Below are positions 1 through 64,000 of a stretch of DNA of 64,000 nt, piece after piece. Position 1 is the stretch's first letter. Every line of letters begins with the position of its first letter. The DNA is from Latrodectus hesperus (lineage: Eukaryota > Arthropoda > Arachnida > Araneae > Theridiidae). Position numbers and translations under genes: made by a program. The stretch is taken from the NCBI GenBank assembly GCA_037975125.1, contig JAJQOW010000187.1, positions 62,001-126,000 on the forward strand. The letters run 5' to 3'. A model generated the notes under the pieces. The model ran no database searches and was not told the DNA's origin. It saw only the letters and a list, made by a program, of their open reading frames with translations.

Positions 1-358
1 GGAAAACTCTTTCATCCTGAAAAAGTGTCAGTATGGTGTGGGGTTTACGGCTACTTTTGTGATTGGACCGTATTTATTTGAAGGGATAACTGCAAATGGA
101 ATCAAAACCTGTTCGATCACAGGACAACGGTACCAAGTTAAGCTGAGGGATTTTGTAATCCCACAGCTTCAGCAGAGTGGATGCCTTCAGGACATCATAT
201 TCATGCAGGATGGCCCACCTCCTCATATTGATCTTCGTGTAAAGCAACTGCTAACACAGCATTTTACTGAGGCACGGGTTATCAGCCGTCAAAATAGTTC
301 TACGATTAGAGTACATTGGTGAAAATGGAGGGGGGGCATTTTAAACAGTTGTGATGCT
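1..358 (+). pseudogene. Mariner-like transposase, C-terminal fragment with deletion
   Basis: The longest open piece (38-322) contains the second catalytic aspartate region, here reading MQDGPPPH, where the sister copy at 19295 has MQDGAPAH. In that copy the catalytic core continues with an ISRHFPTA-type segment and a PDITP..DFW segment carrying the third acidic residue. Here the frame jumps after ISR into the last helix region near 290, removing about 195 bp that held the third catalytic residue. The copy cannot encode active transposase. The upstream DNA-binding half is beyond the window edge. Confidence 0.8.
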
Positions 359-575
359 ACTTTTTTATTATTATTATTTAACAGTTATAAAGCATATCAA
401 ATGTTTTTATGTGTATTACAGCGCCATCTATCGGCGACATTTTGTAATATTTTTTTAAAAATAAATATCAAGCGCATCATTTGAATTATCTATTGTTCAA
501 ATTTTATCTCATTTGGACAGATAGAACGTATTCTACAGCCCTCTGAAGTGGGAAACTTATTTCTTGCTAACCCTG
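1..575 (+). mobile_element. Tc1/mariner-like element, 3' part (cut by window edge)
   Basis: The right terminus ends in GCTAACCCTG followed by TA at 576-577, the same end as the complete element at 18416-19996. The body matches that element almost base for base over positions 1-285. An internal deletion then joins the transposase gene near its last catalytic region to its very 3' end. The left end lies outside the window. A TA microsatellite starts immediately after the TA target duplication. Confidence 0.88.
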
Positions 576-577
<2 letters not shown>

Positions 578-665
<88 letters not shown>

Positions 666-675
666 TAGATATAGA
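578..675. repeat. TA microsatellite followed by GATA microsatellite
   Basis: An uninterrupted TA run is followed by about nine TAGA units and a short TAGATA stretch. It abuts the TA duplication of the mariner element, so the simple repeat may have been the insertion site or grown from it. Open frames across it are artefacts of the repeat. Confidence 0.95.
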
Positions 676-2651
676 TATATCACCAGTTATTAACAACTTA
701 AATTGCATTAATAAAAATGATAAATGAAACACAGTTTGGTCTTTGCATAAATATAAGATGTGAGACATAGAATTTTAAGTTACGCTAATTCTTTAATTAA
801 AGAAGATTTTATTATTAAGATAGACAATAGGAATCATATTATACTAGTTAATGTATGGACCAGTTATAACTGAATGTACTTTTTAAAAGTGTATTATTTT
901 ATGTAGTTTGTTGCATTTCAGAAAAAAGTATTTTTTAGTACGTTTCAGTTTCTAAATGCATATGTTCAGAAAAGTGTATCATAGTTAAGTTGCTAATGAA
1001 GAAATCTATAATCGAAAATGATAATGAAATAAGTTATTTTAAAAAAATTTATAGGAAGCTAAACTCAGATAGAAAATGTGGACTTATATGTATTAACAAA
1101 AGTGAGATTTTGGAATAAAAACTATCACAACTGTTGTTTCTTATACCAGCACTATTTTATCAATAGGAACTAATTTCAATTGATAAAATAAATTACAAAT
1201 TTTGACTGTCTTTTACGAGCTGATTCAATTGCAGCAAGTTTTCATTTCGTTACTCTGTCTTCAGGCTTCCTGTATCTTCAACTAATTGCATGCATTATGA
1301 TGGAAATTACAATGTTCCATTCAAGAGATTATTTGAGAAAGTAGTTCTTGAGAAAGTATTTGAGAAAGTAGTGTTTGAGAAAGAACTGTTCTGTAAACAC
1401 TGAACGGGATTAATCTGTGGTTTGGGTACCCCTTTCTTGACAAATGGGCGATAGATGCGCCAAGCGTGGTAACCTTGTCTATTTCATCCTAAATGCACTC
1501 CTTGTGGTGCATGCTCATTAACAACTCTTTTGTTTCAGTATTCCTTTTAGTCGCTAATTATTTTGATTTTGAAATAACCGTGGAATTTAAAATTTGATGC
1601 AAGACATTTTATTACCGTTGAATTTGCCCTGGAGGTAGTACGTGAGTTATTTATTTGCTTCTGCGCTTTTTTATTTAATAATTTAAAAAATATGATAATT
1701 TTTAGCCATATTCTAGTGTATTTTTTAATATACAATTCGTAAAAAACCATTTTTTTGTTTTCGTTGCCATACCAACGGTGAAATTCGTTAAAAACACAGA
1801 TTTTGGTTCGTCGACATAGAAACGATGTTTTTGCATAGTGTCTCTCGGAGCATTCAAATCCACGAGACAATACGCAAAAACACGCCAGTTGGCGACTTTT
1901 TGAAAATGAGCCAAGCAGGAGACCGAAAGCACATTTTCAACTTAAACGGCAAAAAGAAATATAAGTTTCAAAACAAAACTGAAATCAAGCGGTGAAATCA
2001 AAATAATAATTGCTGTGAAAAATCAAAAAGATTAGTGTTGCCAAACGAAATCATACAAATAATGAAAACTAAATAATTTTGATGTGGCTAAAATATAGCA
2101 CATTCTAAAACAAGAATTCAGTAAATAATTTGAAGAATAAATATTTGCATGCTGTGAGACGATTGCAAATGGGCGTGGCCATTTGTTAGTAAAATAAATA
2201 CCTCCTTTTTTCGAGTGTTAATTGTGTAAGTCAAACAATTATTAGCCAAATTATGATATTTGAATCTTATTACATTTTAGAAACACATATATTTCATTGG
2301 AAATTAGTTATTATTCAAATACACTGTCCTCGTGTTCCTTGTTTACCTTTTGGAGCAAATGTGGAGAGGGGGCGTGGCATATTGTTTACTCTATTAAGAC
2401 ATTAAAAACTTTGTCTAAAATTGACAGATATCAAAAATTCTTTTGAAAAATATAGAGAATGATACATATTTTTTGTAAACTAAAAAAGAAAAATCGATAT
2501 TTTTGTCGATTTTTCACATTTTGATAGTCCACTGTCCCCATAATTTTATTTGCAGAGAATAGGATAAAAGTAAAACTTTCTGAAACAATTGAATCGCCAC
2601 TAGTAGAAATAATAAAAGATTAATAGAATGTTCTACTTTACTGTAGATTAA
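676..2651. other. AT-rich DNA without recognisable gene
   Basis: I see no convincing coding region. A small imperfect tandem repeat of a TTTGAGAAAGTAG-like unit occurs around 1331-1390. A minus-strand open frame at 1702-1932 has somewhat protein-like composition but matches no family I know and has no supporting signals. Confidence 0.5.
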
Positions 2652-2653
2652 TA

Positions 2654-2870
2654 CCCAGCAAACACAAACTGCCGGCAGAAATCCGGGCCGCTGCTGGCCA
2701 AGCCGGTTTTCTGCTGGCCACGGCCAGCCGCTCATGGTTGTTTGATGGCCCAGCTCCGGCCATTACGGCCACGGATGAGTGCTGGCCAAAATGAACCGGG
2801 CCGGTGCTGGATGATAAGTAGTGGGCCAACAGATTCTGGCCATTGTTGGCCCTGAAGTTGTTGGCCAGCA
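2654..2870. repeat. Left GGCC-rich subterminal arm of element A
   Basis: More than ten GGCC motifs lie within about 200 bp, many as TGGCC or CTGGCCA, in sharp contrast to the AT-rich interior. The outermost 15 bp form the terminal inverted repeat. Arrays like this are typical transposase-binding regions in other DNA transposons; that role is inferred here. Confidence 0.75.
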
Positions 2871-3057
2871 AAATTAAGACAATTAGTTGTAGCGCTATTT
2901 TTTATTTTATCGTCAAAAACTATTTTTTCCAAATAACTGTTTTTTTTGTGATGTTAATTAATTTTCCTTTAACTTCTTACTTTTTAAACCCCTTAAAGAG
3001 CAATTTTTCAGAAAGAAATCTAATTTTCACATTTATTGTTTATACCGCGTGACAGTA

Positions 3058-3160
3058 TGACGTCAGATACTGCGAAATGCTTGAGTCAGCGTCAGCCATT
3101 AATGTGGAATGGCGGAAGTTTCGTTGTTGTGTCTGTGAGCTTAGAGAAATATAACGTAAG
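3058..3160 (+). promoter_or_regulatory. Promoter-proximal segment of element A: TGACGTCA site and first splice donor
   Basis: A palindromic TGACGTCA (CRE/AP-1-type site) at 3058-3065 is followed about 90 bp later by a strong splice donor, GTAAGTACG, at 3156. Both are preserved in element B (45535-45542 and 45626), although neighbouring bases differ. The arrangement suggests a 5' exon of the element's own transcript. There is no clear start codon in the exon, so it may be untranslated. Confidence 0.5.
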
Positions 3161-3863
3161 TACGCATTTATTATTGTTGTTTATATCAGGATAGAATTGT
3201 TATGAATGAGATGCAAGAATAATATATTTGTTTTATGTTGAAATATTATTTAATTACTTGTTAAGAAAACTTCATAAGCTGTTGATAACGTGACAACAAA
3301 AGAAAGACATTGGAAAATGTTTGTCATTGTATGTTTTACAATAATTTCATTACCGTGTGAGGAATAGAAAAATGTATCATGCACAGAAGCATTTTTTCAT
3401 TCTATATATTAATTTATATTTAATCAATTAGTATAATAAATTTTTCAATGCTCAATTTTTTTAATCGAATTCGATTGCTACAAGGTTTAAACGTATTCAT
3501 TACATTTTTTGTTTTTTACGAAGCAAGTTTATGGAATAAGTGACAGTCTAAAAATATTCTATTTGAAAGCGCTTAGATGTTTGCTTTCAATAAATTAATA
3601 TATGATATTGTAGCATTTCTGATCAAAAAATTATGTGCGAATTCCATATAAACTTTAATTATTTTATTTTTAAAAGGCTTTCTTATTTACTATTAATTTT
3701 AAGTCAATTTTTACTGACCGAAATATTTTGTCTTATAAGGATTCGTGGTTTTAAATTTTGTATTCTCCTCAAAGATCTGTTTTAAGGAATGAAAAATTAT
3801 ACAATGCATAAACATTACAAAATATTTTATTGCATATATAACATGGTTTTTATGTATAATCCT

Positions 3864-4303
3864 ATCTACAACAGCCTTCTCCAGCCTTGGAGTACCATAC
3901 TGTTAAAAGGCTTATTAAGTCAAATATAGCCTCCTATCGTAGAAATATTTACAAGATGTGCATAAAGGAGAAAGCATGGGCTTCCTTACTAACAAAGCCT
4001 TTTCCGTGTAACCTCCACAGAGCTGTGGGAGTGGCAAATTTTCGCCTTAAAAACTGGGCATGATTATCTGCAAAAACACCTTCACCGTTTGGGTTTGAGG
4101 GACTCTCCAATCTGCCCTTTTTGCGGACTAGAGGATATGACTGGTGACCACCTTTTCACTTGCCCTGGACTTTCGGACGTCGCAGATAGAAATTCTGCGG
4201 AAGATGACTTTTCATTCACCTCAAGATTGTATTGGGCTGCCCGACAGAGACTGATGGTTGAAAAACCAAGGTTGGGCGTAGGATAAAAAAAAAAAAAAAA
4301 AAA
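3864..4303 (+). mobile_element. 5'-truncated LINE insertion (RNase H-type LINE 3' end)
   Basis: This 440 bp segment is absent from element B at the same place and is flanked by a 12 bp target duplication, ATGTATAATCCT, at 3852-3863 and 4304-4315. It ends in a run of about 19 A. This is the classical structure of a 5'-truncated retroposition by target-primed reverse transcription. The encoded protein end is described separately. Confidence 0.92.
4005..4286 (+). pseudogene. C-terminal end of a LINE ORF2 (post-RNase H zinc-binding tail)
   Basis: The frame reads CPFCG....MTGDHLFTCPGL, a C-x2-C-x7-H-x4-C zinc-binding arrangement found at the C terminus of LINE polyproteins of the R1/I type. An upstream piece in another frame (about 4009-4052) continues the same protein, so one frameshift near 4052 breaks it. 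Open part 4089-4286. The reverse transcriptase and RNase H proper are missing because the insertion is 5'-truncated. Confidence 0.7.
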
Positions 4304-5383
4304 ATGTATAATCCTGTCAACCATTAAAATCATTGTGGATTTCTTAGCGAAATATTTTTGCATCTAAAACTCGAAAATTGTATAAACTTGAAAATATAGT
4401 ATTGAAAATAGTAAATTTCAAAATTTCTATAGGAATCTGACAGATTAATTGCCACAAATTAAAAAAAAACATCTGGAATTATGTGGTTGGAAAATTAATA
4501 TTAACACATATGAAAAATGTTCATATGGAACAACTTTTATTATATAAATTAGTTGTGTAGCATGTTAACTATTTCCATGTAAAGAATGCTGTCAGATGTA
4601 ACAGCTTAGTAGCTACTCTTGTGTTTACATTATTATATTTAAACCATATTTTATGTTTTTATTTATGATGGAAAAATTGAAGTATGAATTAACAGTAATT
4701 TCAATTTGTTTTAATGAAAATATAAGTTAACTAGAATATTTGTCCCTTTATATTTTGGAGAAAGTGATTAACATTTCAAGCATTTGATGATACTTTTGAC
4801 ATTTTGATCACTTGATTCTTTTGTAGTAATGTAAATGGTTTTACTGTTATAGTAAATAGTCGACCGGATAATGGGTAAATGATATATCTAATCTTATACA
4901 TATACACACATAAACATACAGTTAAAACATAATAATAAAACCGATTTACAAAATCTGATTATGATAATATTGTCCTATATATAATATTGTCAGATTGAAT
5001 TATTTTTATTTACTTTTGATGTTTCTCTTCATGGAATTGAAGTTAAATAAAGAACTTAAACATAATTTTAAACAAAGTAAATTAGTAAGGTATACATGTA
5101 AAATGAGTATGATATGAGAAATAGTTAAAAAAAAAGTTTATCTTTTTTGATTTCAGAAATACTTCTAATTTTGAAATTCATTATACAATTTCAAAATAAT
5201 AACAAATAATTAAAATATTGCATTAGTAAACTCCATGTTTATTTTATTTTATTGTTTTAATATAGTAAGCATAATTAGGTTAATCCTCCAAACATTTACA
5301 TATATATATAATTTCTAAATTTATTAACTGTTTTTAATTTCTCGATATCTCTTTTGTTGTGAGTTTTATTTGTGTATTTTACA

Positions 5384-5527
5384 GAAAATACAGAGGTTAA
5401 AGTCATTTTTGATAGTTGACATTATTTTGTATGTTGTTTTTCTTATTGTAATTTATAACATAAAACGATTAAACTTAAAGCCCAGATATAGGTCGAAATT
5501 ATTCAAAACACCACTTGTTATCCAAGA
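5384..5527 (+). other. Putative internal exon of element A
   Basis: A TTTTACAG acceptor precedes 5384, and AGGTAAAG gives a possible donor near 5527. The enclosing frame (5370-5597) is preserved in element B (47374-47622) with only a couple of residue changes. It encodes a hydrophobic stretch rich in I, V and L followed by a basic segment (about LNLKPRYRSKLFKTP). No family is recognised. Conservation between the copies may simply reflect recent common origin. Confidence 0.3.
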
Positions 5528-6212
5528 GGTAAAGTTTTGTGATATCCATCTTGAGAATAATTTAATTATTTTATTAGAGAGAAAGAATATAATTTAAGTT
5601 TAATCTTATTTATCAGCTAAGCATTTAATATTTTAAAATTAATATATCATTCATTAACATGTTGGATGTGTTTACAACTGTTCTACATGATGGATCAGCT
5701 GTTTACGGATTGCAAATGATTATGAAATCAAAACTTAGGAAAAGAAAATAATATTGCCCAATTACATAAATGAAATAGTTAGGTCTTCTTTATTTATATG
5801 TTTTATCCTTTTTCTGGCTTCTTGCAAAACTTAAATTTGTTATAGAAATTTTTTTAACAATAACATTTGGTATAAATATATTATACTGGAAAGTGACCTT
5901 TAATAGGTATTTTATGGTTATATGTAGTCTCGATCAATGACCACATCTAACCATAAATACAAATTTTTCCTTAATATTTTTCAATATCATTGGTAATTAC
6001 AAGCCAGATAATTTATTTCCTTGTGTTACAATTTTTTTAATTATTTGTATTAACAAATAATTAAATAATATAATTCTTGCAAATAATTATAATTGTAAAT
6101 AATATTAACAAATAATTTAATTTTAATACAATTAAATGTAGTTAATATAAGATTTGCAAAGAATTGTAATTATAAATACTATTAGAAAGTAAATAAAGGT
6201 AATATTTTTTCG

Positions 6213-6330
6213 TCAGGCAGTACTTGGTTGATGACCTTCTTCTGGTTTTGGATTATTGTAGAGTGTACAACGTCATGGACCTGGTCTAGCACTGCTGGCC
6301 TTTGGGGGCATGCAGCAACAACAACAATAT
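6213..6330. repeat. SINE-like segment shared by both element copies
   Basis: A relatively GC-rich stretch beginning GTCAGGCAGTACTTGG and ending in GGGGGCATGCAGCAACAACAACA interrupts AT-rich DNA. The same block is in element B at about 48170-48320. The compositional break and short CAA-repeat tail suggest an old SINE inserted before the copies diverged. No clear tRNA A and B boxes were found. Confidence 0.4.
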
Positions 6331-7786
6331 TTTTTAAGTAAAGTAACAAATTGCTTATATTTATTATTGATGGCTATTTTGCTAATATTTCATTTTATAC
6401 ATTAGCTTTGAAGATTGTGTTTCTAACATCTCCCCACTCCAATGTAAAGTGTACCTATTTAAACTATAGTCCAGAATCAATAACTTATTTTCTAATAATA
6501 TTGGATTAAATATAAATTTAATACAAAGTTATGAAAAACATTTTTACTTCTAAATAATTTATGATTATGATAATTACTTGTGATGTAAATTTACTGGGCA
6601 ACAACTAGAATGCATGTATTCAAAATCTGTAAATCTTTTGCATTAATTGATGTAATTTTTTTCATTAATCTGTAATCACAGGTATATAAAAAATAAATTC
6701 CATGTTAATAAGATTTTGCATAGAATATTGCATAAATAATTCGAAATTGTCAATATGTTTTAAAATGCATCAATATTTATTTTAATTACTATGATTTTAT
6801 AAACTTTACTTATCTGTAATTGTAGTTGTGTGTAAAAAATAATTTGGTAATCATTGATGAATATTTTATTAACCATTTTTTATTAGTTCAAAATGATTTT
6901 TTAAAAGCATGAAATACAGAATGTATGTTGTTATAAATTAATTACATTCTATTATTATAACCTTGAAAATGTAAAATTCTGTTGAAAACATTACATTGAA
7001 TTTTTGAAGTCAGATGTTTAGAATTTCTATTAAGTCATTCAACTGAAATTGTTTTCATTCAACCCAATTATTTGTCTCTATTTTTAATCAAAGAATTGTT
7101 AGAATTGATGAATGTTGATTTTTTGTTACTTAGTGTTATTTATTATAATGTGTATGTATATATATAATATATATATTGAAATATCAATATGAATATAAAC
7201 TAAAACTAAACTTTGGCACGACAGTCCAGCAGGCACAGTGGGCCAAGGCCTACTGTGCCTGTTTTCCTGACCAAGAGCCCCTGGGCTGCGAAGCACATGT
7301 CCCGATTTGGTGCTCAGCATAACGCAGTGTTTAGTTCCCAAGCATGCTCATTGTGGACATAATGTGACAAATAACCATTCCCCCTTTTTTAAAGAGATAA
7401 AACTGTAATTAAGTAAAAGATTCCATCATAAAATAATTGTATTAATAATCTTTTCTTTATGAGTTATTAATTCTGAATGAAAATTGACACTATTATAGGC
7501 ATTCACAACCTATTCAAGTGCTTTGCTTGTTTTGCTTTGTAAATTTAATTGTAAAATATTGTAAGTTTAAAAATAGTGTGTTGGATTCTCCTTATTCAAA
7601 TAATTAATACTGTGAAATAATACCTAAATATGTGAAAATAAGTGTTATGCATGAAGATTTTCCTAATTTATATAAACAGCTCAATTTTTTCTTTTTTTTA
7701 CCTGGGCTGTTATTAACATCCTGCTGTTTTTATTTTTGTAATTAAATTGAATCAGTTTAACAATTCTGTTTTTTTTTTATTTTCAG

Positions 7787-7889
7787 AGTATTACAACAAA
7801 GTGAAAATCTTCCCAAAAGGAGAAATTTGTTCCAGAGTACTAATTCGGAAGGTGGACCACAAAAATAAAAGAAAAAACTTGTAAATTAA
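7787..7889 (+). other. Putative terminal exon of element A
   Basis: A long pyrimidine tract with TTTTCAG precedes 7787, and stop codons followed by AATAAA-like sequences close the segment. The same acceptor exists in element B at 48890, but the downstream sequences of the two copies differ, and copy A lacks the DUF4806-like exons seen there. The short frame shows an NSEGGP-like stretch that aligns loosely with the end of copy B's last exon. Confidence 0.3.
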
Positions 7890-8659
7890 AAATGTTTAAA
7901 ATTATTTTCAAATGTAAATAAAAATAGAAACTTTTTTATTTTCATTATTATCATAAATAAAAAATGTTAATTCCATTAATATTCAGACATTTCACTTATG
8001 TATGGCTTTTGTTGTGTTAATTTTTATAAGTAATAAAAAATCTTAATCTGTATCCTTTTGTATCCTTTTTCTCAACATCTTGTTGCATGGAGACATTTCA
8101 CTTATTTATGGCTTTGCTTTCTTAATTTTTATAAGCAATAAAAAGTGTTAATCTTTATACTTTTTATTATTTTTCTCAACATTTTGTTGCAGGGAGTTAA
8201 TTGATTTGGAAAATAATTCTATAAAATTGTCATAAAACTGGAATTCTTTTATACATTCAAGTTCAGTTATAGCAATAAATTGACACTTGCTTACACAAGA
8301 ATTTTTTTTAAATTTATAAATAATGAAATTCTGTAATAACAAAATATTTTAAAAACAAAATAAAGGTTACTTAAATAAAATTTAGATTATTAAAATAAAA
8401 CTATAAAATTGAGATAGCATTGTCAAAAAAATAATTTAAAATATGAGTTAGTAATTCATATTTATTAAATCTTTATATAATTAAGAACTAAAAATGCACT
8501 TAATCATATTTGACAATATTACATGGATAACAATTGTCTTTTAGAAACACAAAAATATATTCACTATTAATTTGATGGATTTCCAATACTTTTATATTAA
8601 CTTTAACAATATATACAATATTAATATAAAAATGAATTCAATATTTATAGAAATAACCA

Positions 8660-8949
8660 TAACCAGCCCTTCGTCGGTGAAAGCGGCTATCGTCGGCCAA
8701 ACGGCAAAGGGCCGATGGATAACCGTATATGGGCAGGTACTGGCAATTACATGGGCCACATGCGGCCAATATGGCATTGATGGCCACCCGGCGTTGGGCC
8801 AACAGCGGACCGTACTGTCGGCCCAGCAGCAATGACGACGACCACTTTATTGACGGAGCCGACGAGGCCAAATAGCGGCGGGCCGCTGCTGGCCAAGGCG
8901 GCTAACAGCAGCGGCCCGATGGATGCCCGGCATCTTTGTGTTTGCTGGG
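8660..8949. repeat. Right GGCC-rich subterminal arm of element A
   Basis: About eleven GGCC motifs sit in 290 bp, ending in the inverted CCCAGC terminus. The nearly identical arm of element B is at 52260-52550. Beyond the outer 15-24 bp the left and right arms are similar in style rather than exact inverted copies. Confidence 0.75.
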
Positions 8950-9265
8950 TAAGGACGTTGAATCTAGAAAAATAATATCAATGCTTTTGAATCTTAATAT
9001 TGTATTCATATATTTTCAGGTATTTTTTTACGTATTCTTCAAACGACAGTGAAATATTTATACTTTTTAAGTGCTCACACAAACAAATAAACATTAATAT
9101 TTTTTTACTGAAACGTATGTAGCAGTTTAAAATTCTTTATCAAGTTTGGTTGGTGTTCCATTCTCATGATTAAATGTAGTAAATTTGTACCCAGGCTAAA
9201 TCGAAGTTCCATAATGTTCAGTAAATGCGACTGAGGAACAGTCGGTATTCGGGTCCTTCTGCTTC

Positions 9266-9290
9266 TATATAAGGAAGAATCTCATTCAGC
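9266..9290 (+). promoter_or_regulatory. TATA-box-like site with no gene attached
   Basis: TATATAAGG at 9266-9274 is followed closely by CTCATTCAGC, resembling a pol II TATA box and initiator, although the spacing (about 18-22 bp) is short. Downstream an ATG at about 9389 opens only about 18 codons. It could be the remnant promoter of a solo LTR or another element; no matching partner repeat was found. Confidence 0.25.
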
Positions 9291-9529
9291 AGTTTCTACC
9301 TAATTGGTAGACCCAAGCGTTGGCTAGATACAGAGAACTGTGCTCTTATTTGTGATTAAATATCCATTGTTTTGTAAATTAAATTTCCAACCTTAAAATG
9401 GTTTGTTTTGGAGCAAGTGCAAAATATGCCAAAATTTATGTCTCTTGTTCTTAACAAACAGTTTCAACTGTCCTGGAATAAATAAAATTAAAAAAATCTT
9501 ATTTATATTTTATTTTGAATTGTGTGTCT

Positions 9530-10880
9530 CCAGCTTAAAAATTCAATTTTAAATGCATAATTACATTTCGTGGAATATTTTTCATTACTTGCTTTTAAAA
9601 AGCTTAATTTGTTAACATACTATAAACAAAGGAATATAGATTATAGTGAAAAATTTCAATTAATAATATTTTTTAAAATATGTTTCTGCTCTGGAAATAT
9701 GTTTCTCTCATTTTATTTTTCCATGATAAATTGAAAAATTTTACATATTATTTTAAAAACTGATAATGCGGTTGCTATTGTACTTCGACAATGCTGTAGT
9801 GAAGATAATTCAACACAAATTTCAACAACTAAATGTTCGTTGAACCTAAAATAATCGATGCAAAGTTCATCGGGGTGAGGAAAAATTCTCTATTCCCATG
9901 TAAATCGGCCGACATCTTGAACTTATTAGATTACTAATGTCTTGTAATATAACCAAAAAAATTAACATTACCATTCTTACATATCAATGGTAATCAACGA
10001 GGAAACACCTGTTGATAAGTTGCAGCGGCAAAAAGGGCGAGCGCTTGCCGAGCAGCAAGAGCAGAATGAAATATTCATCATCTGTCACTGCGCTGCCAAG
10101 CAATGCATAGGGGAACCCCAAACGACTATCGCATTAAAAGGCAATAATACGCGTCCAGTTGAAATAATGATTAAACATCTTTAATGCAAATCTCATTAGT
10201 TTAAAATATACAGAATGTCAGATAAAATTTCATCTGCATTATATCGTCCTGAAACTTTGTTTTGAATCCGACTTGCCTACAAATTCTCTGCCTGCCTTCA
10301 AATCACATTCTTCGAGTTGATGCAAACATGGCGAATCTCACCCTCGAATGTAGATGATGATGAAAAAAAATCCATTCATGATTTTTATTTGTAACAAAGG
10401 AGTATTTCTAATTATTATTTTTTGTGTTTCTAAAGGTTTCGAAATTATGAAAATTACTTGCTGTTCTAATTAACTAGTTTTCTAATTTTCAAATATTGAC
10501 CAACATTGCTTCCAAAATTGAAAAGAGAACAAAAGTCGAAATCAAAAGAAAAAGACAAGACAAAACATCCAATCCATGTTTAGTTTATAAATTGGCAAGG
10601 ACGATTTAAATGTTATTTTTTAAAGATTAATAATTTTTTTCTTCTTTTGGATTAACTCTTAATTTTGGATCAAAAAATAATAAAAAAATGTTTTTTTCAA
10701 AGAATGTATCTTTTTCCGTATGAAAAAGTTATGCAGAAATTCTTACGAATTTAATTTTTTACGAACATGAGATCGAACTTTGACAGAGATAATTTCTTCA
10801 TTTTCAAATTAAATTTTAAAGAAAACAATTCCATTTAGGTTGAGCTATCTGTGTTTTTAATAATTTAATTAAAATTTTCA
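9530..10880. repeat. Dispersed repeat, copy 1 (partner at 25320-26890)
   Basis: Blocks such as AACAACTAAATGTTCGTT, CACCTGTTGATAA and GTTTCTAAAGGTTTCGAAAT recur in the same order and orientation in the partner copy, with many substitutions and small indels. Open frames here are not conserved in the partner. Boundaries are approximate; weak similarity may resume near 11115. No terminal repeats were found. Confidence 0.7.
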
Positions 10881-11325
10881 GCATATAATTTCAGTCAAGG
10901 TCTATTCGATTATTTAATGTTTTTATAAGTTGATGCCAAAGATCAGGTTTGCTGTTGTGAGGAGTTGGATTGAGTGAGGAGTTGGATTGTTTATTCTTAA
11001 TATTAATTCTTCGCGAGACTGTTAGTCACATCCCAATTCTATAAGTTTTACACACTAGTGTGTAAAGATTATAAAATTACTAAATTTTAAAAATGACATC
11101 TGCATTTAGAATGACTTACCAGTTTTTTAAATAGATTCATTTTTATATAAAGTGTATAGGTCGGTGATATATTAATGCTAAAGATCACCTTTTTGAATGA
11201 GGGGGTGGTCTACATAAGTTTGGTCAATGTTACAAGATCCCTTATACACTCCCAAATTAGACAAGTTATTACTCTGGTGTTCAAGATAAAGCCCCTAACG
11301 TCGGCTCCAGAAGGATATTCTAACG

Positions 11326-11950
11326 ACAAGCGGATAAGGGCGGCGAAAATTTCTCCCAGCGCTAGTCCTTGACGGCTGTTGAATTTACATCTGTTACTCC
11401 CATCTTTTTAAATTTTCGCGCATGCGCATTGAAATTTGCTCTTAATTATTAGCCATTTTGTTTCATTTCACTTGCAAATTGTCAGTGAAACGTGTGAGCT
11501 TTGATCATACTCGCGACTTTATATTGCTATTCTCTTTTCATTTATATATTTATAGATATAGGAAGTGATTCTTATAAATTATATTTTTCTGAATGTGTTA
11601 AATCATATATATTATTTATAATTATTAAAATTAATATTCATTTCATTTGCAGATTGTCAGTGAAACGTGTGAGCTTTGATCATACTCGCGACTTTATATT
11701 GCTATTCTCTTTTCATTTATATATTTATAGTTATAGGAAGTGATTCTTATAAATTATATTCTTCTGAATGTGTTAAATCATATATATTATTTATAATTAT
11801 TAAAATTAATATTCATTTCATTTGCAGATTGTCAGTGAAACGTGTGTAATATTCTGTTTATTTTTCAAACCACATGTTTAATTGCCTTTGTGTGTTGATC
11901 CTTGTTGTGATGTAATATGTCTTAATAAGCATTATTTTTTCAGGAGTGTG
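11326..11950 (+). repeat. Left TIR of the MULE with internal ~175 bp triplication
   Basis: The segment starting TTGTCAGTGAAACGTGTG occurs at about 11479, 11654 and 11828 with a period near 175 bp, each unit preceded by a CATTTCACTTGC-like string. The right TIR has only one such unit but carries about 90 bp extra near 16085-16175 that the left lacks. The inner limit is marked by CAGGAGTGTG at 11941-11950. Confidence 0.85.
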
Positions 11951-12114
11951 AAGTCTTGTATAATTGTTAATTTATTTGTCTTCATACTTACAATTTATAT
12001 TGCTATTCTCTTTTCATTTATAGATTTAGGAAGTGAGTCTTTTCTTTTTCTCTGCATGTGTTAAATTATAAATCTTATTTATAATTATAAAAATTAAGGT
12101 TTTCATTACTTAAA

Positions 12115-12462
12115 ATGGATGTGGCTAGCAACTCTAGTATTCAACAGTATAAGTGTGATGTATGCAATGTTACATTTCAAAACAAGTCCAGTCTGAATCG
12201 TCATAACAAACAAAAACATGGTAAAACAGCAGTATCGCAATCACATTCATATGTGTGTAGTTTCTGTGGAGAATCTTATTCAACTTCCTTAATTTATGAA
12301 ACTCATTTGTTAAATGTGCATGGTGATAAAGTAAACAAGGAGAGTCATCAATTTAATACTTTCGAAGAGTTTAAAGTATTTAAGGATACAAATGTTGTGC
12401 ATAAATTTGTTAAAAGGAATGGGCCTAAGAACTACTACTGGGGAACCAGCCATCTAAAATAA
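12115..12462 (+). CDS. C2H2 zinc-finger protein, N-terminal remnant of a MULE transposase
   Basis: The frame of 115 codons starts at ATG 12115, 165 bp inside the inner edge of the left TIR. Two classical C2H2 fingers are visible: CDVCNVTFQNKSSLNRHNKQKH at about residues 15-36, split here as CDVCNVTF and a H-x4-H end, and CSFCGESY...HLLNVH at about 48-69. After them comes HQFNTFEEFKVFKD, the start of the region that in animal MULE transposases leads to the FAR1/FLYWCH-like DNA-binding part and then the DDE domain. A stop comes after about 35 more residues and nothing of the catalytic domain is seen downstream. It could still bind the element ends. Fingers are seen directly; the MULE origin is inferred. 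Confidence 0.6.
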   Translation: MDVASNSSIQQYKCDVCNVTFQNKSSLNRHNKQKHGKTAVSQSHSYVCSFCGESYSTSLIYETHLLNVHGDKVNKESHQFNTFEEFKVFKDTNVVHKFVKRNGPKNYYWGTSHLK

Positions 12463-15400
12463 TTTGGTTGATCTAAATTGCTTATGTACAAGATTCCTTT
12501 GTGCATAGGTAATGTAGGTCGAACGCGCCTTTGCAAGAACCTCTTGGGTGGCGTGGAAGACTTGCAAATGTAATTTATTTATAAATATTATTTTACATTT
12601 TATAGCTGTATGTTTTGTGCTAAACAAGTAAGTGTTGCTTAAGATATGTCTTCAGTTTCTTCATTCAAATTAAAAGTTCTGTTTCTTTATTTTATTTAAC
12701 CAAACTGAAACGTCAACTACTATTAGTGAATAAATTGATTAAAAAAATTACACAGCTATAGGCCTTCAAACTGCTAACAAAAACATTTAATAAATTTATA
12801 TTTCACCCACTATGGCTTTAATGTAATACTATGTATTGTAACTTACATTTCATATTTGACAAACAATCATCAAATTAAAAACATGATTTATCTGAAAATT
12901 GCAGGCATTTAAATTTAGTAATACTGTAAAACTTGTATTGGAAAAATCATTAGTAGTGAACCAAGTATCGAAAATATAAGAGGATAAAATTAGAGAAGTA
13001 AGAAGCATATTTATGTTAATAAAATAAAATGAAACGTAAATTGCGAGTTTTTTAATAAAAGCTTGAAATGTTTTGAAACTATAAAGTATTATAAAAATTC
13101 ACATACATAAATGAAACTATTGTTTACTGGAATTTTTATTAGAATTATTTAATGGTATTAATCAACATCTGTTAAATCTTAAATGTAACTGTTGATTTGA
13201 ATGTAAACAAACATTTGCAGAATTGCTTACATAATGAGGTTTTAATTTTATGGTATGATAATTTCCAATAATACAGTGCTCAATCTGAATTCAGAATAAT
13301 AATTCTGAATTCAGATTATCCTGCCTAATTTCAGTTATGGTAACTGTTTCGTAGTTTTATAATTGGTATTGAAATTTATTCTCCGCTTAGCTACATAACT
13401 AATAAAATTTGTGTAATTAATAATTGATTTACAATATTATATGTTTATAAAGATACATTAGTTCATGTGTATTGTTGACTTGTATTCAATAATTTCATGA
13501 TAATTAAATTTTGTATTTAGATATGTGTAATCATCAAGTAAATACCAAACAAAATCAATATGTTCAGTGATTTTAATTGATTCTTTTTATATTTGCTGTT
13601 GATTTCTTTGTATTAAATTCTTTGAATATTACTTTAATAAAAACTGATAAACCACATTGTTGTCATTTATTGCTGGAAATTTTCATGCATTGTTGAAAAG
13701 TTTGATGCAAAAGTTTAAGACTCTTTGCTATTTAAATCTATTCGAAATGTCTAAAAATTCTAAAATCACTCATTATTTTATACAATATATGATCCAGTAT
13801 TATATATAGAATTTTTATTTAAATTTAAAAAATTGTCTGTTATAGCTGTCATCATTGAAGGCTTTTTAAATTATCATAAATAATTGTAACTCAAATAAAA
13901 ATAGTCTCGTTAATGTTCGCAATTATTTACTTTTATTTCCAGAAATGATTGAAAAATATTGCATGTACATAATTATATGCGTATTTGGTTCAGAACAATC
14001 TTTAACATGAATGTCGATGCCTCCAGGAATTTGATTCTTAATTATAATATTAAAACATGTTTGTCTTATTGTTTTCAACTATTTCATAAATTTTAAAATC
14101 AACATTTTAAAGTAATAAAATTAGAAAAACGCTGAAACTACAAACACTCGTATCAATCCCTTTATATTTATCCAAAATTTCACATAAATGAATACTTTAT
14201 TTAGTTCGACAATATTAATTTTGCAATAAAATTAACCTGTTAAAAATACATATTATTTTACTACAAAGACAAATTTTATTTATGTTAGAAACATCTTATT
14301 GAAGGTCAAATTATTTAGCTTGATATTAGAATTAAGTCATTGTTTACAAAAGCACTCAAATGGGACAAAAAAGTCGTAATATAGTGCTTATTTAAATATT
14401 GTTTCAAGAAGGTAAAAGTATAATCTTTAGTGCAATGCTGTTAGATATTGAAGAATATTTGAAACAAAGCATAATACTTAAAAGGTAATCATTAAATTAG
14501 TAAATGAAAATGTTTTGTTTACATGACAAAGAGAAAATTTCTTTTTTCTGAACTTCATAATTAAGACATTAAATAATTTAACATGTTCTCTGCGGTTTTT
14601 TTATACAAAAAATGTTTGTGGTTACTTTATTTAAATATTTTTTACATATTTAAATTTGATGCATTTCTTAAACATTTAAGGGAATATTTTAATAATTTCT
14701 CTAAAATTAGCAATTCTTGATGCTTAATATCATTTGCCAGTTCTATAGTTTGAATCAAAATTAAAATTTTCTTGCTAAAAATAATAGCTTCCTTGAAATT
14801 ATAACCTCAGTCATAACAAAATATATTTTTATGTGGAATAAAGAGTAACACAATTCCCATTCATTTGTAATAGAATTTATTCCCCCATTTTTTGTGAATA
14901 CCTTGATCTTGGTATTTTAAACAATGTTTAGTAAAATTCTCGAATAAACAGGAAATTAATGCATGTAATTAATTTTAAATTATTAACAACTAGAATGAAG
15001 ATAGCAGAAAAATTGATTGGTGTTTCTGATTATATCATTTTGACACCAGGATTAACAAATTCCTAACTAGTGGAACTTGGGGATTTTCAAGTTCCGTAGG
15101 AAACTAATAAATGCAAATTGGTATCAAATCTAGTATTGATATAGTGGATGCACATTTGCAATCAAGTTATCTTGAAAACATCTGTTTAGTGATATATTCT
15201 TGGTGAGCGTGTCACCTTCAGCTGGCTAGAACAAATTAACGAAATGCCACTTACTTCCATAACAAAAATATTAAACATAGAATGGTGAGAAAAAAAATTG
15301 GCTCAAGAACAAAACAGTGCACTTATGTCGAATGAAAACAGTTATCAAAATGACCATTATCTCATTGTAGAAGATAGATCACTTCTTAAAATATAAATTT

Positions 15401-15767
15401 GAAATATTAAGACAACACTGGTTACACAATATAATAAATCACATGCAAAAATACATAATTCTACAAAATAAAATACTTTTGGATAAATTATAAAAAATTA
15501 TATTTGCAAATTAAGAGTTAACATGTTAACTCAAATGTATACCACAATGTTAATCTAAGTATATCACAATAAATTAACAAAATTCTACTTGAGTATATAT
15601 AATGCATCGTATCAATTATACCAAAATATTTTACTTCTTGCATTTGCATGGTTTCAAGTATACTAATTTTGAACAAACCCCACAATTTTTTTAACATTTT
15701 TTTCACATATCAATGCAAAACAATATAACCATACTATGTCAGTAATTGATCATCAAAAAAATTGCAA
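12463..15767. other. Interior of the MULE without recognisable coding sequence
   Basis: About 3.3 kb of AT-rich DNA with no transposase motifs and only short chance frames. It contains a 16 bp perfect inverted repeat at 13282-13317. Either the transposase has decayed beyond recognition or this is filler captured by the element. Confidence 0.6.
13282..13317. repeat. Perfect palindrome, 16 bp arms, 4 nt loop
   Basis: The arm AATCTGAATTCAGAAT at 13282-13297 is followed by four bases and its exact reverse complement at 13302-13317. Each arm is itself nearly palindromic around GAATTC, so the site can fold in more than one way. Confidence 0.9.
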
Positions 15768-16206
15768 CACACTCCTGAAAAAATAATGCTTATTAGCATA
15801 TTACATCACAACGAGGATCGACACACAAAGGTAATTAAACATGTGGTTTGAAAAATAACAGAATATTAATTTTTATAGTTATAAATAAGATTTATAATTT
15901 AACACATGCAGTGAAATATAATTTATAAAAATCACTTCCTATATCTATAAATTAAAAGAGAATAGTATTCACTGACTATCTGCAAGTGAAATGAAAAAAG
16001 TGGCTAATAATTAAGAGCAAATTTCAATGCGCATGCGCGAAAATTTAGAAAGATGGGAGTAACAGATGTAAATTCAACAGCCAACATTCGGGGAGACTAG
16101 ATCTCTCAAGGACTAAGTCTCTCGAAGAAAAGATTCGTTCAGCCTTTCCTAATGCTGTCAACGACTAGCTCTGTGGGAGAAATTTTCGCCGCCCCTATCC
16201 GCTTGT
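15768..16206 (-). repeat. Right TIR of the MULE
   Basis: The reverse complement of this 439 bp follows the left TIR: outer ACAAGCGGATA, then GGCGGCGAAAATTTCTCCCA, the CGCGCATGCGCATTG block, the AGTCAGTGAA block and the inner CAGGAGTGTG end. Differences from the left are the missing tandem units and one extra segment of about 90 bp. Confidence 0.9.
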
Positions 16207-16215
16207 ATTCTAACG

Positions 16216-18139
16216 CATGCGCACTTGAAGAAAGTAGTTTCAATAACATGGCGGTATAGAACGTGATCTTTGTTTGGCAATGCTATTGGTCTTCGATTTG
16301 CTTATTTGCTTTCCAGTAATTTCTTGTTCCAATGAGAAACAGATTATGATACAAATTGAAAGGGTACTTAAAAGGTCAACCGGGAGGTCGAACTTTTTCT
16401 CCTTAAAAATAAATGGCAGAATTTTGTAAATTTTAATAATTATTTTTCGAAATATGAAATAAAATTAGAATAGTTTACTTATATCTTTACACCATATAAC
16501 ATATATGTAGGTAAAAACTGTATTTGTATTTTATATGGTGATAAATCGCAACACATTAACGACATTTATTTTTTCACAGATATGTTAGACGGGATAATGC
16601 GTAAGTACCGAAGAATGGACTGCGATTCTCACAGTTTCTTATTTTTTCTGTGTTTTAATAAAAATAAACATTCACACATGGGAATAAATTGCTATGGTAA
16701 AATCAATTTTACTATCTAAATTATTTTTGGCACTTTTTATCATAATTTAATCATAAATTATTATCTCAAGTTTTTTCTTTCCAAACGCAAAATTTAAATT
16801 TTTGTCAATTCAAATTAAAAATTGCTTAAAAATTTTTTTTTCACTCGTGAATTGTTTTAATTAGCTTTTAATGTAACAGAAATTTCAAATAAAAAAATCG
16901 TAGCATTATGAAATTGTGTTAGTTAGTGTGTACATTGTCTATTTTTTAAATTAAAAATTCTAAATATGAATTAAATTTCTTATTTATCTTATAAGATAAA
17001 TCACAAGCTGTAAATATTGAACATCTGTAATTCACAGTGTAGGAGTACAACTGATTTATTTGAAAGAAAATATTTTTTTATTTTTAAAAAAGGGATATTT
17101 TATAAATAATTTTTAAATTTCCGTACTTATATGCATAAAAGCTTTGAAAACACTCAGCATGACATTTCCTTCCGAGTTCTGTGTTTTAATAAAGATAATA
17201 TGACATAATTTATAATAGGTTTTTCATTGCCATGATAAATATAAATTGGAATGAAAAACCATGTGTAAAAAATTAAAGGTGAAAATAATTTTTTTTTTCC
17301 AAACAACAGGATTTTGTGGAACTCATATGATGAAGATATTACTTCAATGAAACAAAAATTGCCAACACTATAAAGATTTATGTGGATTAATCTGCAATGC
17401 TTTCAGAAAATTTGATAAGATTTCATAATATTTTTTTAATTTGAGTTAAATTTCCCATGTTGAAATTGATTTTTTAAAAAAATTATTTTAAAGTAATATA
17501 ATGGAAAGTAAAAATAATGAAAACCTCAAATTTTATGAAAATCTTATAGAATACAGGTTATTATATAATATTTAAAGAGTTCTGACTTTCATAATCTCTA
17601 TTAGGTCGAAATATTTTGCATTTCTAAAACTGAATTTTATATTTGTACATGCAGCCTATATATACTACTATGTTACTGATTCAGTTATTGATGTTACTGA
17701 TTCAGTAGTCAATTTTGCTATATAAGAGTACCTTCCAGACCTTCTAATTGTGTTTTAAATCGTTTTTTGACAAACGTTTAAACCGGTCTTCTGAATCAGT
17801 TTCACGGTTGAGTACTTTCCAGTAGATGCAAGTTTCCAAACTCATCTTTCATCACGCGAGGACAAAGCTTTAGATCTTCCCCCAGTATTCTTCTTAGCAT
17901 AATTGTCTTTCAGTTTTAAAATAGTCCATTTCAGTCTTCAATCTTTTTATATTTATTGCAAAAGCACAACTACTCATTCCTGTTGAAGACAAAGCTTTGA
18001 CCCGTGATCCGTAACGATCATTTAACCTCTCACCCTGCACCAACTGCACGAAGATCAACTATATATCGAAGACAAACTTCGTATAAGAACTATGATACTC
18101 CCAGAGTTATGTCAATAATTGAACATGAATATGGGAGAA
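16216..18139. other. AT-rich DNA without recognisable gene
   Basis: I find no supported gene. One possible micro-exon of 21 nt (16580-16600) sits between TTTTTTCACAG and GTAAGTACC. A short direct repeat of TGTTACTGATTCAGT occurs near 17670-17705. Neither is enough to propose a gene. Confidence 0.5.
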
Positions 18140-18412
18140 ATCCAAAGCCTTCAAGGCGAAGCCATTTTTACTATTCCATATGAAGTAGAGCAAAATAGTA
18201 AGCAATGAAAGCAATGAAACAGGTAGGCCGGGCATCTGACAAAGAGAGAGGAGGTGAGGGTTCGGGGGAATCCTCGGGTTGCTATTGGCCGTTCCAGTTC
18301 GGCCGATAGAAAAGGAATTGAGATTTCAGAAAATTCCATATGAAGTAATAATTAAGAGTAAATAAATGAAATAGAAAAGATAAAAGGAAATGAAAAAATT
18401 TCGCAAAAAAGA
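18140..18412 (-). mobile_element. LINE 3' tail fragment (related to Jockey 2)
   Basis: Read on the minus strand it ends in GTAAAAATGGCTTCGCCTTGA, closely matching the 3' terminus of the LINE at 32936-37830 (GTAAAAACGGCTTCGCCGTTG). The preceding 200 bp is similar in style to that element's 3' untranslated region, including a GAGGG-rich block and an AATAGAAAAGA block. It is 5'-truncated, with no coding sequence left. The mariner element begins 4 bp further on. Confidence 0.55.
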
Positions 18413-18415
18413 ATA

Positions 18416-19996
18416 CAGGGTTAGCAAGAAATAAGTTTCCCACTGCAGAGGGCTGTAGATTACGTTCTATTTATCCAAATGAGATAAAATTTGAACTACA
18501 GATAATTCAAATAATGCGCTGACATTTATAAAAAATTGTATAAATTTTCACCGATAGATGGCGCAGTAATAATAATGGTAGTTATTTGCATATACTGAAA
18601 ATATGAAAAGTTATTTGCTTTACAGCAAATGCCTATTAGCATTATCTTTGGGTAAAAAGAAGGCGGATTCTGAACGAGCATTAGTTACTTCTCTGCACAT
18701 CATGTCTTCTTTGCAAGAAAAAGCGTTACATGTAAAATTGTTCTACCCGAACCCTTAGAACTCCGTTGCAGCTGTAAAGGAATTTCGCCGTATGAAGCAT
18801 ATACATAGAGGTCCAATGTCTCCATGTCCGTTACGCAAGATGATCCAGAAATTTTTAAGAACTGGACAGCTTACAATTCTTACCAGTAGAGGACGAAAGC
18901 CAATCCGGTCATCTAGCGTCAAAAATGTGGCTACCGCGAACGTTGAAGCCAGCAGTCAGTCGGCAGATGGTAGTGTGAATGTGCCAGTTGTTTTCGTGTT
19001 ATGGATATGACGTATTCCACTGTACAAAAAATCTTACATTTTTATCCCTACAAAATCAAGCCTCTGCACTTGTTGCAGGATGGGGACTCAGAGGTTCGTA
19101 AAACTTTTCCACTTTAGTTCCTTGCTCGAATGGTGTATGACGTCACTTGGCCATGGAATATTCTGTGGACTGATGAAGCCCACTTTCAACTTAATGGCCA
19201 AGTCAACACACACAATTTTCGAATTTAGGCAGCGGAAAACCCTCGCGCTATCCAGGAAAAGCATCCTGAAAAAGTGACAGTATAATGTGGGTTTATGGCT
19301 ACTTTTGTGATTGGACCGTATTTATTTGAAGGGATAACTGCAAATGGAATCAAAACCTTTTCAGTCACAGGACAACGGTACCAAGATATGCGGAGGGATT
19401 TTGTAACCCCACAACTTCAGCAGCATGGATGCCATCAGGACCTCATTTTCATGCAGGATGGCGCACCTGCTCATATTGATCGTCGTGTAAAGCAACTGCT
19501 AACACAGCATTTTACGGAGACACGGGTTATCAGCCGTCATTTCCCTACGGCATAGCCTCCTCGTTTACCGGATATCACCCCTGTGACTTTTGGTTGTGGG
19601 GTGGTTTTTTGAAGGACAATGTCTACCGTAAAAGGCCAGCATCTGTACCAGATCTGAAGGACAGCATTCGGCGCAAAATCCTTGATATTCCCACCAACTC
19701 ACTCCGGTCTGCTGTCGAAAATATGGTTCTGCAATTAGAGCACATTGTTGAAAATGAAGGGGGCATATTGAACAATTGTAATGTTACTTCTTTATTATTA
19801 TTATTTAACATTTATAAAGCACATAAAATATTTTGTGTATTACAGCGCCCTCTATCGGCAAAATTTTGTACTATTTTATTAATAAATGTCAAGCGCATCA
19901 TTTGAATTATCTGTAGTTCAGATTTTATCTCATTTGGACAAATAGAACGTATTCTACAGCCCTCTGAAGTGGGAAACTTATTTCTTGCTAACCCTG
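18416..19996 (+). mobile_element. Complete mariner-like element, transposase inactivated
   Basis: Terminal inverted repeats begin CAGGGTTAGCAAGAAATAAG and extend about 170 bp with few mismatches. TA duplications lie at 18414-18415 and 19997-19998. Length 1581 bp. The same family supplies the fragment at 1-575. Transposase remnants run left to right. Confidence 0.93.
18702..19779 (+). pseudogene. Mariner-like DDxD transposase, several stops and frameshifts
   Basis: The gene would start at ATG 18702 (MSSLQEKALHVKLFY) with a helix-turn-helix half, then a catalytic half. ILWTDEAHF near 19165 carries the first aspartate and IFMQDGAPAH near 19450 the second. A DITPCDFW segment near 19575 can be read only across a one-base frameshift and carries the third. 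By my count about 42 residues separate the second and third acidic residues, more than the 34 of classical mariner, so this is a sister lineage of Tc1/mariner. In-frame stops occur around 18758 and 19552, among others. Open pieces are 18792-19010, 19080-19277, 19295-19555 and 19594-19905. Confidence 0.82.
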
Positions 19997-20198
19997 TATA
20001 TACACATTTACAAAGCACAGTAAATACAAAAGAAATAAACTAATAATATTTAAGCAAAGATACCAGTATAAATGAATGTGAAAAATACGAATAAGAGAGT
20101 AAGAAGTAGGAAAATAATATGGCTACGCATACAATATTTATATTCATTTTACATTTTATATAATTTTTTGTTATTTTATTAACAAAACACACACACAC

Positions 20199-20202
<4 letters not shown>

Positions 20203-20264
<62 letters not shown>
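20203..20264. repeat. TA microsatellite preceded by CA repeat
   Basis: A CACACACACACAC stretch is followed by about 30 TA units. It separates the mariner element from the LINE that follows. Confidence 0.95.
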
Positions 20265-20267
<3 letters not shown>

Positions 20268-20483
20268 GAATATATATACATTATTATCATGTTTTTTTAT
20301 ATTTATATAAAAAATATAATAAGAAGAAGGTAATTAAAATTGATTACTAAAAGAAAAGATAAAATTAACTAATAATAGGAGAAAAGAGGTAGTAAAATTG
20401 ATGTATACATAGGTGTGGGTATCGAAATGGTGAAAGTTAACATGCTAATATGAGCAAGATAGAGTGAACGCCAAAGGTGCTAG

Positions 20484-23259
20484 TTGATTATAATATTTGA
20501 TTTCTTAGAAATTATAGCATCACTATTCATAAAAGCAGCGATTGCCCTGTATAAAGTTTGCTGCTGTAAAAATTTCCAGCATCATTAAAGAATTTTAAGT
20601 TTAATTTGGCGATGAATTCTTCCATTGTCTCAATTTTTAAATCTTTGTGGATGGCTTTATTTTTAAGATAATATGGTACTCCAAGCATCTTTCTGAGAAT
20701 TTTATTTTGGAAAACATTAAGTGAGTGAACGTCCTTTGCTTTAGCTGTGCACCAGGCAGAAGAGGCATATGTGACAATAGGTCTGATCATGCTAGTATAA
20801 GTTAATTTTTTAATTGAGATATTAGTTTTACTGTGATTTCCTAATAGTGGTCTTAATTGTAGGAACATTCCTTCTGCTTTTGCTGTAACGTTTTTGATAT
20901 GTTCTGACCAGGTTAATTTATCATTAATTGTTAATCCAAGGTAGGTAGCTGATTTGACTAAGGGAATTTTTTCTTTGAACATGTATATATCTCTGTGTGG
21001 GTTCATCTTTGTTTTAGGTGGGCGTAAAATGAGTAGATTTGATTTAGTGGTGTTAATTAAAATTTTCCATTTTTTACACCAAGTTTCCATATGGCGAATT
21101 TTACGTTGCATTTTCTTAAGGTTGATCTGGAAATGTCAAGCATATGCATTTTTAGATTTAATAATGAGTCCTGTATCGTGTGCGAAGAAGGCAATAGTGC
21201 TATTGTAATCTGATTTATCAATAGGGAAGTCCACTGAATAAAATAAGCACAGTATTGGGCCTAGAATACTCCCTTGGGGTATTCTAGGCCCAATACTGTA
21301 CTTATTTTATACAGTGGACTTCCCTATTGATAAATCAGAGCCAAAGCAATCAAACCAAGAGCCTCAATAGCTCTTGATGAAGAAAATGAACTATTAATTC
21401 TAATGACAAATTTTCTGTTATTAGGATAGTTTTTAATGAGCTTAATAAGATTTAGATCAATGTTAAGTTTTTGCATTTCCTAAATGAGGCCAGTATGCCA
21501 TAGTTTGTCAAATGCTTTGGAAAGGTCAAGCATTAGAAAAGCAGATTTTTCCTTATTTCGAAAGCCTCTTCCGATAAATTCAAGTATGCGAATTAGATGT
21601 TTTACTGAGCTGAGATTTCTACGGAAACCATATTGCTGATCTGGTAATTTATCCATATCATATTTAAGTCTATCATAGATGACTCTTTCGAAGACCTTAC
21701 CTAGGGAAGGAAGGAGACTAATTGGCCTATAGCTATTTAGCATTACTGGATCTTTTAACGGTTTTTGGAAAAGAATGATGACTGCTTCTTTCCATTTGTT
21801 AGGGAAATAGACTTGATTAAGACAGTTATTAAACATTTGAACTAAGTTTGAGATGATGTTGAGTGGTAGAGATTTAATCATTTTATTTGTAATTTTATCA
21901 ATTCCCGGGGCTTTTTTAGGATTGATATCTTTGATAATAAGTTGAAGTTCTTCAACATTGGTGGGTTCTAAGTTCGATACTGTATTCTGGTTGCTGAATT
22001 TGTTTCTGACCTCTTTAATGATGTGCTCTTCGAAGGCATCGCAGTCTTCTATTGGATTAATGGTGAATTGTTTTTCCATATAATCTTATAATCTGCAAAG
22101 GGCACAGCTTTGTCTGAATTGATAAACTAGCCTCCTTTTTCCGTGAATGGGTCGATTGATTTGAGTAGATCGTTTGAAGGATTTGGCTAGTTTCCACATT
22201 TCTTTGGTGTCTTGAGTAAGATTATTGATTTTATGTTCCCAGTTTTGATTATTATGTGCGACATTCTTCTCGGATCTCTCTTTGAAGTTTGTATACTGTG
22301 GTTTTAATGGAGGGGTCTAAAGTTTTCCTATATTGTTTTCGTAATTTATTCTTTAATTTAATCTTGTCTCTGATTTCTCAAGGGAGAATAAGGAAAATAT
22401 TTTTCTGTTCGACTTCTTCTGAGGCTTCTTTAAATGCATTCATGATGATGTCATGGGTTCTATCAACATGAATGTCAATATCCCCTATGCAATTGGTGGG
22501 AGGGATGATTGTGTGATTTGTAGTTAGGATGCTAGTGAAAAGATTCCAATTGGTTTTGGCTATTGTCTTTTTTTGAATTGTTATTTGATGTCCCACTGAT
22601 AAAAGGACCAGAAGGTGATCGCATGAGAGGTCATTAATGACATCTGCTGCCATGGGAATATTGGAATTAGTGATAGCAATATCAAGGATATCTGGTCTAT
22701 GCTAGTTGAAAATAGGATAATAAGTTGGTTCTACTGGAGAGATAACTTTTAGTGAGCGTATAATGATGAAAGGCAGAAGGCTTTTGCCGTTATTATTATT
22801 ATTTCTGCAGTTCCAGTTAACAGATTTGGAATTTAGATCACCTATAATGATAGTTTCTAATCCAGTGGGGAAAAGGTGATTTAAATCTTCATTTGTTAGC
22901 CATCTGTGTGGAGGGTTATAGATGGCTGTGACTTTAAGATATCTACGATTAATAAAATCTGTAATAATTGAAATTTCTTTGTACCTGTCTGCGTTATTAT
23001 TGCTGTATTGTGTGGCTGGAATACAGTTTTTGATTAATATCATAACACCTCCTCCTCAGTGAGTTAGTCTGTTGGTGAAATAGGTAGTGTAGTTTGGAAG
23101 TTTATAAGTTCGATTCCCGTTAGCGTGTGTCTCTGTGATACAGCAGATGTCAATATCGTTTTCTATGATGAAGTTCTTTAATTCTTCGAATTTATTAGTG
23201 ATGTTTGCATTCCAGTTGCAAATTTGTATTATTTTTTGATAATTGTTGTGATTATTCAT
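20484..23259 (-). pseudogene. LINE 1 ORF2: endonuclease and reverse transcriptase, broken
   Basis: The start is ATG at 23259 (MNNHNNYQKIIQICNWNAN), where the apurinic-type endonuclease begins. ITETHANG, IIIGDLNSKS and LSCDHL are its successive motifs. Reverse transcriptase follows: KKAPGIDKITNKMIK, SYRPISLLPSLGK, QYGFRRNLS and AFLMLDLSKAFDKLWH are intact, but the catalytic FADD box reads FAHD near 21190. Open pieces are 23310-23056, 23043-22702, 22653-22378, 22079-21480 and 21111-20527; the last few codons before the stop at 20484 lie in a shifted frame. A foldback duplication at 21209-21339 replaces the region before the catalytic box. No RNase H domain, as expected for Jockey elements. Confidence 0.85.
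21209..21339. repeat. Foldback: 60 bp inverted repeat, 11 nt spacer, inside LINE 1 ORF2
   Basis: The arm 21209-21268 and the arm 21280-21339 are reverse complements with only two mismatches. The sequence between the GPIL motif and the catalytic box of the reverse transcriptase was copied backwards into itself. Related LINEs in this window have no such repeat there, so it is secondary. Confidence 0.95.
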
Positions 23260-24470
23260 GATTGGTTTCTTTTGATTGGCTGGTGTTACCTTGAGTGGTA
23301 TTGATGGCATTTAGAACTCCAGTTCTATTAATGTAGTCTATTAAAAGTTTTAATTTGTTTAGTACTTCTTTGGCTTCAAAAATGGTGTCTGTTGCTGTGG
23401 CTTGTGCGTATGCTTTGTTTTGAACAGCAACTCCTTTGACGATTTTAATAGCATTGGTATTATTCGATTGTTGTGTCGCTTTCTTGGCTTCTTGGAATAT
23501 TTTACATCCCCTGCAGCTGGCTGGATGATCTCCGTTATAATTAGCGCATTTGGCTGGTTGTTCTTTTGGTTTTTTACATTCAGCCGTGAGGTGAGTTTGT
23601 CCACATTTCACACATTTGGGAGTATGTTTACACATTCTTTGTGAGTGATGGAGCATTTGGCATCTATGGCTCTGAGTCGGGATATTCCTATTTTTGTACG
23701 GTTCAATGCGAACTGTGCAGTTATTGATGTATTTATATTGACAAACTTCTTTGGCTTTTGCGGTTTTAGACATGGTGATGATAAAGAGTGGTAATTTTTG
23801 AACATCTCCGTTGCGTCTTCTGGTCATCTGTACTATTGATGAGATTACGAATCCCTCGTTAAATCTGTGATATCATTTATAGGAGTGTCTATTGGGAGAT
23901 CACGGATAACAATGCGCAGAGGTTTATCTTCATTTAATAAGTAGGTATGGTATCCAACTTGGAACGTTTCCAGGATTGTTAAAGCTTTGCGATGAGAATC
24001 GCTGTCTGATGTTTTAATTTTAATTTCGCGCGCCGAGCACTTGGCGTGATAGTTTTTCAGTCCAACACGTGAGAAATCTTGATGAATATCTCGCCAGCTA
24101 CATGTTGGGTCCTTAATGATAATTGGTGGGATTTTATTTGAGGGTTTGGCAAGAGTGCCTGGTTCCCCAGGTGTATTATCGTCCACTGTGGGACTTGTTT
24201 GGATTGTTTCTGGCAAAGTTTTCTCATTTATTTCAATAATCAATTTTTTATTCTTTTGTTGGCTTGCATCTTCTCCGCTAGAATTCCTTGAGCGTTTTGA
24301 TTTGATTTTATTATTCTTATCTTCGAGAACAGAATAGTGATTGTTCGTAGGAATATTATATTCCACAGTACCATTACAGGTCTCTATGTTCGAGTCTGGA
24401 TCAGTAGTGTTTTTCCCAGTATCATTAGCGGGCTTGAGAGCCGAGTAAAAATAATTGCATATTGTATTCG
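23252..24470 (-). pseudogene. LINE 1 ORF1: nucleic-acid-binding protein with zinc knuckles, broken
   Basis: Pieces at 24366-23845 and 23827-23252 give one protein with a frameshift near 23840. The order is an acidic/basic N-terminal part, KIPPIIIKDPTCSW, the PRE_C2HC region (IVIRDLPIDTPINDI and MTRRRNGDVQKLPLF), and then cysteine-histidine knuckles (CQMLHHSQRMCKHTPKC, CVKCGQTHLTAEC, CRGC). In the first knuckle a serine/arginine replaces the usual leading cysteine, and the third has lost a cysteine to tyrosine (CANYNGDH). The ending NHE-stop overlaps the ORF2 start, the same layout as LINE 2. Confidence 0.8.
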
Positions 24471-24490
24471 CTCTATCCTGTCATTAATAA

Positions 24491-25319
24491 CAAAGGTAAT
24501 TACGCATTTATATAACATTATTTTAAAAAATAACTGGTGGCGTTACAGTTTTTACTCTGGCACAAATACTGACTTTTAAATAATCACATGTATCTCATAA
24601 TTATGTACCAACAAATTATAACATTTATTTCTTATGAATGAACTTCAATAATTAATATTATTAGAATCTGTTTTATTTCATTTTACATTTTCTCAAAAAT
24701 ATTTACTGGCCTTAAATTGTTTACTCAGGTGTACTAATTTCTGATATAAGTACTTATAACAAAAATTTTTCTGTCCATCATTTGAAATGATGTAAAAACA
24801 TCTCTGGCAGCTCCAAGTGCTGTATTAAACTCTGAGTATGAGGAGCAATTATTTTCGCATACTGATCTTCAGATGTAGCTGTCATTTGCTTATGATTCCT
24901 GACTTCTTAAAACAGTTAAATCTTCTCAAATATATTTCCATAAATTAGACACTATATAAACAGTAAGTTTGAAATATTTATACTCTTCCTGGCTTTCATA
25001 ATAGTTTTTTCAGCTAATAATTTTCCAAGTGACAGATTTTTCTAATTGTACTTGAAAGCTATAATAAATACAAATGATAAAAAAGTAAATATTTACTCAC
25101 CATATTCTGTGTTGCAAAATTTCACTCAGACATTTTTTTTACAAAAAGCTCTGTATTTAACTGTCGATGAATTAGATCTATATTTGGATATCGCAAAACA
25201 TTTGATTACTTTCAGATACATATTGCTCTTTAAAATTGTTCTCTCATTCTTTGGAATTGTTGATCAGATTAATTGGGCGTTTTACTAAGTATCATTATTT
25301 TTACGTATTTGGCAAGAAA
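24491..25319. other. AT-rich DNA, no gene seen
   Basis: No coding region or repeat end is recognisable. The open frames near 25046-25439 are short, AT-driven and partly lie in the dispersed repeat that follows. Confidence 0.5.
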
Positions 25320-26890
25320 ACGCTTGAAAATTCAATTTTAAAACATTATATTTGGTGGAACATTTTTCATTATTTGCTTTTAAAAAGATTAATTTTGTTA
25401 TTATTAAATGCTGAAATGTCAAAACGTAATTTATATTAAATATGTTTGATGTAAACATTTTCTTACTTATTAACCAAAAATTGAAAACATAAACTTAAAA
25501 TCATTTATGTTTTGTTAATAAAGGATTTTCTTTATTTTGTGAAATAAGAAAAATTCCTTTTTTGTTTCTGTTATTATTCTATTAAATTATGTTAGTTAGG
25601 ATTACTTATAGAATTATGAAACGTAACCAATTACATTTAATTGTTAAACATAGTATTAAAAAAGGAATACAGATTATAGTGAAAAATTTCAATATTATAT
25701 AATATTTTTAAGTAGATATTACTGCACTGTAGAGATATATCACACTTATTTTAGTTTTCTATGACAAATTTTAAAAATTTACCCATTATTTTAATAACTA
25801 ATAATATGGATGGTTTGTACTTCGTAAATGGTGTAGGGAAGATAATTCGGTACGAAGTTCAACAACTAAATGTTCGTTTAACCTAAAATAATCAATAAAA
25901 GCTTCATTAGGAGAAGAAAATAGTTCTCTATTCCTGTGTAAATCAGCCGAAATCTTGAATTTATCTGATTAATAATTTCTTATAATAAAAGCAAAAAAAT
26001 TAACGTTGCCATTCTTACATGTCAATGGAAATCAACGCACCTGTTGATAACTTGTAAGGATAAGAAGAGCATGCGCTTGGCCATCAGCAGAATACGAAAT
26101 ATTGATTATCTTGTCACTGCGCGAAATAACGATCTACGAATATATTGGAGCCTCAAACGACTATCACATTGAAAGAGAGTAATACGCGCCCAGTGTAAAT
26201 CATGATTAAACGCCTTTAATGCAATTCTCATTAGTTTAAAATATTCATGACTTCAAATAAAAACTCTTCAGCATCACATCGTTCTGAGGCGGCGTCGTCA
26301 ATCCGATTTGTCGACAATTTTGCTGCTTGCTCTAAAATCAAAATTTTCAAGCGGAGTCAAACCTGACAAAGCTCACCCTTTAATGTCTGATTGTGTTCGA
26401 TGATAAGAAAAAAAATTCATTCATTATTTTTATTTGTTATAAAGAAGTATTCCTAAATATTATTTTTCTGTTTCTACAGGTTTCAAAATCATGAAAATTG
26501 CCTGCAGTTCTAAGTAACAAGTTTTCATATTTTCAAATATTGAACAACATTGCTTCCAAAATTGACCATATTGGAAAGAGAACAAAAGAAAAAAATCAAA
26601 ATGAAAAAGAGAATACAAAACATTCACTTCATGTTGTAGTGTAAATATGCAAGGACGATTTAAATTTTATTTTTAAGGATTAATATTGATTTCTTCTTTT
26701 GGATTTACTTTTAATTTTGGGTCCACAAAAGATGAAAAAAATGTTTTCTTCAAACATTGTTTATCCTCTTTTTTTATCAAAAAGTTATGTGAATATTCTT
26801 ATTAGTTTAATTTTTCAAAGATCTTAGATTTTACTTTCATAGAGATAATTTCGTCGTAATAAAATTAAAAGAATTGCTTTTGGAATAAGT
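25320..26890. repeat. Dispersed repeat, copy 2 (partner at 9530-10880)
   Basis: It has the same order of sequence blocks as copy 1, in the same orientation, with clear divergence and small insertions. A candidate frame in copy 1 (9987-10184) is destroyed here by stops and indels, which argues against a shared protein. Confidence 0.7.
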
Positions 26891-27587
26891 TACCAGTTTT
26901 TTTAATATATTTTTTATTATAAGAAATATTAATACAATATGTGAGTCAGCATCTTGGCATTTACAGTTTATTATAGACACCAAACTCGGTTCGTGGACTG
27001 AGGTGTTGGTGTCTTTACTAGTATATCTTCAGAATTGTTCGTGTTACTAAGCGTCTAGCCCTTCAGATACTAGTTTCCTCCAAGGTCATCTGCGCAGCTT
27101 GTTACTGTCGAGGAATTTGGCATGCAGAAAGGGATTGTTTTTGTCACTTTTTTCTGTTATTTTCGGTTTTGGTCGTAGACGGGTAATCGTTGTCTCATTG
27201 CATTGGAGAACTGCATCTGTGTTTTAGTAAATTATTAACTTAGTGGAAAATTTTAAATCATTGATAAATATATATTTAAGAGATATTCAAATGTAATTGA
27301 TAACTTTTACTGATCAATAAGAGATTTCTTATATTTTTTCTACTTATTATTGGTATGATTGCAATTGAATGTATTAATTATAATAGAATGGTGATTTTTG
27401 AAATAAATTATGAGACTGATTTGGCGAGTCTCTTTTTTAAAGCTATTTCAATATTAAACCTTTTGCTGTGCATTTCACCAAACGATCCATTTATTACATA
27501 AAAAGGAATAGTTTAGTATTCTAATTAGTGTATGCTTCATAATTGTTAGAAAAATGTTTAAATTTACATGATGAAATTTATATCTAA
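26891..27587. other. Intergenic DNA with a small hairpin
   Basis: GACACCAAAC at 26976-26985 and GTTGGTGTC at 27005-27013 can pair across about 20 bases. The stretch at 26990-27210 is somewhat less AT-rich than its surroundings, but I see no coding frame. Confidence 0.4.
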
Positions 27588-27589
27588 TA

Positions 27590-28742
27590 CAGGTAACCCT
27601 CCTATAACACGGTATCTTATAACACGGTTTCGCTATAACACGATTCGTAAATTGCGGGAAAATTTCTACAACACGTCATCCTATAACACGGTTTTGTTCC
27701 AATGTTAGAGCTTGTTATCGGTTGGCTGAAACATGTTAACTCCTTACTTCTTTTCTAGGTATTATTTACACCTTAAAAACGTATTATATAAGAAGATCCT
27801 TACAGTGGATTTTAGACGCAACCGATTCGGAATCAATTAGCGTAATGGAAGCTTGGAAGAAATTTTCAATCAAGCACTGTATCGAAATCATATCTTTGTC
27901 GCTGAAAGAAATGAAAACATCAACCTTAAATGCGTGTTGGAAGAAGATATGGCCCTCTTCAGTTGAAACAGAAAACATGCGTGAAACATTAGAAAACGAA
28001 ATTGGTGCATTATTAAAATTCGCTAAATCAATAGGAGACAAAGGTTTTGTGGATATGGCTAGTGAAGACATTCAAGAATTATTAGTGGAAGAAGAAGCTG
28101 ACGAAGCGGATTTGATGGAAATGGCATCCCTGGACGCAAATCATATAGATTTTGAGGACGCTACCTCTGATCAAGATTGTGCAGTTAAGAATTTAACATT
28201 AAAAGAATTACAAGAAGGCCTATGCTTAGCGGAAAATCTCGAGTCATTTTTCTTGAAAACAGACCCTTCCACGGAAAGAAGTCGAAAATTCAAAAGGGAG
28301 CTGCAAAACTGCTTAACTCCATACCGCGAAATTTATAATGACCTAGTAAGAACTAGTCAGCAAAGTTTGATTACAGATTTTTTTTAAAGGGGAAAACATA
28401 TAAAAACTTTAAATAGAGAAAAAAGTTCTGAAAGTGAAGGCGATATCGTTCCACCCAAAAAACGTTCTCGGTTGATTGTACTGAGCAGTGACGACGAATA
28501 AATTCATTAAATTAGGGTTACGTTAGATTAAAATATTTTTTTCTTACTTTGTGTTGGATATACATTTATTATTTAATAAAAATTAAGTTGTTTATGTCGA
28601 ATTAAAAAAAAATATTTGTTTTTAATAAGTTTTTGGAACGTAACCCCCCTTTTTGTACTAGTTCTGGGTCTTATACAATACTATTTCACACAACACGGCA
28701 TTTTCTAGGAACCTAACTACCGTGTTATAGGAGGGTTACCTG
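27590..28742 (+). mobile_element. Tigger/pogo-type element, internally deleted
   Basis: Ends are CAGGTAACCCTCCTATAACA at 27590 and its inverse finishing at 28742, with TA duplications at 27588-27589 and 28743-28744. TATAACACGG is repeated three to four times inside the left arm and once in the right end. Length 1153 bp, so about half or more of an autonomous element is missing. Confidence 0.93.
27788..28387 (+). pseudogene. Tigger transposase, C-terminal fragment
   Basis: The open frame continues upstream of ATG 27845 (QWILDATDSESISVMEAW), so that ATG is not the original start. The string AWKKFSIKHCIEIISLS followed by LNACWKKIWPSS is the characteristic region just after the DDE catalytic domain in pogo/Tigger/jerky-type proteins. 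The C-terminal tail is acidic (EDIQELLVEEEADEADL), and beyond the stop at 28387 a shifted frame would add a basic and acidic end (PPKKRSRL, SSDDE). The CENP-B-type DNA-binding domains and catalytic triad are absent. Confidence 0.82.
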
Positions 28743-28744
28743 TA

Positions 28745-29689
28745 TATAAAAAAGGTAATTCAAGATTTTTTTCATCAAAAACATAATTTTTTTATTTAAT
28801 AAAACGAAAAATTATGTACTCATTTCCATATTTAAATGGTGGGAGTAAATTTAAAACTAATATTTAACTATATTACAATAGTATCCTTATAAAATATCAG
28901 AAATGAACACAAAATTGGCAATTTGCCAAGCTAAATTATGATTAAAAATTATAAGCAAAATGCTGCATTTAGTTACTAAATATGTAACTTTTAGATGCAA
29001 ATGCGTCTAATATTTATTTTAAAATAAATATTTGGTTCCATTTTTACTCCATGTACAGCAATTTTAATATTGGGAATGTATGCCAGAATTAGTTATAAAT
29101 GTTTAGAATAAGTTTTTTAAAATGAATAAAAAGGTAAATTTAATCTCAACCTCTTCATTATTTAACTTAAAGCAATTCAGTAGAAAATTAATTTCATTCT
29201 TACATTTTATTTCATTCTATGATTTTTTCTCATCGAATTATCAATATTTTCAAAAGACTATTTTAACTAAGATACTGCTTTTTTTAGGTAAAGACTATAA
29301 ATAATTTATTTGAATATAAATGATTTAAATAATATTATAAGTGTACATTTTATACCTCAACCAAAATACTTTGAGTAAAATTACCATTTTATCACTTTGT
29401 CTCTCAATCGTTATTATGGTGGAAACAAGTAATATTTTTTCTTGATAGAAAAGGATGTTTTGGTAGAGTAAGATTGATCAGCTGATAAAGATATAAAATT
29501 TTTGTGTCAGCATTTTTTTCATGTAATTTAAAGTCATTTGTCCTAATACCAATAATTTGCCAATCAACGAGCAAATTAGTATCATTTGGCCAATATCCAG
29601 GGTAATGATATTTTAGTGCAAGTATCATGCATATGAGTAACTTTACTTGAAAGCTCCTAGTTCAGACAATTTTAGATTTTAGTGAATGT
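28745..29689. other. AT-rich DNA, no gene seen
   Basis: Only short AT-driven frames are present. A minus-strand frame at 29404-29628 has mixed composition but no recognisable motif or expression signal. Confidence 0.5.
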
Positions 29690-30725
29690 TTTACATATGA
29701 AATCCATAGCTTATTTAAACTTTAAAATATTTTTATTGAAATTCCAATGAAAAAAATGTTTCACTTCCCATTGAATATTTTTAACAACTAAAACAACTCA
29801 CTTTATTGTGAATTATTCTATTTAATATTTTTAATTTATAAAACATAGTGCATATTTAAAAATGATATATTCCTTTATATAAAATGAATGCTCTTTAGAA
29901 AATCACATTTATATTTTTAAAACTAGTCAATAATATATTTCATAAATTTTCTTTAGATTTGTTAGAAGTATGTTTTATAATTCATTGTAAGATAGTACAG
30001 ATATAAATCTAAAATTTATGAATCAGCTCTTGTTAACATTTTTACTGTAATAAAAATAAAAATAAATGATTCCACTTTTTTTACAGGAAGCAAATTTAAT
30101 GTCTTTTTCGTGTAATCAAAAATAATTTTTCATCAACAAATAAGGATACTGTTATGTGTTAAGACATTAGAAATATTATTTCCAGTTTAGGGCAAATGTC
30201 TCCAAATATTTTATTAGAACGTACATTTATACAGTTCCATTGGTAACAATATAATAAATATAATTTCTGGTTACACTGTTCAACTGATGAAGTTATGAAT
30301 TGGGGATCCTGATGAAATATCAAATTATTTCTTCTTTCCATGTGTCATATATATATCATATTCATATACATATTTAAACTTCTGAATTATTTTTATTGAA
30401 ATTTCAATGCAAAAGATATTTCAGTTCCCACTGAACACTTTAATGACAAAAATAATCCACTTTACCTTGAATTATCTAATTTAATATTTATAAAACAATG
30501 TATATTTAAAAATATTCTTTCATATGTAAAAATGTTAGTCTTTACAAGATCAAACAGGAATGTTGTTTAAAAATAAAGTTAGTAGATCTAATACATTTCA
30601 TGATTTTTCTGGATTTGTAAGAATTTAAACTTTTAATTTATCAAATCACAGTAGATATGGATTTAAAAATAGCTGTATAAATTAATTCATGTGTGTAAAC
30701 ATTTTAAATAAAAACAAACAAAATG
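29690..30725 (+). repeat. Diverged direct duplication, period about 660 bp
   Basis: 29690-30065 and 30350-30725 share an ordered series of blocks: ATTGAAATTTCAATG, TTTCA.TTCCCA.TGAA, CACTTTA..TGAATTAT, then CATTTCAT.A.TTTTCT and a TAAA.ATAAAAA end. Identity is moderate. The spacer between them (30066-30349) is unrelated. An old tandem duplication or two insertions of one repeat are both possible. Confidence 0.6.
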
Positions 30726-31780
30726 CTTTAAAATATGTCTACTGTAAAAGTGAAAAACTTGTTTGAAGTCTCAGATGTTGTGAAATTTTGATGCAAAACA
30801 TATTCAGCTTTGTCATAAAAAATTTGCCATGACTGTACGAATTATGTTTAAAAGAAACAATTTTCTTTTGGATGTTATTTGTTTTATGTTTTCATTGTAT
30901 ATAGTGTAGAATTTAAGATTGTCTTTAAAAAATTCTCATATTCTTGTAAATTTCTAAAACATAAGCCCCGAATAAAATAGTAATCATCCGAAATACAGAT
31001 TCAAGTCACTTTAGAATATTCATTTAAAAATGTGATCTTAAAATATAAAGGGAAGGAATAATTGTAAAAATGAATACAAAAAAGGGATTTTTATCACTCT
31101 AGTCTCTTAATTTTAATGATAAAATGAGTCTCAGAAGTTTCAAGTAAAAAGATGTATTTCTTCATTTGATAAAAATTTTTAAATACTGGAAAATGCTTTT
31201 ACTAATTAATTAAAATAAGTTATTTTTACTAAAAGTCACTTTTACTCTTAATTTATTGAGCTTTTTTAAATATATTTTATATTCTCATGCTTGTTTTTAT
31301 AAATTTCTTATTAAGAATTTTTAACTTGATAAGATGAATAACTAATATTGAATAAGATTAAATGTTTTTGTACATTAAAATTATTGCATTAAGATTATTC
31401 ATTGGGACTGTGGGTGGAATTTTTATGATCTATTATAATATTAAAAATTGTGTGTATTGTCTTCATTCTGAGAAGTTGTTGCAGAAGTTTCGGTTAGTTT
31501 TCTTTTCTTTTTTGCAACTGAGTATCTTTGGGGTGTTATATTTTTATTTGACAGAATATCTTTATTAATTGTTGGAAAATGGTATTTGGGATGCACTTAG
31601 CATATCGGCAGCATCTAGTTGTGGTGGTGTTGATTTTCAAATTCTATGTAACACATCGCACTGTTTGTCTTATTTTACTGAATCAATTAATTCTAAAAAC
31701 TTTTGCTTTATTTAATTTTTTCTGTGTTCAACAGACAAAGTCTGTGATTTTTTGGGGCTACTTCATTTAAAATAAATTCC
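30726..31780. other. AT-rich DNA, no gene seen
   Basis: The short plus-strand frames at 31362-31770 are hydrophobic and AT-driven. The later ones lie antisense to MULE remains, so I do not count them as genes. Confidence 0.5.
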
Positions 31781-31789
31781 TTTTCATCA

Positions 31790-32935
31790 TCATTTATAAT
31801 TAGAGGAGATTCATTATATACTGCAGCAGTTTCATTAGTATTTTTAATATGCTGATGTAAATAATGTATGTTTGCACATATTCCATCTAATTGAAGGATT
31901 AATGCAACTACATAGATATTTGTTAAAGCATATATTACATTCTGTGCATTGTATGAGATAAGTACAAGTTTTATTATTTTCATTCATGTTGTATACTTCT
32001 GTATTACATATTGATAAAACAGACCACCCATTCTCATTCGCAAGTATTTGTCAAGATAGTGTTTCACTTGTTTTATGTCTGATTCTTAAATCTCGTGTCT
32101 TACTGGTCAATTTACCTTTATTTGCTATTGTTAAACGATCAATCATTTTATCTCATACGAATCTCATAATGCCATGAATAGCTTTGTCTAATCTTTTTAT
32201 ATTTGTCCCATGAAGATAAATATACTTTAGTGTTCGGTGCATTCGTCCTATTTGCATGTTTGTATTAATACCACTGGGAAATCTATAATAGTATGCCCAC
32301 CTGGAAGTATTTTGTAAATAACATGTTTCAAATTAATTTGAAAATTCTATGGTGTCCGCGTCTTCTTTAAGTAATTTATTGCTGCCTCTGTTAGTGTATG
32401 GAATGTATTTATGTTTATAAAAAAGCACATGGGAATCCTTGGCTCAAATCATCAATTGTTAATAAGGTTATAAGCTCAAATACATATCCATTTACCACAT
32501 GTGTGCCAACTATACATATGCAGTAGGAACTAAATTTTTTCAGTATCTCTCCTTGTGCTTCTGTCATAAGAATCAAAACAAAATCATTTTCTTTTAGAAA
32601 TGAATATTGTGTACAAGTGTGTCTCCTTGGGTTTTATAAAATAAAATGCATGCGTTTTCCGAGTTTGGCATTTCACGTACCCACATATCTCTGACCCCAT
32701 CATTCTATGAGTCATCACTGACCCCATCATTTTCATGCTTCACAGAATCAAAAGACAGATTGAAACACTTTTCAATATTATGTAGATCTTTTTTATAGTA
32801 AATGAACCCTTTCAAGACCAGCATCTGTTATAGAATTTCTTATTTCATCTAAAATATTATCTAGGGGAATTTTTGCTGATAATTTTGAGGCTATATTTTT
32901 TTCTTTCATCCGCAGAATCAGAATCATCAAAGATT
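31790..32935 (-). pseudogene. MULE transposase, catalytic to SWIM-finger half, decayed
   Basis: Read on the minus strand in several frames. MKEKNIASKLSAKIP (about 32905) begins the segment before the catalytic domain. FVLILMTEAQGEILKKF then YCICIVGTHVVNGY and FELITLLTIDDLSQGFP (about 32600-32440) are the start of the MULE DDE domain; the aspartate expected before GTH is valine, so the first catalytic residue is lost. KRLDKAIHGIMRF follows near 32190, and LCSCINPSIRWNMCKH near 31890 is a SWIM finger (C-x-C ... C-x-H). Multiple stops and shifts. The N-terminal half lies at 37830-38530, on the other side of the inserted LINE 2. Motifs are seen directly; the family is established for MULEs. Confidence 0.75.
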
Positions 32936-33444
32936 TCCGGAGTTTGCAACGGCGAAGCCGTTTTTACTCCTTCAACTGAATTAGACCAATGAGAAGTAAG
33001 GAAAAAGGGAAGCAGTGAGGGCGAGGGGAAAATCCTCTCCTCTGGTTGGTAGTTACAGTTGAGCTCAATGTACTCACAGGGAAAATAGTAATAGAAAAGA
33101 GAAAAAATAGAAAATACAAAATATCATAAAAATACAGTAAAAGTATGAATGAGAAATAAGTAAATTGTGGAATATAATAACATGGAATAAGAAAAAATAA
33201 ATATTTACAAAATATACAAAGCAAAAAGTAAGTTGAATGGTGGTCACCCTCCATTCTGCTGCCCGCAAGGTGAGTATGTGCAAATCAGGTTACATAGAAA
33301 ATGCGCAGGAATAAAGTAAATACATGAGTAAATGAACAATTAAAAAGAGAGTAAATGCAGAATAACAAAAACTAGAGTAATTACAAGTAAATAACCGAAT
33401 ACAAAGTGGAATAAAAAGAATAGGGAATAAAATATGTACAAAAT

Positions 33445-36171
33445 TTACAAGTTGTTGACCTTAGAGTTTTTTGAGATGATTGCATCACTTGTATAAAAGG
33501 CTGCAAGAGGTCTAATTTTTCTGTCTTTTTTTAAGTTCAGGCAATTGAAGATTTCGTGGAAGTTAGCTTGTTGGCAATTGGGAGCTTCATTATAAAATTT
33601 TAAGTTGAGTTTTGCAATATGTTGTTGAAGAGTATCAATTTTGAGATCATTATGAATAGAGCTATTTTTCAAATAATAGGGGGCTCCAAGCATATTTCGA
33701 AGAGTTTTATTTTGAAAGGTATTGAGTTTCTTCATATTTTCTTTATTGATAGTGCACCAAGCAGGGGAGGCATAAGTGAGAATTGGTCTAATGTAAACTG
33801 TATAAATAAGTTTCTTAACTTTGATACTGGTGTGGCTCCGCCCACTGATGATAGGTCTTAGTTGTAGATAAGCACCTTGTGCTTTATTAATAACTTTTTT
33901 AATGTGTTCCGTCCAGGTGAGGTTTTTATCAAAGGTTAAGCCAAGATAAGTAGCAGAATTTACTTCCGGGATGGTTTCATTAAACAGGACGAGCTGATCA
34001 TGTAGAGGTATATTTTTAAGGCGTGGCCTAACAATAAGAAGGTTGGATTTGGTAGCATTGATTTTAACTTTCCAGGTGTTACACCAATTTTCAATGGTTT
34101 TAAGGTGATTTTGTAATTTGTTAATAGCAATGTTGATAGATTTTGTTTTAACTAGAATGCCAGTATCATCAGCAAAGTAAGAGGTGATACTGTTATGATC
34201 ATCAGCTAAGGTGGGGAAATCAGCAGTATAGAAGAGATAAAGTACGGGTCCAATGACACTTCCTTGAGGAACGCCAGCTTCTATTTTTCAAGTTGTTGAG
34301 AGTTCACTATTATGTCTGACTGCAAATGTTCTGTTATGAAGATAGTTTTTGATGAGAATGACCAGTTTCTTATTTAAGTTTAATTGAAGTAGCTTAAAAA
34401 TAAGGCCGGGGTGCCATAACCTGTCAAAAGCTTTGGCAACGTCCAGCATCAGGAAGGCGGTGATTTCTTTATTGCGCAGACCACGCCCAATAAATTCGAG
34501 AGTACGGACCAATTGTTTTACTGTACTGAGATTTTTACGAAATCCGTATTGTTCATCAGGTAGCTTGTTGGTGTAATTAATTATTCTGTGTAGGATGACT
34601 TTTTCATAGATTTTGCCAAGCGACGAAAGGAGACTGATGGGCCTGTAATTGCTGGGCATCACTGGATCTTTATTGGGTTTCTGGAATAAAATGATTGTAG
34701 CTTCCTTCCAGCAGGGTGGGAAGTATTGCACTTTTAGGCAGTTATTGATAATGGAGATAAGATTTTGAATGAAATTTGGTGGGAGCCTTTTGATCATCTT
34801 GTTAGTAATACCATCTCTGCCCGGAGCTTTTTTGACATTGAGTTGTTTGATTATATTAAGAACTTCATCTGTATCAGTTGGGGTGAGGTCATCAGCATTA
34901 TCATGGTTATGTAAATTGTTTTTAATTTCTCTTCTAATGTTTTCTTCTATTTCGTCATGATCATCAATAGCATTTTCAGTAAACTGACGCTCCATGGCAT
35001 CAGCAAAAGCTTCTGCCTTTTCGCTGTCAGTGTAGACGAGTCCTCGTTCACCATGCAGAGGTTTACTGGTTTGAGTCTTGTGCTTAAGATTTTTACAAAG
35101 TTTCCAGACATTGCTGTTGTCTTCTTTAAGAGATTGCAGGGTTTCTTCCCATCTTGAGTTTCTGTATTCGGCGCATTCATCACGAATTTCACGTTGTAGT
35201 TTATTAATAGAGGTTTTAATGGTGGGATTGAGAGTTTTGCGATAATTTTTTCGTAGTCTATTTTTAAGTTTGATTTTATCACGTATTGCACTGGGGAGAG
35301 TGAGGAAGTTATCTTTATGTTCTATTTCTTCAGTGGAGTCATTAAAAGCTTTTGAAATGGTGCTGGTTATTTCGTTAACTTGATTGTTGATTACAGTAGT
35401 GTTAGTAGTAGGAGAAGTGGAAATACTTTTCTTGAGAAGAATGTTGGTGAAGAGGTTCCAATTAGTGATCTTGATCATCCTTTTGCTAAGATGGAGGTGG
35501 ATACCGGCTGAGATGATGGTGGGTAAGTGATCGGAGGAAAGTTCATTGATCACATCAGCAGCAAGTATTAGGTTCGAATTGGTAATTGCGATGTCAAGTA
35601 TGTCAGGCCTCTGCATGGTGAAGACAGGATAGTAGGTAGGACTGGTCGGTGCAATAACACGAAGATGGTATTTGGTGATTAGTGGTTGGAGCCTTTTACC
35701 ATTATTGTTAGTTGTTCGACAGTTCCAAATTTGAGATTTAGAGTTCAGGTCACCAAGGACTATGGTGTCGAGGTTACTAGGATAGAGGTATTTAATGTCG
35801 TCTTCAGTGATGGTCCGGTTGGGTGGATTATACATGGCCGTGATTTTAAGTTTTCTATTGTTGAAGGGATTAATGATGATGGAGACTTCCTCATAGCCAT
35901 TACTATTATTGTTACTATAGAGAGTAGAAGATATAGAATTTTTGACTAGTAGCATGACTCCTCCTCCTTTATAGGCGGTTCTATTAGTGTAGTAAGTTGT
36001 GTAGTTTGCTAGCTTATAGGTGCGGGATCCGTTGCAGTGCGTCTCTGTGATAGCACAGATGTCAATGTCATAGTGGGAGATAAAGTTTTTAAGTTCATCA
36101 AATTTATGAAGTAAATTGTTCGCATTCCAATTACATAATTGTAAAATTTTATTATTGGATGTATTATTCAT
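33445..36171 (-). pseudogene. LINE 2 ORF2: endonuclease plus reverse transcriptase, one nonsense codon
   Basis: 908 sense codons are in one frame from ATG 36171, interrupted only by TGA at 34288-34290 (codon 628), just before the AGVPQGSVIGPVL motif. The endonuclease spans about residues 1-220: NWNANNLLHKFDELK, AITETHCNG, VLGDLNSKSQIWN and LSSDHLP. Reverse transcriptase spans about 440-720: KKAPGRDGITNKMI, NYRPISLLSSLGKIYEKVI, EQYGFRKNLSTVKQL, FLMLDVAKAFDRLW and the catalytic YFADDTGIL, which lies after the stop. No RNase H. ORF2 starts 8 bases before ORF1 ends, so translation probably depends on reinitiation or coupling, as in other Jockey elements. I checked the frame after the TGA base by base and found no other stop. 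Confidence 0.9.
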
Positions 36172-37540
36172 TTTGATCTATGGGTGAGTGACTAGTAGAT
36201 TGCTCTTGCATGGAAATAACATTGTTAAGGATACCAGAATTTTTAATATAGTCTACAAAAGTTTTCAACTGTTGTAAGATAGTTTTTGCCTCCTCTAAGG
36301 TGTCCTTAGCTGCAGCCTGTGCGTAGGTCTTGTTTTCAACAACTACGTTCTTAATAATTTTGACACTATTGGCATTATTGGAAGTTTGCTTTTGCTTAAC
36401 ATCTGTGAAGATTTTGCAGCCTCTAAAATTTGCTGGATGATCACCAGCGCAGTTAGCACACTTAGCAGGTGTATCTCTTGGCTTTTTGCATTCAGCAGAG
36501 ATGTGATCCTCTCCACATTTAACACATTTAGGCGTGTGTTTACATGTTTGCTGAGCGTGGTGTAACATTTGACACCTGAAACACTGGGTGGGTCCATTGC
36601 GATTTTTGTATGACTCGACTCTGACAGTGCAGTTGTTGAGATATCTGATATTGTATATTTCCTTAGATTTATCTGTCTTGGGAAGTTGAGCTATGTACAT
36701 GGGGAGTTTTTGAATTTCTCCATTACGTCTTCTAGTCATTTGGATGACCTTAGAGACAGTGAAACCATTGCATAAAAGTTCATCAGTGATATCATTAATA
36801 GGTGTATCATTAGGTAAATCCCTGATTACAACCTTGAGGGGTTTTTCATCATTGAGAAGATATGTATGATATCCAATTTTAAGGCTTTCAAGGGTTTTAA
36901 TAGCATTTTTGTGTGTAGCTGCATCAGATACTTTAATTTTAATCTCATGAGCTGAGCATTTGGCATGATAATTAGTTAAAGAAGCCTTTTTAAAAGCATC
37001 ATTAATAGTTTTCCAACTACAAGTTGGATCTTTAATAATGATGGGCGGGGCTTTGTTGAGCGGCTTCGCAAGTTGGCCAGGATTGGCTGAGTCATCAGTC
37101 TTGTTTTTAGGCTTGTTATTGTCTTCATTGTTAGGAGTAGGTGGTTGTTTTTCAATAATAATCTTCTTTTTAGTTTGTTCAGAGGTATTATCTTCGCGGG
37201 AACATTTAGGTTTTTTATTTTTGCTGCGGGAAGTTTCTTCCAAAGGAGAAAACTTGTTATTGACTGCAACGTTGTAGTTGGAGGCGTGGCTAGTAGTGGG
37301 TTGGGCCATTTCGCATTCCATTGAGGTTGTAGCATTATTAGCATCAGCACTAGTATTTTCATCTTGTATGACAGTAGTAAACTTATTACACATTTCATTG
37401 ACTCTAGTTTTTTCTTCTGGAGAAAATTCATAAGAAGTCCTAATGGTGTTGAGTATCGAGGCAACTTCATTCAATCTTTCAAATAGTTGTTCGATCATAA
37501 GAATTTGCGTCGAGCGCACATTTCCTTGAGCGTTATCCAT
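36164..37540 (-). CDS. LINE 2 ORF1: Jockey nucleic-acid-binding protein, intact
   Basis: 458 residues from ATG 37540. The N-terminal 140 residues are hydrophilic and low-complexity. KAPPIIIKDPTCSW leads into the PRE_C2HC region (VVIRDLPNDTPINDITDELL, MTRRRNGEIQKLPMY). Three zinc knuckles follow at about residues 314-370: C-x2-C-x4-H-x4-C (CFRCQMLHHAQQTC), C-x2-C-x3-H-x4-C (CVKCGEDHISAEC) and C-x2-C-x3-H-x6-C (CANCAGDHPANFRGC). The protein would bind the element RNA and help it reach the nucleus, as known for this family. The stop overlaps the ORF2 start. Uninterrupted, so this is the best preserved coding region of any mobile element in the window. Confidence 0.92.
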   Translation of the reverse strand: MDNAQGNVRSTQILMIEQLFERLNEVASILNTIRTSYEFSPEEKTRVNEMCNKFTTVIQDENTSADANNATTSMECEMAQPTTSHASNYNVAVNNKFSPLEETSRSKNKKPKCSREDNTSEQTKKKIIIEKQPPTPNNEDNNKPKNKTDDSANPGQLAKPLNKAPPIIIKDPTCSWKTINDAFKKASLTNYHAKCSAHEIKIKVSDAATHKNAIKTLESLKIGYHTYLLNDEKPLKVVIRDLPNDTPINDITDELLCNGFTVSKVIQMTRRRNGEIQKLPMYIAQLPKTDKSKEIYNIRYLNNCTVRVESYKNRNGPTQCFRCQMLHHAQQTCKHTPKCVKCGEDHISAECKKPRDTPAKCANCAGDHPANFRGCKIFTDVKQKQTSNNANSVKIIKNVVVENKTYAQAAAKDTLEEAKTILQQLKTFVDYIKNSGILNNVISMQEQSTSHSPIDQNE

Positions 37541-37830
37541 ATTCAGTCCAAGTCAGAAAAACAGGGAGGGAACTTCCCTAGCCAGGGAAGACAAAAGAAA
37601 AAGTCGACCTCTCAGGGACTCTGAAACAATGTGTGAGAACCTGGTCTAGAAACAAGGAAAGAAAACCAGAATTTCGACCTCAGTGACCCAGAAGTCTGTT
37701 AGCTAGGTGTGAGTAGTCCTTGTCTATGGAAAAGACTTAGCTGTAGCACCAATAGCTACAAGAGAAGAAAAGCTTCACAACGAAAAAAGAGCGACCGTCC
37801 TGAGTGGTTCCCCAAACAAGAATGATATGA

Positions 37831-38530
37831 TAAATGATTCCATCTGTAGTTAAAATGACGTAAAGCTTTATTTTTGGATTTAAAATTTCCTGATTGGTGG
37901 CATCTGAAATTATAATATTTTACACCATGTATATCAGTGTGTTTATTGCCATAAGAAACAAATTTTGACTTTGTGTTTTCAATTTCGCCCTTCCATGTCA
38001 AAATTTTTTATTTACTTGTGAAAGTTTTTAAGCAATCAGGGCACATAAGACTATTCTCAGTCTCAATCAAATATTTTGCACACTGACCCTTATTATTAAA
38101 ATTTTCTTTCTGACATACCATAGAATTACGATATTTCAAAGAATCAGTAAGTGTAGTATTATTAGAATGAAATTTATAAACATGGAGTTGTATTTGTATT
38201 TAAAAGATTTTAAACAATCAGGGTAAACAAAATCACTCTCATTCACATTTGAATCATTCGCACAGCTAATCATATCATTCACAATGGAATCATCATATAT
38301 AACAAAATCAGAATTTTCACTCGTAATATAGAATCAATTCTCACACATACCAGAATTAGAACTCTCACATTTACCAGAATTTGAACTCTCACACATACTA
38401 GAATTAGAATTCTCACACATACCAGAATTAGAATTCTCACACATACTAAAATTAAAATTCTGACACACACCAAAATTTGAAATCTCACACAAAATAAATT
38501 CTTCTCTATTTTTATTAATTCCAGAATCAA
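37831..38530 (-). pseudogene. MULE transposase N-terminal half: finger-like and FAR1-type region, decayed
   Basis: On the minus strand, CPDCLKTFTSK near 38050 is a finger start, repeated as YPDCLKSFKYKYN in a shifted frame near 38200. KFVSYGNKHTDIHGVKYYNF and RCHQSGNFKSKNKALRHF (37990-37870) form the segment that in animal MULE transposases precedes the catalytic domain. The frame is then cut by the LINE 2 5' end near 37830. A cysteine-containing peptide repeat lies at its start (38339-38480). Several stops show it is dead. The catalytic half is at 31790-32935. Confidence 0.62.
38339..38480 (-). repeat. 24 bp tandem repeat encoding an NSGMCENS-like octapeptide
   Basis: Six or so 24 bp units on the minus strand encode variants of NSGMCENS, giving a cysteine every eight residues. 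The units keep the reading frame. It may be part of the extended N terminus of the MULE protein or a separate short gene. Confidence 0.65.
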
Positions 38531-38672
38531 AAACTTCTGAGGAAGCAGAAGTATTTCCTAACCTTCCTCGGCACTGCCAAATCTGCAGCGTTCGAGGAAG
38601 CATCGCTGGCGTTATTTGCATCAACTCATGGGTACACACATATAGGAAAGACACAAAAAGTAAGCAATAATA

Positions 38673-38678
38673 TTTATT
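38673..38678 (-). terminator. Poly(A) signal AATAAA for the leftward gene
   Basis: AATAAA on the minus strand about 195 bases after the stop codon at 38874, within a TTTAATAAATATT context that also occurs at the end of the rightward unit (44452-44466). Confidence 0.6.
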
Positions 38679-38785
38679 AAATAGTAAAAGTATACATATA
38701 TAAAATTTTTTTACATATTTACACAAACACATTAAAGTCCTAGTCCCGCGTTGGAACATTGCATCCTGTCCGCAAAGCAAAGCAG

Positions 38786-38869
38786 CTGAAAAAGAAAACA
38801 TATCATTCGTATCAAAAGATTCCAAGTTAGATGGTTGCAAAGAATCTTAGAAGGACTGAGCATACTCAC
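38786..38869 (-). other. Predicted 84 nt intron downstream of the leftward gene's stop codon
   Basis: The minus strand reads exon G, then GTGAGTATG as donor at 38869, and TTTTCTTTTTCAG as acceptor ending at 38786. Both match the consensus closely. The TAG stop lies 5 bases before the donor, so the intron would be in the 3' untranslated region unless the stop is read through. Confidence 0.5.
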
Positions 38870-38873
38870 CAAT

Positions 38874-39299
38874 CTACCAAGTTGAGACAGACTTCATCTT
38901 GGCCTCAATACTTTGAAGCTCTCTCTCCAATTCCTCCTTACGCTGCTTGAGAAGACTCTCTCTTTCGTCTGTCCACCAACTCCTTAGCAGTTTAACTTTC
39001 TCCATAGCGCACGCCACCCGGTTTCTGTGCGGCACAAACTTCACGTCGTGATACCCGCACGATCCATCTTCTTCGCCTCCGTACATTTGGCGGAGCTTTT
39101 CTATCCTAGGGCATCCAAACTGTTCTATGTTAACAGCAGGAATTCGGAGATTCATCAAGAAAAACTTTTCATGGATGCCGCCCTTGTATCCCACGACATT
39201 TCTTTGCTCCGTTTTCACAGATTCGTATAACCGCATCACTTGAAAGTTCAACTCTTTTTGCGGAAGGGCCCTCTCACCAGTCCTGGGATACAGCGGCAA
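38874..39299 (-). CDS. Unrecognised protein with C-terminal coiled coil (leftward gene, downstream frame)
   Basis: 141 codons with no upstream ATG; the frame opens at a TTG, so it probably continues the frame at 39474-39274, displaced by a frameshift or an unseen splice. The sequence is well mixed (KGGIHEKFFLMNLRIPAVN, CPRIEKLRQMYGGEEDGSCG), unlike random AT-rich frames. The last 40 residues (ERESLLKQRKEELERELQS) form a clear charged coiled coil. No known family. The gene sits about 330 bp behind a TATATAAG promoter and ends before a poly(A) signal. Function unknown. Confidence 0.55.
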   Translation of the reverse strand: MPLYPRTGERALPQKELNFQVMRLYESVKTEQRNVVGYKGGIHEKFFLMNLRIPAVNIEQFGCPRIEKLRQMYGGEEDGSCGYHDVKFVPHRNRVACAMEKVKLLRSWWTDERESLLKQRKEELERELQSIEAKMKSVSTW

Positions 39300-39474
39300 T
39301 CATGCAGGTTTGTCGGCAGTAATTGATGCTTCTCTCCTCATCTCCCGTTGGTCGCCTGATTACTTCTCCCAAGTCTATCGTGAGGAATCCAACCCATGGA
39401 CCGGCAGCATATGCCATCTCTCTGGGAAAAAAATTCCATTCAGATCGAAACCTTGGAAATTGATAATCATGCAT
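39274..39474 (-). CDS. Unrecognised protein, upstream frame of the leftward gene
   Basis: The first in-frame ATG is at 39474 (MHDYQFPRFRSEWNF); the frame is open 20 codons further upstream without an ATG. It reads FFPREMAYAAGPWVGFLTI and EERSINYCRQTC before a stop at 39274, overlapping the 141-codon frame by 26 bases. The shared promoter and overlap suggest one original gene broken by a single shift near 39290, or a programmed frameshift. About 130 bases of 5' leader separate it from the predicted start site at 39601. Confidence 0.5.
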   Translation of the reverse strand: MHDYQFPRFRSEWNFFPREMAYAAGPWVGFLTIDLGEVIRRPTGDEERSINYCRQTCMIAAVSQDW

Positions 39475-39600
39475 ACCCGATCCATGGCTGAGTTTGGACT
39501 TGGATGGAATGAAGACTGGACTTGGAAGAATCAAAGATTTGCAGAGGGAAGAGCAGCAGGAGCAACAGGCAGGAAGACTGGAGGAACTATCGTGAATGTC

Positions 39601-39628
39601 TGAAGCGGTCTGGCGAGCAGCTTATATA
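39601..39628 (-). promoter_or_regulatory. Core promoter of the leftward gene
   Basis: The minus strand has TATATAAG at 39628-39621, and CTTCAGAC with the A at 39601, 27 bases downstream: textbook spacing for a TATA box and an arthropod initiator. The rightward gene uses the same TATATAAG plus TTCAGAC pair. Confidence 0.6.
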
Positions 39629-40080
39629 CCCCGCTGGAACCAGGAAGTAATCGCCCATTCAGACAAGACGTTTCATCACCGCGATAACGCGAGAAACGAC
39701 GCAATACCTTTATCACTTCCTCATTCCTCTGTTCACGTGATTCGTCTGATGCTTCGAACCATCCTTGGATACTTTCAAGGACGCAAATGAAAGACTTCAT
39801 GGTTGCCTTACCAAACATGATGACTTGTGTCGTTACATGTAAGGAACACACATTCTACTCTTCCAACGATACTGCTGCTGCACACTATTGCAAGCTGTAA
39901 CTTGAATGAAACTTGAACATCCTGAATGAACTATGAAAATTTTCAATCTTTGGCTGTTCATTTGCCTGGGAAGCAGGACCAGAAAGTCTCCATGATGACC
40001 TCGTGCGCCGTTGTTGGCTGTGGTGGATGGAGAATGTCCTTCCTATAGACGCGGAAGCTTTCCGAAGTTTCTATGAGGAG

Positions 40081-40227
40081 TATATATGAAACTCTCCATC
40101 AATCAGATGAGCCTTGTTCCCACTGGAGGAAGGAAGCAGCCTGAAGAGCTCCTGACTTGGCCGTTCCAATACAAACCTACCAGGACCCAAGTCATGAAGA
40201 ATTGTCTCCTTGTTTCTTCATCAATGT
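40081..40227 (+). promoter_or_regulatory. Promoter and 5' exon cassette 1 with strong splice donor
   Basis: TATATATG at 40081 is followed by ATCAGATGAGCC, an initiator-like site that includes an ATG at 40107. A 38-codon frame (starting MSLVPTGGRKQPEE) runs into the donor GTAAGTATAG at 40226. A diverged second cassette is at 40945-41101. Transcription would point towards the rightward genes; an acceptor could not be picked with confidence. Confidence 0.4.
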
Positions 40228-40540
40228 AAGTATAGACCGATTGACTGCTAGACATGGCCCGTATTCTCATAGTAACCAGTTTGACGTAAGATTCATTGAT
40301 GCACGACTCACACTCAGTTGTGCACTCGTAACTCGGAAGAATGCTCCTGACGAACGCACTTGGAATGACACCGGTCCATAGCGACATTCGGGTCTAACGC
40401 CAGGTGCAAGTAGGCTAAGGAAGCATCGAATCCCATCACCGGGTGGCCGAGGACGAGGTCTATTAACTGGTCTCTATAGAATGAAATGGGCAAGTCTTTA
40501 GTTTGATCGGTCTCTTCGATAACCAAGTATGGATGTTGCT
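40226..40540. repeat. Direct repeat R1 of three
   Basis: About 300 bp, repeated at 41100-41405 (R2) and 41458-41765 (R3). Shared strings include AACCAGTTTGACGTAAGATT, GACATTCGGGTC and GGGTGGCCGAGGACGAGGTC. A 108 bp core has no indels among the three copies. The minus strand carries a frame conserved in all three (see 41497-41748). Confidence 0.88.
40314..40526 (-). CDS. Small repeated protein, copy R1
   Basis: The minus frame contains PISFYRDQLIDLVLGHPV, then GFDASLAYLHLALDPNVA and RCHSKC. The matching frames in R2 and R3 keep this core with conservative changes and no shift. This copy opens at a TTG rather than an ATG. No family recognised. Conservation in frame suggests it is or was a gene, but the repeats are short. 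Confidence 0.35.
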   Translation of the reverse strand: MVIEETDQTKDLPISFYRDQLIDLVLGHPVMGFDASLAYLHLALDPNVAMDRCHSKCVRQEHSSELRVHN

Positions 40541-40703
40541 GTGGAGACTAGCGTCAACCTGCCAAACACTTCCATTTGAAGCTTGCCATTCCACTAGGAG
40601 CCTGCCAATGAGTTCCAGATGTATTCCAAGGATGGTCGTTCTAGCCTCATTGCCGTTCATGGGACATGGAAGATGCTCAACTTGAAGCTAGGATGATCCT
40701 GGC

Positions 40704-40795
40704 GATGTAGCAAGGAGATATCCCTGAGATGTAGCGAGAAGATATCCCTGAGATATAGCTAAGAGATATCGCTGATATGTAGCAAGAAGATCCTC
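40704..40795. repeat. 24 bp tandem repeat, nearly four units
   Basis: Units start at 40704, 40728, 40752 and 40776, each resembling GATGTAGC.A.GAGATATC followed by CCTGA, with a few substitutions. It lies in the spacer between R1 and the TA microsatellite. Confidence 0.85.
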
Positions 40796-40845
40796 TCTGG
40801 TCAACCAAGCAGCCAAGCCTCGACTGAAGAAGACAACTGACACGT

Positions 40846-40848
<3 letters not shown>

Positions 40849-40907
<59 letters not shown>
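40849..40907. repeat. TA microsatellite inside the GC-rich block
   Basis: About 29 TA units, immediately left of the second promoter/5' exon cassette. Confidence 0.95.
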
Positions 40908-40908
<1 letters not shown>

Positions 40909-40944
40909 CATGTTTGGTTGTCTCAACCACCTGGATACTACATA

Positions 40945-41101
40945 AGCTTCAGCTCGAGTCTTTGTCACTCAGATGAGCCTTGTTCCTGATGAAGGAAGGA
41001 AGCAGCTTTCTGAAGAGTTCCAGTCTTTGCCGTTCCAAAATCCAAAAAGTCATGCACTTTTTCTTCCTTGTTCCTTCTAAGCAACACATCCAGTACTTGG
41101 T
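40945..41101 (+). promoter_or_regulatory. 5' exon cassette 2 with strong splice donor
   Basis: ACTCAGATGAGCCTTGTTCC at 40970 matches cassette 1. The ATG opens a 35-codon frame (starting MSLVPDEGRKQLSEE) similar to that of cassette 1 over its first 20 residues, and the segment ends in GTAAGTATAG at 41100. The preservation of both peptide start and donor is notable, although the downstream exon is unknown. Confidence 0.4.
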
Positions 41102-41307
41102 AAGTATAGACTGATAGACATGCCCCGTGTTCTCAGAGTAACCAGTTTGACGTAAGATTCATTCTTTGCACGTCTCGCAGACATTCGTGCAACTCGTAAC
41201 TCGGGAGAATGCTCCTGACGAACGCACCTGGAATGACACCGGTCCATAGCGACATTCGGGTCGAACACCAGGTGCAAGTAGGTTAAGGAAATATCGGATC
41301 CCAGCAC
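41077..41307 (-). CDS. Small repeated protein, copy R2 (partial)
   Basis: The frame continues PISFYRDQLVDLVLGHPV, then GSDISLTYLHLVFDPNVA and RCHSRCVRQEHSPELRV. It opens upstream of 41307 in the same frame to a stop near 41367 without an ATG, so this copy looks like a relic or needs splicing. Same unknown family as R1 and R3. Confidence 0.3.
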   Translation of the reverse strand: MLGSDISLTYLHLVFDPNVAMDRCHSRCVRQEHSPELRVARMSARRAKNESYVKLVTLRTRGMSISLYLPSTGCVA

Positions 41308-41405
41308 TGGGTGGCCGAGGACGAGGTCTACTAACTGGTCTCTATAGAACGAAATGGGGTTTTCTTTTTTGTCTATTCACTGACCAAGTATGGATGTTGA
41401 TGTAA
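41100..41405. repeat. Direct repeat R2 of three
   Basis: Most similar to R1, both over the conserved core and in the preceding 5' exon cassette, so R1 and R2 are probably a later duplication of a unit of about 870 bp. Confidence 0.88.
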
Positions 41406-41457
41406 AGATAGAAATCTTGGAACAAGTGCATGTCAAGAGTTATTCAGCTCGTGGATG

Positions 41458-41765
41458 GTATAGACTGATTGACTGCTAGACACGCTCCCGTGTTTCTCAG
41501 AGTAACCAGTTTGACGTAAGATTCATTATTGTTCGACTCGCAGACAGTCGAACACTCGTAACTCGGAAGAACACTCCTGACAAACGCATCCAGACATGGC
41601 ACCGGTAGATAGAGACATTCGGGTCAAGCGCCGGGAGCAACTTGGCTATGGAGTTGTCGGATCCCTGCACTGGGTGGCCGAGGACGAGGTCAACTAACTG
41701 GTCTCTATAGAACGAAATGGGAGTAGTCTTGTGTCTAATCAGTCTCATTACTGACCAAACATGGG
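41458..41765. repeat. Direct repeat R3 of three
   Basis: The most diverged copy. It has lost the GTAAGTATAG donor (GGTATAGACTG instead) but retains the 108 bp core without indels. Confidence 0.85.
41497..41748 (-). CDS. Small repeated protein, copy R3
   Basis: 83 codons from a true ATG at 41748. It begins MRLIRHKTTPISFYRDQLV, with the shared core DLVLGHPV, GSDNSIAKLLPALDPNV and YRCH. It is the only one of the three with an ATG start and a complete frame. No family recognised, no signal peptide, mixed composition. Either a real small gene or the best preserved relic. Confidence 0.38.
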   Translation of the reverse strand: MRLIRHKTTPISFYRDQLVDLVLGHPVQGSDNSIAKLLPALDPNVSIYRCHVWMRLSGVFFRVTSVRLSASRTIMNLTSNWLL

Positions 41766-42160
41766 TGTCAAAGCCAGAGATTTTGGAAAAAGGGCATCAC
41801 CTCAATGATGGACAGTACTACCATCAAGAATCCAAGCTTGAAAGCTCGTAACGTTCCTGCTGACATCAATATTCCAAGATTCCAAGCTTGCAAGCCGTGC
41901 TCAATGCCAGTAGAGATGGAAACCTTCACCACTCTTGTCTGCCTTCGTTGGTCTCAATCCAAAAGTTTAAGGACAATGATGGTAGGCGAAATGTTTGGAT
42001 GGCACGTGTCCAGACACTCTGCAACGTGACCCACTTGGAACGGTTTCAAATGGTATTTTCCTCACCACGCCACCAAATTCCTTAACTTTTAAGGGCATAA
42101 AGAGGGTTCTGAAGGCTGATCCAACGTTGGTAAATGGCGAGATTCCAGATTGCTGCTGAG

Positions 42161-42196
42161 TATATAAGGAGGCTCGATTCAGACGGAAAGCATTCA
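42161..42196 (+). promoter_or_regulatory. Core promoter of the rightward gene
   Basis: TATATAAGG at 42161-42169 is followed by ATTCAGACGG at 42177 and CATTCAGACTG at 42191; the second gives about 35 bases from the TATA box to the A, the first about 20. The TTCAGAC motif matches the leftward promoter. The coding region starts about 65 bases later. Confidence 0.6.
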
Positions 42197-42258
42197 GACT
42201 GAGGACTGCCTTACTACCAGTCATCTCTCTCTCCTTCCTGTATCCTTTCCTTGCAGGC

Positions 42259-42777
42259 ATGGCCAACGATCCCAGACTTGCTGATGATTACCGACGCCAC
42301 CAAAAGTTGTCATCCCGTCCTTCCAATGCCAGTATTTATGAACGAGATGCCCAGTCGTCAAACCATCGACCAGTAATGAAGAGATCCGGCTATGGAGAAG
42401 CTGTTTCTTCACAGCATAGTCCCACCAGCCGTCCAATTCCAAAACACTCTAAGCGACCTGCCGCAGATGTAATGAAGAGATCCGGAAGCAGACCTGAAGC
42501 AGAACAAGAGCCTCCTCGTTGTCCCACTTTGTCAGATGAATTCAAACGACCTACCTGCCGAGACGATCCATCGGTATCCAAAAAGTCTTGCCGACAAGCA
42601 GATTCCCACCGTCTATCCTCTCGTCCGGCTACATTCAAATCGAGCCGACCAAGTGAAGAGTCCAAATCTCACAGCAAACAACGGAAGCGTCCTGCCGAGC
42701 CTTCTTCCAGTCCTTCTCCTGCAGTCAAAGAATCCAAATCTCACAGCAGCCATCAGAAACGTCCAGCCGAGCAGTAG
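42259..42777 (+). CDS. Basic, serine-rich protein with KRPA repeats (rightward gene, part 1)
   Basis: 172 residues from ATG 42259 (MANDPRLADDYRRHQ). Strongly basic and disordered, rich in S, R, P and K. VMKRSG occurs twice, and KRPAE/KRPAD-type motifs recur at least four times (SKRPAADVMKRSG, KRPAEPSSSPSPAV, KRPAEQ). The style is that of a nuclear nucleic-acid-binding or regulatory tail. It ends at TAG 42775, yet the same frame stays open for 63 more codons (42778-42969), so the stop may be a mutated sense codon. Directly behind a good TATA promoter. Family unknown. Confidence 0.55.
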   Translation: MANDPRLADDYRRHQKLSSRPSNASIYERDAQSSNHRPVMKRSGYGEAVSSQHSPTSRPIPKHSKRPAADVMKRSGSRPEAEQEPPRCPTLSDEFKRPTCRDDPSVSKKSCRQADSHRLSSRPATFKSSRPSEESKSHSKQRKRPAEPSSSPSPAVKESKSHSSHQKRPAEQ

Positions 42778-42931
42778 ATGCCGTACAGTCCAGATGCTTC
42801 CTCCAGCACCGGTATTGACATTTTCCCAACTCTCGCAGACAAACTGCCGTCCAGACTGGATCCTAAAGTCCCCTCAACGACATCCACCATCCTAAGCTTC
42901 ATCGTATTCCTGAGAGGACTCAGGATTTCAC

Positions 42932-43855
42932 ATGCTGCCGCCAGATGTTTGGACGGCAAACATTCATAGACTGTTTGCCGAAAGTCAAAAGTGCAACTCG
43001 ATAGAGTACGGAAGATTGGACTGGGCAAGAGCCGAACATCGACTAGACAAAACACCGACATCGGTAGGCCGGCAGAATGAGGACGTGCGCCTTGGATTCC
43101 GGTGGGAAAACATCTTCCTGGTCAAAATGTTCTTTACATTTGGACAGAGAACACCGGATCCAGGAACCGTCCACGTTATTCAAACATCGGCTGCTCCAAT
43201 CCTCTATTACGAATACAATCCTAGCAACAAGTTCAGTAACACCAACAGTCCAAAGAAAAGCCGCTACAGAACCTCTGCTTCGGCATCCTTCGTGGCCACA
43301 TCGAAAGGCTTTTCTTCGTACGACCAGTTCTTGTACGACCGTTATGTATTGCAGCACTTTTCCAACTACAGAGTAAGACCAGACACGACGTATGTCATTC
43401 TAACATGTCAGAAAAGCCTTTTTCAACTAGATGTCGTCCATGAAACTACTGCTGATGACTTGGAGAAAAGAGGGATTTACCACTTTGCCTCACCGACAGC
43501 AGACCGAGTACTCCGGCCCAACGCTAGCATGGGGTACTTGGACAGACCGCCGGCGACACCATTGTGGAGTCCTTCTCCTCCAGCACCTGAAACATCAGAC
43601 ATTACATTCAACCATAACAATAGTCAGATCCTTGAAGTTCCTCCTCAACCAAGCGAGGCAGAGAGGAACCTCATCGAAGAAATGTTTCAAGACATTCAAC
43701 CTTCACCCATTTCCCCAGAGATCCCTGCAGAAATACCATCTCAAGAAACTACCCAACTGATGCTCGTATCGACAGGAGACCAGTTGACTTGGATTGTCCA
43801 ACCGCCACTGCAGCAGCAGCAATCACCACCACCACAACTCACTACTACTACTTAG
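42932..43855 (+). CDS. Unrecognised 307-residue protein, proline/glutamine-rich C terminus (rightward gene, part 2)
   Basis: ATG 42932. The first 170 residues have a folded-protein look: FRWENIFLVKMFFTFGQRT, HVIQTSAAPILYYEYNP, TTYVILTCQKSLFQLDVV. The last 130 residues are P, S, T and Q-rich with an acidic patch (AERNLIEEMFQDIQPSP) and end in glutamine and threonine runs, typical of activation or linker regions. TAG at 43853 ends it, but the same frame continues to 44404 with one more TAG. Frame 1 of part 1 overlaps its start (42932-42969), so a frameshift or splice may connect the parts. I cannot assign a family. Confidence 0.55.
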   Translation: MLPPDVWTANIHRLFAESQKCNSIEYGRLDWARAEHRLDKTPTSVGRQNEDVRLGFRWENIFLVKMFFTFGQRTPDPGTVHVIQTSAAPILYYEYNPSNKFSNTNSPKKSRYRTSASASFVATSKGFSSYDQFLYDRYVLQHFSNYRVRPDTTYVILTCQKSLFQLDVVHETTADDLEKRGIYHFASPTADRVLRPNASMGYLDRPPATPLWSPSPPAPETSDITFNHNNSQILEVPPQPSEAERNLIEEMFQDIQPSPISPEIPAEIPSQETTQLMLVSTGDQLTWIVQPPLQQQQSPPPQLTTTT

Positions 43856-44404
43856 GATGCCTCGGTCAACACAACAGAGGAATGGTCTTGTTCCAGCTGC
43901 GTGGCAAGGAAAACATCAGGATTGGGCATTGCCAGAAAACGCATTGAATTGTGCTGCAGTCCAGAAGCTCCAAAGAAAAGGCGGCGGATTGAACAACCAC
44001 TGGATCTTTCTTGTGGCGACTAGACAGGAGAGATTCCCGAATCACATTCAAGGCCTAACCTTCCACCGGCACCATCGAGACACATACGAGACGATGGACT
44101 CTTCAAACCACAAGATTCTGATGACGAGGAGGACGACGAGTCGCATGAAGAGGACGACGATTCGCATGAAGAGGACGACGAGTCGCATGAAGAGGACGAC
44201 GAGTCGCATGAAGAGGACGACGAGTCACACGAGGAGGACGAGTTGCCACAAGAAGAACAATTGTCACCACCAGAGTCGGACATGAACTTTTTAAATAATA
44301 TGCCTATGCCGGACTTGTCAGATTTTTTAAACGAAGACGAGGAAGCGGTATCATTCATACCCCAGCCGGACGACAGTGACCGGTTTTGGGAGGAATTTAT
44401 GTAA
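43856..44404 (+). pseudogene. Continuation frame: basic NLS-like run, PLDLS motif, acidic repeat tail
   Basis: In frame with the preceding 307 codons across TAG 43853 and containing a second TAG at 44021. Before that stop it has a cysteine-containing segment (WSCSSC ... LCC) and PKKRRRIEQPLDLSCGD, a basic nuclear-localisation-like run followed by PLDLS, which matches the known PxDLS motif that recruits the CtBP corepressor. After the stop come about five acidic DDESHEE heptapeptides and an acidic/aromatic end (PDLSDFLNEDEE, DRFWEEFM), like an activation domain. TAA at 44402-44404. Reads as the C-terminal part of a transcription regulator that has lost continuity, or is expressed by readthrough or splicing. 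Confidence 0.5.
44119..44243 (+). repeat. 21 bp tandem repeat encoding acidic heptapeptides
   Basis: About five to six units of GACGACGAGTCGCATGAAGA-like sequence encode DDESHEE. The unit length of 21 keeps the frame. The repeat is nearly perfect, so it has expanded recently or been kept homogeneous. Confidence 0.9.
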
Positions 44405-44455
44405 AAAAAATCATCACATGTATTATAATGTATGTATATATTTCCTAATTAATTT

Positions 44456-44461
44456 AATAAA
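44456..44461 (+). terminator. Poly(A) signal AATAAA of the rightward gene
   Basis: 52 bases after the TAA at 44404. Its context, TTTAATAAATATT, mirrors the one at the leftward gene's end. Confidence 0.65.
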
Positions 44462-44525
44462 TATTTATTTAACTTTACACATTTGTGTCATTCATGTATT
44501 TCCATACCATACACTACACCAAAAT

Positions 44526-44588
44526 GGGCCCTCAGCAACAATCTCATGTTCTCCATCATAGAGAGCATGAGATTGTTGCTGAGGGCCC
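44526..44588. repeat. Palindrome P1: 23 bp perfect arms, 17 nt loop
   Basis: GGGCCCTCAGCAACAATCTC at the start of the left arm (44526-44548) returns inverted at 44566-44588. Flanking CCAAAA and TTTTTTGG add a few more pairs. Confidence 0.95.
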
Positions 44589-44615
44589 TTTTTTGGCACT
44601 TTGATGACCAATCTT

Positions 44616-44714
44616 GGATGCTCTCAAGCTCAGATCTTTTCCACAGAGGAGACCAAGTTCCTCGTAGAGGAACTTGGTCTCCTCTGTGGAAAAGATCTAA
44701 GCTTGAGAGCATCC
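44616..44714. repeat. Palindrome P2: 48 bp arms, 3 nt loop, one mismatch
   Basis: Left arm 44616-44663, loop GTA, right arm 44667-44714. The only difference is C against T near the outer third (AAGCTCAGATC versus AAGCTTAGATC). It is the longest inverted repeat in the GC-rich block and would extrude a long hairpin. Confidence 0.97.
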
Positions 44715-44819
44715 ATTTTTTTTGTGTGTTCCATTCACCAATCTTGGTGAGTCCTGCAGTGACAAGACTTGGTATGATTCCATCGAAACGTCATGTGAAC
44801 AGTGTCCAACAATGGATTC

Positions 44820-45126
44820 CAACGTTGCCATCATTGGACATTACTAGCACCACATTAATCTTGGTAAGTTATTCAACTAAAGTCTCATTCCTTCCAGGTA
44901 GCACTTGCCATTCTTGGACGTTGCTAGCATCACACACATCTGCTAGCAACGTCCAAGAATGGCAAGTTTTTCTTGTGAAAACTCTGACCTTCCAAGCTGT
45001 ATGTCCAGACAGCACTTGCCATCATTGGACATTGCTAGCATCACACCAATCTTGAAAAGATATCCAACTAAAGTATCATTACTTCCAATAGGAACGTCCA
45101 GAGAGCACTTGCCATCATTGGACATT
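44820..45126. repeat. Imperfect tandem repeats of a TTGCCATCATTGGACATT unit
   Basis: Copies of the string TTGCCAT(C/T)(A/C)TTGGAC(A/G)TT(A/G)CTAGCA(T/C)CACA start near 44824, 44905, 45018 and 45109, about 80-110 bp apart, with CCAACTAAAGT-type strings between them. The last copy is split by element B; its right part resumes at 52551 (TACTAGCATCACACC). Confidence 0.8.
44903..44967. repeat. Palindrome P3: 27 bp perfect arms, 11 nt loop
   Basis: Left arm 44903-44929 contains one tandem unit (ACTTGCCATTCTTGG...GCTAGCA), and 44941-44967 is its exact reverse complement. The right arm is thus an inverted copy of a local repeat unit. Confidence 0.95.
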
Positions 45127-45259
45127 ACCCAGCAAACACAAACTGCCGGCAAAAATCCGGGCCGCTGCTGGCCAAGCCGGTTTTCTGTTGGCCACGGCCA
45201 GCCGCTCATGGTTGTTTGATGGCCCAGCTCCGGCCATTACGGCCACGGATGAGTGCTGG

Positions 45260-45296
45260 CCAAAATGAACCGGGCCGGTGGCCCGGTTCATTTTGG
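45260..45296. repeat. Palindrome in the left arm of element B: 17 bp arms, 3 nt loop
   Basis: CCAAAATGAACCGGGCC, GGT, GGCCCGGTTCATTTTGG. Element A has CCGGTGCTGGATGATAAGTA at this point instead, so the right arm is a secondary inverted copy of the left. Confidence 0.95.
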
Positions 45297-45534
45297 TAGT
45301 GGGCCAACAGATTTTGGCCATTGTTGGCCCTGAAGCTGTTGGCCAGCAAAATTAAGACAATTAGTTGTAGCGCTATTTTTTATTTTATCGGCAAAGACTA
45401 TTTTTTTCCAAATAACTATTTTTTTGTGATGTTAATTAATTTTCATTTAACTTCTTACTTTTTAAACTCTTTAAAAACAACTTTTCAGAAAGAAATCTAA
45501 TTTTCACATTTATTGTGTATTCCGCGTGACAGTA

Positions 45535-45630
45535 TGACGTCAGATACTGCGAAATGCTTGAGTCTGCGTCAGCCATTAATGTGAAATGGTGGAGTGTTGT
45601 GTCTGTGAGCTAAGAGAAATATAAGGTAAG
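45535..45630 (+). promoter_or_regulatory. Element B promoter-proximal TGACGTCA and first splice donor
   Basis: TGACGTCA at 45535-45542 and donor AGGTAAGTAAG with GT at 45626, the counterparts of 3058 and 3156 in element A. Confidence 0.5.
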
Positions 45631-47384
45631 TAAGCATTTATTATTGTTGTTTTTATCAGGATAGAATTGTTATGAATGAGATGCAAGAATAATATATTTG
45701 TTTTATGTTGAAATATTATTTAATTACTTGTTAAGAAAATTTCATAAGCTGTTGATAACGTGACAACAAAAGAAAAACATTGGAAAATGTTTGTCATTGT
45801 ATGTTTTAAAATAATTTCATTACCGTGTGAGGAATAGAAAAATATATCATGCACAAAAGCATTTTTTCATTCCATATATTAGTTATATTTAATCAATTAG
45901 TATAATAAATTTTTCAATGCTCAATTTTTTGAATCGAATTCGATTGCTACAAAGTTTAAACGTATTTATTACATTTTTTGTTTTTTAGGAAGCAAGTTTA
46001 TGGAGTCTAAAAATATTCTATTTGAAAGCGCTTAGATGTTTACTTTCAATAAATTAATATATGATATTGTAGCATTTCTGATCAAAAAATTATGTGCGAA
46101 TTCCATATAAACTTTAATTATTTTATTTTTAAAAGGCTTTCTTATTTACTATTATTTTTAAGTCAATTTTTACTGACCGAAATATTTTGTCTTATAAGGA
46201 TTCGTGGTTTTAAATTTTGTATACTCCTCAAAGATCTGTTTTAAGGAATGAAAAATTGTACAATGCATAATATTACAAAATATTTTATTGCATATATTAC
46301 CTGGTTTTTATGTATAATCCTGTCAACCATTAAAATCATTGTGGATTTCTTAGCGAAATATTATTGCATCTAAAACTCGAAAAATTGTATAAACTTGAAA
46401 ATAGTAAATTTTAAAATTTCTATAGGAATCTGACAGATTAATTGCCACAAATTAATAAAAAAACATCTAGAATTATGTGGTTGGAAAATTAATATTAACA
46501 CGTATGAAAAATGTTCATATGGAACAACTTTTATTATATAAATTAGTTGTGTAGCATGTTAACTATTTCCATGTAAAGAATGCTGTCAGATGTAACAGCT
46601 TAGTAGTTACTCTTGTGTTTACATTATTATATTTAAACCATATTTTATGTTTTTATTTATGATGGAAAAATTGAAGTATGAATTAACAGTAATTTCAATT
46701 TGTTTTAATGAAAATATAAGTTAACTAGAATATTTGTTCCTTTATATTTTGGAGAAAGTGATTAACATTTCAAGCATTTGATGATACTTTTGACATTTTG
46801 ATCTCTTGATTCTTTTGTAGGAATGTAAATGGTTTTACTGTTATAGTAAATAGTCGACCGGATAATGGGTAAATGATATATCTAATCTTATATATATACA
46901 CACATAAACATACAATTAAAACATAATTTTTTTCCCTTTACCGATTTACAAAGTCTGATTATGATAATATTGTCCTATATATAATATTGTCAGATTGAAT
47001 TATTTTTATTTACTTTTGATTTTTCTCTTCAAGGAATTGAAGTTAAATAAAGAACTTAAACATAATTTTAAACAGTAAATTAGTAAGGTATACAAGTAAA
47101 ATGAGTATGATATGAGAAATAGTTAAAAAAAAAGTTTATTATTTTTGATTTCATAAATACCTCTAATTTTAAAATTCATTGTACAATTTCTAAATAATAA
47201 CAAATAATTAAAATATTGCATTAGTAAACTCCATGTTTATTTTATTTTATCGTTTTAATATAGTAAGCATAATTAGGTTAATCCTCCTAACATTTACATA
47301 TATATATATATATAATTTCTAAATTTATTAACTGTTTTTAATTTCTCGATATCTCTTTTGTTGTGAGTTTTATTTGTGTATTTT

Positions 47385-47530
47385 ACAGAAAATACAGAGG
47401 TTAAAGTCATTTTTGATAGTTGACATCATTTTGTATGTTGTTTTTCTTATTGTAATTTATAACATAAAACGATTAAACTTAAAGCCCAGATATAGGTCGA
47501 AATTATTCAAAACACCACTTGTTATCAAAG
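47385..47530 (+). other. Putative internal exon of element B
   Basis: Counterpart of 5384-5527, with the same TTTTACAG acceptor and AGGTAAAG donor and a hydrophobic-then-basic peptide. No known family. Confidence 0.3.
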
Positions 47531-48164
47531 AGGTAAAGTTTTGTGATATCCATCTTGAGAATAATTTAATCATTTTATTAGAGAAAGAATATAATTTAAG
47601 TTTAATCTTATTTATCAGTTAAGCATTTAATATTTTAAAATTAATATATCATTCATTAACATGTTGGATGTGTTTTACAACTGTTCTACATGATGGACCA
47701 GCTACATGAATTGCAAATGATTATGAGATCAAAACTTAGAAAAGAAAATAGTATTGCCCAATTACATAAAGGAAATAGTTAGGTCTTCTTTATTTATATG
47801 TTTTATCCTTTTTCTGGCTGCTTGCAAAACTTTAATTTGTTATAGAAATTTTTTTATCAATAACATTCGGTATAAATATATTATACTGGAAAGTGACCTT
47901 TAATAGGTATTTTATGGTTATATGTAGTCTCGATCAATGACCACATCTAACCATAAATACAAATAATTTTTCCTTAATATTTTTCAATATCATTGGTAAT
48001 TACAAGCCAGATAATTTATTTCTTTGTGTTACAATTTTTTTAATTATTTGTATTAACAAATAATTGTAAATAATATAATTCTTGCAAAAAATTATAATGG
48101 TAAATAATATTAACAAATAATTGTAATTATAAATACTATTAGCTAGTAAATATAGGTAATATTT

Positions 48165-48320
48165 TTTTGTCAGGCAGTACTTGGTTGACGACCCTCTTCT
48201 GGTTTTGGATTTTAGTTTGACGACCCTCTTCTGGTTTTGGATTATTGTAGAGTGTACAATGTCATGGACCTGGTCTAGCGCTGCTGGCCTTTGGGGGCAT
48301 GCAACAACAACAACAATATT
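48165..48320. repeat. SINE-like segment in element B with 32 bp internal duplication
   Basis: Counterpart of 6213-6330. The string TTGACGACCCTCTTCTGG occurs twice, 32 bp apart, in this copy only. It ends in GGGGGCATGCAACAACAACA. Confidence 0.45.
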
Positions 48321-48982
48321 TTTAAAGTAAAGTAACAAATTATTGCTTATATTTATTATTGATGGCTATTTTGCTAATATTTCATGTTAATAAGATTTCC
48401 ATGTTAATAAGATTTTGCATAGAATATTGCATAAATAATTCAAAATTATATTTATGTTTTAAAATTCATCAATATTAATTTTAATTACTATGATTTTATA
48501 AACTTTACTTATCTGTAATTGTAGTTGTGTCATAAAAGATTGTATTAGTAATTTTTTTTATGAGTTATTAATTCTGAATGAAAATTTACATTATTATAGG
48601 CATTCACAACCTATTCAAGTGCTTGGCTTGTTTTGCTTTGACTGTAAATTTAATTGTAAAATATTGTAAGTTTAAAAATAGTTGTGTTGGATTCTCCTTA
48701 TTCAAATAATTAATACTGAGAAATAATACCTAAATACTAGAAAATAAGTGTTATGCATGAAGTTTCTCCAAATTTATGTAAACAGCTCAATTTTTTTGTT
48801 TTTTACCTGGGCTGTTATTATTATCCTGCTGTTTCTATTTTTGTAATTAAATTGAATGAGTTTAATAATTCTGTTTGTTTTTATTTTCAGACAATTACAA
48901 ATTTTTTTGAAATAGTTAAATTATTATCACTATCTTCAATCAAACTTTTTTCGTATGATGATGTTATGAAATGATAATGTTA

Positions 48983-49106
<124 letters not shown>

Positions 49107-49112
49107 TTCTAG

Positions 49113-49303
49113 CAATGTTGAAATCTTTGTACGGTGTAATCTTGGAGCTGAAGAAAGATGTTCATAAGAATACTATGCTTTTGCAGTACCTACTTCCGAG
49201 CACAACTATCGTGGAAGAGGGGAATGTATTGTCTATTTGTAGTTTTGATGAATTGAAAGTTATGGAAGAAAGGCTCTAAGGCATTGAAGAATTTAGTAAA
49301 ATG
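49113..49303 (+). pseudogene. DUF4806-like exon of element B
   Basis: The exon lies between CCTTCTAG and ATGGTAAAA. It encodes [27 protein letters not shown], a loop, then FDELKVMEERL, a TAA stop at 49277-49279 and GIEEFSKMV. The pattern of a helix with L-x2-I-x3-V, a central loop and an E-L-x2-(L/M)-E-x2-L helix is that of DUF4806, a domain common in arthropod proteins linked to transposons. The TAA inside it suggests the copy is dead. The middle of the domain (usually with GG) was not found. Match by eye only. Confidence 0.45.
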
Positions 49304-51261
49304 GTAAAAATATTAGTTTAAAAAAGCTTGTTTTTTGTGTGTATAATATATGTATGTACATAATATTTTAATAGGTTATTATCAAAGAGATTACTTGGGT
49401 AATTCTAAGAAAATTAATAAATAATTAAAATATTTGAATTTACAATTTAATATTATTAAAAATTAAAATTAATCCCTGACTCAAAATTATTTGAAGCATT
49501 TATCATGCGTATATAAATGCAATTTATCATCTTAGAAAAACATTTTAAATTGTATGTCAGTAAACATTATTAATAAATTTAACTTAGAAAAATGAAAAAA
49601 ATATTTTATCACATAGTGCAATAAATGAGTATTACTTTAGATAAGAATTAACAATTTGCTATGTTTTAAGGTATACTGTAATTTATAAATGTGCATTGAA
49701 GCCAAAAATATTTTCAACTCAAATTTATATTTTAAATTAAATAATTTGTGTACTTAAATGTATCTATTTAAATTTTCCAAATACTTAATCAATTAAAATA
49801 ATTAAATTTAGTAGCTAAAAACGAAATATTTTGGTGGTTAAACTTATACCTATTTAAATGTGAATACTATCCATAGATTTTCTGATGTTTCTGTTTTTGT
49901 AAGGGATTATAAATGTCATTGATTTAAAAAAGAATAAAATATTTTTCTTTAGGTTAAAGTCTTGCAACTTTATTTGGCAATTTTATTGCAATATTCTCTT
50001 TGATTTATTTTAACTGGTTGATCGATTGTCACTTTTTGGTATATTTTGCATGCAAGGGCTAATATCTACAGTAAAAATTGTGTACTCCATCACTAATTTC
50101 ACAATTAAGATGAGAATCAAACCCCTTACTGTTGAATTGATGACTGTGTTACTTTAACTATTGCAATGATTGGCTTGTGTGTTGGTTGTAAATTAAAATA
50201 TAAATGTTTTTTAAATGGGAAAATATTTTTTCTAGGTTATTCTTCGAAAGTATGGCACTTTGAAATAATCATTTACTTGGTTTTTTAAGTATACTTTCCT
50301 ACTAAAAATTTAGCAAAGAATCGAAAATTTCTTATAGAAACATTATTAACTAAAAAAACAAATAAAAATAACTAGTGAAAAAAATAATCTGGTGAGCAAT
50401 AAATTTGTAAAAGATGACAAATTACATGCATTTATATATAATATACACAAATAAATATAATACATTTTTTATTTCAATTTTTTAATAAAAACGAACTGTA
50501 ACACTTCGATGACTTCATTATGAGCTTATTGCAGTAAGAACTGGAAATTCATTTTCTGACGTTGTGTTTTAATATGCAAAAACTAGAAATGTTATCTTTT
50601 TTCTTCTGATTTATGAGTTTTCTATAAAGAGGTAATTTATTATATTTTATTTTTCTTAAAATACTTTACTTTGTTAAAAGTTAAGACCTTTTTAATATCA
50701 AAAATTCACTTGTTTAAAACTATCTATATAGATTGACATTTTTCTTAGAATTCATAGTTCTTGTAAAACTAACAACAACTAGTCCGATATTCATAAATTT
50801 TTTGCTATTGGTAAACGAATTATTTATACAATACTGAGAGCCTAGACTTGTTATAATAGAAGAAAATAGTGCCAAAATATAAGCGAATAAGGAGGAGCTC
50901 AAATATTAAAATATTTCTTTCATTGTTAAGAGAAAATACAAAATTAATATTGATCACTGAAATTTAAAGTGAAAACTTATGCACCAATTCAATATAAAAG
51001 GATAACTTCCAGCATTTATTTAAACAAGAAATTCTTGATTTATTTCTTAGTGAAAAATTGTATTCTTAAAATTTTTATTAACATATATAAATATAAAGCA
51101 AACAGAAAAAAAGTAATTTACTACAAAAATTATCTTTCTTAAAGATTTCTCTTTTCTGTAATTATTTTTTTAAATAATTCTGAATTTATTTTATTACAGG
51201 TTACAAAAAGTAATCTGAATTGATGTTACCTGTATTAATTTAATTTGATTTTTATTTTCAG

Positions 51262-51380
51262 TAAGTGTTCGACAGCAAAGAGAATATTCTAGCATTTCGC
51301 AACACAAAATAGAAGAGTATGTAAGAAATTGGCTTCGAAATGCTCCAGATCGGGAAGGAACAAAAGAAGAAAACTTTTAA
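51262..51380 (+). other. Terminal exon of element B, DUF4806-type end
   Basis: The acceptor TTTATTTTCAG is followed by a frame reading SVRQQREYSSISQHK, IEEYVRNWLRNAPDREG, TKEENF and TAA at 51378-51380. A WL-x2-A-x-R ending is typical of DUF4806 proteins. AAATAAATAATG-type poly(A) signals follow within 30 bases. Confidence 0.5.
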
Positions 51381-52259
51381 ATTAAAAATACTGTAAATAA
51401 ATAATGTGAATGGATTTTTGATTGTAAATAAAAAAAATTTTATACAGGATCTGTCTCGTTCTGAGCCATCATTAATAAAAATATCATTGATATAATATAA
51501 ATTATCTAATATAAAAAGTTGTTTATGTGTGTTTAGTTAAATGTGTTGCATGCTTTACAAAAATACAATAAAACAAATATCATAAAATAATTAACTTAGA
51601 ATTTTATGTATATGTTCATCCGCTGAATTTAACAACAGAACTGAAAATTTAACAACAGAACTGTTAACAATGAAGTGAAAATTTCTCAAAGATATATTAA
51701 AATGTTTATTGAATAAAAATAAATAATTACTGCTAATTCAAAAGTAATCTTAACAAATTGGTAAAACATGATTATAATCAACATATAAATGAATTCTATT
51801 AGAAAAAATATTTTAGAAAAGAATCAAATCTAATATAAATATTTATTTATACAAAAATAAACTAATATTTACTAGCTCATTACAGTAAAAGCTGGAAATT
51901 CGAATTTTTGAAATTGTTTTAATTTATATATAATTATTTCTTAAGAAATAAAAACATATTTAATGTTATACTATTAATATATATGTATTTAAATTAATTT
52001 TAACAAAAATAAACTGTAATATTCATAAGCTCATTATAATAAAAGTTGAAAATTAAAATTTTTGAAGTTGTTTTAATTTATATACAATTATTTCTTAAGA
52101 AATAATATGGGAAGAGAGCGGCATCTCTAAATAACCAAAGCAGATTCAATTTAATGCATTTCCAATATATTTCAATAGTAACTTTACAATATATAAATTC
52201 TTAGCAATTAAAAAATGGGTAAATATTTCATTTTAATCTGTAGAAATAAAATCAAAGTT

Positions 52260-52550
52260 ATAATTGGCTCCACGTCGGTTAATGCGGCCATTGCCGGCCA
52301 AACTGCAAAGGCCCGACGGATAACCGTATAGGGGCATGTGCTGGCAATTATACGGATCACACACGGCCAATACGGCATTGCTGGCCACCCAGCGTTGGGC
52401 CAACAGCGGACCGTACTGCCGGCCCAGCAGCAATGACGACGACCACTTTATTGACGGAGCCGACGAGGCCAAATAGCGGCGGGCCGCTGCTGGCCAAGAC
52501 GGCTGACAGCAGCGGCCCGATAGATGCCCGGCATCTTTGTGTTTGCTGGG
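52260..52550. repeat. Right GGCC-rich subterminal arm of element B
   Basis: Nearly identical to 8660-8949 of element A, ending in the inverted CCCAGC terminus. Confidence 0.8.
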
Positions 52551-52740
52551 TACTAGCATCACACCAGCCATCCTTGGAACCTAACTCAACTGAATCCAAC
52601 TTTGGAATCTTCAACCTTCCAATCTTGGTCAAATGGAATCTTCAGCTTTCCAACCTTGGTCAATCCAGCTTCATCGGCTACACCAACCATGGTCAAAGCA
52701 CAAATTATCCAGCAAACAACCTTGGTAACGGTTGAACCGC
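52551..52740. other. Continuation of the GC-richer block with CCAANCTTGG repeats
   Basis: This non-coding stretch repeats the 10 bp quasi-palindrome CCAATCTTGG or close variants at 52619, 52650, 52683 and 52717. The same motif is at 44608 and 44738 on the other side of element B. No supported frame. Confidence 0.55.
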
Positions 52741-53161
52741 GTAAGCTTATTCGTGAAAAAATTGAATGGGGTCCCGTGCTCATATATTTTTTTGACCGAC
52801 TGTACTTGTCTAAGTGACGATTTTGAGAGATTTTTTTTAATGGGGAAAATATTATTTTTTTTATCACGACTAGCTGCACTTTCAAGTCTATATCCTGATC
52901 TGGAGTTATGACAAAAATTATAATTCGCAAAATTAAGGTTTTTGAATTCCTTTAATTCAGTTTCTTGTAAAATTGTTTTTCGAGTTTTTTATTGTTCACG
53001 AAAATTATTTATTCCGTTATTTTATTTTGTAATGCCTTGCAGTTCCAGTGACAAATTAAGAAGTCTATAAGTTTATTAGTTGCCCTTATTAGAATAAATT
53101 AAGTTTCCTACATTATTTTGCTATTGAAATCAACTATGGTAATGTTTTTGATTTGACTTTG

Positions 53162-53192
<31 letters not shown>

Positions 53193-54026
53193 AAAAACAA
53201 TATCAAAATGTGAATTTTGATCTTTCTTTCATCAGAAGAAATACAGCCTCTCCCCTCAGCCAGCAGAATAATCGTACTTGTGTGACAATAAATTCTGATC
53301 ATAGGTTTTTATTTTGTGAGTACATGGCGTCTCCAGCAATGTTCCCATAGTCTGAAGCAGAATTTCTTCGCAGACTTTAGGACAGCAGACAAGAGCTGTC
53401 TTATTTAGCGGAATGGTATTATTGGCTAGTTAATTTCACTCTCCACGCTATCTCCCAAAGTTGAAAAGAAATGCTAAAGATTTTACGCCAAAAAATTTTG
53501 AAATGTAATAGAAAAATTTATTTTTATACATTGCGTGTTTTTGCCATGTTGTGAAATTCTTTTGCTAAATACAGAAGGGAGACTATTTTCTGAATTTGAA
53601 TGTTGTATAGGTTTAGGCGAAATATTTTTTGGAAGTAAAATAATGCAATGGGAAATGGGTTTTTGAATTTATAGAGTTAATAAATTATTTTATACAAAAT
53701 AGAAATATTATTATTAACAATAACATTTTATTAAATATTCTCATACGAATATCAGAATAGAATTCGTATTCAAAGTAAAAATTAAAATGTATTACTTATC
53801 GTATGCCGCAACATTTAATAAAGCCAAAGTAACTTTGGGCGTTCAAATAATTAAGCGACAGACTGTTGGTTTCACTTCATGACAGCTAGTGTCTAAAGAG
53901 TATTTTAATTTTTAGAAGAAATATCACTAATTGAAATATTTTTCTCAATCAAATAAAGATTAAAGTAAATAATGTTTAACCATTTTATTTAGAAACAGAT
54001 ATAGGATGAGGGAGATGCCTTACGAG

Positions 54027-54106
<80 letters not shown>

Positions 54107-55454
54107 TAAGGCATTTACTCTTATACTATTTGTGAGATTCAGAAAAAAGATGCATTTCTTAAGATTATGGGGTGATGCGAAGACAAGAAACGTCATGTAT
54201 CTGCCTATAAATACACTCTTTGTTAGAAGATCAATTTAATCTTTTTCTTAAAAATAGTATACTTAATATCAGACATTTGAATTTGCTTATTTTATTTCCA
54301 ATCATTTTTGAATTATATTTTTTTGATGGGGTCACTAAGCTGACTGAAACGTTTTATGTTTTTTTGAGTAGATTAAGCAGTTAAAAATAAGTGTTTATAT
54401 TTTTTAAAAACTGAAAGATTAAACCTAAGTTATATAAATGTTCACGGTTTTCAATTTGCTTAAAAAATATTGCGTTAAAAAGATAGTTGACCTTGGAATT
54501 TCAGTTAATTAAAATTTATTTAGCAAGGAATTACATTACTATAATTCAATTTACCAGCGTATTTTATACCCCATTATATGTGCATGAAAACTTCTGGTCT
54601 ATGTGTAATTTTTAGTTTCCATTTAATAGATGGTGTGATAAGTAATTTACTTGAACGTTAGTATTGTATAGAGATGGAGTGGATAAATTACTCGTCATGA
54701 AAAAGCACCTCTGAAATGCATGACAACGAAGTGCTTGGCCAAAATGAATTAAAAGGCAGAAAATGTTTTTTGTTTTTGCATATTTTCGTTCTGTGTTATA
54801 GCTGCTCGTTTTAAGTTACCATCTAAATAAAGAATTTTTTGTTAGTATCTTCAACTCAATGGCAGTTGTTTTTGTTAAAAATTAATGGAATACATTTCTT
54901 TATCATTTGTAGATGTTTCATGTCTCTAAAAAAAGTTCCACACAATGAACATTTATTGAGGATGCCAAATATTGGTGACTTTTGGGTCCTTTTCCTGCAA
55001 CATTTATGTGCATACGTGTACTCTTCTTTAAAGTGTAGCTTTTTGAAAATGAATCACTTTTTTATGCCAACTAGATAACTTTATTAGAATTATACAAAAA
55101 AATATTTAATAGAAAATAATATTATTTAAAAGGTAATGAATACTAAAAACTAACAGAAGTTCTAAACATAAAAATATCAGTCCTTTCATCTTATTGTAGA
55201 AACTTCAATAATAACTTGACTGTTGAAAGTCAGCGTAATGCTTAGGAGCTTTGTCCACTTCGATCAATTATTTGATGCTTCTTTACCTACGAAATATGAT
55301 AAAGAAAGTAACTAGAGAAATACAAAACTTATTATACTAATATATGTCCTTATGAGCACAAACTTTCAATCAAATTTTTCAAGAAAACTAAAATACTTTG
55401 ATAACCCATATACTTTGACACTAAGCTTCTACAAATTACTTTTATTTTCAAACA

Positions 55455-55485
<31 letters not shown>

Positions 55486-56190
55486 TAAAAAATGAGAACA
55501 ATATCCAAAGTTGTTGATTTTTCCTTAGTACAAATATGATTTTATGTATAGTAAATTGTTTAAAAAAGGAAGATCACGTGAAAACACCTCTGAAATGAAT
55601 CAAGAGTCCGAGAATACCTAAATATAAATTATATAAATAATTATTTTCATTAGTAGTATAAATAATAAAATGAAAATTTAAAACATTGTTTTATAATTTT
55701 GAAGCAAATATAATTCGAATTGCAGAATAACATTTATATTCATATTTTGAGCCTAAATTATATTTCTTTTTTTCCCTTCTTTAACACTTCTGCTAGGCCA
55801 TAAATGAAAAAAGCGCAAATGATCTTCTAGATAAATATTAAGAGTAAAGTATGAAAGAATGCAGGTTGGATACCAAATTACCATAGCAAATGACACATAT
55901 ATTTTTCAATACAAAAATTGAATTCTCACATTTTATAAATATTTCAAAATTTTAAATTCTATTAAATATTCCTCCAATTCCTGTTTCGTCGGCAAGACTA
56001 CGATGGGAGTTTCCAGGTCTGTGCCCGCTGACTCCAGTCAGAACGAAATTAGGGGGGACATAACGTTTAGCACATAAGTTAAAGAGAATTTTAACTATCT
56101 ATTTTGAGCGGTAAGAATATTTCACCTGAAAAACCTGTCAATTGTAGGGGGCGCAATAAGGTACTCATTTGGGGAATGGTTACTATAATG
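52741..56190. other. AT-rich DNA with simple repeats, no gene seen
   Basis: Contains A-runs at 53161-53197 and 55459-55489, a TA microsatellite at 54032-54104, and a less AT-rich stretch at 55980-56060 without a convincing frame. Short frames such as 54839-55078 look like chance. Confidence 0.5.
54032..54104. repeat. TA microsatellite flanked by a short inverted repeat
   Basis: ATGCCTTA at 54015-54022 and TAAGGCAT at 54106-54113 flank about 36 TA units, so the whole stretch can form one long hairpin. Confidence 0.85.
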
Positions 56191-56584
56191 ATTGAGACTC
56201 TTAACTTGTAACAATGGAAATTCTGTTTATCTTATTGCTTCAATTTGTTATTGCCTCATCTTTTCTTTATTGAATAAAACACAAAATTTCAACATACAAA
56301 TTCACATGAAAAAAGAGCAATTACAAGACAAAAACATAATGAACAATAATACAAAAAAGAAAAAAAATTCTTGGGTAGGTGGGTTAGTATCAAACAATAT
56401 ATGCAGGTAATGTGTTAGTAAATATCAGTTGAAGAATAATAAACAAGAAAAATTTGAGCTGGAAGATTTATATACAATTGGAGGTTTCATAATGAGTAGT
56501 ACAGTTTTGGCCCATGGTGTTCCAAAGAATAGTGTAGGTTCGAACCCAGGCAAAGTGAGAGCGACCAATCCATTAATCAGCTAT

Positions 56585-59241
56585 TTAGGCTGTAGTTGAG
56601 GGGTTGAGTCTCAGGACGCTCTTAGGGCGATTGAAATTCTCTTTATCGTAGATATTGTATGCTTTCATCGTATTAATGAGTGGGTTGGGAGATTTGGACA
56701 ATTCATCATAAAACTTAAATGATAATTTTTGAACAAAACTTTTTAGGGAGGTGATGTTTAAAGATTTTCTGATAAGGTTGTTTCTAATATAGTATGGGGA
56801 GTTGGTTAACTGTCTTAGTAGTTTATTTTGCTCGATTTCGAGTAATTGGAAGTTGGTTGTAGCTGTTTCACCCCAAATGTAGCACGCATAGGTTATAATG
56901 GGCCTGAGGAAGGTTTTATAAATTAGTAGTTTATTATTAATTGAAAGGGGGGAGTTCCTCGAGAGAAGGGGGTAGAGTTTGTGTTTGGCAGCTATGAATT
57001 TCCGCTTGATGTTAAGGATGTGAGGCTTCCATGTTAATTTACTGTCTATAGTTACACCAAGATAGGTGGTTTCCTTGCTCCATGGAATTTCCTTATTATA
57101 GAGTTTGAGGGGGAAGTAGGTTGCCTTGGATCTAGTAAAAAGTATTGCAACACTTTTGTCTGGGTTTATGTTTATTTTCCAGTCTCTAAACCAGTATTCT
57201 AGCTTTTTAATGTGATTTTCTAGGTTGTTATAAACTTTTACAAAGTCTTTATTTGACGCGACAATGGCCGTGTCGTCCGCAAAGAGACAGATGTCAGTTG
57301 ATGGATGAGTTGGGACGTCATTGATGTATATTAAGGAGAGAAACGGCCCTAGTAGGGAACCCTGGGGGACTTTATGGGGTGTGCTGTTGAAACGGCATTT
57401 TCAATTTTTACCTGAAAGGTTCTATTTCTGATGTAGCTGTTGATTATTTTGACAAGAGTCTGAGGGAATTTATATTGTATCATTTTAAAAATAAGCCCAT
57501 CAAACCAGACCTTGTCAAAAGCTTTGGCTATGTCTAGAAAAAGCGCTACAGTGAATGATTGTTTGGAAATCGTTTGAGATGCAGGCTTGATCAATCTTAA
57601 TAGCTGGTGGGCTGTAGACATTTTTTCTCTAAAACCCATTTGTTGGGGTATGATTATTTTTTGACTCCTATCATGCTCTTCGAGTCTGCTTAAAATAATT
57701 TTTTCAGCAATTTTGCCAATAGTGGGAAGCAAGGAGATTGGTCTGTAATTCGTAGGAATGTGGGGATTTTTGCCAGTTTTATGAATCGGAATTATGACGG
57801 CCCTCTTCCAGGTATCAGGAAAATATCCTTGCATCATAATTTCGTTGATAATTTCAGTAATTTCCAGAATTGCAGTTGTGGGGAGTTTTTTAATCGTTAG
57901 ATTAGTAATTCCATCGTGACCTGGACTTTTCCTTGGTTTTAAATTTTTAATTGTCTCAGTTATTTCTGATGGTTTGGCCTCTCGTAGGGGGGGTTGTTTA
58001 CGTAGCTGTTGATAAGGCCGTTGTAGTCGGAGTGGGGAGTAGTGGGTGCTTCGTTTGGGGAGAGTTGTTCTTCAAAAGCAGCTGCTAGAGTTTCTGCTTT
58101 TTCTTGTTCTGTAAAGGCCATTTTGTTTTCACCTATCAAGTATTTGATTGTGTTATTGGGGGTTCTAATATTTTTGGTTGCTTTCCAAATGAATTTGTCA
58201 TCCGGATTAAGGCTCTGTAAAAAATTTTTTCCAGGTATTGTTATTGTGTTCCTTGATTTTAATTGAGATTTGAGATTTGAGGCTGTTGATTTTTCTCTTA
58301 GTTACTGGATCTTTTGTGATGTTGTGGACTTTTCTAAGTCTATTTCGTTCTTTAATTAAATTTTTAATTTGAGGAGGGAGGGGTGCAGACAGGTTACTAA
58401 TTATTGGTAGAGAGCTTTTTTGAAGTGCATCCGAGATGGCAGTGGTTAATTTAGATATTTTGTTGTTAATATCTTTTTCATTGGGGTTGTAGATGGAGTT
58501 GTTGTGACAGATATTTGAGTTGAAAATTTTCCAATTAATTAGCCTGGTGGGGGCGGGGGTATGAATGCTTGCATTGATTTGAAAGGATGCTAAGACGGGG
58601 TAGTGATCAGATGGGAGATCATTGATGGTGTTTATTTCAAGGGGCGGGAGAGTATTTCTCAAAATGAAGAAGTCTAGTATTGACCCAAATTTTTGTCCAT
58701 AATGGGTTGGATGTTCAGGGCTGTGAATATTGATGCTGGCATTCATGCTAAAGGTGAAGAGCGATGATCCTTTTGTGTTATTGTAGGAGCAGTTCCAAGC
58801 TCGATGTTTGGCGTTAAAGTCGCCTGCGATGATATTGCTACATGCTGTAGCTAGGATATTCTCAATATCTATTGTAAAGAGAGGACTTGCATTGGGAGGA
58901 GTGTAGAAAGAGGTTATTGACATTTCATTGTTTGTTCCAGGGGTGATAATAATGGTAGTAGCTTCGCTGTGAATGAGTGAGGGGTTGGATGCTAAAGAAT
59001 GAGGGATGGATGATTTAATGGCTATGGCAGTTTCTCCTCTGATACGTGTACTTGGGCGGTCATGCCTATAGATTTTGAAGTTGGGTAATTTTAACGGGTG
59101 AATGGCCCTCAGGTGGGTTTCTTGAAGGAGTATGATGTCTGGTGTATGTTCATTTATGAATTGATTTAATTCTGTTGTTTTGCCTCTAATGCCATTTGCA
59201 TTCCAAGACATAATTTTGAGATTATTAATTTTGTGGGGCAT
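56585..59241 (-). pseudogene. LINE 3 ORF2: endonuclease and reverse transcriptase with few indels
   Basis: The endonuclease starts at ATG 59241 (MPHKINNLKIMSWNANGIRG); motifs are LLQETHLRA, IIAGDFNAKHRAWNCS and LPSDHYPVL. Reverse transcriptase: RKSPGHDGITN, NYRPISLLPTIGKIAEKII, QQMGFREKMSTAHQLL, LFLDIAKAFDKVW, VPQGSLLGPF and the catalytic LFADDTAIV near 57280. The C-terminal part runs to TAA at 56585-56587. Breaks: a T run near 58227 (six T, five needed), a C run near 57990 (seven C, eight needed), and an indel near 57375 before the VPQG motif. Apart from these I see no stops in the parts I translated. No RNase H. Confidence 0.85.
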
Positions 59242-60291
59242 TATTATTGGGAGTTGCGTTTGTGCCTATGGCTTTTAAGAAAGTATGAAGTTTATCTATA
59301 GGATTATCTTGGGCTTGGAGAATTGACAGAGAGTTTAATAGTAATGGGAAGGCTTCAAAAATTGTGTTTATTTCAGATACAAGCAGAAGGATGTTGTGAA
59401 AGTTACTAGGGATGGGAGGGAAGCCCAGGGGTTGTGTGTTCGAATCCAGTTCAGGGGGGGAAGAGGGATGTTGTTGGTGGTTTGTTTACCTCTCGCAGCT
59501 CCTGCATAAGAGAGTGTTGGGCGGATGGCATTAGCGTTAGCTGTAAAGGTTCGATTCTGTGCTATTTTTTGCTTTTTAATGGGATTTTTTGGGCAATTGG
59601 CATAGGATGCTGTATGGGGACCTCCACAATTGCAGCAGCGGGGGGTTTCGATGTATTCATGAGGGCAGTCCCTAGTTGCATGCTGACTTCCGCATTTAAC
59701 GCAATTGGTTTTGAGATGGCACACAGACGAGCTGTGGCCATAGCTCTGGCAGTTCCAACACTGAATTGGGGTACGATTCTCGTATTTCTCAACCTTGACA
59801 ACAAGCTGTCTCAGATAGCGTATATCATAAATTTTGTTGCAGTCATTAGTTTTCCTTATAGCAACCAGGAAGCAAGGAATAGGTTCTTTTTTGCGGTGCT
59901 TCCGCATAACTGCAACACTTTCTACTTCAAATCCTAGATCGCTGAGCTCCTCAGCTATGTCCTCTGCGTCAGTATTTGGGAGGATGCCTTTAATAACAAC
60001 CTTTAGTGGTCTGTCTTTCCTGCTAGGTATAATTAAACATTCAATTTCATTGTCATTAAGGTATTTTGTGAGCGTTCTGTGCGCTTCAGGGGATGATGGA
60101 AACATTTTAAGGTATTCTCCATTTAATTTAGAGGTTAAATTTTTATCAATATTGTCTTTAATAAATTTGATAAGATCGGTGTAATTGGAGGAGAATTTTA
60201 CAAAAATTGGGGGGAGGAGGGATGCGAGCAGTCTGTTCAGAAGGGAGATTATTGGAATTCCTCCAATTAGAATATCTGTGTGAGATGGCAC
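59225..60291 (-). pseudogene. LINE 3 ORF1: PRE_C2HC and zinc-knuckle protein with one frameshift
   Basis: 307 codons are open from ATG 60291 to 59368. PPIFVKFSSNYTDLIKFI begins the conserved part; DRPLKVVIKGILPNTDAEDI is PRE_C2HC. Knuckles: CWNCQSYGHSSSVC (C-x2-C-x4-H-x4-C), CVKCGSQHATRDC and CCNCGGPHTASYANC. A run of seven C near 59453 (six needed) shifts the frame; the other frame then continues to TAA overlapping the ORF2 start. The first 25 residues differ from the family's usual N terminus, consistent with 5' truncation. Confidence 0.85.
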
Positions 60292-60431
60292 GCATATATT
60301 TTCGGATATTTCACTTACTGAATAATTTTGTTACTGGTTTTTTAATACCGAAGTTAATTGAAAATAACGATTAATTTCTGAATTTACACTCAATATTAAA
60401 AAAAAGTTCTTACCCATTGTTCTTTTAAATA

Positions 60432-61314
60432 GAGGGTGATTATAATTAAACTGCAAATTTAAAAACGCTGTAAAAAAAGAACCACTGGTCAGAATAACCT
60501 GATATTTCACCAGAATGTACTTCAAGCACGGGGATTTTGTTTGGCGTGTGAAAAAAATTAGGAAAAAAGTGGCTTATAGATGGCGCTGCACAGGCGGCCT
60601 GTGGGTTAATTACATGAATTCTGACATGAGCGATAATCAGTTGTGGCTGTAAGCTGAACGTTAAACCAGTTGTGCTATTGTAAGTCAGGCAGATGTTGTG
60701 GCACTCTTTGGTGTAAAGCCTATTCAGAGCGACAAGGTGTGCCACATCGAATAGGAAAAAATTGGTTTTTAATTGCCCTGGGGCCAAAACCGTAGAAAAA
60801 GCCAACAATAATTCGGTTTTTAATTGTCCTTAGTCTTCTTCAAGAAATTTTTAATATGGTGTCCACCATTTTCTGTTAGGAGGTGTAAACGTAAAACGGT
60901 ATTTTCCACAGCAGCTTGGAGTCTATCAGTGCTGATATTGTTAACGTGCTGAGTAATGCGGCATTTCAAATCCGCTAAGGTGTCTAGTGGAGCACTGTAC
61001 ACAACATTTTTCAGAAATCTCCAGAGCCAAAAGTTACAGGGAGTGATGTCCGGTGATCGTGGCGACCAGGGAGTTGGAAAATGTCGGCTGATAATACGGT
61101 CATTTCCAAAATGGCGTTGCATCACCATCGACAATTAACGAGAATTCAAGCTACTCAGCATTTTATACAAGACGTTAATTTGCATATAACCACCTGTGTA
61201 GCGCCATCTGTAGGCCTGTTTGAAGTACATTCTAGTGAAATTTCAGGTCTTTCTGACCAGTGGTTCTTTTTTTTACGGCGTTTTTAAATTTGCAGTTTAA
61301 TTATGATCAACCTG
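60432..61314 (-). mobile_element. Deleted mariner-like element, second family
   Basis: Inverted ends of about 100 bp: GAGGGTGATTATAATTAAAC at 60432, and on the other strand from 61314 CAGGTTGATCATAATTAAAC. The arms also share AAAAACGC.GTAAAAAAAGA and CCACTGGTCAGAA. TA lies on both sides (60430-60431 and 61315-61316). Length 883 bp; most of the transposase is missing. Confidence 0.85.
60820..61134 (-). pseudogene. Mariner-like transposase C-terminal fragment
   Basis: Contains DRIISRHFPTPWSPRSPD followed by ITPCNFWLWRFLKN, equivalent to the ISRHFPTA and DITPCDFW segments of the element at 18416. The third catalytic aspartate is changed to asparagine (PCNFW). The tail LQAAVENTVLRLHLLTENGG matches the family C terminus. 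The helix-turn-helix part and the first two catalytic residues are absent. Confidence 0.8.
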
Positions 61315-61316
61315 TA

Positions 61317-62117
61317 TGTTGCATAAATTGTTAATGTGAAATACAATGAAAACGATGGAGGTTCTTTTATTGCTAGAAACATCAGATCAAGGTTTATATC
61401 GATACTACCTGTAAACATAAAATTTTGAACTGTGGAAATCGGTTCTATTTTCTCATTTTTATCCACCAGTATATATAATAAATAAATTAAAATAAATAAA
61501 CAAATGTAACTTTAGTTTGATAAAATCTAGGGAACTGTTAGCAAAAGATTAACTTCATACATTTAGAGGTTGGTCTAAATTCCATCAGTTAAAAAGCTCA
61601 CTTTAGAAAATAATGTCACGGATTACAGAACAGAGGCGGGATTTCACTAGAAACAAAGTATTCGAGCGGCAAAAATAAATATAAATTCTAATATATTTAA
61701 CAGGAGGTAACTTTAGATATTCATTCCAGTAATTTTTCTTTTTTCAGGGAGACTATAGTCCATGGTCAGTTATCTGCAGAAGAAACCTTGATTATAGAAT
61801 CTAAACTATGCTACTTTAAGGAGGAGGAAAATACCTTTTCTGCCCCTACGATTTGCAATCTAAACAGATCAATCAAATCTAGCTTCAGAAAGAAAATCCA
61901 AGTTGGCATTTAACTGTGTTTAACAATGTATTTTATACTTAACTAAATAAATCCCAGTTCCATTCACGTTATTTAAATTTTTAAAAAATTTTCCTACATG
62001 CATTAAATGGAGAGCCAAGTTTATAAATTTTTATTAATAATTTACATGATTGTTAATAAAAATTATTAGACAGTTCTATTAATTGAAAGATCGAAAAATT
62101 TAGCAAAATATGTATTC
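61317..62117. other. AT-rich DNA, no clear gene
   Basis: The last part (61750-61910) may belong to the LINE whose C terminus is at 62118-62522, but the frame is not readable continuously. Confidence 0.4.
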
Positions 62118-62522
62118 TTGCGTAATCCCTGGAAGTGTAGAGGGGATCCATTTGCAAGGGAAGTGAGAAACCTTAATGACGGATATACCTTCAAAGTAAC
62201 TCTTGACGATGTGAAAGCAGTTGCAAGATACTGTTTAACAGGAAACAGCAGTAAAAAAAAATCACAGATTTGTGAAATAAAAGCAAAAAGAGACCTTACT
62301 ATTACTATTACTTGTCTTAGAACTGTTCACTATCGAGTTATGGAGATCCTGAGAGACGGCAACAGAGCCCAGCGTCTTTGCATTAATTGCGATAATATTC
62401 CAATAACACCAAAACACATTTTAAGATCTCTGGTACAGCTTGGGGAATCTTCCCCCTCAAACATAAAAAAGAGTCTATATTCCGATAACATCATGAAGAC
62501 AGCCAGCTGTGATCATCTATAG
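62118..62522 (+). pseudogene. LINE C-terminal fragment (post-reverse-transcriptase zinc tail)
   Basis: 134 open codons without a convincing start. LTITITCLRTVHYRVMEIL, RDGNR, then CINCDNIPITPKHIL resembles the LRT-x-H...C-x2-C...TP-x-HIL ending of RNase H-bearing LINE proteins, with the last cysteine replaced (RSLVQL instead of a C-containing string). It is probably an old, 5'-truncated insertion. Assignment by pattern only. Confidence 0.45.
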
Positions 62523-62755
62523 ATATCCCCATGGACAAAATGCCAAACACCCAACCATTAAATATTTCTAAAATTCAAAGAATAATATAACTTGTTGCAT
62601 AACGTTTATGCAAAATATAAGCTATTTTTGGCAACAAAATAATCAAATACAACAATTCTTTGGAGTAATCGCATTTGATTGAAACTACCATTAAATTTAT
62701 AAAGTGCTACTTATGCAAGTTCTAAAATTAATTTCTACTAAGAAATTGCGGAGCA

Positions 62756-64000
62756 AGATAGAGTGAACACTATGTGTAACAAATTCTACTCGGCACTCAA
62801 GCCCGTCAATGTTAAGGAAAAAACACAACTGATCCAGACTCGATCATGGAAACAACTGATGACAATATAGAATATAATGTTACAACGAACAATCCTTACT
62901 CAGTTCTTGAAGATAAGAAACACAAAATTAAACCAAAACGATCAAAGAACTCCAGTGGAAAGTATACAGATCAACAAAAAATTAATTATTGAAATAAATG
63001 AGGAAATTACCGCAAACTACCCAAACAAGTCCCACAGTGGAAGAAGATACACCTGAGGAATCTCTAGCCAAACCCTCTAATAAAATTCCACCGATAACTA
63101 TTAAGGACCCTACATGTAGCTGGCGAGATATTAATGAAGCCTGCTGGATAGAAAAACTTTCACACCAAGTGCTCGGCGCACGAAAGTAAAATTAAAACAT
63201 CAGACAGCGATTCGTATCGCAAAGCTATTACGATTTTTGAAGCATTCCAAGTTGGATATCATACTTATTTATTAAATGAAGAGAAGCCCCTGCGCGTTGT
63301 CATTCGTGCTCTTCCTACAGACACTCCCATAAATGATATTACAGAAGAACTCATTAATGAGGGTTTCGTCATTTCATCAATAACTCAGATGACTAGAAGA
63401 CGCAGCGGAGACGTTCAGAAACTGCCACTCTTTATTATAACTATGTCTAAAACAGTAAAAGCCAAAGAAATTTATCAATGCAAATAGATCAATAACTGTA
63501 CAGTCCGCATTGAACCGTACAAAAATAGGAACGGCCCGACACAGTGCCATACATGTCAAATGCTTCACCACTCGCAGAGAATGTGTAAGCACACTCCCAA
63601 ATGTGTTAAATGAAGACAAACACACCTTACAGCTGAATGTAAAAAGTCAAAAGAACAGCCAGCCAAATGCGCTGACTCTAACGGAGATCATCCAGCTAGC
63701 TACAGAGGATGCAAAATCTTCCAAGATGCTAAAAAAGCGGCACAACAGTCGAACAATACCAATGCAATTAAAATAGTTAAAGGAGTAGTTGTCCAAAATA
63801 AATCATTCGCCCAAGCCCCAGCAACTGACACCATTTCAGAAGACAAAGAAGTATTAGATAAATTAAAACTATTAATATACTATATTAATAATACAGGAGT
63901 TCTAGATGCTATCAATACCACACAAGGAAACACCAGTCAATCAACGGAAACCAATCATGAATAATCACAATAGTTATAAAAAATAAGACAAATTTGCAAA
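62756..64000 (+). mobile_element. Jockey-type LINE 4, 5' part (runs off window)
   Basis: Same subfamily as LINE 1 but on the plus strand. It starts near GAGCAAGATAGAGTGAAC, then a degenerate ORF1, and the ORF2 start at 63957 (MNNHNSYKK) near the window edge. The rest lies outside. Confidence 0.82.
62781..63964 (+). pseudogene. LINE 4 ORF1, decayed
   Basis: Readable pieces in three frames: NKFYSALKPVN, NNPYSVLEDKKHKIKPKRS, KIPPITIKDPTCSWRDI, VVIRALPTDTPINDITEEL, MTRRRSGDVQKLPLFI, CHTCQMLHHSQRMCKHTPKC. Several frameshifts and in-frame stops (for example TAG near 63487 and TGA near 63612, where the second knuckle should start). It ends with NHE-stop overlapping the ORF2 start, as in LINE 1. Confidence 0.8.

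Follow-up and report, generated by a model that had tools for sequence, protein, structure and literature searches.

A multicopy block in the Latrodectus hesperus genome, probably derived from the early regulatory region of a Naldaviricetes-type virus

What is the origin of the compact, GC-richer gene block that lies in a 64,000-nucleotide stretch of the Latrodectus hesperus genome (contig JAJQOW010000187.1, positions 62,001 to 126,000; hereafter the window)? The first-pass annotation, which could match the block to no element, proposed either an endogenised DNA virus segment, perhaps the accessory part of something larger, or a new class of mobile element. The present analysis indicates that the block is very probably an early-type regulatory region, now degraded, that was integrated in the germ line and amplified. 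Its source would be a large nuclear DNA virus of Naldaviricetes type, nearest in gene content to Lefavirales, the order that comprises nudiviruses and baculoviruses. The direct observations are a multicopy family of foreign composition, its linkage to PIF-1, PIF-2, a family-B polymerase and Evr1/Alr, and the interruption of the window copy by two stop codons.

Extent and composition of the block

In 1-kb windows, GC content was 0.43–0.50 over 38.5–45.5 kb and 0.20–0.43 over the remainder of the window, bearing out the abrupt change in base composition that had been noticed, and the non-coding portions of the block likewise had a GC content of 0.43–0.45. The best left GC change point was at 38737, so the left edge of the block (Table 1) is uncertain by about 200 bp; no repeat copy of the left flank (37.4–38.7 kb) was found elsewhere in the window. 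The right end had been placed at 45127, which proved wrong, as the block sequence resumes beyond a TA-flanked 7.4-kb transposable element, the target TA being duplicated at 45126–45127 and 52551–52552. Several other genome copies are uninterrupted and lack the 7.4-kb insert; the element was inserted into the block later and split the window copy.

Table 1. Features of the block and of the element inserted in it (window positions)
Feature	Positions	Strand	Remarks
Left and main part of the block, very probably virus-derived	38540–45127		GC shift, multicopy
Predicted left transcription unit	38673–39628	-	TATA-like box, frames, poly(A)-like signal; 59 genome matches
CCA-N4-TGG sites, n = 22	39277–52692		first at 39277, last at 52683; 21 of 22 outside open frames
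Three tandem repeat units	40099–41768		79–80% alike; two carry GTAAGTAT donor-like site
Predicted right transcription unit	42161–44461	+	from TATATAAG to AATAAA
ORF 1	42259–42777	+	basic, 172 aa; directly after strong acceptor-like site 42257
ORF A	42914–43852	+	313 codons; core 74% identical (66/89) to sole database relative
ORF B	43856–44020	+	ORF A frame past TAG; basic cluster; C-terminal PLDLS motif
ORF C	44024–44401	+	same frame as ORF A/B past second TAG; acidic repeats; stops just before AATAAA
Three long hairpins	44521–44967		near-perfect palindromes: 44521–44593, 44615–44715, 44903–44967
7.4-kb transposable element inside the block	45128–52550		CCCAGCAAACACA ends; not virus-derived
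Displaced right block end	52551–52802		terminal sequence 52769–52802, common to many copies, then TA

Signals, frames and the main-gene protein

Two outward-facing transcription units with TATATAAG, TTCAGAC and AATAAA had been proposed, and these signals were located on both strands. In detail, TATATAAG is at 42161 on the plus strand and its complement at 39621 on the minus strand, TTCAGAC is at 42178 and 42193 (+) with its complement at 39598, and the AATAAA of the right unit is at 44456 (+). The left unit has a TATA-like box at 39621–39628, open frames at 39277–39621 and 38877–39299, and a poly(A)-like signal (TTTATT) at 38673. Short intron signals, also claimed before, were recovered on both strands when scored with rough weight matrices: donor-like sites at 40226 and 41100 and an acceptor-like site at 42257 (+), and a donor-like site at 38869 and an acceptor-like site at 38785 (-). 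The claim of dense non-random frames stood for the longest ones, as the 313-codon frame exceeded all of 300 Markov simulations and a second frame reaching 205 codons or more arose in 1 of the 300, but not for the shorter frames, which length alone does not set apart from chance in these simulations.

ORFs A, B and C share one frame, divided by two TAG codons. P0001, the sole database relative, was aligned over 272 columns (46.7%), reaching PLDLSC; identity between the window copy and P0001 peaks in the core and at the C-terminus (19/31), and PLDLS, a PxDLS CtBP motif, is present near the C-terminus in both ORF B and P0001. The two stop codons of the window copy were missing from all seven other copies compared; in the window the gene has most likely lost its function. 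Searches of the block proteins against Pfam, PHROGs and PDB sequences gave nothing reliable, with no family match for ORF 1 in the Pfam and PHROGs scans; no match to any described virus family was obtained in the libraries used, the viral-contig scans and the genome-contig scan returned no relative of the block proteins, and the left exon frame had no relative in the database. In the structure-based search that had been recommended, the predicted folds were of low quality (ORF A, pLDDT 36; left exon frame, pLDDT 49.7), and the ORF A model had no viral fold match at E ≤ 0.001. Because this model is useless, the idea of DNA binding is drawn from the CCA-N4-TGG sites only.

These sites were markedly enriched. 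When the inserted 7.4-kb element was excluded, 22 were counted in the block vs. 1.7 ± 1.4 expected (maximum of 7 in 200 shuffles), each other gap length from 0 to 20 between CCA and TGG gave 1–6 occurrences in the block, and the remaining 57,227 bp of the window held 8. Masking of repeat copies left 14 sites, and the gap-4 excess recurred in 7/7 other copies fetched. Direct repeats and large palindromes, as first described, were also present (Table 1). Folded as RNA, the hairpins had z values of -15.1, -17.6 and -11.8 in their order along the block, and their Rfam matches were all sub-threshold, under the gathering score. The tandem repeats were rejected as coding sequence, codon-position bias being absent.

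A regulator that has one database relative, PLDLS and an acidic tail, together with the hairpins and the CCA-N4-TGG sites, gives the block the appearance of an early regulatory region. ORFs A, B and C would formerly have encoded one nuclear regulatory protein, which may have bound a co-repressor via PLDLS and used its acidic tail for activation. As far as sequence can tell, this product or a partner might have acted as a dimer that recognised the CCA-N4-TGG palindromes around the two putative divergent promoters; such binding would have set early transcription or replication, and the downstream hairpins may have yielded small RNAs. A comparable arrangement, in which a basic cluster adjoins the PxDLS CtBP-binding motif, is described for adenovirus E1A (PMC5930299). 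The block shares with E1A a regulator-like protein, short conserved islands and a basic cluster next to PxDLS, but differs in the large acidic frame that follows. No Pfam match of ORF A, ORF B or P0001 indicated E1A homology. Papillomavirus E2 sites are palindromic and dimer-type, have CC-N6-GG spacing and cluster near promoters. The block sites resemble them in all of these respects, but their third base is A, their inner bases are mostly A/T, and an E2-like protein is absent from the evidence.

Genome copies and linkage to naldavirus core genes

The recommended search for the block elsewhere in the 1.64-Gb genome revealed at least 46 main-gene matches, on 26 contigs, and 59 left-gene matches, which contradicts the ordinary single-copy host locus that had been named as the opposing outcome. 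The dispersed copies are 83–95% identical and include inverted pairs, and an inner gene of other block copies is a RING finger (PF13639, 2.4e-10 and 1.8e-11).

On C1019, PIF-1 (PF05092; 2e-7, 30.6 bits, cut-off 25) was found at L022:1547–1921, and block sequence that takes in the main gene (81.6%) begins at L022:2513, 0.6 kb from PIF-1. At C11:79.073–79.128 Mb, matches above cut-off were obtained for DNA_pol_B (PF00136, in L018; 7.2e-12), PIF2 (PF04631; 1.3e-11, at C11:79080405) and Evr1_Alr (PF04777; 1.2e-7, at L018:5941–6426), the last presumably a P33-type sulfhydryl oxidase, a naldavirus gene, together with sub-cut-off matches to LEF-4 (0.0071), P47 (0.0057) and a helicase-like sequence. 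These core genes are followed by block repeats (87–90% identity) and then by RING-region and left-unit sequence, all within 55 kb; ORF A was absent among the matches within C11:79.07–79.13 Mb, where the link consists of the repeats and the left unit. The GC content of L018 was 0.35–0.50, mainly 0.41–0.50. Since block copies are linked to Naldaviricetes core genes, the earlier inference of a virus segment that is an accessory part of something larger holds.

Genome-wide, PIF2 and PIF each matched two places, so most block copies lie away from detectable core genes. The PIF-0/p74 (PF04583) search gave no match, and its control was silent as well. Core genes were absent from the remaining inner pieces that were sampled (L009, L010, L015–L017); L015 is a minisatellite, and because the long frames of L016 and L017 are LINE elements, the sample of the C11:20.0–20.2 Mb cluster is without a virus core gene. 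On C4, a large frame encoding a DNA polymerase was rejected as viral, since it matches DNA polymerase epsilon.

Naldaviricetes and Lefavirales include nudivirus-, hytrosavirus-, filamentovirus- and baculovirus-like viruses, with endogenous remnants in arthropods. The block family resembles them in having PIF-1, PIF-2, family-B polymerase, Evr1/Alr and a RING gene among the same insertions, where LEF-4 and P47 gave weak matches, while it differs in that the ORF A family, the left-unit family and the CCA-N4-TGG sites are unmatched by described families in the libraries used, and in its amplification with inverted pairs and a common terminal sequence.

Mode of spread and competing origins

The terminal sequence recurs in 11/13 distinct aligned outer ends, with TA next to it in 10/11, and was present on both ends in 3/4 pairs tried, a pattern which suggests from sequence that the block spread as an inverted-repeat mobile element. 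Because many copies share the terminal sequence followed by TA, a virus segment and a mobile element are both possible at once. Accordingly compatible with a virus origin, and fairly plausible while falling somewhat short of probable, is the explanation that the virus DNA is cargo of a Tc1/mariner-like inverted-repeat element with block copies facing outward at both ends, such that units, each bounded on both sides by the shared terminal sequence and TA, would move with copies 15–36 kb apart. Five outward-facing block pairs were found, and the flanks differ between copies, except those of L006 and L008, which are identical; further, L009 is a long inverted repeat whose arms are 95% identical, with a mariner-like gene (DUF4817, 1.9e-7) close to the middle. 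However, this gene lacks the terminal sequence at its borders and could be there through an independent insertion, the centre of C12 consists of AT-rich repeats, C1019 and L004 are without the terminal sequence, and in the C948 pair the left end (L029) was unaligned at the expected place. One pair also faces inward, several copies are direct, and segmental duplication with inversion could also produce pairs, L006 and L008 resembling such a duplication. In Teratorn, a herpesvirus and a piggyBac transposon are fused; the block resembles it in that DNA from a large virus has spread and has defined ends, but has TA rather than TTAA at its ends, naldavirus-like genes, and only the mariner-like gene of L009 as a transposase candidate.

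Host taming of endogenous naldavirus DNA is known from bracoviruses. For the present block, a host multigene family or a domesticated virus gene in host use would agree with the strong core conservation between the window copy and P0001 and with the absence of the two stops from the seven compared copies, but is very improbable given the abrupt GC shift that includes non-coding parts, the linkage to virus core genes, the dispersed copies with inverted pairs and the broken window copy. An accessory region of a Polinton or adintovirus, disfavoured already and the least credible origin of all, would agree with the mobile behaviour and with the short motif reminiscent of E1A, but the linked core genes (PIF-1, PIF-2, Evr1/Alr and polymerase) are unlike the hexon and integrase named for adintoviruses (PMC11071296), and general family scans of the frames turned up no hexon, chromodomain integrase or adinto-type PolB.

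The Naldaviricetes-type virus origin may be combined, tentatively and as a rather unlikely extension, with a history in which a naldavirus lineage of an arthropod became transposon-like, its early regulatory region forming giant TA-flanked inverted terminal repeats with inner virus genes as cargo at dozens of sites, and with a new type of regulator acting via CCA-N4-TGG. Endogenous naldavirus DNA can reveal which viruses infected a lineage. The block presents an amplified virus control region with a defined terminal sequence, in which the spacing-specific palindrome would name a candidate DNA-binding target; it provides defined sequences by which to trace a regulator family missing from all libraries used, and may add to the cases in which a large DNA virus has spread in the manner of a transposon.

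Extent, composition and signals of the block

The GC shift that the first-pass annotation placed at 38540–45127 was present, the block having a GC of 0.43–0.50 (0.43–0.45 in its non-coding portions) vs. 0.20–0.43 in the rest of the window, but the proposed extent did not stand, since a transposable element interrupts the block, which resumes up to 52802. A second window copy of this CCCAGCAAACACA-ended element lies at ~2654–8949; both copies are 6.3–7.4 kb long, TA-flanked and devoid of frames >150 codons. Once joined, the flanks of the copy within the block aligned without gaps to three resident repeat units. Further, positions 45128 and 52551 were directly joined, with no insert, in five other block copies (stretches L002, L005, L006, L008 and L022), and the same junction was found, less exactly and via repeats, in L004 and L007; this comparison did not cover L003. 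Another copy of the element breaks virus-derived sequence on contig C223 (L014:260–6052).

Coordinates, strands and features of the right-unit frames and the inserted element
Feature	Position	Strand	Remarks
ORF A	42914–43852	+	same reading frame as ORF B and ORF C
ORF B	43856–44020	+	C-terminal end PLDLSCGD
ORF C	44024–44401	+	acidic
Transposable element	45128–52550		ends CCCAGCAAACACA; TA at 45126–45127 and 52551–52552

The transcription signals reported earlier were observed on both strands of the block, as were the direct or tandem repeats and palindromes. Judged by length alone, the claim of dense non-random frames held for one frame of 313 codons, a length reached in 0/300 simulations, but no other frame was clearly beyond chance (second frame of at least 205 codons, 1/300). 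Three near-perfect hairpins (44521–44967) lie directly 3′ of the right unit, the third being an inverted copy of the adjacent direct repeat and including the palindromic site described next.

The palindrome CCA-N4-TGG occurred 22 times in 6773 bp of the block vs. 1.7 ± 1.4 expected (200 shuffles, maximum 7), and eight times in the remaining 57,227 bp of the window, while the same half-sites at other gaps (0 to 20) occurred 1 to 6 times in the block. Of 832 half-site/gap combinations scanned, the sole ones to outrank CCA-N4-TGG were A/T palindromes, a result anticipated given the (AT)n tract. With repeat copies masked, 14 sites were left vs. 1–4 at other gaps (0 to 12). The sites were outside open frames in 21/22 cases, and their inner bases were A/T in 39/44. 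Seven other copies also showed the gap-4 excess, with 8–17 sites per 3.9 kb vs. 0–4 at other gaps (0 to 9). This pattern points to a putative dimeric DNA-binding protein.

The right unit and its relative

ORFs A, B and C follow one another with two TAG codons between them. ORF A had one relative in the databases, P0001 (E 4.5e-41), a partial protein of 269 residues from a 1260-bp NCBI contig in a bacterial metagenome bin labelled Streptococcus pyogenes; this placement is probably a binning error, the contig probably being arthropod or virus DNA brought into that sample. The alignment (46.7% over 272 columns) crosses the first TAG and runs as far as PLDLSC, with identities of 66/89 in the core, 19/31 at the C-terminus, and 6/29, 8/15, 20/46 and 6/21 in between. 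Seven of the 45 other ORF A matches were compared at the stop codons: none carried a stop at the second TAG position, and six of them had none at the first, with a gap in the seventh, so the two stops of the window copy are private among the compared copies. In adenovirus E1A, a PxDLS motif serves to bind CtBP and is embedded in a nuclear signal of bipartite type (PMC5930299). ORF B also carries a basic cluster next to PLDLS, a likeness by analogy, not homology.

Copies and their spread in the genome

The block, which the first-pass annotation proposed to seek elsewhere, proved multicopy: ORF A DNA gave at least 46 matches, the window's own copy counted, with 83–100% identity on 26 contigs of the 1.64-Gb genome, in which the window itself corresponds to C187:62001–126000. 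The left unit had 59 matches, many partial, including a three-copy array with 3.47-kb spacing (C11:20101093–20109158) near which shorter fragments of both gene ends recur, an arrangement suggestive of a multigene family. Inner DNA of other block copies carries a RING-finger gene and a 345-codon frame. In L017 (G000:C2000:12000–21900), a RING-gene fragment, which may be a preferred target, is directly followed by two LINE copies in tandem, both carrying a 1227-codon frame free of interruptions. Stretch L015 (G000:C8:66700000–66709900) is a ~10 kb minisatellite of 31–40 bp units with block-repeat units embedded, having minus-frame stop counts of 24, 30 and 24 vs. 116–121 in the plus frames.

Outward-facing block copies form five pairs, with 15–36 kb between partners, and one further pair faces inward; several other copies are direct. 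The terminal sequence (52769–52802 in the window) was found at 11/13 distinct aligned outer ends, being absent from L004 and L022, and was followed by TA in 10/11. The flanks differ except in L006 and L008, which share identical ones and therefore do not count as independent cases. By eye, the flank L028 looks like the right-unit promoter. Among four pairs tried at both ends, those on C8, C12 and C299 had the terminal sequence at both, and the left stretch of the C948 pair (L029) gave no alignment. In the C8 copy, two arms 95% alike form a long inverted repeat, and the mariner-like gene at its centre is not bounded by the terminal sequence. Movement of the copies as a TA-flanked element is thus plausible, not proven.

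Probable virus source and proposed role

Searching the whole genome for family-B polymerases yielded 19 matches. Those on C2, C4, C7, C13 and C847 were host-like, the one looked at more closely (C4) being polymerase epsilon, which left a single pair of pieces (C11:79.077 Mb). The surrounding 9.9 kb (GC 0.35–0.50) matched DNA_pol_B (7.2e-12), PIF2 (1.3e-11) and Evr1_Alr (1.2e-7), together with LEF-4 (0.0071) and P47 (0.0057), both below cut-off. Farther along C11, 79.100–79.108 Mb contained block repeats (87–90%) and helicase-like frames (best 5.6e-5, below cut-off), 79.1225–79.1265 Mb RING-region and left-unit sequence, and 79.127 Mb a left-unit copy (80%); ORF A was absent among the matches in 79.077–79.127 Mb. 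Independently of C11, PIF-1 (2e-7) was found on C1019, 0.6 kb beyond a block copy in which the main gene is present, in a stretch with GC near 0.5 throughout. The p74 search of the genome gave no match, its control being silent as well. Further PIF2 (G000:C13:125047–125592, 346-codon open frame) and PIF-1 (G000:C672:21991–22368, 435-codon open frame) matches lie away from the examined contigs with block copies, and possibly represent a second naldavirus insertion.

The earlier suggestion of an endogenised DNA-virus segment is supported by PIF-1, PIF2, DNA_pol_B and Evr1_Alr near block sequence, and the parsimonious source is an endogenised virus of the Naldaviricetes, probably one from the order possessing RNA-polymerase subunits. 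We consider a virus origin of the block very likely and a regulatory role somewhat favored, while spread as a mobile element is a tentative proposal. The block would represent a virus control region of early type that combines divergent promoters with a dimeric, palindrome-binding regulator recruiting co-repressor and activator partners; it would now be decaying within the host genome.
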